Position numbers and translations under genes: made by a program. Shown here piece by piece: positions 1 to 47,921 of a stretch of 47,921 nt of DNA. Below the pieces are notes generated by a model. The model ran no database searches. It saw nothing but the letters and a program-made list of their open reading frames with translations, and was not told where the DNA came from. This DNA is from Microbacteriaceae bacterium (GTDB lineage Bacteria; Actinomycetota; Actinomycetes; Actinomycetales; Microbacteriaceae), in the NCBI GenBank assembly GCA_025463565.1, contig JAODAT010000065.1:1-47921 (forward strand), given 5' to 3'. Within the stretch, counting starts at the first letter, position 1; the number at the start of each line of letters is the position of its first letter.

Positions 1-25
1 ACGGGTTCAAATCCCGTCGCCACCT
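1..25 (+). tRNA. 3' end of a tRNA, probably tRNA-Cys (partial)
   Basis: The window opens inside a tRNA gene. A T arm is visible (stem ACGGG/CCCGT around the loop TTCAAAT, bases 1-17), followed by seven acceptor bases (18-24) and a T at the discriminator position (25). A U73 discriminator is a known identity element of tRNA-Cys, and a tRNA-Cys followed by tRNA-Val(GAC) is a familiar actinobacterial cluster. The anticodon lies outside the window, so the amino acid is an inference. Confidence 0.7.
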
Positions 26-53
26 CTCAACACAATTACAATTCAAAATGCAT

Positions 54-125
54 GAGCGATTGGCGCAGCGGTAGCGCGCTTCCCTGACACGGAAGAGGTC
101 GCTGGTTCGATCCCAGTATCGCTCA
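54..125 (+). tRNA. tRNA-Val (anticodon GAC)
   Basis: A complete 72-base cloverleaf. The acceptor stem GAGCGAT (54-60) pairs with ATCGCTC (118-124) and the discriminator is A125. The anticodon arm has the loop CTGACAC with anticodon GAC, and the T arm is CTGG-TTCGATC-CCAG. CCA is not encoded. The 3' part (from base 98) is identical to a copy at 8860-8888, so this gene is the attachment site of the mobile element and its 3' end was restored by the incoming element. Confidence 0.95.
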
Positions 126-126
126 C
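98..126 (+). other. attL core: tRNA-Val 3' end
   Basis: These 29 bases (T arm and acceptor 3' strand of tRNA-Val plus one base) recur without mismatch at 8860-8888. Tyrosine-integrase elements commonly use the 3' end of a tRNA as attB and leave such a direct repeat at both borders. The repeat, the adjacent integrase gene and the arm-type motifs on both sides agree on these borders. Confidence 0.93.
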
Positions 127-129
127 ACG

Positions 130-165
130 AAAACCCCCGGAATCCTAGTGATTACCGGGGGTTTT
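130..165 (+). terminator. Terminator just inside attL
   Basis: AAAACCCCCGG (130-140) and CCGGGGGTTTT (155-165) form an 11-bp perfect stem ending in a T run. It stops transcription leaving tRNA-Val and, being symmetric, can also act on the minus strand. It lies outside the attL core, so it belongs to the element, which brings its own terminator for the restored tRNA gene. Confidence 0.85.
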
Positions 166-173
166 GCTTTGCG

Positions 174-195
174 TGGGCAATATCTGGGCAATATC
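174..195 (+). repeat. Tandem 11-bp repeat, probable integrase arm sites (attL side)
   Basis: TGGGCAATATC occurs twice in perfect tandem (174-184 and 185-195), about 50 bases from the attL core. The same motif occurs as CGGGCAATAC and CGGGCAATATC at 8727-8747 and inverted at 8791-8800, next to attR. This is the arrangement of arm-type binding sites for the N-terminal domain of lambda-family integrases. Binding is inferred. The repeat abuts the stop codon of the next gene. Confidence 0.75.
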
Positions 196-196
196 G

Positions 197-814
197 TCAG
201 GACGATTCCATCCCAATATCCACGCCTTGAGCATCGTCGCTTAGGAAAGCGCCTGTGCGCCACTGGCCAGATTTTCTCAGCTCAGCTTCGATCATCTCGG
301 TTTGAGCCTTGATATTCGCGTTTGTCAGCTTCCCAGTCCGCCAATATCGAACGTTCGATGTGAAATCACGGACCCACAATAAAAAGGGTGCTGCAGCATG
401 GAGGTTGTCCTCTGGGGTCGCGTCCGCTGACAGTTGTCCCACCTGATCGTTGGCGGTCATAGCCCTGGCAATCGAACGCTGGCGTTCGGCATCGAACCAC
501 AATGGGAGATCTGGGTAGTCCTTGTCCGTCAGCTCGACAAAAAGTGTCATTCGATGCCGAAGCACCCCCAGCATTTTTGCGTCGCCGGCGGTCGAAAAGT
601 CCAGCGACAGTAAGCGAGACAGTATCTCGAGCAAGTTCTCGTAGCCAGCGGTGACGGCGATCGTTCGCGACGCTCTAGCCTCAGCTCGCCGCTGAAGCAA
701 GAAAAACACAACCCCCACGGCTAGCCCTGTAACGACGCCGCTGATGACGCCCGCTAGCACGTCCGGCCCGAACGTAAGCCACGGAGTCGGAGATGGAGTC
801 AGCACAGCAGTCAT
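197..814 (-). CDS. Single-pass membrane protein of unknown function (element cargo)
   Basis: A 205-residue protein counted from the ATG at 814; a GTG at 823 would add three residues. Residues about 18-40 form one hydrophobic membrane segment (LAGVISGVVTGLAVGVVFFL) followed by Arg-rich residues, so the remaining 160 residues should face the cytoplasm. The soluble part looks mostly helical, and I do not recognise a domain. It is the last gene before attL, in the usual position for accessory cargo. There is no clear Shine-Dalgarno sequence. A 9-bp inverted repeat upstream (846-868) may control it. Gene reality is likely; function is unknown. Confidence 0.7.
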   Translation of the reverse strand: MTAVLTPSPTPWLTFGPDVLAGVISGVVTGLAVGVVFFLLQRRAEARASRTIAVTAGYENLLEILSRLLSLDFSTAGDAKMLGVLRHRMTLFVELTDKDYPDLPLWFDAERQRSIARAMTANDQVGQLSADATPEDNLHAAAPFLLWVRDFTSNVRYWRTGKLTNANIKAQTEMIEAELRKSGQWRTGAFLSDDAQGVDIGMESS

Positions 815-845
815 GGCCCGCACTTTATCTGGTCGCTCGCCGCTC

Positions 846-868
846 GGGTACTCATTGAGTGAGTACCC
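846..868. promoter_or_regulatory. Inverted repeat GGGTACTCA-N5-TGAGTACCC, candidate operator
   Basis: A perfect 9-bp inverted repeat with a 5-base spacer lies 32 bases upstream of the ATG at 814, between two minus-strand cargo genes. Its size and symmetry fit a binding site for a dimeric regulator. There is no T run, which argues against a terminator. The regulator is not identified. Confidence 0.5.
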
Positions 869-922
869 CCGTATTAGTCATCGACGTGACGAAGAGCATT
901 GGGGCAGACCGTACGCCCGCGT

Positions 923-1345
923 CTACCTGAACAAAACAATTTCGTGCACGACCGGACGGACCCAACGGCCCGTTGCTCGGCGTTGTCGCCACCGAATACG
1001 CAACTGCTGCTGTGGCCGGTCGTGGTATTGCCAAACAGAAACAGTGATCCAATTCCCGGGTTCTACGGTGGCTGGGAATAGCGAAGCCTCTGTGCTGATC
1101 GATCCATTTTCTGGATCTTGAGCGGCGGGGTGAGGGTCATCCACCGACATCACTACAGCGGCAAACCGCCGACTCTCATTGACGAGGCGCACCTCGAGCG
1201 TTTGCCGATCATCGCCCCCATGTCTCTCGATGCGCCAAGCGACTCTCGTTTCGCGAGCTTCAACGTAGTTAATTACAGAAAGGACAAATGCGGCTACAGC
1301 TACAACTAGCCCGACGACCGACGGCCATGCGACATAGCTGCTCAT
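923..1345 (-). CDS. Single-pass membrane protein of unknown function (element cargo)
   Basis: A 140-residue protein starting at ATG 1345. Residues about 8-27 (PSVVGLVVAVAAFVLSVINY) form an N-terminal membrane anchor. The rest alternates polar and hydrophobic residues in a pattern suggesting a small beta-sandwich (LEVRLVNESRRFAAVVM, WITVSVWQY). No family is recognised. It lies upstream of the other membrane-protein gene (197-814), on the same strand with about 100 bases between them, and is divergent from the secreted protein gene at 1406, with only 60 bases in between for both promoters. Confidence 0.65.
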   Translation of the reverse strand: MSSYVAWPSVVGLVVAVAAFVLSVINYVEARETRVAWRIERHGGDDRQTLEVRLVNESRRFAAVVMSVDDPHPAAQDPENGSISTEASLFPATVEPGNWITVSVWQYHDRPQQQLRIRWRQRRATGRWVRPVVHEIVLFR

Positions 1346-1405
1346 GCCCGAACTCTAAGTGCACGGGCCCTTTTAATTGGGAACGAAGGAGATTAATCTT
1401 CAACC

Positions 1406-1936
1406 ATGAACATCAGGAGCTTTACCGCACCGGCGATTGCCGTGGGCGCTGTCGCGTTGGTCGCTGCGGCGATCGTCTGGGGCCCAGCCGTTGGTCGAGC
1501 CGCGGGCATTTACTACACCCCGACCCCTGTCGCGACTTCTCAGGCGTTCGGTGCGCCAGCGACCGATGACCCGCCCGTGCAGCAGCCCGATGTGATCGAC
1601 GGGCAGGCTCAGCATGCGGCGGATGTTGCTGCCGCTCAGGCGGCCCAAGCTGCTGCGGACGCGGCGGCTGCACAGGCCGCAGCAGCTGCCTCAACTCATT
1701 GCCCCGATGGGACTTCCGCGCAGTCCTATGACGACGCGGGAAACATCACGTCCTGCTCGAAGCAAACGACTGCCGGCGGTCTTCACTGCCCGTCTGGGAC
1801 TTCGCCGCAGGCTTACGACGATCAAGGGCGTGTAACTGCCTGCTCAATGCCATCGGCTCCCGGTGGCATAACGTGCCCGCCCGGGCAGGCGCCACAGGAA
1901 TACAACGACGACAATCAGGTCGTGCGCTGCGGCTGA
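1406..1936 (+). CDS. Secreted or anchored protein with Ala-rich segment and three 29-residue Cys repeats
   Basis: A 176-residue protein and the only plus-strand gene of the element. Residues 8-30 are a hydrophobic signal peptide or anchor. Residues 36-65 are Pro/Thr-rich, and 71-96 are nearly all Ala/Gln/Asp, likely a helical spacer. The C-terminal part holds three tandem repeats of pattern C-P-x-G-x3-Q-x-Y-x-D-x8-C, with Cys pairs at 99/117, 128/146 and 157/175. Each pair is 18 residues apart and the period is exactly 29. The even number and spacing suggest three disulphides outside the cell. An AAGGAGA motif lies 14 bases before the ATG, which is far. No known family is recognised; cell-envelope display or binding is an inference. 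Confidence 0.75.
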   Translation: MNIRSFTAPAIAVGAVALVAAAIVWGPAVGRAAGIYYTPTPVATSQAFGAPATDDPPVQQPDVIDGQAQHAADVAAAQAAQAAADAAAAQAAAAASTHCPDGTSAQSYDDAGNITSCSKQTTAGGLHCPSGTSPQAYDDQGRVTACSMPSAPGGITCPPGQAPQEYNDDNQVVRCG

Positions 1937-1939
1937 TAT

Positions 1940-2149
1940 TTACGGAGATGTCTCCTGGAAGAGCATGGCGACGCCGGGCCTCACCCAAAATCGATGCATC
2001 CCTATTCCGTCGCCATTCGGGAATTGGAGGTCAAACCAACCTCCGCCACCGTTCGAAAAACTGAGGATCTGATCCGAGAGAGACTGCATGCTCTCCAGCG
2101 TTAGGTTGTCGATCAGGGCCTCGCCAGAATACTGAAACGTCCAGGGCAC
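1940..2149 (-). CDS. Small hypothetical protein
   Basis: A 69-residue protein starting at GTG 2149 with AAGGAGAG about 7 bases upstream, which supports a real gene. It lies directly downstream of the S74 tail-fibre gene on the same strand and ends 3 bases from the stop of the convergent secreted-protein gene. There is no membrane segment or clear motif; the centre is Gly-rich (SNGGGGWFDL). It might be a partner of the tail-fibre protein by position only. Confidence 0.55.
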   Translation of the reverse strand: MPWTFQYSGEALIDNLTLESMQSLSDQILSFSNGGGGWFDLQFPNGDGIGMHRFWVRPGVAMLFQETSP

Positions 2150-2184
2150 TATGCGCTCTCCTTCGATGCGTTGGACACAACGCT

Positions 2185-2206
2185 CTCACAGACCCCCGTC
2201 TGTGAG
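2185..2206 (-). terminator. Hairpin at the end of the S74 gene
   Basis: CTCACAGAC and GTCTGTGAG form a 9-bp perfect stem around a CCCC loop, overlapping the stop codon of the tail-fibre gene (2186-2188). No T run follows on the minus strand, so it may be a weak terminator or an mRNA-end stabiliser. Confidence 0.45.
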
Positions 2207-2836
2207 CCTCTTCTCAATGGCTGCAATGCGCGCATCCTCGTACTTGAGCAGTTCGAGTAGCAGCACGACGATGCGGTCGTAGTTGATTCCTTGCACTTCG
2301 CCGGCGGCGTCGTAGAACACGAACTCAGGAAAGCCGGCCGCGATCAGTTCCTCGGCGATGAAACCCGGCTGTTTCGGTTCAGATTGATCCTGATCGATCA
2401 GCCAGTAGAGCACCGAGCGCAGCTCGAGCAGACGTTCAGGGTGCGCGTCCCAGGTCTCAATACCTGTTTTGAAACGCAGCGCCGAGGGGTTGATCTGAAA
2501 GCGCCCAGCGCCGTCCGCCCAGATGCCGGCCAAGCTCGAGCCGCCTGTGCGAGTTCGTGCGTCAGTCGACACAATGCCAGGGTTTGCTGTCAGCACGCCG
2601 CCGAACGATCCAGTGCCGCCGATGGTCGCCTCGCCGCCGATGGTCGCGTTCCCGGTCGCGTTGATATCCGTCTGGTGGATAAGCCCGTCGACCAACTGCT
2701 GCAGCGTCTTCACGGTCTGGTTCAACTGCGAACCGGTCGGACGCTCCAACTCGGAGATTTGAGTGCTGTGTTTCTTGAGCAACTGAACCAATGCATTGAA
2801 ATCATCGGTAGGAGCCTGCTTATACCCACCGGACAT
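2186..2836 (-). CDS. Tail-fibre/tail-spike-like protein with C-terminal peptidase S74 chaperone domain
   Basis: A 216-residue protein with a near-perfect Shine-Dalgarno (GGAGGTGATC) before the ATG at 2836. Residues 13-58 are a predicted coiled coil, and 59-83 are Gly/Thr-rich with a short repeat (NATIGGEATIGG) like a beta-helical fibre. From about residue 115 onward it matches the intramolecular chaperone (S74) fold: S118 and K123 lie five residues apart as in the self-cleavage Ser/Lys pair of endosialidase tailspikes, then GFIAEEL (158-164) and a terminal coiled coil (183-210). Such proteins trimerise phage fibres and cut themselves off. It is much shorter than a full fibre and has no other virion genes around it. 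The start overlaps the previous stop by one base. Confidence 0.85.
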   Translation of the reverse strand: MSGGYKQAPTDDFNALVQLLKKHSTQISELERPTGSQLNQTVKTLQQLVDGLIHQTDINATGNATIGGEATIGGTGSFGGVLTANPGIVSTDARTRTGGSSLAGIWADGAGRFQINPSALRFKTGIETWDAHPERLLELRSVLYWLIDQDQSEPKQPGFIAEELIAAGFPEFVFYDAAGEVQGINYDRIVVLLLELLKYEDARIAAIEKRLTDGGL

Positions 2837-3087
2837 CAGATCACCTCCGTGTGGTCAGGGCAGTACTTTGATGCACCTGGGCCAACCAGGAAGGGTTCAC
2901 CGCAACCATGCTGCTGACACAGCCGCACGGTTGCATCGCACCCCTTAGGGCCGCAGTAGAGGCTCAACCCCTCAGCTGCCGTGCCAATGTTCTTGCGACG
3001 GCGCGGCCGGCCACACATACGACATGGCGGCGCTGGCGTTCCGTCGTCGTATGCAAACAACTTCGCGAACTCATCAGAACTGATCAT
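2836..3087 (-). CDS. Small Cys-rich, probably zinc-binding protein
   Basis: An 83-residue protein. The ATG at 3087 is preferred because GGAG lies 6 bases upstream; a start at 3129 would add 14 residues without such a site. Cysteines at 22, 25, 45, 50, 57, 62 and 76, with H60 and H79, could form two zinc sites, and an Arg-rich stretch (GRPRRRK) follows the first CxxC. Its stop overlaps the start of the S74 gene (TGATG), so translation is coupled. A structural or nucleic-acid-binding role is possible; no function is assigned. Confidence 0.65.
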   Translation of the reverse strand: MISSDEFAKLFAYDDGTPAPPCRMCGRPRRRKNIGTAAEGLSLYCGPKGCDATVRLCQQHGCGEPFLVGPGASKYCPDHTEVI

Positions 3088-3178
3088 TTTCTGCTCCGAT
3101 CTCGGCTCAATCGACCTTGGGAGAGACATTGCGTTGAGCGGGGTCGTCCGTGGTGTCTGTGTAGAAAAATCGCTTGCA

Positions 3179-3619
3179 TCAGAAGGTAGAGTCCGCGCTG
3201 CGACCGATCTCGGTCCATGCCTTCATCTGCACGCTGTTGGCGATGTCCCTAGGCAGCTTCCTCACGAACTTGACGACCTCGTGGCGGGCTGCCTCGGTGG
3301 CTTCGGTTCCGCCTGGTCGTACTTCGAGGACTGCTTCGAAGGTCTGCCGGTAGATCGCATCAGCTTCGAGCTGTGCTTTGTTGACCGCGGCGTCGTGCTC
3401 ACGTCGCTGCTGCTCTTCCTTTGCATACTGCGCAACACCCTCGTCATACAGGTCCTTCATGCGCCAGGCTGTGGCGAGGTCGACTGACTCGCGCTCGGCC
3501 CAGTCAGGTTCCACCTCTACGTTGTGGTCAGCGAGCCATGCGTTTTTGGACTCCCAGGTGAGGAACGTGGGCATCGCGATGATGTCGGATAGCGGTACGC
3601 GGATTTCTTTGCGGTTCAT
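3179..3619 (-). CDS. Hypothetical element protein, mostly helical
   Basis: A 146-residue soluble protein starting at ATG 3619, with an AAGG motif about 8 bases upstream. The centre (about residues 55-100) is rich in Glu, Gln, Arg and Ala and is likely coiled coil. The C-terminal third is basic and helical. No domain is recognised. It lies between the replication-like module and the tail-fibre gene, with a strong hairpin upstream (3655-3696) that may separate the transcripts. Confidence 0.6.
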   Translation of the reverse strand: MNRKEIRVPLSDIIAMPTFLTWESKNAWLADHNVEVEPDWAERESVDLATAWRMKDLYDEGVAQYAKEEQQRREHDAAVNKAQLEADAIYRQTFEAVLEVRPGGTEATEAARHEVVKFVRKLPRDIANSVQMKAWTEIGRSADSTF

Positions 3620-3654
3620 GTTCTTCGCCTTCTATGTCTGTGTGGTTGAAAGTT

Positions 3655-3696
3655 GCGGCGATCGAGATCCGACCCAACCGTGATCTCGATCGCCGC
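3655..3696 (-). terminator. 15-bp perfect hairpin between element genes
   Basis: The arms 3655-3669 and 3682-3696 (left arm GCGGCGATCGAGATC) pair perfectly around a 12-base loop. It lies between the stop of the gene at 3716-3988 and the start of the gene at 3179-3619. The stem is strong, but no T run follows on the minus strand, so it may be a terminator, an attenuator or an RNA-processing or protein-binding site. Confidence 0.5.
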
Positions 3697-3715
3697 GGCC
3701 CGAACTGGAAAGGGA

Positions 3716-3988
3716 TCAGTTCGGAGATCGGCGGGTCACTGCGGCGATTCGAGCGAGAGCTCGAGTGCCGCTGATGGGTGCGCTTATGGGCCTTCGCATG
3801 TCGTCCAGCGCGATGTTCACCAGGATGGCGGCGCTGCGTTCCTCGCTGGTCTGACCTGGTTCGATGCGCTCCCAGTGCGCCGGCAGATTCCGGTCGACGG
3901 GATGTCCGTGGCGGGCGATGAGGCGTGGTCTGCCAGCCGCGTACTGCATCGAGCGAATCGACAGGTTGTCGTCAGGTGTGTCATTCAT
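3716..3988 (-). CDS. Small hypothetical element protein
   Basis: A 90-residue protein. The ATG at 3988 is chosen because AGGAGG stands at 3996-4001, 7 bases upstream; the longer open frame to 4147 is mostly shadow of the overlapping gene. The start overlaps the end of the zinc-ribbon gene (3981-4274) by 8 bases, so the two are coupled. It is basic, with no membrane segment and no family recognised. It is the last gene of the overlapping module that starts at 5849. Confidence 0.65.
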   Translation of the reverse strand: MNDTPDDNLSIRSMQYAAGRPRLIARHGHPVDRNLPAHWERIEPGQTSEERSAAILVNIALDDMRRPISAPISGTRALARIAAVTRRSPN

Positions 3989-4274
3989 TTGGTACCTCCT
4001 GAGCCGAGTGTGGACTTTTCGGGGAGTTTTCCATTCGGCTGGCGTGTCGCAGAGGCGAGCAGGCCGTGCAGTACTTTCGGGGACGGCCGGTTCGATTCGC
4101 AGGCACGGGATTGCCACACCTTTCGCATCCGGTCCGTGGCCCGCCATTGATCAGCACCGCCGCGACCTGTGACAGAGCTGAGGCGTACTGGGGGTAGGTG
4201 TGCCCGATCTGTTCAGAGACCCACCGCAGGACCTGCACGACCCCGCCTATGGTTCGCCCGTCGAGGGTCGTCAT
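3981..4274 (-). CDS. Small zinc-ribbon protein
   Basis: A 97-residue protein with C50-x2-C53 and C69-x2-C72, the second pair inside GRPRKYCTAC. This treble-clef-like zinc knuckle with a basic GRPRKYC segment is common in small actinophage and actinobacterial proteins. The N-terminal 45 residues are helical. It overlaps the DUF3631 gene by 4 bases at its start (ATGA) and the next gene by 8 bases at its end. It probably contacts DNA or the ATPase; this is inferred from the fold and context. Confidence 0.7.
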   Translation of the reverse strand: MTTLDGRTIGGVVQVLRWVSEQIGHTYPQYASALSQVAAVLINGGPRTGCERCGNPVPANRTGRPRKYCTACSPLRHASRMENSPKSPHSAQEVPNE

Positions 4275-5389
4275 GCGACTATCTCGAGTGTTTGGTTACT
4301 CGAGTTACCGAAGTTACCGACTTCCGTGGAAGGTGCCGGGACGTAGCGTTCCCATGCTTCGTTGAAGTGCTGTCGCGTGTATCCCTTCACAGCGATGCCG
4401 TTCAATTTGAACGTGTTATTGGTGTCTATGCCGTACTTAGAAAGGTTCCTGGCGAGGAATCGACTGTCGATCCGTTCACCTTTGATTGATGCCCAAGGGG
4501 CTGTCTCCATCTCGCAGAGTCGATCTACGAGCTCGTGAGTAGTAATGCGGGTATCAGTGCCCATCGCCGTCTGGATGTCAGTAAGTAGCCGGATACCGAG
4601 AGTTGCCGGTTTTGACTTCGCTTCATTCACCAGGTACACGGCCGCATCTCGAGCTCGACTCGGCCAGGATCCGCCGGCGGCATCCGCAACTGAGATGAGT
4701 GGCTCCCATACATCTGCGTCTCGGTCCTCGATACCCTTCGGGAGCACCGGCCAGGAATCGGTAACCTCGGTAACCGCAGTAACCGCCCAGTTACGGAGGG
4801 CAGCGTTGAGCCGCTCGGCTTCGGGCTGATACACCCGTCGCCGATAAGGCAGGACGATCTCGCTCGGCCGGCGGCGCTGCATTCGAATCACGATGGATCT
4901 CGTCATGATCGTGTCGGGCAACTGATTCAGCCCGGCCATTGCCACGGCGCAGAACGACGGCAGTTCTTCTGTCATCACTTCCTTGCCGCGCACGACAGCT
5001 CGACCGGCGGTAGCGCCTCGCCGATAGCCGCTGTTCAGCAATCCGCGAAGGTCTTCGCTTGAGTCGCTGGGGCGTGCGCCGAAGACGGCGTCGACCTCAT
5101 CGAACAGGAGCGTCGGTAGCCCGGCGACATCGCTGATCTTGCGGAACACATAAGACGGCGTCGAATTGACCGTCACAACAGGCCGCGGAACTAACGGCTC
5201 CGTCACCTCGAGAGCGCGAGATTTTCCCGACCCCGGTTCAGGCGAAAGGAAAGCCAGCCGTGGCGAGTTGTCGAAGCAGTCGATCAGGTGCGCGTGCGCG
5301 ATCCAGAGAACATGCGCGGTTGCTGCGGCCGGCGACGGGTAGGCGACGAACTGCCCGATGAATTGCTCAACTTCATCCAGCGGGCTCAT
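4271..5389 (-). CDS. DUF3631-type P-loop ATPase (phage/island replication-type helicase)
   Basis: A 372-residue ATPase. Walker A is EPGSGKS (51-57), Walker B is LLFDEVD (94-100), and arginines in the IMTRSIVIRMQRRR segment (161-174) suit finger or sensor roles. The order of motifs, a PSEIVLPYRRR segment and the C-terminal 'TTHELVDRLCEMETAPW...' helical domain match the DUF3631 family, which is common in prophages and integrative elements, often with or fused to primases. A primase part is missing, so it may use host primase. It is coupled by 4-bp overlaps both upstream (gene 5386-5628) and downstream (zinc ribbon). Replication or DNA remodelling of the excised element is the likely role. Confidence 0.8.
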   Translation of the reverse strand: MSPLDEVEQFIGQFVAYPSPAAATAHVLWIAHAHLIDCFDNSPRLAFLSPEPGSGKSRALEVTEPLVPRPVVTVNSTPSYVFRKISDVAGLPTLLFDEVDAVFGARPSDSSEDLRGLLNSGYRRGATAGRAVVRGKEVMTEELPSFCAVAMAGLNQLPDTIMTRSIVIRMQRRRPSEIVLPYRRRVYQPEAERLNAALRNWAVTAVTEVTDSWPVLPKGIEDRDADVWEPLISVADAAGGSWPSRARDAAVYLVNEAKSKPATLGIRLLTDIQTAMGTDTRITTHELVDRLCEMETAPWASIKGERIDSRFLARNLSKYGIDTNNTFKLNGIAVKGYTRQHFNEAWERYVPAPSTEVGNFGNSSNQTLEIVA

Positions 5390-5628
5390 GAATTCGCCCG
5401 CTTCACGCCATAGTGATACTCGATGTACTCGAGGTCAAAGCCCTGCGCGGCCAGGTCGTTGCATACCGCCCGCAGGCTCGCTTCCGAAAGTGTCGGGTTG
5501 GCCCGAACATGTTTCCGGCGAAGCGGCGCGAAATGTCCGGGCGTCGGAAACATATACGCAGTAGGGTTATAGAGATCGTTTGCTGGGGAAGCCGCCTTTT
5601 CGCCGGGGCGGCTTTTCTGCGCCACCAC
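5386..5628 (-). CDS. Small hypothetical protein of the replication-like module
   Basis: An 80-residue protein starting at GTG 5628, which overlaps the TAG of the HTH gene by one base; its own stop overlaps the start of the DUF3631 ATPase by 4 bases. Its C-terminal half (TLSEASLRAVCNDLAAQGFDLEYIEYHYGV) looks like a small helical, possibly DNA-binding unit. No family is recognised. Tight coupling suggests it works with the ATPase. Confidence 0.65.
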   Translation of the reverse strand: MVAQKSRPGEKAASPANDLYNPTAYMFPTPGHFAPLRRKHVRANPTLSEASLRAVCNDLAAQGFDLEYIEYHYGVKRANS

Positions 5629-5849
5629 TAGGACGCCTCGGTGTACTGCAGTGGCTGGCCGGCGCGTTCGAGGCTTGCGAGATTGACTCGAATCAGTCGA
5701 GGCCCAAAGCGCCGGGCTTCGATTTCGCCGCGCGTGATCATGCGCCGGACGGTCTTGCTGCTGACGGAGAGTTCTTCAGCGCAACGAGGGATTGGTATCC
5801 AGTCGGCGGTGCCGCCCGAGATAGAGGGTTCAAGAATGAGGCCGGACAT
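5628..5849 (-). CDS. Excisionase/MerR-like HTH DNA-binding protein
   Basis: A 73-residue protein starting at ATG 5849 with GGAG upstream; an alternative start at 5891 has no such site. Residues 18-56 (IPRCAEELSVSSKTVRRMITRGEIEARR...) form the winged helix-turn-helix seen in excisionases and small phage regulators (HTH_17 type), with the wing RFGPRLIRV. It leads the overlapping module that includes the DUF3631 ATPase. It may bind DNA to favour excision, start replication or regulate this operon. A role as directionality factor is inferred. Confidence 0.75.
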   Translation of the reverse strand: MSGLILEPSISGGTADWIPIPRCAEELSVSSKTVRRMITRGEIEARRFGPRLIRVNLASLERAGQPLQYTEAS

Positions 5850-6082
5850 TTGGAGACTCCAACAGGTGAGGACTTGACCTCTGGTAGCCACCTGAGGGAG
5901 TACTCACCGATTGGGCATATGGCCCGTGAACATCAGCCTGCCGAGCGGCCAACCCTGGGCAACGCGGCCCGGTAAATCTTGTGAACCTTGCGGCCCGATG
6001 TTTTCAGTGGAGCGGGTTCCGTGAGCCCGCTCATGGCTTCGATGCGCAAGCGCACCCGGATGCTCTTAGTTTATCGCGAAGA

Positions 6083-6109
6083 CACGCGTGGGCGCTTTTG
6101 TACACGTGT
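6083..6109. promoter_or_regulatory. Two 8-bp palindromes 19 bp apart, candidate operator
   Basis: CACGCGTG (6083-6090) and ACACGTGT (6102-6109) are each perfect palindromes with centres 19 bp apart, and their flanks (CGCGA/TCGCG) add a larger imperfect inverted repeat. This suits a pair of regulator dimers on one DNA face upstream of the HTH-ATPase module. Which protein binds is unknown. Confidence 0.45.
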
Positions 6110-6132
6110 GTCGCGTTAATCTCAGGACAAAG

Positions 6133-6159
6133 GCCTGGGCGCACGGAAGCCGCCCGGGC
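6133..6159 (-). terminator. Hairpin downstream of the internal recombinase gene
   Basis: GCCTGGGCG (6133-6141) and CGCCCGGGC (6151-6159) form a 9-bp stem with one T-G wobble and a 9-base loop, 24 bases past the stop codon of the recombinase. A short pyrimidine stretch (CTTTGTCC) follows on the minus strand. Probably the transcript end. Confidence 0.5.
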
Positions 6160-6183
6160 AATGGGCAACGTTCCCCAACGCGC

Positions 6184-7131
6184 TCAACCATGTGTGGAAT
6201 TTTTCACAGGTGAGACACCTGCCATCCTGGCCGCCTGCCCGGCCCGCTGAATGTCTTCCTTGGCGACGTGAACATATACGGCGGTAGTCGTCGGTGAGGC
6301 GTGGCCGAGGAATTCCTGCGTTGCCCGAATGTCAAAGCCGGTACCGCGGTAGACCGTCGTTGCGGCTCTGTGGCGGAGTGAATGCGGGTTGGTCCCCACC
6401 AGGTCGCGGATGTGCCGCCAGATAGTGGACACGGCCGCGTGACCGCCTGACTTGCCCGGAAAGTAGTAACCCTCGCGCGCTGGTCGTCGTTCCATCGTCT
6501 CGAGAACTTCGCGGAGTTCAGGCGAGACCCAAACGGAGCGAGTGCGTGAGCCTTTGCCCGTGACCGACAGCCAGTCGCCGTCACGGTTGTTTCGTCGCAG
6601 CGTGGCGATTTCCGCCACGCGCAGCCCACACTCGGAGCCGAGCAAGATCATCGCCAACTCGTCGGTCGTCGCGCGGTCTAAGCCTTTCCGAATGGCATCG
6701 TCGCCAGCGACTCTTGCAGGCTGCCTGATCGCACGGATCGAAAACAAATCGCGCGACGGGTCATCGAGGATATGCCGCTTCCTCAACGCCCACCCATAGA
6801 GAGATCGCAGGGTTGCGACGATGGTCACTTGAGTTGCGGACGACCACGCCTCGTTGCTGTAGATGTACTGGTCTAGATCGTCTGTCTGAGCCGTCAGCAG
6901 GGTTTGCTTGGTGCCAGCGAGCCAGAGAGCGTATCGACGTGCCCAGTGCAGACGGAGCTTGACCGTCGCTGGCGACAAACGGCGGGAGGCCAGAAACTCT
7001 CCGTACGTGTCGATCAACTTGAGCGCGCGCGGATCCGCTACGACTTCGGGAATGTCGCCCACGGGCGACAACGGCTCGAGGTATGCGGACTTGCGTGGAA
7101 AGATCTTCCACGTCTCGATAGCGTTCGACAT
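6184..7131 (-). CDS. Tyrosine recombinase, XerC/D-like (internal, second recombinase)
   Basis: A 315-residue recombinase with ATG at 7131 and a GGAGG 6 bases upstream. A SAM-like core-binding domain spans about 35-130 and the catalytic domain 150-300. All catalytic residues are visible: R171 (CGLRVAEI), K193 (GKGSRTR), H250 and R253 (HSLRHRA), H277 (LGHAS) and the nucleophile Y286 (TAVYVHV). It lacks the long N-terminal arm-binding domain of the attR-side integrase, so it resembles Xer-type resolvases. It follows the small gene 7133-7450 with one base between coding regions. It may resolve dimers of the element or be a relic of another element. Confidence 0.88.
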   Translation of the reverse strand: MSNAIETWKIFPRKSAYLEPLSPVGDIPEVVADPRALKLIDTYGEFLASRRLSPATVKLRLHWARRYALWLAGTKQTLLTAQTDDLDQYIYSNEAWSSATQVTIVATLRSLYGWALRKRHILDDPSRDLFSIRAIRQPARVAGDDAIRKGLDRATTDELAMILLGSECGLRVAEIATLRRNNRDGDWLSVTGKGSRTRSVWVSPELREVLETMERRPAREGYYFPGKSGGHAAVSTIWRHIRDLVGTNPHSLRHRAATTVYRGTGFDIRATQEFLGHASPTTTAVYVHVAKEDIQRAGQAARMAGVSPVKNSTHG

Positions 7132-7132
7132 T

Positions 7133-7450
7133 TCATGCCTCCGAAGCTGCGAGAAGGTAGGTCGTCTGCATCGTCTCGGGGTCTTTCATCATCGCCACGA
7201 GGCGATAGATGCCGAGTGCCTCGTAGAAGATGATTTCGGCGTCGAGATCTTGTACCCACGTCTCGCCCACCTGAGCCGAATAAATACGGTGTCGAGCGAG
7301 CTGGTCGTTGAACGGAGTGACCGAGTATGAGGCGTAGTACTGCGGCCCGTCACCGCCGATCGCCGCGAGACGAAAACTCTCTGTCTCCCACGTCATGCAC
7401 GGCATGAACAAGCCGGCCGGGATGGTTAGTAGGTTTGTCGTGTCCATCAT
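7133..7450 (-). CDS. Small hypothetical protein between the two recombinases
   Basis: A 105-residue protein with ATG at 7450 (a second ATG directly follows) and AAAGGAAC upstream. No membrane segment; the sequence is rich in Tyr, Thr and Met and has mixed alpha/beta character (QYYASYSVTPFNDQL, VQDLDAEIIFYEALGIYRLVAMM). No family is recognised. It is coupled to the downstream recombinase (one base between the stop and the next start), so it may be a partner or regulator of it. Confidence 0.6.
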   Translation of the reverse strand: MMDTTNLLTIPAGLFMPCMTWETESFRLAAIGGDGPQYYASYSVTPFNDQLARHRIYSAQVGETWVQDLDAEIIFYEALGIYRLVAMMKDPETMQTTYLLAASEA

Positions 7451-7479
7451 TTGTTCCTTTCAGGGTGATTGTTGGACTA

Positions 7480-7512
7480 GCCCCCGTCGCTGTTTTGGTC
7501 AGCTTCGGGGGC
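7480..7512 (-). terminator. Interrupted hairpin downstream of the integrase
   Basis: GCCCCCG (7480-7486) pairs with CGGGGGC (7506-7512), and inside it GCTG pairs with CAGC around TTTTGGT. It lies between the integrase stop (7549) and the next minus-strand gene (7450). No T run is present, so it may be an attenuator or processing site rather than a full terminator. Confidence 0.4.
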
Positions 7513-7525
7513 GCTTCTTGCTTCA

Positions 7526-7545
7526 GGTGGGGAAATTTCCCCACC
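7526..7545. repeat. 20-bp perfect palindrome beside the integrase stop
   Basis: GGTGGGGAAATTTCCCCACC reads the same on both strands. It ends three bases before the integrase stop codon (7549-7551). As RNA it can form an 8-bp stem with an AATT loop, but no T run follows. A protein-binding site or crossover-related site is as likely as a transcript end. Confidence 0.6.
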
Positions 7546-7548
7546 CGC

Positions 7549-8715
7549 TCAAGTCTTTGCTTGCTCGCTCATCCGCTCGGCTAATTCGGCGTCGCGGCCG
7601 GCGCTGTGCTGGTACCGCATCGCAGCGGCCACGGTCGAGTGACCCAGGCGCTCCTGTAGCTCTTTGAGAGTTGCGCCGGCCAATGCCGCCCGGGTGGCCC
7701 CGTAGTGCCTCAGGGCGTGCCAGGGCATGTCGGTGCGCCCTGCTTTCTCGCGTGCCGGATACCAGTGCTTTGCGAAGCTGCTCTGCGCAAGGTGAGTCAT
7801 TCCGTCTGCAGCGGGGAACAGCAAGACGTTCTCGCCGGCGGCGAGATGGTCTTGGAGGTGTGCAATCACGGTGTCGTGGACGTGTGGAGGGAGCACCACC
7901 GAACGGACGCCCGCTTCACTCTTGGTCTTGCCTACGATGAATCCGCGACCGGGTACATGGGTGACTCCGCGAGTGATCGCGATCGTCACCCGTTTCACCA
8001 CATTGCCCTCCATCGTCACGATGATGTCCTGCCGTCGAAGCTCGGTCATCTCTCCCCAGCGTGCGCCTGCCCATGCCGCTATGACAACAGCGGCCTTGTA
8101 GCGCGCCGGCATTGCGTCGAGGATCTTCTGCAACTCGTCGGGTGTCGGCGGTTCGACCTTCTTGCCGGTCTTGGCGTTCTGAGCGCCGCGAATCATGCAG
8201 GGGTTGGCGACGATCTTGCCGTCCTGCACGGCTGTCTTGAGCACCGAGTTGAGGAAGCCATAGGCGCGCGCGGTCTGCGTCTTGTGCCCTGTGGCTCCCT
8301 GCGCCGCGTACCAGGTACGAATCATCTCGGGAGTGAGCGCCACAAGCCTTTCAGCGGCGAGCGGAGCCACGGGGCCACGTAGCAATCGCTCGTACTCAGC
8401 ACGCGTGCGGGGGAGTAGCGGCTCGCCGTGACGGTTGATGCGGGTATCGAGCCATTCGGTCGCGTACGCCCCGAGGGTGTCGCTGCGAGTGCGCTTAGCT
8501 AAGTCGGTGCGCTGGGCGTCCATGGCTGACCATGTGCCGGTGTGCAGCTTGGCCTGCTGAATGGAAAGCCACCCTCGAGCGTCGGTCTTGTTGTCGTAGG
8601 TGTGAGGGGCGTTGTAGCGCTTGCCGTCGAGGCCTACATACGAGGCTTGATACCGGCCCGACGATCGCTGCCTGATTGCACCGAAGGACTCTCGGGGCTT
8701 CCGTTTCGTCGTCAT
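7549..8715 (-). CDS. int: Phage-type tyrosine integrase
   Basis: A 388-residue integrase when started at ATG 8715 (GGAA 5 bases upstream); ATG 8724 or TTG 8733 are alternatives, but they run into the arm-site repeats. Three parts are visible: an N-terminal arm-binding domain (SFGAIRQRSSGRYQASYVG), a core-binding domain (about 75-165) and the catalytic domain. Catalytic residues, numbered from 8733, are R225 (GARWGE), K271 (TKSEAGVR), H339 and R342 (HALRHYG), H365 (RLGHS) and Y374 (MRYQH). Next to attR, it should recombine the tRNA-Val attB with attP. The upstream repeats may let it repress its own promoter. Confidence 0.93.
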   Translation of the reverse strand: MTTKRKPRESFGAIRQRSSGRYQASYVGLDGKRYNAPHTYDNKTDARGWLSIQQAKLHTGTWSAMDAQRTDLAKRTRSDTLGAYATEWLDTRINRHGEPLLPRTRAEYERLLRGPVAPLAAERLVALTPEMIRTWYAAQGATGHKTQTARAYGFLNSVLKTAVQDGKIVANPCMIRGAQNAKTGKKVEPPTPDELQKILDAMPARYKAAVVIAAWAGARWGEMTELRRQDIIVTMEGNVVKRVTIAITRGVTHVPGRGFIVGKTKSEAGVRSVVLPPHVHDTVIAHLQDHLAAGENVLLFPAADGMTHLAQSSFAKHWYPAREKAGRTDMPWHALRHYGATRAALAGATLKELQERLGHSTVAAAMRYQHSAGRDAELAERMSEQAKT

Positions 8716-8726
8716 CAGTTCCATTC

Positions 8727-8747
8727 CGGGCAATACCGGGCAATATC
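8727..8747 (+). repeat. Direct repeat, probable integrase arm sites (attR side)
   Basis: CGGGCAATAC (8727-8736) and CGGGCAATATC (8737-8747) are adjacent copies of the motif found in tandem at 174-195. They lie just upstream of the integrase start and about 115 bases from the attR core, fitting arm-type integrase sites that also overlap the integrase control region. Confidence 0.75.
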
Positions 8748-8790
8748 TCGTGTCTCGACGTGTCCACTTACGTCTAACAGTGACCTTAAC

Positions 8791-8800
8791 GTATTGCCCG
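8791..8800 (-). repeat. Inverted arm-site motif near attR
   Basis: GTATTGCCCG is the exact reverse complement of CGGGCAATAC at 8727-8736. It is the fifth copy of the motif and lies 60 bases from the attR core. Confidence 0.7.
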
Positions 8801-8859
8801 CAAATCGCCTAGATAACAGGCCAGAATGCCCGAAACTCGGTCAACTACTCAGTTGCGCT

Positions 8860-8888
8860 GTCGCTGGTTCGATCCCAGTATCGCTCAC
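8860..8888 (+). other. attR core: duplicate of the tRNA-Val 3' end
   Basis: 29 bases identical to 98-126. The rest of the tRNA is absent upstream, so this is the displaced end left by integration, not a functional gene. Confidence 0.93.
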
Positions 8889-8892
8889 TACG

Positions 8893-8916
8893 AAAAGGCC
8901 CCTTATGGGGCCTTTT
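8893..8916 (+). terminator. Terminator after attR
   Basis: AAAAGGCCCC and GGGGCCTTTT form a 10-bp perfect stem with a TTAT loop and a T run, five bases past the attR core. It could be the original tRNA-Val terminator, or that of an older element, because another tRNA-tail copy follows at 8996. Confidence 0.8.
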
Positions 8917-8920
8917 CTGC

Positions 8921-8950
8921 GTTCGCGACGCTGGGATCGAGCCGGCGACC
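8921..8950 (-). repeat. Inverted, degenerate copy of the tRNA-Val tail
   Basis: Read on the minus strand, this stretch matches bases 97-126 at 24 of 30 positions; four of the six differences are transitions. It faces the opposite way to attR. No tRNA 5' half accompanies it, so it looks like a decayed att or tRNA fragment. Confidence 0.55.
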
Positions 8951-8995
8951 GACGATCGGCGGCGATTGCGATGCAATCACCCCTAGCCGATCGTC
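8951..8995. repeat. Nested inverted repeat between att-like copies
   Basis: GACGATCGGC (8951-8960) pairs with GCCGATCGTC (8986-8995), and inside it GATTGC (8964-8969) pairs with GCAATC (8973-8978). The structure ends exactly where the next tRNA-tail copy begins. Its function is unknown. Confidence 0.6.
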
Positions 8996-9027
8996 CTGGT
9001 TCGATCCCAATATCGCTCACACGAAAA
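8996..9027 (+). repeat. Third tRNA-Val tail copy (older or secondary att site)
   Basis: 32 bases that match 102-133 with one mismatch, including the ACACGAAAA flank that attL has but attR lacks. Together with attR it brackets about 130 bp, consistent with the remnant of a second element or a tandem att site. Confidence 0.75.
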
Positions 9028-9058
9028 ACGGGCGGACGGGCTTCGCCGTCACGCGCCC
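9021..9058 (-). terminator. Terminator of the SRPBCC-YCII gene
   Basis: On the minus strand an interrupted hairpin (GGGCG 9030-9034 with CGCCC 9054-9058; GACGG 9035-9039 with CCGTC 9046-9050) is followed by five T residues supplied by the att-like copy. It overlaps the stop codon of the gene at 9049-9780. Confidence 0.7.
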
Positions 9059-9780
9059 TCGAACATGACCTGCCAGGGGCGCACGCGCACCTCGAGGTAA
9101 CCCGCAGCGACGCACTTGTCGTCTTTGGTAGCCAGAGCGTGGATGTCGATGGCGCTATCCGACGCACGGACGCGCACGATCGTCATGCCAGCCCCGTCTT
9201 CGTCGGGGAGTGGGCCCGCCGCAACGAGGATTCCCGCGTCATCCAGCCTGGACAAGAACGCCAGGTGCTCGCGGAACTGCTCGGTCGCGAAGATGGACTG
9301 GCCGGAGGGCAGCGAAGGGCCGGGACGGTGCTCGAGAACGAACCACGCGTTCTCGGCATCGTCGGCCGACGAAGCGGCGGCGGCAAACAGGTCGAGCACC
9401 TCGATCCAGCCGTGCCCGTATTCGGCGGCCGCGGTATCCGGGTCGGCTCGACGCTCCCAGCCGCTGTGGGTGAGCGTGACCAGGGTTCCGTCGTCGTGCT
9501 GCACGAAGTCCACGCGCACCACCGTCGCCGTGTCGGGATCACTCCCTGGATGCCAATCCAGCGTGAGGGTATGCGGCGGGTTCCACTCGCTCACCTCAGC
9601 CCAGACAGTCTCATCATCGGCGGTGCGTTCAACCAACAACTGACCCTCGAACGCGACGGTGCCCGCGAAGACGCTGAGATCATGCAGCGGCCACCACTCG
9701 CCGATCTCATCGGTGAACAGCGCGAACGCGCGCTCGAGCGTTGCCTTGACGATCACTTCACGACGGATCGGCGCGGTCAT
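9049..9780 (-). CDS. SRPBCC (AHSA1-like) domain fused to a YCII-related domain
   Basis: A 243-residue protein from ATG 9780; an open extension to 9864 is only read-through of the overlapping regulator gene. Residues 8-135 form a SRPBCC/START-type ligand-binding domain (VKATLERAFALFTDEIGEWWP near the start, VTLTHSGWERR near the end). Residues 146-240 resemble the YCII fold (FREHLAFLSRLDDAGILVAAGPLPD...). The two domains are usually separate proteins. The ArsR-type gene upstream overlaps by 4 bases, the common ArsR-SRPBCC pair in actinobacteria. The ligand is unknown, probably a small hydrophobic molecule. Confidence 0.88.
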   Translation of the reverse strand: MTAPIRREVIVKATLERAFALFTDEIGEWWPLHDLSVFAGTVAFEGQLLVERTADDETVWAEVSEWNPPHTLTLDWHPGSDPDTATVVRVDFVQHDDGTLVTLTHSGWERRADPDTAAAEYGHGWIEVLDLFAAAASSADDAENAWFVLEHRPGPSLPSGQSIFATEQFREHLAFLSRLDDAGILVAAGPLPDEDGAGMTIVRVRASDSAIDIHALATKDDKCVAAGYLEVRVRPWQVMFEGA

Positions 9781-10100
9781 AGGGATGTCCTCTCGGAGTC
9801 GTTGACAGAATCGACGTGGGCGGCGAACGACCCGAGCACCGAGTCCCAGACCGAAACGAGCCATTGCTGGATCTCGCGCTGGCCATCAGGAGCAAGCACG
9901 TAGAGATTGCGGGTGCCGCGGCTGCTGTGAGTGACGAGGCCGGCGTCGCTGAGCACCCTGAGGTGTTTGCTGACAGCGGGTCGGCCGATCGGAAGAACGG
10001 CGGCGAGTTCGCCGACGGGTGCCGGGCCATCAGCCAGTTTTTCGAGGATGCGGCGACGCATCGGGTCACCGATCGCGTCAAGTGCCAGTTGGTTACTCAT
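9777..10100 (-). CDS. ArsR-family winged-helix repressor
   Basis: A 107-residue regulator with the typical order: PMRRRILEKLADGPAPVGELAAVLPIGRPAVSKHLRVLSDAGLV (helix-turn-helix about 28-50) and a wing (SRGTRNLYVL). The metal motif of classical ArsR/SmtB (ELCVCDL) is absent, so it belongs to the subgroup linked to SRPBCC proteins and may sense another signal. The stop overlaps the SRPBCC-YCII start (ATGA). Palindromes at 10091-10114 overlap its own start codon, suggesting self-repression. Confidence 0.9.
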   Translation of the reverse strand: MSNQLALDAIGDPMRRRILEKLADGPAPVGELAAVLPIGRPAVSKHLRVLSDAGLVTHSSRGTRNLYVLAPDGQREIQQWLVSVWDSVLGSFAAHVDSVNDSERTSL

Positions 10101-10114
10101 GAGTAACCGTTACT
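10091..10114. promoter_or_regulatory. Overlapping palindromes: probable ArsR-type operator
   Basis: GGTTACTCATGAGTAACC (10091-10108) is a perfect 18-bp palindrome with the arsR-like ATG at its centre. It shares a half-site with AGTAAC-C-GTTACT (10102-10114). Three GTTACT half-sites in a row cover the expected transcription start, a natural place for repression. Confidence 0.7.
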
Positions 10115-10140
10115 GTAGAGCAACGGATGTGTTCGAGCAA
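10112..10140 (-). promoter_or_regulatory. Promoter of the ArsR-SRPBCC pair, probably leaderless
   Basis: On the minus strand TTGCTC (10140-10135) and TACAGT (10117-10112) are separated by exactly 17 bp. A start about 7 bases past the -10 would fall within five bases of the ATG at 10100, and no Shine-Dalgarno is present, so the mRNA is probably leaderless. Confidence 0.55.
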
Positions 10141-10196
10141 GTGTCACTTGGACTGGGGGATTGCCTCGGGGGTACGTCGGCGCGAACATGGGGTAC

Positions 10197-10694
10197 ATGA
10201 CGACGGTCGGGGGACTTTCGGCGAGCGAGGCGTCGCTCGTACTGCTCTTGCGCGACTCCGGATTGGCATCCGCAAAACAGCTCGACGATGCCGCGCTCGA
10301 AGCGGAGTTGAGCGAGTTCGCCATCGATGAGCTTCTCGTCCTCGACCCCGCTGAACTGCGAGCTGTGATGTCGCACGCCTGGCGCATCCCGGTCGTCGAC
10401 CTGGCAACCGAGTGGATCGACACCGACCTCGTTCGACGATTTGAGTGGAGCGCCTACCTCGAGCAGCACTGGTTCCCAGTACGCGACCAGGCAAACGGCT
10501 CCGTGCTCGTCGCAACCTCACGAGAACCCGAAGCCGAGTTGACGGCCGCGATCGAAGAGGTCGTGACCTCGCGAGTCGAGTACACCGCTGCGACGTCGGC
10601 GGACATCCGTGCCGCGGTCGAGCGCGTGTTCTCGCCGACCACGGTCATCCGATCCTGGCGTCTGGCGCCCAGGGGGGCGCGACCGCGCGACTGA
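10197..10694 (+). CDS. Stand-alone GspE/MshE N-terminal-like domain protein
   Basis: A 165-residue protein counted from ATG 10197; upstream in-frame starts at 10161 and 10188 are possible. Residues 58-147 ([22 protein letters not shown]...[20 protein letters not shown]...[13 protein letters not shown]) resemble the N-terminal domain of type II secretion/type IV pilus ATPases (T2SSE_N, MshEN), which also precedes glycosyltransferases in actinobacteria. Here no ATPase or transferase follows: the frame ends and thrS begins 74 bases later. It could be a true single-domain protein or a fragment of a larger ancestor. The function is unknown, perhaps nucleotide or partner binding. Confidence 0.6.
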
Positions 10695-10767
10695 ACGCGG
10701 CGATGCTCGCATCGGCACCGCCGGTACAGTTGATGTCACCATCACCAGCACCGTCAGGAGCAGCTTC

Positions 10768-12798
10768 GTGTCAGAAAATCCCGTCCCCGTCGAGTCCGCC
10801 ATCGCATCCGTGACGGCGACCACGACGACGACCGGGTTCGAGCTGTTCGCGGAGCGCAGTGATTACCGCAGCATCGTCGCCATGCGGGTCGATGGGCAAC
10901 TGCTCGACCTCGCTGCGAGCGTGAAAGCCGGCGATGTCGTCGAGCCGGTGCTGATCTCCTCGCCCGACGGCCTGAACATCCTTCGACACTCGGCGGCTCA
11001 CGTCGCGGCCCAGGCCGTGCAGTCGATCAATCCCGAAGCGAAGCTCGGCATCGGCCCGCCGATCACCGATGGCTTCTACTACGACTTCGACGTCGAAACC
11101 CCGCTCACCCCCGACGACCTGAAAGCCATCGACAAGGCCATGGCCGGCATCATCAAGCAGGGCCAGCGTTTCGTGCGCCGAGTCGTCACCGAAACCGAGG
11201 CCATCGCCGAGATGGCGAACGAGCCCTACAAGCTCGAACTGATCGGTATCAAGGGGCACGTCACCCAGGGCGAGGGCGGCACCGACGACAACGAATCGGT
11301 GGAGGTCGGCGGCGCCGAGCTCACCATCTACGACAACGTCGACCCGAAAACGGGCGAAACGGTCTGGAAAGACTTGTGCCGCGGCCCGCACCTGCCGAGC
11401 ACCCGCATGATCGGCAACGGGTATGCCCTCACCCGCAGCGCCGCCGCCTACTGGCGCGGCTCGGAGAAGAACAAGCAGCTGCAGCGCGTCTACGGAACGG
11501 CCTGGCCCACCAAGGACGAGTTGCGCGAATACCAGACCCGGCAGGAGGAGGCCGCGAAGCGCGACCATCGCAAGCTCGGCCAGGAGCTCGACCTCTTCTC
11601 GTTCCCTGACGAGATCGGCTCGGGCCTCGCAGTCTTCCACCCCAAGGGTGGCGTCGTGCGTGCCGAGATCGAGAACTACATGCGGCAGCGGCTCGTCGCG
11701 AACGGGTATGAGCAGGTCTACTCGCCGCACATCACAAAAGGCACGCTCTTCGAGACCAGCGGGCATCTCCAGTGGTACAAGGAGGGCATGTTCCCGGCGA
11801 TGCACCTCGACGAGGAGATCGACGACGACGGGCACGTGACTCGCCAGGGCCAGGACTACTACCTGAAGCCGATGAACTGCCCGTTCCACAATCTCATCTA
11901 CCGTGCCCGCGGACGGAGCTACCGCGAGCTGCCGCTGCGACTCGCCGAGTTCGGTACGGTCTACCGCTATGAGAAGAGCGGAACGCTCTCCGGTCTCACC
12001 CGCGTTCGCGGACTGACCCAGGATGACGCCCACATCTACGTGACGCCCGAGCAGGTGAAGGGCGAGATCGCTAGCCAGCTCGACTTCGTCTTCGAGACGC
12101 TCCGCGGGTACGGGCTCGATGATTTCTACCTGGAGCTCTCCACCCGCGACCCGAAGAAGTCGGTGGGAACGGACGAGGCCTGGGCCGACGCCACCGAGAC
12201 CCTGCGGCAGGTCGGTGTCGAGTCCGGCCTGGAACTCGTCGAGGATCCGGGCGGGGCCGCGTTCTACGGCCCGAAGATCTCCGTTCAGGCGCGCGATGCG
12301 ATCGGGCGCACCTGGCAGCTCTCGACGGTGCAGCTGGACTTCAACCAGCCCGAACGATTCGAGCTCGAATACACCGCCGCCGACGGCACGCGCCAGCAGC
12401 CGGTGATGATCCACCGTGCCCTGCTCGGCTCGATCGAGCGGTTCTTCGCCATTCTGCTCGAGCACTATGCCGGCGCCTTCCCGGTCTGGCTGTCGCCGAT
12501 TCAGGTGGTCGGCATCCCCGTCGCCGAGCAGTACGAGGAGTACCTCGGCGAGGTCATCGACGAGCTGAAGAAGCACGGAGTGCGTGCTGAACTCGATACG
12601 TCGAGCGACCGGATGCCGAAGAAGATCCGCACCTGGACCTTGCAGAAGGTGCCGTTCCAGCTGATCGCCGGCGAAGAGGACAGGGCAAACGGCGCCGTCA
12701 GCTTCCGCTTCCGCGACGGTCACCAGGAGAACGGCATCCCGATCGCGGAGGCGATCGAGCGGATCACGGGAGCCATCGCCTCGAAGGCGCAGGTCTGA
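10768..12798 (+). CDS. thrS: Threonyl-tRNA synthetase
   Basis: A 676-residue class II synthetase that charges tRNA-Thr. GTG 10768 is chosen because AGGAG (10756-10760) lies 7 bases upstream. The N-terminal editing domain shows HSAAH (74-78) and KDLCRGPH (201-208). The catalytic core shows motif 2 ([28 protein letters not shown], zinc ligands C371 and a His near 422) and motif 3 ([12 protein letters not shown]), followed by an anticodon-binding domain (about 575-676). The first 65 residues are a weak TGS-like domain. No T-box leader fits in the 73-base upstream gap. It is followed closely by the HIT gene, as in many actinobacteria. Confidence 0.97.
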
Positions 12799-12802
12799 GC
12801 TC

Positions 12803-13378
12803 TTGGAAAACACTGAGCAATTGGACGACATCGAGATCGACGGCGTGGAGGTGGAGTCTTCGGCGGACTTCGCCGCGGTGCCCGACGCATTCCAGCGCCT
12901 GTGGACCCCGCACCGAATGGTCTATATCGAGGCGGGTGCAGCGGTGCACGACGAGTCGTGCCCGTTCTGTGTCGCCCCGACGCTGAGCGACGAGAAAGCG
13001 CTGATCGTCGCCCGCGGCACTCACGCCTACGTTCTACTCAACCTGTTCCCGTACAACTCCGGCCACCTGCTGGTCTGCCCGTACCGCCACGTTGCGACTT
13101 ATGACGAGGCGACGGCGGAGGAGATCGCCGAGATCGGTAGTCTCACGCAGGAGGCGATGCGGGTGCTCACGGCGACGTCGCACTGCGATGGCTTCAACAT
13201 CGGCATGAACCAGGGCAGGATCGCCGGCGCGGGCGTCGCGAACCATCTGCACCAGCACATCGTCCCGCGGTGGGCGACGGACTCGAACTTCTTCCCGATC
13301 ATCGCGGGCACGAAGGCGATCCCGAGGCTGCTCGGCGAGGTGCGTGCGGAGGTCGCGGGCGCATGGCCCGCGGCGTAA
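12803..13378 (+). CDS. HIT-family protein, Ap4A phosphorylase-like
   Basis: A 191-residue protein starting at TTG 12803, five bases after thrS. The histidine triad is H148-x-H150-x-H152 in [11 protein letters not shown], and C53-x2-C56 lies early in the fold. The gene next to thrS in mycobacteria (Rv2613c) is a diadenosine tetraphosphate phosphorylase of this size and sequence type, so cleavage of Ap4A, a by-product of aminoacyl-tRNA synthetases, is the likely job. In mycobacteria pgsA and lipid-glycan genes follow; here pdxS follows directly. The acidic first 25 residues are probably disordered. Confidence 0.88.
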
Positions 13379-13430
13379 CGGTTTAGAATTATCTGGCTCC
13401 GAATCGACTCGGGGCCGCAGAGAGGCAATT

Positions 13431-14336
13431 GTGGCTGACAACAAGAAGACTTCCGACGAGATCGGTTCCAGCCGCGTCAAGCGCGGGCTCGCCGAGATGC
13501 TCAAGGGCGGCGTCATCATGGATGTCGTCACGGCCGAGCAGGCGCGCATCGCCGAAGACGCCGGGGCCGTCGCGGTCATGGCGCTGGAGCGCGTGCCGGC
13601 GGACATCCGCTCCCAGGGCGGCGTCGCCCGCATGAGCGACCCCGACCTCATCGACAGCATCATCGCCGAGGTCTCCATCCCCGTCATGGCGAAGGCACGC
13701 ATCGGTCACTTCGTCGAGGCGCAGGTGCTGCAGGCACTCAAGGTCGACTACATCGACGAGTCCGAAGTGCTGAGCCCCGCCGACTACGTCAACCACATCG
13801 ACAAGTGGCCATTCACCGTTCCCTTCGTCTGCGGCGCGACCAACCTCGGCGAGGCGCTCCGCCGCATCAACGAGGGTGCGGCGATGATCCGCTCGAAGGG
13901 CGAGGCCGGCACCGGCGACGTCTCCGAGGCGACCAAGCACATCCGCACCATCACCGGCGAGATCAACAAGCTCAAGTCGATGACGAAAGACGAGCTCTAC
14001 GTGGCAGCCAAAGACCTGCAGGCGCCCTACGACCTCGTGCTCGAGGTCGCGACGACAGGCAAGCTGCCGGTCGTGCTGTTCACCGCTGGTGGTGTCGCCA
14101 CTCCGGCCGACGCCGCGCTCATGATGCAGCTCGGTGCGGACGGTGTCTTCGTCGGTTCCGGCATTTTCAAGTCCGGCGACCCGGCAAAGCGCGCCGCGGC
14201 GATCGTGAAGGCCACCACCTTCTTCGACGACCCCGCCGTGATCACCGAGGCGTCCCGTGGACTCGGCGAGGCGATGGTCGGCATCAACGTCTCCGACATC
14301 CCGGCGCCGCACCTCCTCGCATCGCGTGGCTGGTAG
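13431..14336 (+). CDS. pdxS: Pyridoxal 5'-phosphate synthase subunit PdxS
   Basis: A 301-residue (beta/alpha)8 synthase that makes PLP from ribose 5-phosphate, glyceraldehyde 3-phosphate and ammonia from PdxT. GTG 13431 has AGAGG 5 bases upstream. Substrate residues are visible: D31 (MDVV), K88 ([10 protein letters not shown]) and the [11 protein letters not shown] phosphate loop. It overlaps pdxT by 11 bases, so the two subunits are made together for the 12:12 complex. Confidence 0.97.
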
Positions 14337-14910
14337 CAGTCGGGTCGGCGTCCTCGCGCTCCAGGGCGATTTTCGCGAGCACATAGCGGTACTGAACGGG
14401 CTGGGCGCGGATGCCGTGCCGGTGCGCCGCCCCGAAGAGCTGGCCACGGTGGACGGCTTGATCATCCCCGGCGGCGAATCCAGCGTCATGGACAAGCTTT
14501 CGCGCATGTTCGGGCTGGCCGAGCCGCTTAAGCAGGCGATCGCTGGCGGCCTGCCGGTGTACGGCACCTGCGCCGGCCTCATCATGATCGCGGACACCGT
14601 GCTCGATGCGATTACGGGGCAGGAGAGTCTCGGCGGCCTCGACATTCGTGTGAGGCGCAACGCGTTCGGCTCGCAGCTGGATTCGTTCGAGACCGAACTG
14701 GAGATCCCGGTGCTCGGCGACCCGCCGGTGCATGCCGTGTTCATCCGGGCGCCCATCGTCGAGAGCGTCGGCGATGACGTGACGGTGCTCTCGTCCCTGA
14801 ACGACGGGCGCATCGTCGCCGTCGAGCAGGGATCGCTGCTCGGCACGTCGTTCCACCCCGAGATGACCGGCGACACCCGCTTCCACGAGTACTTCCTCAG
14901 CAAACTCTGA
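14326..14910 (+). CDS. pdxT: PLP synthase glutaminase subunit PdxT
   Basis: A 194-residue class I glutamine amidotransferase that feeds ammonia to PdxS. It starts at GTG 14326 inside the pdxS end. The catalytic triad is visible: C82 (YGTCAGLI), H177 and E179 (SFHPEMTGD), plus the PGGESS loop (48-53). Length is normal for the family. Confidence 0.96.
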
Positions 14911-14930
14911 GGGTGCGGGAGACTGGGCGC

Positions 14931-15545
14931 ATGAAGCTCTACTCCGACTTCCCCGCCCGCCGCACCCGCCAGGTCTTCGCCGACCTCATCGCCCTCGGCT
15001 CGATCGCCCTCTTCGTCTGGCTGGGGGTGTCGCTCTACCAGCTGGTCGACCGGCTCGCCGCCTTCGGGGTCGACCTCGAGAACGCCGGCGCGGGCTTTCG
15101 AAAGACCATGTCGGACGTGGGCAAGAACCTGGGCGGCGTGCCCTTCATCGGCAGCGGCATCCGCGCGCCGTTCGACGGAGCGAGCAACGCGGGAAAGGCT
15201 CTCGAGACCGCCGGCCAGAACCAGCAGGATGCCGTCGGCCAGCTGGCGACCGCGCTCGGCTTCGGCGTCGCGCTCGTTCCGATCCTGTTCGTGCTGCTGA
15301 TCTGGCTGGTGCCGCGCATCCGCTTCATCCGCAGGGCGTCGAGTGCGAAGCGCAGCGTTCGTGGGGGAGCTGGCGTCGAGCTGCTCGCGCTGAGGGCGTT
15401 GGCGACCCAGCGGTTGTCGTCAATCGCGAAGGTCGATCCGGACCCGATGGGCGCATGGCGGCGTGGGGACCAGAAGGTGATGCGCGAGCTGGCGGCTCTC
15501 GAGCTGCGTGCTTCAGGGGTGAAGCTGCGACCGCAGATACAATAG
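14931..15545 (+). CDS. Membrane protein with two transmembrane segments, unknown function
   Basis: A 204-residue protein from ATG 14931 with GGGAG about 9 bases upstream. Membrane segments are at about 17-38 and 108-128, joined by an extracytoplasmic-type loop with a Gly-rich centre ([17 protein letters not shown]). A basic cytoplasmic tail of about 75 residues follows. It is placed between pdxT and yebC. I know this as a conserved actinobacterial hypothetical type but cannot assign a function. Confidence 0.8.
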
Positions 15546-15550
15546 GCAGC

Positions 15551-16312
15551 ATGTCAGGCCACTCCAAATGGGCAACCACCAAGCACCAGAAGGCGATCAA
15601 AGACTCTCGCCGTGCCAAGTCGTTCGCCAAGCTCATCAAGAACATCGAAGTCGCGGCGAAGATGGGCGGTGCCGACCTGTCGGGTAACCCGACTCTCGTC
15701 GACGCGATCCAGAAGGCGAAGAAGACTTCTGTACCGAACTCGAATATCGACTCGGCGGTCAAGCGCGGTTCCGGCCAGCTCGGCGAAGCGGTCGACTACC
15801 AGACCATCATGTACGAGGGCTATGGCGCCGGCGGCGTCGCCCTGCTCATCGAGTGTCTCACCGACAACCGCAATCGCGCGGCGGCGAACGTGCGCACGGT
15901 CATGACCCGCAACGGCGGCACCATGGGCGACCCGGGCAGCGTCGCATACAACTTCAGTCGCAAGGGCGTCATCTCCGTTACCAAGACGGATGCCGTCAGC
16001 GAAGACGACATCCTGGGAGCAGTGCTCGACGCGGGAGCGGAAGAGGTCAACGACCGCGGCCCCGGCTTCGAGATCGTCACCGAGCCGCACGACATGGTGG
16101 CGGCCCGCACCGCGCTCACCGACTCGGGTATCGAATACGACTCGGCGGATGTCGAGTTCGTTCCCGGCGTGACGATCGAGGTTGACCTGGAGACGGCGAA
16201 GAAGATCTTCAAGCTCATCGACGCGCTCGACGATGACGACGACGTGCAGAACGTCTACGCCAACTTCGAGATTCCGGCCGACGTACAGGCGCTGCTCGAC
16301 GACGAGGAATAG
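15551..16312 (+). CDS. yebC: YebC/PmpR family regulator
   Basis: A 253-residue protein starting with the family signature [14 protein letters not shown]. It has three domains, a basic N-terminal helical part and two alpha/beta parts, ending in an acidic tail. Family members are described as transcription regulators and, more recently, as translation factors easing stalls at certain motifs. It lies five bases after the membrane protein gene and three bases before ruvC, the usual actinobacterial order. Confidence 0.95.
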
Positions 16313-16315
16313 CGG

Positions 16316-16885
16316 ATGGTGAGGGTGCTGGGCATCGACCCGGGCCTCACGCGCTGTGGCGTAGGAATCGTCGACGTCACGGCGACACGTAAGGCGACCC
16401 TCGTGGAGGTCGTCGTCATCCGGACTCCGCACGAGATGCCTCTCGAGCAGCGCCTGATGACGGTCGGCGATGAGATCGAGCGGTTGCTCGACGAACATCG
16501 GCCGGACTCCGTCGCGATCGAGCGTGTGTTCGCCCAGCACAACCTCCGTACAGTCATGGGCACCGCCCAGATCAGCGGGGTCGCCCTGCACCTGGCCGCG
16601 AAGCGCGGACTGGCGGTGGGCCTGCACACACCGTCGGAGGTGAAGGCGGCGCTCACCGGGTACGGGTCGGCGGAGAAGAAGCAGGTTGCCACGATGGTGG
16701 CACGGGTGCTCGGGCTGGCGGAGCTGCCGAAGCCCGCTGATGCGTCTGATGCGCTTGCCATCGCCATCTGTCATGCCTGGCGCGCTGGGGGAGCGGTCGC
16801 TCCCGTTGTCGGCGCGCTGACTCCCGCGCAACGGGCGTGGCTGGCCGCGGAGAAGTCGGTCGGCAACCGTAGGCTGGCGCCATGA
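16316..16885 (+). CDS. ruvC: Holliday junction endonuclease RuvC
   Basis: A 189-residue RNase H-fold nuclease that cuts Holliday junctions. It begins with [17 protein letters not shown], with D8 as the first metal ligand. Further acidic ligands appear in VAIERVF and in the [12 protein letters not shown] segment. The start overlaps nothing upstream (three bases after yebC), and the stop overlaps ruvA by 4 bases. It acts with RuvAB in the resolvasome. Confidence 0.96.
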
Positions 16886-17478
16886 TCTCCTCCATTCGCG
16901 GCGTGGTGGCGCACGTCGCCGGTACCACCGCCGTGCTCGAGGTCGGGGGAGTCGGACTGGCCGTCACGATCACTCCCCAGCACGCACTCACGCTGCGTGT
17001 CGGCAGCGAAGCGACCGTGCGCACGGCGCTGATCGTTCGCGAAGACGACCTGTCGCTCTTCGGTTTCCGCGACTCCGACGAACTCGCCGTTTTCGATCTG
17101 CTGCGCGGGGTTACCGGCGTCGGCCCGAAGTCGGCGATGGGCGTACTCGCGGAACTGAGCCCGGGCCAGGTGGCGGCGGCCGTCGCTACCGAAGACGATT
17201 CGGCGTTCCGCAGGGTGTCCGGAATCGGCCCGAAGACGGCGAAACTCATCGTGGTCTCCCTGGCCGGCAAGATGATCGTCGCGCCGAGCGCTGCGCCCGT
17301 CGCCGCGGTGTCGACAGTGAGCCAGAGCGTTCTCGTTGCGCTGATCGGGCTCGGCTGGTCGGAGCGCGCCGCTGCGCAGGCCGTCGACGACGCCATTGCC
17401 AGCGCAGGACCGGATGTCGCGGGCGACGTACCGCAGCTGCTGCGGCTCGCCCTCACCCAGTTCAGCGGAAGCCGATGA
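16882..17478 (+). CDS. ruvA: Holliday junction DNA helicase subunit RuvA
   Basis: A 198-residue protein with an OB-fold domain (1-65), two helix-hairpin-helix motifs ([17 protein letters not shown] and [15 protein letters not shown]) and a C-terminal RuvB-binding domain (about 145-198). It forms the tetramer that holds the four-way junction flat. ATGA overlaps on both sides couple it to ruvC and ruvB. Confidence 0.96.
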
Positions 17479-18545
17479 GCAGCGGCATCATGAACGGCGC
17501 GGAGGACCCCTCGGTCGCCGTGGTTCGTCCAACACCCGAGTCGGATGCCGAGCTCGCCTTCGAGGGTGCCCTGCGCCCGAAGTCGCTGGCCGAGTTCGTC
17601 GGGCAGGTGAAGGTGCGCGCGCAGCTGCAGCTGCTGCTCGATGCCGCCCGCATCCAGAATCGCACTCCCGACCACATCCTGCTTTCGGGGCCTCCCGGCC
17701 TCGGCAAGACGACCCTGGCGATGATCGTCGCCCAGGAGAGCGGCCGGCCGCTGCGACTCTCGAGCGGCCCGGCCATCCAGCACGCTGGCGATCTCGCGGC
17801 CGTGCTGTCATCGCTCGTTCCGGGCGAGATCCTGTTCATCGACGAGATCCACCGCATGGCGCGCTCCGCGGAGGAGATGCTCTACCTCGCGATGGAGGAT
17901 TTCCGCATCGACATCATGGTCGGCAAGGGTGCCGGGGCGACGAGCATCCCACTGGACCTGGCGCCGTTTACTCTCGTCGGGGCGACCACCCGATCCGGAC
18001 TGCTGCCGAACCCGTTGCGTGATCGGTTCGGGTTCACCGCCCACCTTGAGTTCTACTCGGAGCCGGAGCTCGAGCAGGTGCTGGTGCGTGCGGCGAGCCT
18101 GCTCGACCTGCCGGTGGACGGGCGTGCCCTTGCCGAGATCGCCGGGCGCTGTCGAGGAACCCCGCGCATTGCGAACCGGTTGCTGCGGAGAGTGCGCGAC
18201 TACATGCTCGTGCACGGAACCGTTGACGGACTGAGCGCCGTTCATGCCGCGCTGGAGCTGTACGACGTCGACGACCTCGGGCTGGACCGGCTGGACCGCG
18301 CGGTCATGCAGACGATCCTCACCCGATTCGACGGCGGACCGGTCGGGCTCAACACACTCGCGGTGTCGGTGGGCGAGGAATCGGAGACCATCGAGTCGGT
18401 GGTTGAGCCGTTCCTGGTGCGCATCGGGCTGATCACGCGCACTCCGCGTGGGCGGGTGGCGACCAGCGCGGCATGGAAGCATTTCGGCCTGCCGCATCCT
18501 GCTGCCTCCCAGCCCAGCGGAACCCTCTTCGGAGATGACCTATAA
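17475..18545 (+). CDS. ruvB: Holliday junction branch-migration ATPase RuvB
   Basis: A 356-residue AAA+ motor. Walker A is GPPGLGKT (72-79), Walker B is ILFIDEIH (119-126), sensor 1 is in LVGATTRSG, the arginine finger region is NPLRDRFG, and a winged-helix domain follows (about 275-345). It starts inside the ruvA stop. The last gene of the ruv set, it is followed by a 73-base gap before yajC. Confidence 0.97.
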
Positions 18546-18618
18546 TTCAAGCTGGCACCACAGCGCACAGGGCTAGACTCCCGGTGTTTCTCTTCAAGAA
18601 CTCGGAAGGTTCTCCCCC

Positions 18619-19074
18619 ATGAATGACTACACGCTCATCCTTGTCGCCGTCGCGTTGGCGGTGTTCGTGTTCTTTCAGTTCAGAAGTTCCCGCAAGCGCC
18701 GTCGGGACACCGAAGAGCGCGCGAAGCAGATCGTTCCCGGTGTCGAGGTCATGACCAACTACGGTCTGTTCGGCACCATCAAGTCGATCGACGATGACAA
18801 CAACTTCGCGTTTCTCGAGGTCTCGCCCGGCACCGTAATCAAGGTGCACAAGTCGACGATCCTCAAGGCGGCGGATGACATCGTGGCCCCCGAGTCGCTC
18901 GAAGAGCTGTCGGAAGAGGGCGGCGGCAACACGGCGATCGAGCTCAACCAGGACCACGCGATCACTACCGACGAGCCGAAGTACGGGCAGCGGGTCGACC
19001 CCACCACTGGTAGCGCTGCACCGGCGAAGAAGCCGGCGGCCCGCAAACCCAGCACAAAAAAGAACGACGAGTAG
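18619..19074 (+). CDS. yajC: Preprotein translocase accessory subunit YajC
   Basis: A 151-residue protein with one N-terminal membrane segment (about 4-20, TLILVAVALAVFVFFQF), a basic turn (RSSRKRRRD) and the conserved YajC core PGVEVMTNYGLFGTIKSID. The tail after residue 100 is long, acidic then Lys/Pro/Ala-rich, and longer than in E. coli. It assists SecDF. Confidence 0.93.
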   Translation: MNDYTLILVAVALAVFVFFQFRSSRKRRRDTEERAKQIVPGVEVMTNYGLFGTIKSIDDDNNFAFLEVSPGTVIKVHKSTILKAADDIVAPESLEELSEEGGGNTAIELNQDHAITTDEPKYGQRVDPTTGSAAPAKKPAARKPSTKKNDE

Positions 19075-19170
19075 CACCATCCTGAACCGCCCGCTCACCG
19101 GTCGTGAGTGGGCCCTCCAGTGAGTCGGTAGGCTGCGGCCTCGGCACGCGCGAAGAAAGCAGAGTTCCCC

Positions 19171-20925
19171 GTGGCAAAAACGACCCCGGTCAAGAGAGCG
19201 GTCCGTTCCCTCGTCTGGCTCCTCGTGATCCTCGGCGTTCTCGTTGGCGTGAACGCGCTGCAGGCGCTCATCGACGGAGGTCCGAAGGCGATCATCGCCG
19301 GCCAGACCTGGGTGCCGAAGCTCGGGCTCGACCTCGAGGGCGGCACGGAGATCATCCTGCAGCCGGTCGTCGCAAAGGGGCAGTCCGCCCCGACCGCTGA
19401 CCAGCTCAACCAGGCCGTCTCGATCATCCGGGAGCGAGTCAACGCGAGCGGTCTTTCCGAGACCGAGATCAGCACGCAGGGCTCGCAGAACGTCGTCGTG
19501 TCGATCCCCGGTGTTCCCAGCCAGTCGACGATCAACAGCATCGAGGAGAGCGCGAAGCTCGAGTTCCGTGCCGTTCTCGAGACGGATGCGGCATCCACCA
19601 GTTCGGTGGGCTCGGCAAGCGCGACGCCGTCCGCCTCCGATTTCAGCACCCTGCCGGCGACTCCGAGCACGAAGCCCACCAACGCGAGCGACCTCGCCTA
19701 CGTGACACCGAGGCTCGCCGCCGAGTTCGCCGCCTTCACCTGCGACCAGGTGACGACCGAGAACACCGCGGCCGCCGATCCGAAGAAACCGCTGATCACC
19801 TGCGACGACACCTCGACCTACAAATATATCCTCGGCCCGGCCGAGGTCTCGGGTGAAGACATCAGCGACGCGAATGCGGGGCTCGTCACCACCAGCCAGG
19901 GCACCAGCACCGGCCAGTGGGCCGTCAACATCATCTTCAACTCGAAGGGCACCAGCGAGTTCGCGACGGTCACCACCCGCCTGAACGCCCTCACCGGAGC
20001 ACTGAACCAGTTCGCGATCGTGCTCGACGGCCGCATCATCTCGGCGCCGACGACAAATGCCGTCATCACCGATGGAAAGCCGCAGATCACCGGCTCGTTC
20101 ACGCAGACCACAGCGCAGGCCCTCGCGAACCAGCTCAAGTACGGCTCGCTGCCGATCAGCTTCAAGGTGCAGTCGAACAACACCATCACCGCGACGCTGG
20201 GCGCCACCCAACTCCAGGCAGGCCTTCTCGCGGGCCTGATCGGCCTCATCCTGGTCGTGCTCTATTCGCTGCTCCAGTACCGCTCGCTCGCCTCGATCAC
20301 GATCTTCTCGCTGGTGGTCGCCGCCGCCATCACCTACCTGGTGCTGTTGTTCCTCGGCCAGCGGAACGGCGTGCGACTGTCTCTCGCGAGCATCGCGGGC
20401 CTCATCGTGGCCATCGGTATCACCGCGGACTCCTTCATCGTGTACTTCGAGCGAATACGTGACGAGCTGCGTGACGGCAGGCCGCTCGAGACCGCCGTCG
20501 AGGCGGGCTGGGGGCGGGCGATCCGCACCATCCTCGCCTCCGACGCTGTCAACTTCCTCGCGGCGGCCATCCTCTACATCGTCGCCGTTGGCAACGTGAA
20601 GGGCTTCGCGCTCACGCTCGGCATCACGACCCTCGTCGACCTGGTTGTCGTCACGCTGTTCACGCACCCGATGCTCCAGGTGATCGCGCAGCGTCCGTTC
20701 TTCTACGAGGGCCACCGCTTCAGCGGGCTCGACCCGAAGGCGCTCGGCGCCATCTACCGTGGCCGAGCTCAGTTCCGCACACCCGCCCTGGCCGGAGCGA
20801 AGAAGGGTGCGGCCGGTGAGGCCGCCCGTCGCCAGACCATCGCCGAGCGCAAGGCAGCCGAGCTCAACGGGCCCACTAAACCGGGGCCGACGAAACCAAC
20901 ACCGACGAAGGGAAAGGATTCCTGA
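19171..20925 (+). CDS. secD: Protein translocase subunit SecD
   Basis: A 584-residue RND-type membrane protein that, with SecF, uses the proton gradient to pull exported proteins outward. It starts at GTG 19171. TM1 spans about 12-30, then LGLDLEGGTEIIL (the conserved D1 motif), a large external P1 region with a Ser/Thr/Ala-rich low-complexity insert around 135-165, and five more membrane segments from about 350. The C-terminal cytoplasmic tail is rich in Lys/Pro/Thr. It overlaps secF by one base. Confidence 0.96.
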   Translation: MAKTTPVKRAVRSLVWLLVILGVLVGVNALQALIDGGPKAIIAGQTWVPKLGLDLEGGTEIILQPVVAKGQSAPTADQLNQAVSIIRERVNASGLSETEISTQGSQNVVVSIPGVPSQSTINSIEESAKLEFRAVLETDAASTSSVGSASATPSASDFSTLPATPSTKPTNASDLAYVTPRLAAEFAAFTCDQVTTENTAAADPKKPLITCDDTSTYKYILGPAEVSGEDISDANAGLVTTSQGTSTGQWAVNIIFNSKGTSEFATVTTRLNALTGALNQFAIVLDGRIISAPTTNAVITDGKPQITGSFTQTTAQALANQLKYGSLPISFKVQSNNTITATLGATQLQAGLLAGLIGLILVVLYSLLQYRSLASITIFSLVVAAAITYLVLLFLGQRNGVRLSLASIAGLIVAIGITADSFIVYFERIRDELRDGRPLETAVEAGWGRAIRTILASDAVNFLAAAILYIVAVGNVKGFALTLGITTLVDLVVVTLFTHPMLQVIAQRPFFYEGHRFSGLDPKALGAIYRGRAQFRTPALAGAKKGAAGEAARRQTIAERKAAELNGPTKPGPTKPTPTKGKDS

Positions 20926-21944
20926 TGGCCAGCTTCTCCCAGTTCGGTAATGACCTCTACACGGGCAAGCGTTCCTACAACATCGTTGGATCGCGGCGCA
21001 TCTGGTGGATCGTCTCCGGTGTGCTCCTGTTGATCGTGATCGTCGGCACGGCGTTGCACGGCGGATTCGCCTTCGGTATCGAGTTCCGTGGCGGCTCGCA
21101 GTTCCAGATCTCCGCCGCGAAGAACCTCAGCCAGACCTTCGCCGGCAATACGGTCAAGGCCGTGGTCCCCAGTACCCAGCCAGTGGTCACGATCGTCGGA
21201 GCGAACGACGTGCGCATCCAGACCGACCAGCTCACCACCAAGCAGAGCGTGGCCGTGACCGATGCCCTGGCAAAGGCGTACAACGTCAAGCAGACGCAGG
21301 TTGCCAACTCGTTCATCGGTGCCACCTGGGGTGCCGACATCACCCGGCAGGCGATCACGGGTCTCGTCGCCTTCCTCGTGCTGGTGGCTATCGCCATGTC
21401 TCTGTACTTCCGAACGTGGAAGATGTCGGCCGCGGCGCTGATCGCTCTCGCGCACGACCTCATCATCACCGCCGGCGTGTACGGGCTGCTGCACATCGAG
21501 ATCACCCCGGCCGCCGTCATCGGCTTCCTGACCATCCTCGGGTACTCGCTCTATGACACGGTCGTGGTGTTCGACAAGATCCGGGAGAACACGTCGGAAG
21601 ACGGAGACCAGTCGCGTCGTACCTTCGGTGAATCGGTTAACCTCGCCGTCAACCAGACGCTGGTGCGATCGATCAACACGTCGGTCGTCGCGATCCTGCC
21701 GGTGGCCGGCATTCTGTTCATCGGCGCCATCCTTCTCGGCGCGGGCACCCTGCAGGACATCTCGCTCGCGCTGTTCATCGGAATCATCGTCAGCACGTAC
21801 TCGACGATCTTCATTGCGGCACCGCTGTACGCCACGTTCCGCAGCGGCGAGGATCGCATCAAGAAGCGCGACAAGCGCGCGCTTGCCGCCCGCGAGTCCA
21901 GCGTCGCGGGCACGAGTGTCGCCGCTGTCCCGGCGGCCAAATAA
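20925..21944 (+). CDS. secF: Protein translocase subunit SecF
   Basis: A 339-residue partner of SecD. TM1 is at about 28-46, followed by the FGIEFRGGSQFQI motif, a short P4-like external domain and five membrane segments including GFLTILGYSLYDTVVVFDKIREN, with the aspartates of the proton path. The start overlaps the secD stop (TGATG). The C-terminal tail is basic and Ala-rich. Confidence 0.96.
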   Translation: MASFSQFGNDLYTGKRSYNIVGSRRIWWIVSGVLLLIVIVGTALHGGFAFGIEFRGGSQFQISAAKNLSQTFAGNTVKAVVPSTQPVVTIVGANDVRIQTDQLTTKQSVAVTDALAKAYNVKQTQVANSFIGATWGADITRQAITGLVAFLVLVAIAMSLYFRTWKMSAAALIALAHDLIITAGVYGLLHIEITPAAVIGFLTILGYSLYDTVVVFDKIRENTSEDGDQSRRTFGESVNLAVNQTLVRSINTSVVAILPVAGILFIGAILLGAGTLQDISLALFIGIIVSTYSTIFIAAPLYATFRSGEDRIKKRDKRALAARESSVAGTSVAAVPAAK

Positions 21945-21965
21945 GCAACCAGGTTGGAGAACAAC

Positions 21966-22280
21966 ATGAGCGACCTCCCCGAAATCTCCACGGCCGAAGC
22001 GATCGAGCGCGTCAAGTCGGGCACCTATCTGATTGACGTGCGCGAGCAGGACGAATGGGATGCCGGCCACGCCGATGGCGCCCATCTGGTGCCGATGTCG
22101 CGCCTGAACGAGCTGATGGCCGAGGTTCCGACCGACGAGCAGGTGCTGGTGATCTGCCAGGCCGGCGGCCGCTCGGCCCGGGTCACAAAAGCCTTGCTCG
22201 ATGCCGGCTACGACGTGGTGAACGTCGCGGGCGGTACCGGTGCCTGGGCGGACGCCGGCGGCGACATCGTCGTTCCGTAG
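21966..22280 (+). CDS. Single-domain rhodanese-like protein
   Basis: A 104-residue protein; ATG 21966 fits the GGAG at 21955-21958 better than the upstream start at 21954. It is a complete rhodanese fold with the active-site cysteine C64 in ICQAGGRSARV and the LIDVREQDEW motif (22-31). Such proteins move sulfane sulfur from thiosulfate or persulfides to acceptors. It sits between secF and rel, with no evident partner. Confidence 0.9.
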   Translation: MSDLPEISTAEAIERVKSGTYLIDVREQDEWDAGHADGAHLVPMSRLNELMAEVPTDEQVLVICQAGGRSARVTKALLDAGYDVVNVAGGTGAWADAGGDIVVP

Positions 22281-22350
22281 CTGACGCGCACAGCGAACGC
22301 GGCGGGCGGCGCAGGCTCCGGATGCTAACTTTGCTGAAGGAGGCGAGCGC

Positions 22351-24633
22351 ATGACCGAGACGACGACACCGCGTCAGGCAGCCGCGCCCGAACCCGCCGC
22401 CAGCCCCACGGGATCCCTTCGCACGCTCCTCCCGCGCATCTTCTCCCGTGCCCAGCCGACCGGTTCGGTCGACCGGCTCATCAAGACCGCGAAGATGCAT
22501 CATCCGAAGTCGGATGTCAGCATCATCGAGCGCGCATACGCGACCGCGGAACTCGCTCATCGCGGCCAGCTCCGCAAGAGCGGCGAGCCGTACATCACGC
22601 ACCCCGTAGCGGTGGCCCAGATTCTGGCCGACCTCGGGATCGGGCCGAAGACTCTTGCCGCCGCGCTCCTGCACGACACGGTGGAGGACACCGACTACAG
22701 CCTCGACCTGCTTCGCCACGACTTCGGCGACGAGATCGCGATGTTGGTTGACGGCGTCACGAAGCTCGACAAGCTCAAGTACGGAGACAGCGCGCAGGCC
22801 GAGACCGTGCGCAAGATGATCGTGGCCATGTCGAAAGACATCCGGGTACTGGTGATCAAGCTCGCGGACCGCCTGCACAATGCGCGCACCTGGGGCTTCG
22901 TGCCCACCGAGTCCGCGAAGCGCAAGGCCACGGAGACCCTGGAGATCTACGCTCCGCTGGCGCACCGCCTCGGCATCCAGAACATCAAGTGGGAGCTCGA
23001 AGACCTTTCCTTCGCGGTGCTCTACCCGAAGCTGTACGTCGAGATCGAGAACCTGGTCAAGCAGCGCACCCCGCAGCGCGAGGAATTCGTGCAGCAGGTG
23101 ATCAACGACGTCAACAATGACCTCAAGGCGTCGAAGATCAAGGGCAAGGTCGTCGGCCGCCCGAAGCAGTACTACTCGATCTACCAGAAGATGATCGTTC
23201 GCGGCCGCGACTTCGACGAGATCTACGACCTGGTCGGCATCCGTATCCTCGTCGGGTCGGTGCGCGATTGTTACGCCGTGCTCGGCTCGATTCACGCTAG
23301 GTGGAACCCGATTCCCGGGCGGTTCAAGGACTACATCGCCACCCCCAAGTTCAACCTGTACCAGTCCCTTCACACCACGGTGATCGGGCCGAAGGGCCGC
23401 GCGGTCGAGATTCAGATCCGCACCGAAGACATGCACCAGCGCGCTGAGTTCGGGGTGGCCGCGCACTGGAAGTACAAAGAGCGGGTCAACGGCGGCAAGA
23501 GCGTGGATACGCACGACGACGCCGACATGGCCTGGCTCGCGCACATCACCGACTGGCAGGCGGAGACCGCAGACCCGAACGAGTTCCTCGACAGCCTTCG
23601 CTTCGAGATCGGCGCGAAGGAGGTCTACGTCTTCACGCCACAGGGCAAGGTCATCGGCCTGCCTGCGGGTGCGACTCCCGTTGACTTCGCATACGCAGTG
23701 CACACCGAGGTGGGCCACCGCACCATGGGCTCCAAGGTGAACGGCCGGCTGGTACCCCTCGAGTCGACGCTCAACAGCGGCGATGTCGTCGAAGTGTTCA
23801 CCTCGAAGAATCCCGATGCCGGTCCGAGCCAGGGCTGGCTCAACTTCGTCAAGAGCCCGCGGGCCCGCAACAAGATCCGCCAGTGGTTCACCAAGGAACG
23901 TCGCGACGAGGCCATCGAGCAGGGCAAAGACGCGATCGCGCGGGCGATGCGCAAACAGAACCTGCCGCTGCAGCGCCTGATGAGCCAGGACTCGTTCAGC
24001 GAGGTCGCGTCGCAGATGCGCTACGACGACGTCTCTGCCCTGTACGCCGCGGTCGGTGAGGGGCATGTCTCCACGCAGTCGGTCATCGAGAAAGTACTCG
24101 CGTCCCTGCACACGCAGGCGGAGGGTGAAGACGCCGAGATCGAGTTCCCGAGCAAGGGGCGACCGAAGCAGCTTCGCAACAGCGATTCCGGTGTGCTCGT
24201 GCGCGGCCAACCCGACATCCTGGTCAAGCTGGCAAAGTGCTGTACTCCGGTGCCGGGAGACCCGATCATCGGCTTCGTCACCCGTGGGGCCGGTGTTTCT
24301 GTTCACCAGTCGACCTGCCACAACGTCACCTCGCTGCTCAATGAGCCCGAGCGGATGATCGAGGTCGAGTGGGCGCCGTCATCGTCGAGCGTGTTCCTGG
24401 TGCAGATCCAGATCGAGGCGCTCGATCGGGCGGGGCTGTTGTCAGACGTCACGCGCGTTCTCTCCGAGAACCACGTCAACATCCTGTCTGCGACGGTCTC
24501 GACATCGAGCGAGCGACTGGCGCTCAGCCGGTTCGTATTTGAGATGGGCGACACCACGCATCTGGACCGGGTGCTCAACGCGGTTCGCCGAATCGACGCG
24601 GTGTATGACGTCTACCGCGTAACCGGCGGCTGA
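22351..24633 (+). CDS. relA: Bifunctional (p)ppGpp synthetase/hydrolase (Rel)
   Basis: A 760-residue long RSH enzyme that makes and destroys the stringent-response alarmone. The HD hydrolase domain is intact: H84 (THP), H108-D109 (LLHDTVED) and D173 (LADRLHN). The synthetase domain has the RFKD motif (324-327), which is the RXKD type of bifunctional enzymes rather than the EXDD of synthesis-only RelA, and [11 protein letters not shown] (about 424-485), a Cys-containing region (KCCTPVPGD) and a C-terminal ACT domain follow. A GAAGGAGG site precedes the ATG. The last 22 bases overlap the convergent gene at 24612. Confidence 0.97.
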
Positions 24634-25169
24634 CCCAGACCGCCCAGCCGCGCAATCGCCTGCCGCTTGCCCGGCAGGTTACGTCGCCGATTCAACGCGA
24701 CCACGCACTCGGTGAACCCGAAACGACCGTACGCCATCAGTTCTCGAACGATTTCGCGCTCGCCTTCGCCGAACTCGGTGCAGAACCGTGCGAGATCGAT
24801 CACCGTGCGCAGCGGCGTCGTCACCCCCATTCCGCCGATCTCGGTGAAGTCGTCGGCATCGATCACCACTTCGCGTAGCGAGAACCGCCCCGTCGCCGTC
24901 GGGCGGACTCGCGCGCGCGTGTCGGCGCAGAACTCATGGTGGGCCGGCGCGCTGTCCAGCGCCCCGTATACCCACGCCGCCGAGTGCTGTTCGGCGATGA
25001 GGCGACCGGGAACGAGCGCGGCGAGGGATGCCGCTCGATGCTGACGCTGCTCGACCTCGTCGATCGGACTGAAGCACTCGTCGATCGCGAACAGCTCGCC
25101 GTCCAGTCGGGCGGCCTGCAACTCGGCGATCGGCAGATCGCGGGCGGACAGCACGGCCGGGAGTCTCAT
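24612..25169 (-). CDS. AbiEi antitoxin-like protein without a toxin partner
   Basis: A 185-residue protein resembling the conserved part of AbiEi-type transcriptional antitoxins ([33 protein letters not shown] near the end), as often annotated in actinobacteria. The N-terminal winged helix typical of the family is short or missing, and no AbiEii nucleotidyltransferase toxin gene lies nearby. The 3' end overlaps rel by 22 bases in convergent orientation. Family assignment is moderate; the function is unproven. Confidence 0.65.
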
Positions 25170-25188
25170 GCAGCCATGATCGTCCGAT

Positions 25189-25230
25189 GCGGATGGCTGT
25201 CATCCGCTGTTGCCGCTATCTGTGGATAGC
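25189..25230 (-). terminator. Two short hairpins after the DUF349 gene
   Basis: GCGGATG/CATCCGC (25189-25207, 5-base loop) and GCTATC/GATAGC (25215-25230, TGTG loop) fill the 63-base gap between two minus-strand genes. No T run is visible, so termination is uncertain. Confidence 0.35.
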
Positions 25231-25232
25231 TG

Positions 25233-26519
25233 CTAGCCGATTGCCTTGAGCCATGCCTTCCGAGCGTCGAGCGCTTCCTGGGCCGCCGCGATCTTCTTCG
25301 CGTCGCCGCCCTTCTTCGCGTCGGCGAGTTCGACCTCGAGCTTGGCGATTGCGTCCTGAAGCTGGCCAGCCAGGCCCTCGGCGCGCGCGATGCGCTCCGG
25401 GTTGCTCTTCTGCCAGTGGTCGTCGTCGAGCTTGCGCACGGCGGTCTCGACCTTGCGCAACCGGTCCTCGATGGTCTTAACCTGGTCGCGCGGGACTTTC
25501 CCGACGGCGTCCCAGCGGCGCTGGATGCCGATCAGGGCTTCGCGCGCCTTGTTGCGGTCGGTCTCCGTGAGGAGCGGCTCCGCTTCCGCCAGCAGCGCCT
25601 GCTTCTTCTCGAGGTTGGCGCCGAACTCCTCGTTCTCCTGCGCGTCCACCTCTGACTTCGCCGCGTACAGCGAATCGCCGGCCGCTTTGAACCGAGCCCA
25701 GAGCGCATCGTCGAACTTCTTGCCGGCGCGACCGGCCGCCTTCCAGTCGTCGAGCAGCGTGCGATAGACCGGAATGCCCGCCGTGCCCTGGGGGACCAGC
25801 GCCTCCGCCTTCTCGGCCAGTTCCTGCTTGCGCGTTCGGGCGTCTTTGTGCACGGAGTCGAGCTCAGCGAAGAACGCCTTGCGGTGCGTTTCTATGGTCG
25901 TGCGGGCAGCACGGAAGCGTTTCCAGAGCTCATTGCTCTCGTTCTTCGGCAGCCGCGGGCCGTCTTGTTGGTGCTTCTGCCACCGCGCGAACAGGTCGTC
26001 GAGGGTGGCACTGACCTGCTTCCACTGCGCCTTGGCAGGGTCCTGCGCTGCGAGGGTCTCCGCCTCCACGACGAGTGCCTCTCGCTCGGCGAGTGCGGCA
26101 TCCGTCGCGGCCTTGTTCTCGGCAGTCTGCTTCTCGGTCAGCTCGCCGACCGCGCCGTCCAGAGCGTCGAGGCGGGCCGTCAGGGCCGGCAGGTTACCAA
26201 CAGCGTTCGCGGTGGCGACCGTCGACTTCAGGGCGGTGATCGTCTTGCCGACATCGGCCGATGCGGTGCCGCGCTTGATGCGCTGCTCGAGAAGCGTCAC
26301 CTGCCCCGCGAGCTCGGTGTACTTGCGCTCGAAGTATCCCAGCGCCTCCTCGGGCGTGCCATCGGGGTATTGCCCGACCGCGCGCTCGGTGGCGGTACCG
26401 TCCGCGTCGCTTTCGCGAACGTAAACCGTTCCAGTCTCGTCGACGCGACCCCACGGGGCCTGTTCACCAGTAGCCAAAAGCTTCACCTTGCTGCTCGGGG
26501 CGATCACGCCGAAGCGCAC
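25233..26519 (-). CDS. DUF349 family protein
   Basis: A 428-residue, mostly helical protein. After an N-terminal beta-rich part (WGRVDETGTVYVRESDADG) come repeated DUF349-type helical bundles, seen as W-containing repeats (AQWKQVSATLDDLFARWQKH, LWKRFRAARTTIETHRKAFF, LWARFKAAGDSLYAAKS, ...IQRRWDAVGKVPRD). Start GTG 26519 lacks a strong ribosome-binding site; GTG 26507 is an alternative. The family is conserved in actinobacteria next to rel and a cyclophilin, but its function is not settled. Confidence 0.85.
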   Translation of the reverse strand: MRFGVIAPSSKVKLLATGEQAPWGRVDETGTVYVRESDADGTATERAVGQYPDGTPEEALGYFERKYTELAGQVTLLEQRIKRGTASADVGKTITALKSTVATANAVGNLPALTARLDALDGAVGELTEKQTAENKAATDAALAEREALVVEAETLAAQDPAKAQWKQVSATLDDLFARWQKHQQDGPRLPKNESNELWKRFRAARTTIETHRKAFFAELDSVHKDARTRKQELAEKAEALVPQGTAGIPVYRTLLDDWKAAGRAGKKFDDALWARFKAAGDSLYAAKSEVDAQENEEFGANLEKKQALLAEAEPLLTETDRNKAREALIGIQRRWDAVGKVPRDQVKTIEDRLRKVETAVRKLDDDHWQKSNPERIARAEGLAGQLQDAIAKLEVELADAKKGGDAKKIAAAQEALDARKAWLKAIG

Positions 26520-26570
26520 GAAATAGCCGACGCCAGCCTATTGCACGGTGTCGTTCGGCAAACCGAGCCG

Positions 26571-27365
26571 TTACTTGACCGTCACCTTCGTGATGGTCGT
26601 CGCCACCTTCGGAGTGCCGTCACCCGAGCCGTCGGCGGTGCCCTGGTCGGCGATTTTCGAGATGAACGTCGACAGCCCGCTCGTCACCTTGCCGATCACC
26701 GAGTAGCCGCCGGTCGAGGAGTCGAGCGTGGTGTCCTTGTAGACGATGAAGAACTGGCTGCCGTTGCTGTATGCGCTCGACGACCGCGCCATGGCGATCG
26801 TGCCCGCCGGGTAGACGCCGCTCGTCGGCGCATTCTCGATCGGTCCGAAGCTGAAGCCGGGGTCGCCGGTGCCGTCTCCATTGACCGACCCGCACTGGAT
26901 GACGAAGAGCCCGCTGGTGGTGAGGCGGTGGCACGTCTTGCCGGTGGTCGTGTAGAAGTTCTTCTGTGCGAGCGAGATGAAGACGGATGCCGCCTGAGGG
27001 GCCTTCTTGCCATCCAGCGTGAAGCCGAGCTTCACGTCATTGAGGTCGATCGTGCCGGTCCAGGTGCGATCCTTCGCGATCGTCTTCGACGGCACCTTTC
27101 CGACGTTCTTGTCGCTCGCTGCTGCGCTCGCGCTCGGCGACGGTGATGCGCTGGCGGAGACCTTGTGACCCGGACCAGCGCTGAAGTAGTAGATCTGGGT
27201 GAGAGTTGCGAGAGTGGCGACCACGACGACACCGATCACTGCGAGAACGTTGTCGCGCCGTCGACGCTTCACCTGGTGGCTGTGCACCGCCTGCCGCGCG
27301 TTGTACTTGCGCAGGCGATCTCTCGCCTCACGGGCATCCCGTTCGGCGTTCTTGCTCGGTGCCAC
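26571..27365 (-). CDS. Membrane-anchored cyclophilin-type peptidyl-prolyl isomerase
   Basis: A 264-residue protein. GTG 27365 is chosen because GGAGGA stands 4 bases upstream. A basic cytoplasmic segment (1-38) is followed by one membrane segment (about 39-58), a Ser/Ala/Pro linker (68-84) and a cyclophilin domain (98-264) with GKTCHRLTTSGLFVIQCG, TIAMARSSSAYSNGSQFFI and GYSVIGKV. It probably helps fold exported proteins outside the membrane. The usual FxxxxP...Q active-site pattern is partly changed, so activity should not be assumed to be strong. Confidence 0.9.
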   Translation of the reverse strand: MAPSKNAERDAREARDRLRKYNARQAVHSHQVKRRRRDNVLAVIGVVVVATLATLTQIYYFSAGPGHKVSASASPSPSASAAASDKNVGKVPSKTIAKDRTWTGTIDLNDVKLGFTLDGKKAPQAASVFISLAQKNFYTTTGKTCHRLTTSGLFVIQCGSVNGDGTGDPGFSFGPIENAPTSGVYPAGTIAMARSSSAYSNGSQFFIVYKDTTLDSSTGGYSVIGKVTSGLSTFISKIADQGTADGSGDGTPKVATTITKVTVK

Positions 27366-27442
27366 GAATCCTCCAGCGTGCTCGGTCCTCATGCACTTTA
27401 TAGGACGTGGCGTCGTCGTACGTCCGAACTACCATTGGCTTC

Positions 27443-28777
27443 ATGGCGGACACGCAGCTCGGGCTCCGGTCTGGCGCAACCCCGCTCGCGGTGCGGATGC
27501 GGCCGAGGAGCCTCGACGAGGTCGCGGGGCAGAAGCATCTGCTCGGCCCCGGGTCTCCGCTGGTCAGCCTCGCCACCGACAAGTCGGGGGAGCAGGGCTC
27601 CGTCTCAGTCATCCTCTGGGGGCCGCCTGGTACCGGCAAGACGACCCTCGCGCAGGCGATCGCCCATAGCTCCGGTCGCAAGTTCGTCGAGCTCTCCGCT
27701 GTGAACGCCGGGGTGAAAGACGTGCGCGAGGTGATGGAGCGGGCGCTCTCCGACCGCGACCTATACGGCCTGTCGACGGTGCTGTTCCTCGACGAGATCC
27801 ATCGGTTCAGCAAGGCCCAGCAAGACGCACTTCTGCCGGGCGTCGAAAACGGCTGGGTCATCCTGGTTGCGGCGACGACCGAGAATCCCTCGTTCTCCGT
27901 CATTTCACCGCTGCTCTCCCGTTCGCTTTTATTGACCCTGGAAACCCTCTCCGACGACGACCTCGGAATCGTGGTCGATCGGGCGGTTGTCGACCCGAAG
28001 GGGCTGGCCGACAAGGTCGTGCTCGAGGCGGACGCGCGGGCGGCAATAATCCGCCTAGCGTCCGGTGACGCGCGCCGCGCGCTCACCGCGCTGGAGGCGG
28101 CGGCGCTGTCGGCGACAGCGACCTCGGAAACCGGCAAGCCGGTGATCACCGCGGAGATCGTCTCGCTCGCGGTCGACCGGGCGCTGCTGCGCTACGACCG
28201 CCAGGGTGACGAGCACTACGACGTGATCAGTGCCTTCATCAAGTCGGTGCGCGGCTCCGATGTCGACGCGGCCTTGCACTATCTCGCCCGCATGATCGAG
28301 GCGGGCGAAGATCCGCGATTCATTGCGCGCCGGGTGATGATCAGCGCTGCCGAAGATATCGGCATGGCGGATCCGCAGGCGTTGCTGATCGCGGTCGCCG
28401 CCGCCGATGCCGTGCAGTACGTCGGTATGCCGGAGGGTCGAATTCCGCTGGCCGAAGCTGTCGTCTACCTCGCGACCGCTCCCAAGTCGAACGCCGCATA
28501 CATGGCTCTGGATGCCGCCATCGCCGACGTGCGGGCCGGCAAGATCGGCCGTGTGCCGAAGCCGCTGCGCGACGCCCACTACGGCGGCGCAAAGAAGCTC
28601 GGGCACGGCAAGGGTTATCTCTACTCTCACGACTCGGAGCTCGGCGTCGTCAAGCAGCAGTACCTGCCCGACGCGCTGCTCGGCATCGAGTACTACCGGC
28701 CGACCGAACACGGCAATGAGCGCGACGTCGCTGCCCGGCTCGAGAAGCTGCGCCGCATCATCCGTGGGCAGGCCTGA
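27443..28777 (+). CDS. rarA: Replication-associated recombination ATPase RarA (MgsA)
   Basis: A 444-residue AAA+ protein from ATG 27443; a longer frame to 27407 has no support. Walker A is GPPGTGKT (60-67), Walker B is LFLDEIHRF (114-122), and the arginine-finger region is [17 protein letters not shown]-terminal tetramerisation domain has YLFSHD-like GYLYSHD and the EYYRPTEHG ending typical of the family. It acts on stalled forks. Divergent from the cyclophilin gene, with 77 bases between. Confidence 0.95.
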
Positions 28778-28899
28778 TCTGGTAGGCTCTTCCTCGGCTC
28801 ATTTCTGGGCCATCTCTTCCCACCTGTTCGCGCTCACGCGCGAGTTCTCGCCCTGTTCGATTTGATCGGCGGGAACGAAGAGAGTCGAAAGGAACAACT

Positions 28900-29529
28900 G
28901 TGTCTACACAGTCACGCACCAGGAGCAAAACGCGCCTGTCTCGTGCGCTGGGCATTCCGCTCACGCCGAAGGCAGCTAAGTACCTCGAGAAGCGCCCGTA
29001 TCCTCCGGGAGAGCACGGCCGCACCAAGCGCAAGACCGACAGCGACTACGCCGTGCGTCTTCGCGAGAAGCAGCGCCTGCGTGCCCAGTACGGCATCCGC
29101 GAGGCCCAGCTCAAGATCCAGTTCGAAGAGGCTCGCCGCGCAACCGGCCTGACCGGTGAGAACCTGGTCGAGCAGCTCGAGATGCGTCTCGATGCCCTCA
29201 TCGTTCGCGCAGCTTTCGCCCGCACCACCGCGCAGGCTCGCCAGCTGATCGTTCACCGCCACATCCTGGTCGACGGCCAGCGTGTCGACCGTCCGTCGTT
29301 CCGCGTCAAGCCGGGCCAGCTCATCCACGTGCACGCACGCAGCGAGGGCATGGAGCCGTTCCAGGTCGCGGCCGCCGGCGGTCACGCCGAGGTCCTGCCG
29401 AAGACGCCCGCCTACCTCGAGGTCGAGCTCGACAAGCTGCAGGCACGCCTCGTGCGTCGCCCGAAGCGTGCCGAGGTTCCGATCACGTGTGAGGTCCAGC
29501 TCGTCGTCGAGTACTACGCAGCACGCTGA
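28900..29529 (+). CDS. rpsD: 30S ribosomal protein S4
   Basis: A 209-residue primary assembly protein of the small subunit. GTG 28900 has AAAGGAAC upstream. The N-terminal zinc cysteines found in some S4 proteins are absent (C-minus form), and the S4 RNA-binding domain is complete (MRLDALIVRAAFARTTAQARQLIVHRHILVDGQRVDRPS). It stands apart from the alpha operon, after rarA. The 122-base leader upstream holds no recognised S4-binding structure by eye. Confidence 0.97.
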   Translation: MSTQSRTRSKTRLSRALGIPLTPKAAKYLEKRPYPPGEHGRTKRKTDSDYAVRLREKQRLRAQYGIREAQLKIQFEEARRATGLTGENLVEQLEMRLDALIVRAAFARTTAQARQLIVHRHILVDGQRVDRPSFRVKPGQLIHVHARSEGMEPFQVAAAGGHAEVLPKTPAYLEVELDKLQARLVRRPKRAEVPITCEVQLVVEYYAAR

Positions 29530-29534
29530 TCAAG

Positions 29535-29637
29535 ATGGAGGCCATTTCTGGTCTCCATTCAGCGGGCCGCCGTCGCCCGTCCCGGGCGGCGGGGGCTGAT
29601 TTCTACCGGAAGGGTCGCGGGAAACCGCGGCCCTTCC
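29535..29637 (+). terminator. Stacked hairpins after rpsD
   Basis: Three successive stems: ATGGAG/CTCCAT (29535-29558), a GC-rich CGCCCG/CGGGCG stem (about 29572-29587), and GGAAGGG-TCGCGG-GAAA-CCGCGG-CCCTTCC (29608-29637) with a GAAA tetraloop and only a T-G wobble interruption. The last is the likely terminator, though the T stretch (GTCGTT) is poor. Confidence 0.65.
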
Positions 29638-29653
29638 GTCGTTAACCGGCTAA

Positions 29654-29726
29654 ACCGAAACTCCGGCGCGCACCCGAACTCGCGGGTCATTGCGGCTCCG
29701 CGTCAACCCTGCACCGGAATTTCGGT
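29654..29726. repeat. Palindromic element with 13-bp imperfect ends
   Basis: ACCGAAACTCCGG (29654-29666) and CCGGAATTTCGGT (29714-29726) pair with one mismatch and enclose smaller stems such as ACCCG/CGGGT. It lies in the 249-base gap before the DUF948 gene. No target duplication is visible; it may be a small mobile palindrome or a regulatory structure. Confidence 0.45.
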
Positions 29727-29778
29727 GGGTGGGGCGGCGGTCCAATAGGGTGGATGTCTTCGAGAGATTGGTGCTGAC

Positions 29779-30141
29779 ATGACCGGTGGCGACATCGCGG
29801 GCCTCATCGCCGCTGGAGTGTTCGCGGTTCTGGTGGGCCTTCTCGCCGTGCCCCTGGTCAAGCTCGGCCGCGTCTTCGATGAGACCCGGTTGCAGATCCA
29901 TGAGCTGGGCGAGAACGTCACGCCGATTCTCGAGGAGGCGGCGGTCACCGTGCGCTCCGCCAACACGCAACTCGAGCGCGTCGATTCCATTACCAGCGGC
30001 ATTGCCGACGCGACGGGCAACGTGACGTCGCTGATCGCGCTCTTTGCTGCGACACTTGGCGGTCCTCTCGTCAAGCTCGCCGGGTTCACCGCCGGGGTGC
30101 GTGCAGCCGTCACCGGCCTCCGCGCACCGAAGGCTCGGTAA
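29779..30141 (+). CDS. DUF948-type membrane protein
   Basis: A 120-residue protein with an N-terminal membrane segment (about 5-27) followed by an amphipathic helical region (LGRVFDETRLQIHELGENVTPILEEAAVTVRSANTQLERVDSI) typical of DUF948 proteins, which in other groups accompany stress or methyl-accepting-like proteins. It is placed just before a second small membrane protein and alaS, a conserved order in actinobacteria. The function is unknown. Confidence 0.85.
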   Translation: MTGGDIAGLIAAGVFAVLVGLLAVPLVKLGRVFDETRLQIHELGENVTPILEEAAVTVRSANTQLERVDSITSGIADATGNVTSLIALFAATLGGPLVKLAGFTAGVRAAVTGLRAPKAR

Positions 30142-30150
30142 GCTGGGCTC

Positions 30151-30345
30151 ATGAAGAGTCTCGTTCTGCTCATCGTCGGAGTCGGCATCGGCTTCCTCGC
30201 CGCGCACCAGATCAACAAGACGCCCGAGGGCAAGCGGTTCTTCGCCGATGTCGACAGCCGCGCCAAGGAGTTCTCCAGCGCCGTGGTCGAGGGCTACAAG
30301 ACCCGTGAGGCGGAGCTCCGAGCCGCCGTCGCCGACGCCGAGTAA
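30151..30345 (+). CDS. Small membrane protein upstream of alaS
   Basis: A 64-residue protein with a hydrophobic N terminus (about 3-18, SLVLLIVGVGIGFLAA) and a charged helical remainder (DVDSRAKEFSSAVVEGYKTREAELRAA). It starts nine bases after the DUF948 gene, so the two are probably one transcript and possibly partners at the membrane. Function unknown. Confidence 0.8.
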   Translation: MKSLVLLIVGVGIGFLAAHQINKTPEGKRFFADVDSRAKEFSSAVVEGYKTREAELRAAVADAE

Positions 30346-30405
30346 CCACCTCTCTCGTCTCGGGGTCACTCGGCCCGATCTCTTCACCCAACCCTTCAGG
30401 ACACC

Positions 30406-33060
30406 ATGCAGACCGCTGACATCCGCCGCCGATGGCTCGACTTCTTCGCCGAGCGCGGCCACACGGTCGTGCCCTCGGCATCCCTGGTGAGCGACGATCC
30501 GACACTGCTGTTCACGGTCGCCGGCATGGTTCCCTTCGTTCCGTACCTCACCGGCCTGGTGCCAGCGCCGTATCCGCGCGCGACGAGCGTGCAGAAGTGC
30601 ATCCGCACTCTCGACATCGAAGAGGTGGGGAAGACCCCGCGTCACGGCACCTTCTTCCAGATGAACGGCAATTTCTCGTTCGGCGACTACTTCAAAGAGC
30701 AGGCGATCACCTACGCGTGGGAGCTGCTCACCTCATCCGAAGCGGATGGCGGCTACGGATTCCGGCCGGATGACCTCTGGGTCACCGTCTACAAAGACGA
30801 CGACGAGGCCGCGCGGCTCTGGCGCACGATCGCGGGACTGCCAGAGGAGCGCATCCAGCGCCTCGACATGGACACCAACTACTGGTCGACCGGCCAGCCG
30901 GGGCCGGCGGGGCCGTGCTCCGAGATCTTCTTCGACCGTGGACCGGCATTCGGCCGGGACGGCGGACCAGCGACGGATGACGACCGCTACGTGGAGATCT
31001 GGAACCTGGTTTTCATGCAGTACCTTCGTGGTCCGGGCAATGGCAAGGACTTCGAGATTCTCGGTGATCTCCCGAAGAAGAACATCGACACCGGCATGGG
31101 GCTCGAACGCGTCGCCTTCATCAAGCAGGAGGTCGGCAACTTCTACGAGATCGACCAGGTGCGCCCGGTGCTCGACATGGCGTCGCAAATCTCGGGCAGA
31201 AAGTACGGGGCGGTCCACGATGACGACGTGCGCATGCGCGTCATCGCCGACCATGTGCGCTCGAGCCTGATGCTCATGTCCGACGGTGTCACGCCATCGA
31301 ACGAGGGGCGTGGCTACATCCTGCGCCGCCTGATGCGCAGAACTGTGCGCTCCATGCGCCTGCTGGGCGTCGACACGGCGACCTTTGGTGAGCTGTTCCC
31401 GGCATCGCGCGACGCGATGAAGGCGGCATACCCCGAAGTCGCGACCGACTACGACCGCATTTCGCGGCTCGCATACGCCGAGGAAGAGACGTTCCTGCGC
31501 ACGCTCGCGAGCGGTACGAGCATTCTCGACGTGGCCGTCGACAAGACGAAGTCTTCCGGCTCGAAACAGCTCGCCGGCGATACCGCGTTTCTCCTCCATG
31601 ACACCTTCGGGTTTCCGATCGACCTCACGCTCGAGATCGCGGAGGAGTCCGGCCTCAGCGTCGACCGCGACGCTTTCGACACGCTCATGCAGCAGCAGCG
31701 CACGATGGCGAAAACGGATGCGAAGGCCAAGAAGACCCTGCTGGCAGACCTCGGCGTCTACAGCGCATTCCGCGCCCAGGGCGAGACCGTTTTCACCGGT
31801 TACGACTTTCTCGACACTGACACCACGGTGCTCGGCCTGATCAAGGACGGCGTCTCCGTCGACCGCATCGTCGCGGGAGACATCGCGGAGGTCATCGTCG
31901 CCGAGACTTCGCTGTACCCCGAGTCGGGTGGGCAGGAGGCCGACGCCGGCCGCATCACCGGCAAGGGCTTCGATCTCGAGGTTCTCGACGTCCAGCGTCC
32001 CGTCAAGGGTCTGGTCAGCCACCGCGTTCAGGTGGCCAGCGGCGAGGTCGGCGTGGGAGCCGCGGCAACCACGGTGGTCGACCGCGTCTACCGGCACGGG
32101 GCGACGCAGGCGCACTCCGCGACCCATCTCATCCACGCGGCCCTGCGTCAGGTGCTCGGCCCGGAGGCGCACCAGGCCGGCTCGGACAACCGTGCCGGCT
32201 ACATGCGTCTCGACTTCAACTGGAGCACGCCGCTCTCGCCAGACACCCGCAGCGAGATCGAGGACATCGCGAACAGCAAGATCCGCGACAACCTGCAGGT
32301 GACCACGCGAATAATGCCGTTGGACGACGCCCGCGCGCTCGGCGCGATGGCCCTGTTCGGTGAGAAGTACGGCGACACCGTGCGCGTTGTGGAGATCGGC
32401 GACCCCTGGTCGCTCGAACTCTGCGCGGGCATTCACGTCGGCCGCAGCGCTGAAATCGGACTGATCAACGTGATCAGCGAGTCGTCGATCGGCTCGAGCA
32501 ACCGGCGCATCGAGTCGCTGGTCGGCTTAGAAGCCTTCAAAGATCTCGCGGTCGAACGCGCCATCGTCTCCGAGCTGACCGCCAACCTGAAGACCCCGCG
32601 CGAACAGCTTCCCGATCGCATCGCCGAGCTGTCGGCGAGCCTGAAGGCGGCGGAGAAGCGCATCGCCGAATACGAGTCCGCGGCATTGGGGGAGCGCGTT
32701 CCCGCGCTTGTGGAGCAGGCATCCCGCAAGGGTGCTGTGACTTCTCTCGTTGTCGACGTCGGGCCGCTCGGCTCGGCCGACGACCTGCGCGCCCTCGTCA
32801 CCGCTGTGCGCGGCCGCCTGGGCAGCGACGCCGCGGTGGTTGCACTCGCTTCGAACGTGTCCGGCAAGCCTGCCGTGATCGTCGCGACCAACGACGCCGC
32901 TCGCGGGCTCGGAGCGAAGGCGGGGGCGCTCGCAAAGATCGCGGCTGCCGTGCTCGGCGGCGGCGGTGGCGGTAAGGATGACCTGGCGCAGGGTGGCGGT
33001 ACGAAGCTCGATGCCATTCCGGCCGCGCTGTCGGCGATCAGCTCAGAGCTGCCGGACTAG
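30406..33060 (+). CDS. alaS: Alanyl-tRNA synthetase
   Basis: An 884-residue class II synthetase. The catalytic domain begins at RRRWLDFFAERGHTVVPSASLV and contains motif 2 around VQKCIRTLDIEEVGKTPRHGTFFQMNGNFSFGDY. The editing domain shows HSATHLIHAAL and CAGIHV zinc-site motifs, and the C-Ala domain ends with a Gly-rich GGGGGGKDDLAQGGG segment typical of DHHA1 domains. It charges tRNA-Ala and clears mischarged Ser/Gly. ruvX starts four bases later. Confidence 0.97.
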   Translation: MQTADIRRRWLDFFAERGHTVVPSASLVSDDPTLLFTVAGMVPFVPYLTGLVPAPYPRATSVQKCIRTLDIEEVGKTPRHGTFFQMNGNFSFGDYFKEQAITYAWELLTSSEADGGYGFRPDDLWVTVYKDDDEAARLWRTIAGLPEERIQRLDMDTNYWSTGQPGPAGPCSEIFFDRGPAFGRDGGPATDDDRYVEIWNLVFMQYLRGPGNGKDFEILGDLPKKNIDTGMGLERVAFIKQEVGNFYEIDQVRPVLDMASQISGRKYGAVHDDDVRMRVIADHVRSSLMLMSDGVTPSNEGRGYILRRLMRRTVRSMRLLGVDTATFGELFPASRDAMKAAYPEVATDYDRISRLAYAEEETFLRTLASGTSILDVAVDKTKSSGSKQLAGDTAFLLHDTFGFPIDLTLEIAEESGLSVDRDAFDTLMQQQRTMAKTDAKAKKTLLADLGVYSAFRAQGETVFTGYDFLDTDTTVLGLIKDGVSVDRIVAGDIAEVIVAETSLYPESGGQEADAGRITGKGFDLEVLDVQRPVKGLVSHRVQVASGEVGVGAAATTVVDRVYRHGATQAHSATHLIHAALRQVLGPEAHQAGSDNRAGYMRLDFNWSTPLSPDTRSEIEDIANSKIRDNLQVTTRIMPLDDARALGAMALFGEKYGDTVRVVEIGDPWSLELCAGIHVGRSAEIGLINVISESSIGSSNRRIESLVGLEAFKDLAVERAIVSELTANLKTPREQLPDRIAELSASLKAAEKRIAEYESAALGERVPALVEQASRKGAVTSLVVDVGPLGSADDLRALVTAVRGRLGSDAAVVALASNVSGKPAVIVATNDAARGLGAKAGALAKIAAAVLGGGGGGKDDLAQGGGTKLDAIPAALSAISSELPD

Positions 33061-33063
33061 CCG

Positions 33064-33525
33064 ATGCGCGCGGGAGTGCGCCTCGGAATAGACGTGGGCA
33101 AGGCCCGCATCGGCATCTCGCGCAGCGACCCGCACGGCATGCTCGCGACACCGGTCGAGACCGTGAGGCGCGGGGATGGCGATCTCGCGCGCATTGTGCA
33201 GATCGCCGGGGAGATCGAGGCCGCCGAGATCGTCGTCGGGCTGCCGCTGGCGTTGTCCGGCGGCGAGACCGCTTCCACCCAGGACGCGCGAGAGTTCGCG
33301 CTGCTCGTCGCGCGCGGCATCCCGACGCCGGTGCGCATGGTGGATGAGCGCCTCTCGACCGTCTCCGCGCAGCGTGCCCTGCACGCCTCCGGCCGCAACT
33401 CGAAGCAGTCCAGACCCGTTATCGACCAGGTCGCTGCGGTTATAATTTTGCAGCATGCCCTCGACTTCGAGCGCTCCGGCGGAACACCGCCGGGTGTGGT
33501 CGTCGACCCGGACGAAGGACCATAA
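33064..33525 (+). CDS. ruvX: Putative pre-16S rRNA nuclease RuvX (YqgF)
   Basis: A 153-residue RNase H-fold protein. LGIDVGKARIGISRSDPHG opens the fold with the metal-binding D, IVVGLPLALSGGETAST is the conserved middle motif, and MVDERLSTVSAQRAL the third. The family trims the 5' end of 16S rRNA and has been tied to recombination. It sits between alaS and mltG, the standard order in many Gram-positives. Confidence 0.94.
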   Translation: MRAGVRLGIDVGKARIGISRSDPHGMLATPVETVRRGDGDLARIVQIAGEIEAAEIVVGLPLALSGGETASTQDAREFALLVARGIPTPVRMVDERLSTVSAQRALHASGRNSKQSRPVIDQVAAVIILQHALDFERSGGTPPGVVVDPDEGP

Positions 33526-33527
33526 CC

Positions 33528-34856
33528 GTGGCAGATGAGCCGAGCTGGGACGAGATCTTCTCCCGACCCCCTGAGCGGGCGCCGCAGCAGCAACCCGCGG
33601 CTCCGGACCCCCTGCTGCAGCAACCAGTGCAGCAGCAGCCTGCCCAGCCCGCGCAGGCACAACCGCAGCAGCAGTACTCCCAGCTCGCCCAGGGCGAGCC
33701 GACCAGCCGCCGCCAGCTTCGCGAGAACGAGGGCGGCCGGGGCCGGAACGATCCGCCGTCGCGCGGTGGCGGTCCCCGCCAGCCCAGGAAGCGCCGGAGC
33801 TTCGCCTGGCTGATCTGGCTGCTCGCGATCGTCGTGGTGATCGGCGGCGGTGGCACCGCGGTCTTCTTCGCCTTCAAGCCGCAGGTGGAGAAGGTGCTCG
33901 GCATCCAGGCCCCCATCGATTACACCGGCAACGGAACCGGCAAGGTCGTCATCACCATCAAGAACGGCCAGCTTGGTTCCGACGTTGCGACCACCCTGCA
34001 GAAGGCCGGCGTGACGATGACGTACTCGGCCTTCTACGACCTGCTGCTCAAGCAGAAGACGCCGGTGAACTTCGAGCCGGGCACGTACGCGCTCAAGTCC
34101 CACATGAGCGCGAAGGCGGCACTGGCCGCGCTCCAGGATCCGAAGAACAAGGTCGAGACACGCATTGTGCTGCCCGAGGGCATCACAGTGAAGCAGGTGA
34201 TTGCGAAGCTTGCCGCGGTGAGCCAAAGCACCGGTGTCACCGAGGCCCAGCTCGAAGCGGCGGCGGCCGACTACAAGACCTACGGGTTGCCGGCGGCGGC
34301 CCCGAGTCTCGAAGGGTACCTTTTCCCGGCGACCTACAACCTGGATCCGGGCCTCACCGCGCACCAGATCTTCCAGCTGTTCGTCAATACGATGTTCCAG
34401 CACCTGAAGGCGGACGGCGTGCAGCCCGCTGACTATCACACCACGCTCACGCTCGCCGGGCTGACTCAGAAAGAAGGCGGCAGCACCGCCGACTTCTACA
34501 AGGTGGCGAGGGTCTGGGATAACCGCATCGCGAAGGGAATGAACCTGCAGTCCGATGCGACAGTCGCCTACGGTGCGGGGTCGACATCCATCGAGACGAC
34601 GCCGGCACAGCGCGCGGACAAGAGCAATCTCTACAACACCTACGCGAATCCGGGGTTGCCGATCGGCCCGATTTCCAACCCCGGTGACAAGGCCATCGAC
34701 GCGACGCTGCATCCGGCCGCCGGCACCTGGCTGTACTTCGTGGTCGTGAACTGCAAGACGGGTGAGACCGCGTTCTCTGACACGATCGCGCAGCAGAACG
34801 CCGCCAACGCGCAGCTCGGGCAGTGGCTGAAGGCGAACCCGGGCGGCTGCGACTAG
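33528..34856 (+). CDS. mltG: Endolytic murein transglycosylase MltG
   Basis: A 442-residue protein starting at GTG 33528. The cytoplasmic N terminus is Pro/Gln-rich (about 16-50) and Arg-rich, then one membrane segment (about 92-116), a LysM-like subdomain and the YceG catalytic domain. The catalytic glutamate is in LTQKEGGS, with DATVAYG and NLYNTYANPGLPIGPISNPG as further signatures. It cuts nascent glycan strands at the outer membrane face and sets their length. The aroE start overlaps its stop. Confidence 0.95.
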   Translation: MADEPSWDEIFSRPPERAPQQQPAAPDPLLQQPVQQQPAQPAQAQPQQQYSQLAQGEPTSRRQLRENEGGRGRNDPPSRGGGPRQPRKRRSFAWLIWLLAIVVVIGGGGTAVFFAFKPQVEKVLGIQAPIDYTGNGTGKVVITIKNGQLGSDVATTLQKAGVTMTYSAFYDLLLKQKTPVNFEPGTYALKSHMSAKAALAALQDPKNKVETRIVLPEGITVKQVIAKLAAVSQSTGVTEAQLEAAAADYKTYGLPAAAPSLEGYLFPATYNLDPGLTAHQIFQLFVNTMFQHLKADGVQPADYHTTLTLAGLTQKEGGSTADFYKVARVWDNRIAKGMNLQSDATVAYGAGSTSIETTPAQRADKSNLYNTYANPGLPIGPISNPGDKAIDATLHPAAGTWLYFVVVNCKTGETAFSDTIAQQNAANAQLGQWLKANPGGCD

Positions 34857-35662
34857 TGACGCGTTTGGCGGTGCTGGGCTCGCCGATCGCGCACTCCAAG
34901 TCGCCGGCCTTGCACCGCGCGGCCTATGAGGCGCTGGGGCTCGACTGGCAGTACGACGCGATCGACGTGACGACGGATGCCCTGGCCGACTTCGTGGAAA
35001 CCCGCGGCGCCGACTGGCGCGGGCTTTCCCTCACCATGCCCCTGAAGCGCGCCGTGCTTCCCCTGCTCGGCACCCTCGACGAGTTCACCGAGCTGACCGG
35101 AGGAGCGAACACCCTGCTGTTCCGTGATGGCGTCCGTCACGGGTTCAACACCGATGTCATCGGTGCGATCGACGCACTTGTTGCTGCCGGTATCGGTTCC
35201 GTTGATGGCGTCCGCATCCTCGGCGGTGGTGCGACCGCGGCATCGATGGTGGTCGCTGTCGCCCGCCTCGGAGCCAAGCGGCTGGCACTGGCTGTTCGCT
35301 CACCGGACCGCGCAGGAGCGATCATCGCGCTGTGCGAGCGCCTCGACCTGCCGCTCGAGCTGGAGGATCTGGGCGCAGCGAGCGCCGAGTGGACCCCCGA
35401 CCTCGTGGTGAGCACGCTGCCGAACGGAACCGGGTTCGTGCTCGCGCCGATCCCCGGCGTGGCCCTGTTCGACGTGGCGTACGAGCCGTGGCCCACGACC
35501 GTTGCCGCGCCGTGGCTCGCCGCTGGGCTCACGGTCATTCCCGGGATCGAGCTCCTGCTGCGGCAGGCGGTGGCGCAGGTGCGCATTTTCGTCGGCGGTT
35601 CGCCGTCGATCGAGCTTCCCGGCGAGCCGGGCGTGGTCGCCGCCATGCGAGAGGCGAGCTGA
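34856..35662 (+). CDS. aroE: Shikimate dehydrogenase
   Basis: A 268-residue NADP-dependent enzyme reducing 3-dehydroshikimate. It starts at GTG 34856, sharing one base with the mltG stop. Shikimate-binding S14 and S16 (AHSKSPAL) and the catalytic lysine K64 (TMPLKRAV) are visible, with the nucleotide loop LGGGATAAS. The Asp partner lies in FNTDVIG. First of four contiguous shikimate-pathway genes. Confidence 0.94.
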   Translation: MTRLAVLGSPIAHSKSPALHRAAYEALGLDWQYDAIDVTTDALADFVETRGADWRGLSLTMPLKRAVLPLLGTLDEFTELTGGANTLLFRDGVRHGFNTDVIGAIDALVAAGIGSVDGVRILGGGATAASMVVAVARLGAKRLALAVRSPDRAGAIIALCERLDLPLELEDLGAASAEWTPDLVVSTLPNGTGFVLAPIPGVALFDVAYEPWPTTVAAPWLAAGLTVIPGIELLLRQAVAQVRIFVGGSPSIELPGEPGVVAAMREAS

Positions 35663-35686
35663 CCGGCCTGTGGGAGGATTGGTGCC

Positions 35687-36901
35687 ATGCTTCGTTGGTT
35701 GACCGCGGGTGAGTCGCATGGCCCGGAACTCGTGGCCATCTTGGAAGGGATGCCGGCCGGTGTGCCGGTATCGCCGGAGGGAATCCACGCCGACCTCCAC
35801 CGTCGCACGCTCGGCTACGGCCGCGGCGCACGACAGAAGTTCGAGCAGGACGAACTGACGATCAGCGGTGGCGTGCGTTTCGGGCTCACCATGGGCAGCC
35901 CGGTGGCGCTCCGCATCGGCAATACCGAGTGGCCGCGCTGGGTCGAGGTGATGAGCGCCGAACCGGTCGACCCCGAGACGCTTCCCAAGGGGCGCGGTGC
36001 CGCGCTGACCCGTCCACGCCCAGGCCACGCCGACCTGGTGGGCATGCAGAAGTACGGCTTCGACGAGTCACGCAACGTGCTCGAACGCGCCAGCGCCCGT
36101 GAGACTGCCGCTCGCGTCGCCCTCGGCGCTGTGGCCAGGGCGTTCCTCGCCGGGCTCGGCGTCGAACTGGTCGCCCACACACTCTCGATCGGTGCCGTGC
36201 GCGTGCCGGACGGAACGCCGCTGCCGTTGCCCGGTGACGTGGCGGCCCTCGACGCCGACCCGTTGCGCTGCTTCGACACCGCGACATCCGCCCTGATGGT
36301 CGCCGAGGTGGATGCCGCGCACGAAGACGGGGACACGCTCGGCGGCGTCGTTGAGGTGCTGGCGTATCACCTGCCGCCGGGGCTCGGTTCTTATACCCAC
36401 TGGGATCGACGACTCGACTCGCAGCTCACCGGAGCGCTCATGGGCATCCAGGCGATCAAAGGGGTCGAGGTCGGCGACGGCTTCCAGACCGCTGCCCGTC
36501 GCGGTTCGCAGGCACACGACGAGCTGTTCCAGACGGAGAACGGCATCACCCGCTCGACCGATCGCGCCGGCGGGACCGAGGGCGGCATGAGCACCGGAAC
36601 GGTGCTTCGCGTCCGCGCCGCGATGAAGCCCATCTCCACGGTGCCGCACGCCCTTCGCACGGTCGATGTCGCCACCTCGGCGGCGGCGGACGCCCAGCAC
36701 CAGCGATCGGACGTCTGTGCCGTGCCCGCCGCGGGTGTCGTGGCAGAAGCGATGGTCGCCCTCGTGCTGGCGAACGCGATGCTCGAGAAATTCGGTGGCG
36801 ACTCGCTGGCGGAGACCCGTCGAAACCTCGACGGCTACCTGGCCGCCATTCCGCAGAACCTGCGCACCGAGTCGGCGTCGAACCCTGACCTCGGTTCGTG
36901 A
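35687..36901 (+). CDS. aroC: Chorismate synthase
   Basis: A 404-residue FMN-dependent enzyme for the last step to chorismate. The GESHG motif stands at 8-12, and the RPGHADL and [12 protein letters not shown] segments (FMN and substrate sites) follow, with [15 protein letters not shown] near the end. Length is normal. It overlaps aroK by 4 bases. Confidence 0.96.
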
Positions 36902-37413
36902 GCGCTCCGCTTATGAGCGACGGCCCCCTGCTCGTGCTGATCGGGCCGCCCGGTGCAGGCAAGACGCGTCTCGGCAAGCGTGTGGCCCGCATTCTCGGTG
37001 TGCCGTTCATCGACACCGACCGACGGATCGTGGCCGGCCATGGGCCGATCGCCGACATCTTCGGCCAGTTCGGCGAACCCCATTTTCGCAGTCTCGAACG
37101 CGCGGTCGTGGCGCAGGCGCTGACCGAACCCGCGGTGGTGTCGCTCGGCGGTGGCGCGATCCTCGATCACGACACCCAGGCCGAGCTGCTGGGCCAGCGC
37201 GTGGCGCTCGTCACGGTGTCCGCGGATGCTGTCGCGCTGCGAATCGCCGGCGGCAAGCGGCCCCTGGTCAGCGGCGTCGAGGACTGGTCTGCCCTGGTCG
37301 AATCGCGGCGCGCCACCTACGAACGGCTCGCCGGGCGCAGCTGGGACACCTCGAATCGTCCGCTGGACGGCATCGCAATGGAGATCGCCGACTGGGTGAA
37401 GGAGACAGAATGA
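36898..37413 (+). CDS. aroK: Shikimate kinase
   Basis: A 171-residue P-loop kinase starting at GTG 36898 within the aroC stop; ATG at codon 6 is an alternative. Walker A is GPPGAGKT (16-23). Shikimate-binding D41 in DTDRR, R64 (PHFRSLE) and the GGGA loop are visible, and the lid region RPLVSG follows. It overlaps aroB by 4 bases. Confidence 0.95.
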
Positions 37414-38483
37414 GCACGACGATCATCACTGTGCCGGGCACGGAACCCTACGACATCCGCATCGGGCGCGGCATTCTCGGCGAACTGCCCGAGCTGATCG
37501 GCTCACAGGCGCAGAAGGTTTTGGTGGTGCATCCCGCGACGTTGGGTGCTCGGGCCGAGAAGCTGCGGCTCGACCTCAGCGAGCACTACGAGGTGCTTCT
37601 GGCGGAAATCCCGGATGCCGAGGCGGGCAAGCGGGTGGAGGTCGCCTCGTTCTGCTGGCAGGTGATGGGGCAGTCCGACTTCACCCGTTCCGACGCGGTG
37701 ATCGGTTTCGGCGGAGGAGCGGTCACCGATCTCGCCGGTTTCGTCGCGGCGACCTGGTTACGCGGCATCCGCCTAATCCAGGTTCCGACCACACTTCTGG
37801 GCATGGTCGATGCCTCGATCGGCGGCAAGACCGGCATCAACACCAACGAGGGCAAGAACCTCGTCGGTGCGTTCTACGCGCCGGCCGCCGTGCTCATCGA
37901 TCTCGACACGCTCGATGGCATCAGCCAGATGGAAACCCTCGCCGGGTTCGGCGAAGTGGTGAAGGCTGGGTTCATCGCCGAGCCCGAGATTCTCGACATC
38001 CTCGAGCGGGACGTTGACATCGCGACCGATTCGCACAGCGATGAGTTCCGGCGCATGGTCGAGCTCTCCGTCGCGCTGAAGGCCCGCGTGGTCGGTGAGG
38101 ACTTCAAAGAAAACGGTCTGCGCGAGATTCTCAACTATGGGCACACCCTCGGCCACGCCGTTGAATACGCCGAGCGGTTCCAGTGGCGCCACGGCGCAGC
38201 GGTCGCCATCGGGATGGTCTACGCGGCGGAGTTGAGCCGGCTCGCGGGGCGGCTGTCCGACGACGTCGTGGACCGGCACCGCAGCATTCTCACCTCGCTT
38301 CAGCTGCCGACCAGCTATCCCGCGGGCCGCTGGCAAACGCTGCTCTCGGTGATGAAACGCGACAAGAAGGCGCGCGGATCGCTGCTCAGGTTCATTGTTC
38401 TTGACGACATCGCTCGGCCGGTCGTACTCTCGGGACCGGACGAATCGCTGATGTTCGCCGCCTACCAGGAGATCGGATCATGA
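37410..38483 (+). CDS. aroB: 3-dehydroquinate synthase
   Basis: A 357-residue NAD- and zinc-dependent enzyme converting DAHP to 3-dehydroquinate. ATG 37410 overlaps the aroK stop; the longer frame upstream is aroK in another frame. GFGGGAVTDLAGFVAATWLRG is the NAD/substrate region, and the metal ligands are in FGEVVKAG, NYGHTLGHAVE and RWRHGAAVAIGM. Confidence 0.96.
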   Translation: MSTTIITVPGTEPYDIRIGRGILGELPELIGSQAQKVLVVHPATLGARAEKLRLDLSEHYEVLLAEIPDAEAGKRVEVASFCWQVMGQSDFTRSDAVIGFGGGAVTDLAGFVAATWLRGIRLIQVPTTLLGMVDASIGGKTGINTNEGKNLVGAFYAPAAVLIDLDTLDGISQMETLAGFGEVVKAGFIAEPEILDILERDVDIATDSHSDEFRRMVELSVALKARVVGEDFKENGLREILNYGHTLGHAVEYAERFQWRHGAAVAIGMVYAAELSRLAGRLSDDVVDRHRSILTSLQLPTSYPAGRWQTLLSVMKRDKKARGSLLRFIVLDDIARPVVLSGPDESLMFAAYQEIGS

Positions 38484-38827
38484 CCACCACAGGCGAGCAG
38501 CTGGCACGCAAACTGCAGATCAGGCAGGGCAACGGCGTGCGAGTGCTCGGCGACGGGCCGTCGATCGGTGACTTCCCGGTCGGGGACGACGTGCTGGTGA
38601 TCTACGTCGACTCGCGCGACGACCTGCGGGCGCGATTCGCCGCGCTGGCGAGTGGGCCGATCACCTGGCTCTGCTATCGCAAAGGTGACAAGTCGCTCAA
38701 CCGCACGACCATCATGGAGGACTCCGGCGACTTCGGCTGGCGCCCGATCAGCAACGTCGCCATCGACGAACTGTGGTCGGCGATCCGGGTGCGGCCGCTC
38801 GCGGAGGGCGAGGACAGGGTTCGCTAG
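38480..38827 (+). CDS. Hypothetical protein in the shikimate operon
   Basis: A 115-residue soluble protein whose ATG overlaps the aroB stop by 4 bases, so it is translated with the pathway. It is alpha/beta with a conserved-looking core (VLVIYVDSRDDLRARFAAL, GPITWLCYRKGDKSLNRTTIMEDSGDFGWRPISNVAIDELWSAIRVRPL). It is similar in style to small actinobacterial DUF3052-like proteins, but I cannot assign it. Coupling suggests a need alongside aromatic synthesis, or simple operon hitch-hiking. Confidence 0.75.
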   Translation: MTTTGEQLARKLQIRQGNGVRVLGDGPSIGDFPVGDDVLVIYVDSRDDLRARFAALASGPITWLCYRKGDKSLNRTTIMEDSGDFGWRPISNVAIDELWSAIRVRPLAEGEDRVR

Positions 38828-38867
38828 GACTGCTGCCGGTAGGCTCTGCTCCCGATAGGCTCGCGGC

Positions 38868-39308
38868 ATGGCGAACATCCTGGTGCTGAACGGTCCGAAC
38901 CTCGGCCGGCTCGGCTCACGCGAGCCCGACGTGTATGGCACCGGAACGCTCGATGACCTCCGTGCCGAGCTCGCGACGGCGGCGCCGGCCGGTCACGCGA
39001 TCGACCTGCGGCAGACCAACGACGAAGCCGAGCTCATCGGCTGGCTGTACGAGGCGGTCGACACGGCCAGCCCCGTCATCCTGAACCCGGCGGCGTTCAC
39101 CCACTATTCGTACGCGCTGCGGGATGCCGTGGCTCTGGTGACCACGGCCGGGCTCATCGTGGTGGAGGTGCACATATCGAACCCGCACGCCCGGGAGTCC
39201 TTCCGCCACAAGAGCGTGATCTCGGCCGTCGCGACCGGGGTGATCGCCGTATTCGGCTTCGACTCGTACCTCCTGGCGCTCGACGCCATCAATCGCAAGC
39301 TGGGCTAG
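38868..39308 (+). CDS. aroQ: Type II 3-dehydroquinate dehydratase
   Basis: A 146-residue enzyme of the dodecameric type II class. [17 protein letters not shown] carries the loop with Y23, [15 protein letters not shown] and [18 protein letters not shown] hold the remaining active-site residues. It dehydrates 3-dehydroquinate, completing with aroB/E/K/C most of the shikimate pathway in this cluster. Confidence 0.95.
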
Positions 39309-39318
39309 ACTCGCTAGT

Positions 39319-39358
39319 CGGTTTCGATACGCGTGCTCCGCGCGCTACTCAACCAGCA
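39319..39358. repeat. Microbacteriaceae-type palindromic repeat
   Basis: The stretch around GTTTCGATACGCGTGCTCCGCGCGCTACTCAACC resembles a short repeat (TTTCGATACGC...GCTACTCRACC) that I know from intergenic spacers in this family; it contains GCGCGC-type self-complementarity. It lies between aroQ and efp. Confidence 0.5.
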
Positions 39359-39384
39359 TTCTTCGAACTGAACGGAACTTTTTC

Positions 39385-39945
39385 ATGGCTTCTACCGCGG
39401 ACATCCGGAACGGCGTCGTTCTCAACATGGACGGCCAACTGTGGACCGTCATCGAGTTCCAGCACGTCAAGCCCGGCAAGGGCGGCGCCTTCGTCCGCAC
39501 CAAGGTGAAGAACGTGATGAGCGGTAAGGTCGTCGATCGCACGTTCAACGCCGGTGCCAAGATCGAGACCGAGACGGTCGATCGCTCGGAGTTCCAGTAC
39601 CTCTACGCCGACGGCGACAACTACGTGTTCATGGATGTCGGAAACTACGACCAGATCACCCTCACCGCAACGCAGGTGGGTGACGCCGCGAACTTCATGC
39701 TGGAGAACCAGAACGTGACCATCGCGCTGCACAATGGCGAGCCGCTCTATGTCGAGCTCCCCGCGTCGGTGACCCTGGAGATCACCTACACGGAGCCGGG
39801 CCTGCAGGGGGATCGTTCCACCGGAGGCACGAAGCCCGCGACCGTCGAGACCGGCTACCAGATCCAGGTGCCGCTCTTTCTCGAGCAGGGCACCAAGGTG
39901 AAGGTCGACACGCGCGACGGCAGCTACCTCGGCCGCGTCAACTAG
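39385..39945 (+). CDS. efp: Elongation factor P
   Basis: A 186-residue protein of three beta domains that frees ribosomes stalled at polyproline. The tip loop reads [11 protein letters not shown] with K32 at the tip. The KOW-like N domain, the OB domain ([24 protein letters not shown]) and the terminal OB domain ([23 protein letters not shown]) are complete. No modification-enzyme genes lie nearby. nusB follows after 14 bases. Confidence 0.97.
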
Positions 39946-39959
39946 GCCGCGCACAGCGA

Positions 39960-40376
39960 ATGAGTGCACGAACCAAGGCGCGCAAGCGCGCCATCGACCT
40001 CCTGTACGGCGCCGACATGCGGGAGATCTCGTTGAACGCGGCCATCGCGATGGAGGCGGAACGAGCGGCGGGCCAGCCCGACCGCGAGGCCTCCTGGGCC
40101 TACGCACGCCAGATCGTCGAAGGCATCGCCGAGCACGGTGACGAGATCGACGAACTGATCGAGACGTATTCGCAGGGCTGGACGATCGGCAGGATGCCGG
40201 CTACGGACCGCGCGATCCTGCGGATCGGCATCTGGGAGATCCTGTTCAACGATGCCGTGCCCGACAGCGTGGCGATCTCCGAGGCGGTGGGGGCGGCCGG
40301 TTCGCTCAGCACTGAGGACTCCGCGGGGTTCGTGAACGGACTTCTCGGGCGCATCGCCCAAACGCACGTCGCATAG
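39960..40376 (+). CDS. nusB: Transcription antitermination factor NusB
   Basis: A 138-residue all-helical protein beginning SARTKARKRAIDLLYGADMR, with the ATDRAILRIGIWEIL and ISEAVGAAGSLSTEDSAGFVNGLL signatures. It binds boxA RNA with S10 for rRNA antitermination. The order efp-nusB is common. A long inverted repeat begins two bases after its stop. Confidence 0.96.
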   Translation: MSARTKARKRAIDLLYGADMREISLNAAIAMEAERAAGQPDREASWAYARQIVEGIAEHGDEIDELIETYSQGWTIGRMPATDRAILRIGIWEILFNDAVPDSVAISEAVGAAGSLSTEDSAGFVNGLLGRIAQTHVA

Positions 40377-40377
40377 A

Positions 40378-40446
40378 GCGGATCGAGCTCGTCGAGATCT
40401 CACCCGAGAGTTACGCGTCGGTGAGATCTCGACGAGCTCGACCCGC
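40378..40446. repeat. Long inverted repeat between nusB and pyrR (terminator-like or REP)
   Basis: A 22-bp perfect stem (40383-40404 with 40420-40441) extends to 27 bp with one mismatch around a 15-base loop (CGAGAGTTACGCGTC). The core TCGAGCTCGTCGAGATCTCACC is typical of a mobile palindromic repeat in related genomes. It could stabilise or end the efp-nusB transcript before the pyr operon. Confidence 0.7.
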
Positions 40447-40476
40447 TAACATGGCTACAACAGACATCCTTTAACT

Positions 40477-40502
40477 ACCGTCCTGAGAGGCGGGAAGGAG
40501 GT
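40477..40502 (+). promoter_or_regulatory. PyrR-binding RNA hairpin over the pyrR ribosome-binding site
   Basis: The segment TCCTGAGAGGCGGGAAGGA matches the PyrR anti-antiterminator loop pattern (UCC-x-GAGAGG-x...AAGG). Lower stems ACC/GGT and TCC/GGA close it. The GGAAGGAGG Shine-Dalgarno of pyrR lies inside the 3' arm, so PyrR binding should block translation, as described for mycobacterial pyr operons, rather than cause attenuation. Confidence 0.8.
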
Positions 40503-40506
40503 CAGA

Positions 40507-41046
40507 TTGCCCGCACGAACCGTGCTGCAGCAAGCTGATATCACCCGTGCGCTGACTCGCATCTCCCACGAGATCCTTGAGTCCAATCGCGACGGACTCG
40601 ATCTCGTTCTGCTCGGTGTTCCGACCCGAGGCGTTGTGCTCGCTCACCGCCTGGCCGCGATTATCGGCCCGGACGCGCAGGTGGGCTCCCTCGATGTCAC
40701 GATGTACCGTGACGACCTCGCCGCCAACCCGACCCGTTCGCCGTCGCCGACCAGCATCCCGGAGCGCGGCATCGACGGCGCTCTAGTCGTGCTGGTGGAT
40801 GACGTGCTCTACTCGGGTCGCACCATCCGCGCCGCCCTCGACGCCCTGCAGGCTATCGGAAGACCGAAGTTCGTGCGGCTCGCGGCGCTCATCGACCGGG
40901 GACACCGAGAACTCCCGATCCGTCCCGACTTCGTCGGCAAGAACCTTCCCTCATCCCACGCCGAGCGTATCAACGTGCACCTCACCGAGATCGACGGCGA
41001 CGAGTTCGTGACGATCGAGTCGACCGATGGCGAGGGGGGCGAATGA
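40507..41046 (+). CDS. pyrR: Bifunctional PyrR: pyr operon regulator and uracil phosphoribosyltransferase
   Basis: A 179-residue protein starting at TTG 40507, five bases after the GGAGG. The PRPP loop is [17 protein letters not shown] (94-110), with VPTRG and [10 protein letters not shown] as further family motifs. In the presence of UMP/UTP it binds its RNA site upstream. It overlaps pyrB by 4 bases. Confidence 0.96.
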
Positions 41047-42041
41047 GACATCTTCTCAGCACCCGCGACCTGTCGCGCGACGAGGCGATCGGAATTCTCG
41101 ATATCGCCGAAGACATGGCCGATGTCGCCGGACGAGCGGTGCCCAAGCTCCCCGCCCTGCGCGGACGCACGGTCGTGAACCTGTTCTTCGAGGACTCCAC
41201 CCGCACCCGCATCTCGTTCGAGGCTGCGGCGAAGCTGTTGAGCGCGGATGTCATCAATTTCAGCGCGAAGGGTTCCATCGTGTCGAAGGGCGAGAGCCTG
41301 AAGGACACAGCGCAAACCCTCGCGGCGATCGGCGCGGATGCGGTGGTCATTCGTCACGGTGCATCCGGCGCTCCACAGGTGCTCGCCGATTCGGGCTGGA
41401 TCGATGCGGCGATCGTCAACGCCGGTGACGGCACCCACGAGCACCCGACCCAGGCGCTGCTCGATGCCTTCACTATCCGACGACGGATCCACGGGGCCGC
41501 AGCCCGCGGTCGCGCGCTCGACGGGGTGTCGGTCGTCATCGTCGGTGACATCCTGCACTCCCGGGTCGCGCGGTCGAACGTCTGGCTGCTCACGACCCTC
41601 GGCGCCCGGGTGGAGTTCGTGGCGCCAGCCACCCTGTTGCCGATCGGCATCGGCGACTGGCCGGTGGCCGTCCATCACGACCTGGATGCGGCTCTCGTGT
41701 CGAAACCCGATGTCGTGATGATGCTGCGCATCCAGTCGGAGCGGATGCACGACTCCTTCTTCCCCAGCGCGCACGAGTATTCCCGCGAGTGGGGTCTCGG
41801 CGACGATCGCCTGGCGGCTCTCGCCCCGGATAGCATTGTCATGCACCCCGGCCCGATGAATCGCGGCCTCGAGATCTCGTCGGGGGCCGCGGATTCACCG
41901 CGCTCGACCGTGCTCGAGCAGGTGGCGAACGGGGTCTCCGTGCGGATGGCGGTGCTGTATCTGGCGCTGTCTGGGAACAAGCTGTCGGGAAGCGAATCGC
42001 CGGGCAGCAAGCTTTCGGGAACCAAGGAGGAGCTGGCGTGA
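41043..42041 (+). CDS. pyrB: Aspartate carbamoyltransferase catalytic subunit
   Basis: A 332-residue enzyme making carbamoyl aspartate. The carbamoyl-phosphate motif is [13 protein letters not shown] (48-60); IRHGASGAP and [13 protein letters not shown] follow. A short Ser/Gly/Leu-rich tail with [17 protein letters not shown] repeats is unusual and probably disordered. No pyrI is present. It overlaps pyrC by 4 bases. Confidence 0.96.
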
Positions 42042-43369
42042 CGATTCTCGTGAAGTCGGCGCGACTCGTCGATGGTTCGCTGACCGACATCGTGGTGCGC
42101 GACGGTCTCATCGCGGAGCTCGGCAGCTCGCTCAGCGAGTCCGGCGCGCAGGTGATCGACGCGGACGGTCTTGTGGCGCTTCCCGGCCTTGTCGACCTCC
42201 ACACCCATTTGCGCGAACCCGGCTTCGAGCAGAGCGAGACGGTACTCACCGGCTCGCGTGCCGCGGCGATCGGCGGCTTCACCGCCGTGCACGCCATGGC
42301 CAATACGTCCCCCGTCTCCGACACCGCAGGTGTCGTCGAACAGGTGCAGCGCCTCGGCGAGTCCGCCGGCTACGTCACTGTGCGTCCGGTCGGCGCGGTC
42401 ACCGTGGGTCTCGAGGGCCGGCAACTGGCCGAGATCGGCGCGATGGCCGCCAGCCGCGCCCGCGTGCGGGTCTTCTCGGATGACGGCAAGTGCGTGTCGG
42501 ACGCGCTGCTGATGCGGCGAGCTCTCGAATATGTCAGCACGTTCGGCGGTGTCGTCGCCCAGCACTCCCAGGAGCCGCGCCTCACAGAGGGCGCACAGAT
42601 GAACGAGGGGACCATCTCTGGCGAGCTCGGACTGGCGGGCTGGCCCGCCGTTGCGGAGGAGTCGATCATCGCCAGGGATGTCCTGCTCGCGCAGCACGTC
42701 GGTGCCCGACTGCACGTCTGCCATCTCTCCACCGCGGGGTCCGTCGACGTGGTGCGCTGGGCCAAGGCCCGCGGCATCGCGGTGACCGCGGAGGTCACGC
42801 CGCATCACCTGCTGCTGACCGAAGATCTCGCGTCAAGTTACGACGCGCGGTACAAGGTCAACCCGCCGCTCCGTCGTGCCGAAGACGTCCAGGCCCTTCG
42901 CGAGGCTGTCGCCGACGGCACGATCGATATCGTCGCGACCGACCATGCACCGCACCCGCTCGAGTCCAAAGAGTGCGAGTGGGATGCCGCGGCCTTCGGC
43001 ATGGTGGGGCTCGAGTCCGCACTCTCCGTGGTGCAGGCGGCCCTCATCGACACCGGCCATCTGGACTGGGCCGGCGTCGCACGCGTCCTGTCGCGCGTCC
43101 CCGCCGAAATCGGGCTCGTCCCGGGCTATGAGTTCGGCATTGCGGCGGGTTCGCCCGCCGAGTTCACCCTCTACGACCCCACCGCGAGCCGCGTATTCGG
43201 CCTCGAGCAGCTTCGCGGCAAGGGCATCAATTCTCCATATCTCGCCACCACCCTGCCCGGGCGTGTGGTCAGCACAATCCACCGGGCCTACGCCACAGTT
43301 CTCGACGGCGAACTCGTCGACGCGGAATCGATCGCGGCCCTGGCACTGACGGGAGTCCAGCATGGATAG
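42038..43369 (+). CDS. pyrC: Dihydroorotase
   Basis: A 443-residue class I (PyrC-type, amidohydrolase fold) enzyme starting at GTG 42038. Metal ligands H55 and H57 are in [29 protein letters not shown] and CHLSTAGS hold further sites, and VATDHAPH carries the catalytic Asp. Third gene of the pyr operon, coupled on both sides. Confidence 0.95.
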
Positions 43370-43874
43370 AACAACCTCGCTCACGATTACAGGGGTGCTC
43401 CTGCTCCTCGCCCTGCTGGGCATGTTCCTCGGCTGGCGCGCGCGCCGACGTCGCCAGTCGGCGCTGCCTGCTCCGCTTCCGGTGCCCGCCGAGATCGGTG
43501 CTGCGCTCTTCAGCGTCGAGACGCTGTACGCCGCCACCACGATCGCCGGGGAACCGCTCAACCGCGTCGCCGTGCGCGGCCTCGGATTCCGTGGCCGCGC
43601 CACCGTCACGGTCGTACCCTCCGGCGTCATTCTCGGCATCGCCGGAACTCCCGAGATCTACATTCCGAGCACGGACATCCGCTCCGTCGAGCGAGCCACC
43701 TGGACGATTGACCGGGTGGTCGAGGCCGGGGGACTGGTCTGCATCGCGTGGACGCTCGGTGCAGGAGGCGCCGAGGCGCGAGACATCGACTCCTACTTCC
43801 GGGTGACCGAATCGACGGACCCGGTGCCGCTCATCCGGGCGATCCAGGGGATCCTCGTGAAGGCGGCTTCGTGA
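43362..43874 (+). CDS. PH-like domain membrane protein in the pyr operon
   Basis: A 170-residue protein with an N-terminal membrane segment (about 8-25, [18 protein letters not shown]) and a basic stop (RARRRRQ). The soluble part (45-165) is beta-rich, with a pattern ([21 protein letters not shown]...[31 protein letters not shown]) that fits the bacterial PH-like family annotated at this place in actinobacterial pyr operons. It overlaps pyrC by 8 bases and carA by 4. Its role in pyrimidine synthesis is unknown. Confidence 0.82.
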
Positions 43875-45018
43875 GCCGCTTCGATCCGGCCGTGCTCGTG
43901 CTCGAGGACGGCACCCGCTACACCGGGCACGCGTATGGCGCCCGTGGGCGCACCCTGGGTGAGGCCGTCTTCACGACGGGGATGACCGGCTACCAGGAGA
44001 CGATCACCGACCCCTCGTACGCCGGCCAGATCGTGATAATGACGGCTCCCCACATCGGCAACACCGGCGTCAACGACGAAGACCCCGAGTCCCGCCGGGT
44101 GTGGGTCTCCGGCTTCGTCGTGCGCGACCCTTCACGCATGGCCTCCAATCACCGGGCCACCGGAAGCCTCGACGACCAGCTCGTCTCCGACGGCATCGTC
44201 GGCATCAGCGGCATCGACACCCGCGCGGTCACCCGACGCCTTCGCGACGCCGGCGTGATGCGATCCGGCATCTTCTCCGGCGCGGATGCCGCCCTCAGTG
44301 CGAACGAACAGCTCGCGATAGTGCGCGGCGGCGCCGAGATGTCGGGACTGAACCTCTCGTCGGAGGTCTCCGTCACCGAGAAGCGCGTCATCCCCGCGGA
44401 AGGAGACCGCATCGGTTCCGTCGCCGTGCTCGACCTCGGTGTGAAGGAATCGACCCTTCGCTACCTGGCCGCGCGCGGTCTCGACGTGATCGTGCTGCCA
44501 CAGTCGGTCAGCTCCGAAGAGCTGCTCGCTCTCGACGCGAGCGCCGTCTTCTACTCGAATGGCCCCGGCGACCCGGCGGCGTCCGGCCGGCACGTCGAAC
44601 TGCTGCAGACGGCGCTTCGTGCGGGACTGCCGTTCTTCGGCATCTGCTTCGGCAACCAGCTCTTCGGTCGCGCACTCGGCCTCGACACCTACAAGCTGCC
44701 GTTCGGCCATCGCGGTATCAACCAGCCGGTTGTCGACAAGCAGACCGGGCGGGTGGAGATCACGTCTCACAACCACGGCTTCGCCGTGCAGGCTCCGCTC
44801 GATGGCCCCTTCGAATCGCCGGCCGGCTTCGGCCGCGTCGAGGTGAGCCACGTCAACCTCAATGACGACGTTGTGGAGGGACTCAACGCCCTCGACATTC
44901 CGGCCTTCTCGGTGCAGTACCACCCGGAGGCGGCGGCGGGTCCGCACGATGCCAACTACCTGTTCGACCGTTTCCGGGACCTCATCGTGGTCGCCAACGC
45001 ATTCAAAGGAACCAAGTA

Positions 45019-45019
<1 letters not shown>
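43871..45019 (+). CDS. carA: Carbamoyl-phosphate synthase small (glutaminase) subunit
   Basis: A 382-residue class I amidotransferase from GTG 43871, which sits in the stop of the PH-like gene. The nucleophile is C259 ([12 protein letters not shown]), with H351 and E353 (QYHPEAAAG). The N-terminal swivelling domain begins at [15 protein letters not shown]. It feeds ammonia to CarB. The stop and the carB start share one base. Confidence 0.96.

Positions 45020-47921
<2,902 letters not shown>

Follow-up and report, generated by a model that had tools for sequence, protein, structure and literature searches.

The window, the whole 47,921-nucleotide stretch of Microbacteriaceae contig JAODAT010000065.1 that was analysed, contains an 8.8-kb element that is seated in tRNA-Val(GAC) and bounded by exact 29-bp repeats at 98-126 and 8860-8888 (Table 1). 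Its GC content is 60.1%, compared with 66.2% for the rest of the window. Ten of the 12 other genomes of the genus have a 100% identical copy of the tRNA gene, and the threonyl-tRNA synthetase gene starts ~0.1, 1.1, 0.7, and 0.7 kb past the same tRNA-Val in G001, G004, G006, and G007, respectively. A 4.95-kb element separates these two genes in G003, as the 8.8-kb element does in the window. The 25-base att core pattern occurs three times in the 3.1-Mb assembly and a reversed control pattern not at all. The third copy, with one mismatch, lies outside the repeat pair, and the stretch 8889-9020 may be a remnant left by another element in this tRNA-Val. The 29-bp pair given by the initial annotation stands at 100% identity, while the imperfect third copy and the arm-type sites near both ends had been overlooked.

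Table 1. Predicted genes and sites of the tRNA-Val element, by position in the window.
Feature	Position	Strand	Basis
tRNA-Val(GAC), integration target	54..126	+	ARAGORN
attL core, 29 bp, the tRNA 3' end	98..126	+	exact copy at 8860-8888
Two putative arm-type sites, GGGCAATATC	175-184, 186-195	+	motif GGGCAATAYC
208-aa protein, one membrane segment, putative cargo	197..823	-	ORF; membrane segment read from sequence
140-aa protein, N-terminal membrane segment, putative cargo	923..1345	-	ORF; segment read from sequence
176-aa secreted or anchored protein, putative cargo, opposite strand	1406..1936	+	ORF; N-terminal signal-like segment read from sequence
69-aa ORF, weak gene call	1940..2149	-	ORF; no match (Pfam, PADLOC)
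Tail-fibre tip protein, 216 aa, C-terminal S74 chaperone domain	2186..2836	-	PHROG tail family, 2e-12
97-aa cysteine-rich zinc-ribbon-like protein	2836..3129	-	cysteines read from sequence
146-aa protein	3179..3619	-	ORF
90-aa ORF, inner start chosen within ORF 3716-4147	3716..3988	-	no Pfam match
97-aa zinc-finger-like, DksA-like protein	3981..4274	-	PHROG 54, E 0.0018, weak
RepAM-type (DUF3631) replication ATPase, 372 aa	4271..5389	-	PF12307, 180.8 bits
80-aa protein between excisionase and RepAM	5386..5628	-	no Pfam match; PHROG E 0.0067 to unknown family
Excisionase (HTH_17)	5628..5891	-	HTH_17 27.9 bits (cutoff 27); TIGR01764 29.6 bits (cutoff 28.8)
Xer-type second tyrosine recombinase, 315 aa	6184..7131	-	PF00589, 66.8 bits
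105-aa protein preceding Xer gene	7133..7450	-	no match (Pfam, PHROG, NCBIfam)
Site-specific tyrosine integrase, 388 aa from ATG ending at 8715	7549..8733	-	PF00589, 57 bits; PHROG 1, 5e-57
Two putative arm-type sites	8728-8737, 8738-8747	+	motif GGGCAATAYC
Inverted TATTGCCC	8792-8799	inverted	motif search
attR core, 29 bp	8860..8888	+	100% identity to tRNA positions 45-73
Third att copy, one mismatch	8996..9020	+	core pattern search

Both tyrosine recombinases exceed the PF00589 cutoff of 27.1 bits, and the excisionase passes both of its thresholds, in keeping with the two recombinases and excisionase-like protein first annotated. The integrase shares up to 65% identity with integrases sited in the same tRNA-Val; against 50,697 phage records it has 286 matches, all below 60% identity, with the best-ranked at 42.7%. 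The Xer-type enzyme is XerC-like, yet scores far under the XerC cutoff of NCBIfam. It matched 458 phage records, with 34% identity among the matches listed, and a pattern scan of IMG/VR gave no confirmed relative. Integrase and Xer-like pairs are also found in L047, L159, and L160, and relatives of the excisionase lie near the integrase in many loci of the integrase family. The motif GGGCAATAYC has five matches in the 47.9 kb, where 0.06 are expected, and four of the five are at the element ends. These decamers are probably arm-type sites bound by the integrase. A looser form of the motif is present at both ends, with none between, in 5 of 14 loci (the window, L047, L048, L051, and L142); it is missing from both ends in eight and occurs at one end only in L153.

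The DUF3631 ATPase module of the initial annotation is borne out by its PF12307 score. This domain corresponds to RepAM, which is known to serve replication in actinobacterial mobile elements (PMC3218068). The predicted structure (mean pLDDT 83.3) aligns with MCM ATPase domains (Z 15.1, 3.5 Å over 216 residues), Foldseek matches include ORC, RuvB, MCM, D5, NrS-1, and PriRep1, and the model resembles replication helicases. RepAM has a single match in the 50,697 phage records (32%) and, apart from its own genome, was found in 1 of 298 family genomes. Seven other loci join a window-type integrase with RepAM (L065, L070, L073, L081, L152, L166, and L181), and virion genes are found in five of them. 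L065, from a different actinobacterial lineage, sits in the same tRNA-Val and holds a capsid and a terminase-small-like gene. Relatives of RepAM or of the Xer-type enzyme at other sites (L108-L110) were set aside for lacking the layout of the element.

The replication gene raises the reading, rather unlikely on balance, that the element is a shrunken AICE or integrative mobilizable element, a RepAM-excisionase-integrase block of conjugative actinobacterial origin minus TraB and Spd that would either need a conjugative helper to move or be immobile. AICEs carry a RepSA, RepAM, or Prim-pol replication protein, RepAM being one that defines them (PMC3218068), and the element has it through PF12307, the domain defining RepAM. 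Circular Streptomyces records combine RepAM with an integrase, an HTH protein, prim-pol, TraB/FtsK, and spd-type genes, and FtsK-type genes accompany RepAM in L057 and L076. Frankia elements without tra or rep are mentioned in PMC3218068, and a weak relaxase match (23.6 bits vs. a cutoff of 24.6) comes from L051, which occupies the same tRNA. The window integrase, however, is remote from those of AICEs (~23% to L056; no match to L055), and TraB or Spd, with L055 and L056 as references, is the best label in none of the 21 bounded loci of the integrase family. Nor would a conjugative element have an evident use for a tail-fibre gene, and the virion genes in those five of seven integrase-RepAM loci likewise speak against this reading. 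In the element itself, Pfam and comparison with the L055/L056 TraB gave no FtsK/SpoIIIE-type Tra protein, and Pfam over 15 ORFs gave no relaxase of the kind that marks an integrative mobilizable element.

The S74 tail-fibre-like gene is likewise retained from the initial annotation on its PHROG tail match, with Pfam Peptidase_S74 at 20.8 bits, just below the cutoff of 22. Two PHROG 'minor head protein' families are matched by its C-terminal part as well (8.6e-8 and 1.3e-7). Full-length similarity links the S74 protein to a gene that closes the tail module in L083 and L084 (40% and 33% by tblastn; 47% and 44% by alignment) and comes after tape-measure genes (TMP_3, 54.4 bits; PhageMin_Tail, 170.4 bits), and S118 and K123 are invariant across the three proteins. 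Another relative is gene 26 of Microbacterium phage Isperia, annotated as a minor tail protein. Such relatives within phage tail operons are as expected if the gene were captured from a tail. The predicted structure is poor (mean pLDDT 48.8) and was therefore not used.

The 15 ORFs of the element were all compared with Pfam, and 10 of them with PHROGs. No major capsid, terminase, portal, relaxase, or FtsK/TraB was matched, which upholds the original statement that capsid, packaging, and conjugation genes are absent; the two PHROG results in head categories are those of the S74 protein and of the 146-aa protein. The latter is one weak head-and-packaging match (E 0.012). No relative of this protein was found in phages, plasmids, or IMG/VR, and the 298 family genomes gave one weak match besides itself; with no convincing homologue in these sets, the packaging label was withheld. 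Of the remaining proteins, the zinc-ribbon-like one has no family above cutoff in Pfam or NCBIfam, and for 10 of the 15 proteins of the element there was no PADLOC match.

The three tRNA-proximal proteins carry membrane or signal-like segments, consistent with the membrane or secreted cargo first proposed. The 208-aa protein has no match in Pfam, NCBIfam, or PADLOC, the Pfam matches of the 140-aa protein are all sub-cutoff (EACC1, E 0.014), and those of the 176-aa protein are weak and to repeat families. An immobile genomic island retained for this cargo is a highly improbable explanation. It would account for cargo at the tRNA end, the third att copy suggests that the site had earlier insertions, and the helper markers PF05065 (capsid) and PF10145 (tape measure) have no match in the 88.4% complete genome of the host itself. 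Against it, the reading frames for RepAM, the excisionase, and both recombinases look intact, as do the arm sites.

Relatives of the integrase were used to place the element. A 51-integrase tree puts the window in a clade of 14 rows with support 100/100, nine of them at tRNA-Val(GAC), and the shortest paths from the window lead to L045 (capsid) and to L047 and L046 (both with tape measure). The tRNA-Val(GAC) label needs eight changes on the tree, at least five of these forced by supported branches, and the bootstrap is unsettled; a single origin of site use is therefore not concluded. Among 32 loci examined, window included, 21 are bounded by tRNA-end repeats (≤3 mismatches in 24 bases) and span 5.0-16.5 kb, a range biased low because the 20-kb windows are blind to elements above ~17 kb. 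Of the 11 not counted as bounded, 10 have no tRNA-end repeat within 11-20 kb and may be prophages or other elements; L155, also omitted, has a one-mismatch copy 8.8 kb from tRNA-Thr and holds a primase and a capsid gene. Virion-type genes occur in 9 of the 21 bounded loci (the window, L045, L047, L048, L052, L065, L144, L145, and L153), where the L048 call is sub-cutoff in Pfam and that of L052 comes from similarity to the L073 terminase, with no Pfam match. They are a capsid, tape measure, terminase, head module, or, in the window, the tail-fibre tip. The other 12 have no virion gene with the limited label set. Family members carry one replication gene (RepAM, AAA_25, primase, or RepA) and few virion genes.

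The IMG/VR screen covered 40 records, made up of L163 and 39 of the 54 loci detected, and 15 of the 40 have integrase, TerL, portal, and capsid together, 13 of these on contigs of 8.9-11.9 kb; L182, L183, and L187 among the 15 are near-copies. Several screened loci are on contigs of 32-110 kb, and 15 of the 54, 26-36% identical and outside the screened set, are on contigs of 30-44 kb. Judged by gene content, the integrase relatives form ~10-kb elements of predicted capsid-forming-PICI-like type.

These data also bear on whether the element is what deletion left of a larger prophage, with att sites, integrase, and one tail gene retained, which seems quite unlikely. Integrases of the broad family do occur in full phages (the 286 records noted above) and on the 30-44 kb contigs, and the S74 relatives are phage tail genes. 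Nevertheless, the element's main ORFs are uninterrupted, phage records hardly ever contain RepAM, and 20 other loci bounded by tRNA-end repeats fall in the same small size range, though the 20-kb windows could miss larger ones. One replication gene with few virion genes per family member is also unlike the outcome of random deletion. The initial annotation had regarded the same genes in complete prophages as a sign of a deletion relic: the element as a unit was not found in phage records, RepAM and integrase match only as given above, and the S74 gene does have relatives in phage tail operons. No second occurrence of the complete gene set was found. DNA from 900 to 6200 has one 50-base match in 12 other genomes of the genus, to an alanine-rich stretch of G011, and no relative of the whole element was found in the genus.

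The element is probably an integrated phage satellite of a capsid-forming-PICI-like actinobacterial lineage, with a tail-fibre tip as its sole virion gene. It is small, integrated, and att-bounded with its own integrase and excisionase, and it carries no full virion gene set but has the S74 tail gene, which may act in or on virions. Since the element has no capsid, terminase, or known packaging gene, family membership rests on its relatives. Upon infection or induction by a helper phage, Int and Xis would excise the element, RepAM would drive replication of the circle, and the Xer-type enzyme may resolve multimers or assist integration. The DNA would be packaged by the helper terminase and head, and the S74 protein might be built into the helper tail tip, giving a chimeric tail that may alter adsorption; the tRNA-proximal proteins would be cargo. 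Excision, helper dependence, and packaging are what we infer from this arrangement. Points against the satellite reading are that RepAM also replicates conjugative AICEs, that the S74 gene could be a moron without a role in transfer, that the host genome gave no match to either helper marker, that the complete gene set turned up nowhere else and RepAM in a single further family genome, that 12 of 21 bounded loci showed no virion gene with the label set used, and that broader-family integrases are also on long contigs. A bolder and doubtful possibility is that the integrase lineage consists of modular satellites in which close relatives exchange a virion slot (capsid, capsid plus terminase, full head, tape measure, or tail-fibre tip), with the window element as the extreme that makes neither capsid nor packaging protein and gives only the adhesion part, so that helper particles carrying it would have a chimeric tip and a different host range. 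The original choice between a satellite and a mobilizable island of unrecognised type leans to the satellite through relatives in the same tRNA-Val, and the type is already partly known from RepAM, the cf-PICI-like relatives, and the tail genes of PLEs.

If the S74 protein enters particles, satellites would themselves carry a host-range determinant, and satellite-driven spread across hosts could be tested, the family having many small members that lend themselves to comparison. The element would also connect RepAM, known from conjugative elements, with phage-dependent elements. Experimental study of actinobacterial satellites is lagging (PMC10023795), and searches requiring an integrase and a capsid (PMC10654092) would miss an element like this one.

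Capsid-forming PICIs encode capsid, portal, protease, and terminase. This set is present in L153, L170, and other relatives, whereas Pfam over 15 ORFs and PHROGs over 10 gave no match to it in the element. Among the closest counterparts are the ~10-kb int-xis-rep-TerL-portal-protease-capsid contigs (9-12 kb), which have the integrase family in common with the window, an excisionase-like gene adjoining the integrase in many, and a replication gene in several. Compared with cf-PICIs as described in PMC10690885, the element is without terminase, portal, protease, and capsid, its only virion-type gene being the tail-fibre tip. The candidate Mycobacterium PICIs and phiRv1/phiRv2 (PMC10654092) are similarly small and actinobacterial, with a tyrosine integrase at a tRNA in some, helicase-type replication genes, and few virion genes; they are defined there by integrase plus major capsid, whereas the element has no major capsid match and belongs to another actinobacterial host group. 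The Streptomyces satellites MiniFlayer and MulchRoom (PMC10690885) are also actinobacterial, and MiniFlayer has a tail-fibre gene, but both encode capsid and packaging genes and MiniFlayer is apparently non-integrating. RepAM and Prim-pol AICEs (PMC3218068; NZ_CP108827.1, NZ_CP108973.1) share an HTH protein and a DUF3631 gene adjoining the integrase, while the element is without prim-pol, TraB, Spd, and a GntR gene and its integrase is distant. Satellite-encoded tail parts are experimentally known from Vibrio PLEs (tape measure and baseplate hub; PMC12987554). As described there, PLEs resemble the element in encoding a helper-type tail part, with chimeric tails as the proposed mode, and differ in carrying a tape measure rather than a fibre tip. 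Tail-gene satellites are therefore already known, and what appears new, on the best reading, is a tail-fibre tip as the only virion gene of a satellite in an actinobacterial cf-PICI-like lineage.

The element resides in tRNA-Val(GAC), which in relatives is the final gene of a Gly-Cys-Val tRNA cluster. The last 29 bases of the tRNA gene have an exact second copy at 8860-8888, in agreement with the exact 29-bp border repeats claimed in the initial annotation. A third copy, at 8996-9020, has one mismatch over 25 bases, and a search of the 3.1-Mb assembly with the core pattern finds these three copies only. GC content is 60.1% between the two exact copies versus 66.2% to the right. In four other genomes of the same genus (G001, G004, G006, and G007), the threonyl-tRNA synthetase gene (thrS) begins about 0.1-1.1 kb past the same tRNA-Val, the interval that holds a 4.95-kb element in G003 and the 8.8-kb element in the window. 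Owing to the exact repeats, the GC contrast, and the shorter tRNA-Val-to-thrS gap in those four genomes, this tRNA-Val is a real, occupied integration site.

Site, recombination, and tail features of the tRNA-Val element
Feature	Position	Remark
tRNA-Val(GAC)	54-126	Integration target
S74 tail gene	2186-2836	216 aa; PHROG tail family match, 2e-12
Excisionase	5628-5891	Above NCBIfam excisionase cutoff
Second recombinase, Xer-like	6184-7131	Far under XerC and XerD cutoffs
Integrase	7549-8733	Start adjoins the attR side

The stretch separating the second copy from the third (8889-9020, 132 bases) contains a terminator-like hairpin of the kind found after the tRNA in relatives, and may be a scrap, perhaps the end, of another element at the same site. 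Between the element and thrS, window positions 9049-10100 hold two genes identified by Pfam, one of the AHSA1 family and one for an ArsR-type regulator; because neither was found in the stretches searched from 8 relatives, they may represent a separate insertion. In G005, of the same genus, an integrase fragment (L044:3093-3620) with 80% identity to the window integrase over 117 aa lies beside an att core at a contig end, which suggests a close sister element with its remaining genes unassembled. Insertions between tRNA-Val and thrS that lack this integrase, L103:2447-18956 in G002 and L102:13761-19055 in G010, the latter with an excisionase-like ORF, are decayed or different elements at a tRNA-Val hotspot.

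The recombination genes are accompanied by repeated motifs at the element ends. The decamer GGGCAATAYC is found at 175, 186, 8728, and 8738, with an inverted relative at 8792 and one more match elsewhere in the 47.9 kb, where 0.06 matches are expected in all. By their placement, the decamers are candidate integrase arm sites. For a looser motif, G[GT][GT]CAATA, 14 loci were tested: five (the window, L047, L048, L051, and L142) have it within 420 bases of each end but not in the interior, L153 has it at one end only, and the other 8 at neither. The excisionase-like protein proposed in the initial annotation is upheld by its NCBIfam score. The pairing of integrase and Xer-like recombinase recurs in L047, L159, and L160.

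The window integrase has matches at 1e-70 in 11 of 299 family genomes, and across the order the integrase family profile at 1e-80 matches 42 genomes out of 396, its own genome being included in both counts. A locus counted as bounded when a tRNA gene 3′ end had a copy differing at no more than 3 of 24 bases; of the 32 loci entered, 21 including the window are bounded, with spans of 5.0-16.5 kb. The target is tRNA-Val(GAC) in twelve of them and another tRNA in nine (L053, L145, L151-L154, L156, L159, and L160). Virion-type genes are present in nine of the 21, the remaining 12 having been screened with a limited label set. These are S74 in the window; capsid in L045 and L144; capsid and a small-terminase-like gene in L065; tape measure in L047 and L145; a small-terminase-like gene, under cutoff, in L048; a terminase-like gene, by similarity to L073 only, in L052; and terminase, portal, protease, and capsid in L153. 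In a tree of 51 integrases, the window falls in a 14-row clade with support of 100/100, and virion genes differ among its members. Defence-type cargo in integrase-family loci includes Abi_2 in L047 and L051 and MmeI in L052.

Relatives of the integrase are also found on viral contigs. Scanning IMG/VR with the profile yielded 54 integrase loci, of which 39 were screened together with the faecal record MT835972.1. Integrase, terminase, portal, and capsid occur together in 15 of these 40 records, 13 on contigs of 8.9-11.9 kb and two on contigs of 26 and 44 kb; three of the 15 (L182, L183, and L187) are near-copies. The other 15 IMG/VR loci, at 26-36% identity, are on contigs of 30-44 kb that are probably full prophages, and therefore this integrase family, taken in full, is not confined to satellites.

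Several of these relatives have arrangements of their own. L184 and L212 carry a tape measure without a labelled head gene, and together with L047:4112-14306 and L145:6484-17026 they form a set of small elements with no head genes by the labels used, candidate actinobacterial satellites that would determine how long the tail is or give rise to chimeric tails. Two tandem integrase modules per viral contig, about 9.6 kb apart, are seen in L181:332-19934, where each has an excisionase and RepAM, and in UViG 2684622521_000001 (L081, L173, and L174); these look like satellites stacked at one site. The faecal record (L163), a 14.4-kb sequence obtained from human faecal samples and filed as bacteriophage, with a 43% integrase and excisionase-like and Abi_2-like genes, may be a related satellite.

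The DUF3631 protein is of the kind named RepAM, which initiates replication in integrative conjugative elements of actinobacteria (PMC3218068). In a model based on an alignment of 12 sequences (mean pLDDT 83.3), residues 1-259 align to the ATPase domains of MCM helicases (Z 15.1, 3.5 Å, 216 residues). Foldseek places ORC, RuvB, and MCM first and also returns D5, NrS-1, and PriRep1 helicases, all at low TM-scores. The modelled fold likeness fits a replication ATPase, though fold alone is no proof of function. Within the family RepAM is rare, matching at 1e-40 in 2 genomes out of 298, its own among them. An integrase of this type accompanies it in seven further loci: L065 has a capsid, L073 a terminase, L166 a terminase and portal, L181 a small terminase with the large terminase in its second module, and L081 a tape measure 4 kb downstream, taken as the same module; no virion gene was seen in L152, and L070 lay outside the virion-label screen. 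L152, at tRNA-Asn, bears two cation-efflux-like genes as cargo (10974-12757). With other integrases, RepAM accompanies FtsK- or TraB-type transfer genes in L055, L056, L057, and L076. Since it occurs with transfer genes and with virion genes, RepAM is common to conjugative and phage-like elements; beside this integrase it is mostly phage-like.

The C-terminal part of the S74 protein matches two PHROG minor-head families, and its Pfam Peptidase_S74 score is slightly under cutoff. Its nearest viral-contig relatives, in L083 and L084 (40% and 33% by tblastn; 47% and 44% by alignment), directly follow a gene common to both contigs, and three to four ORFs separate them from the tape-measure genes upstream (TMP_3, 54.4 bits; PhageMin_Tail, 170.4 bits). 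Gene 26 of Microbacterium phage Isperia is also a relative; its annotation is minor tail protein, and it is preceded by the tape measure and three minor tail genes. Ser118 and Lys123, presumably the counterparts of the S74 dyad, are invariant in three aligned sequences. Relatives occur in 204 of 50,697 phage records, every one below 60% identity.

The site, borders, recombinases, excisionase, RepAM, and tail gene are seen in the sequence, and a life cycle can be proposed around them. Helper infection would lead to excision, RepAM would replicate the excised element, and the helper head and terminase would package its DNA, with the S74 protein used at the helper tail tip. A precedent for this last step is Vibrio PLE11, whose virions have tails containing a tape measure and a baseplate hub encoded by PLE11 itself; putative tape-measure genes in cf-PICIs are reported there as well (PMC12987554). 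The main weakness of the satellite reading is that the element itself encodes neither head nor packaging functions and that a helper is not in evidence, as its own genome (88.4% complete) has no match to capsid or tape-measure families.

No description of this tRNA-Val family was found in the literature searched, which was covered in part. Among known satellites, MiniFlayer of Streptomyces has a tail-fibre gene (PMC10690885). Mycobacterium candidate PICIs were defined by integrase and capsid (PMC10654092), and the element here would escape such a rule.
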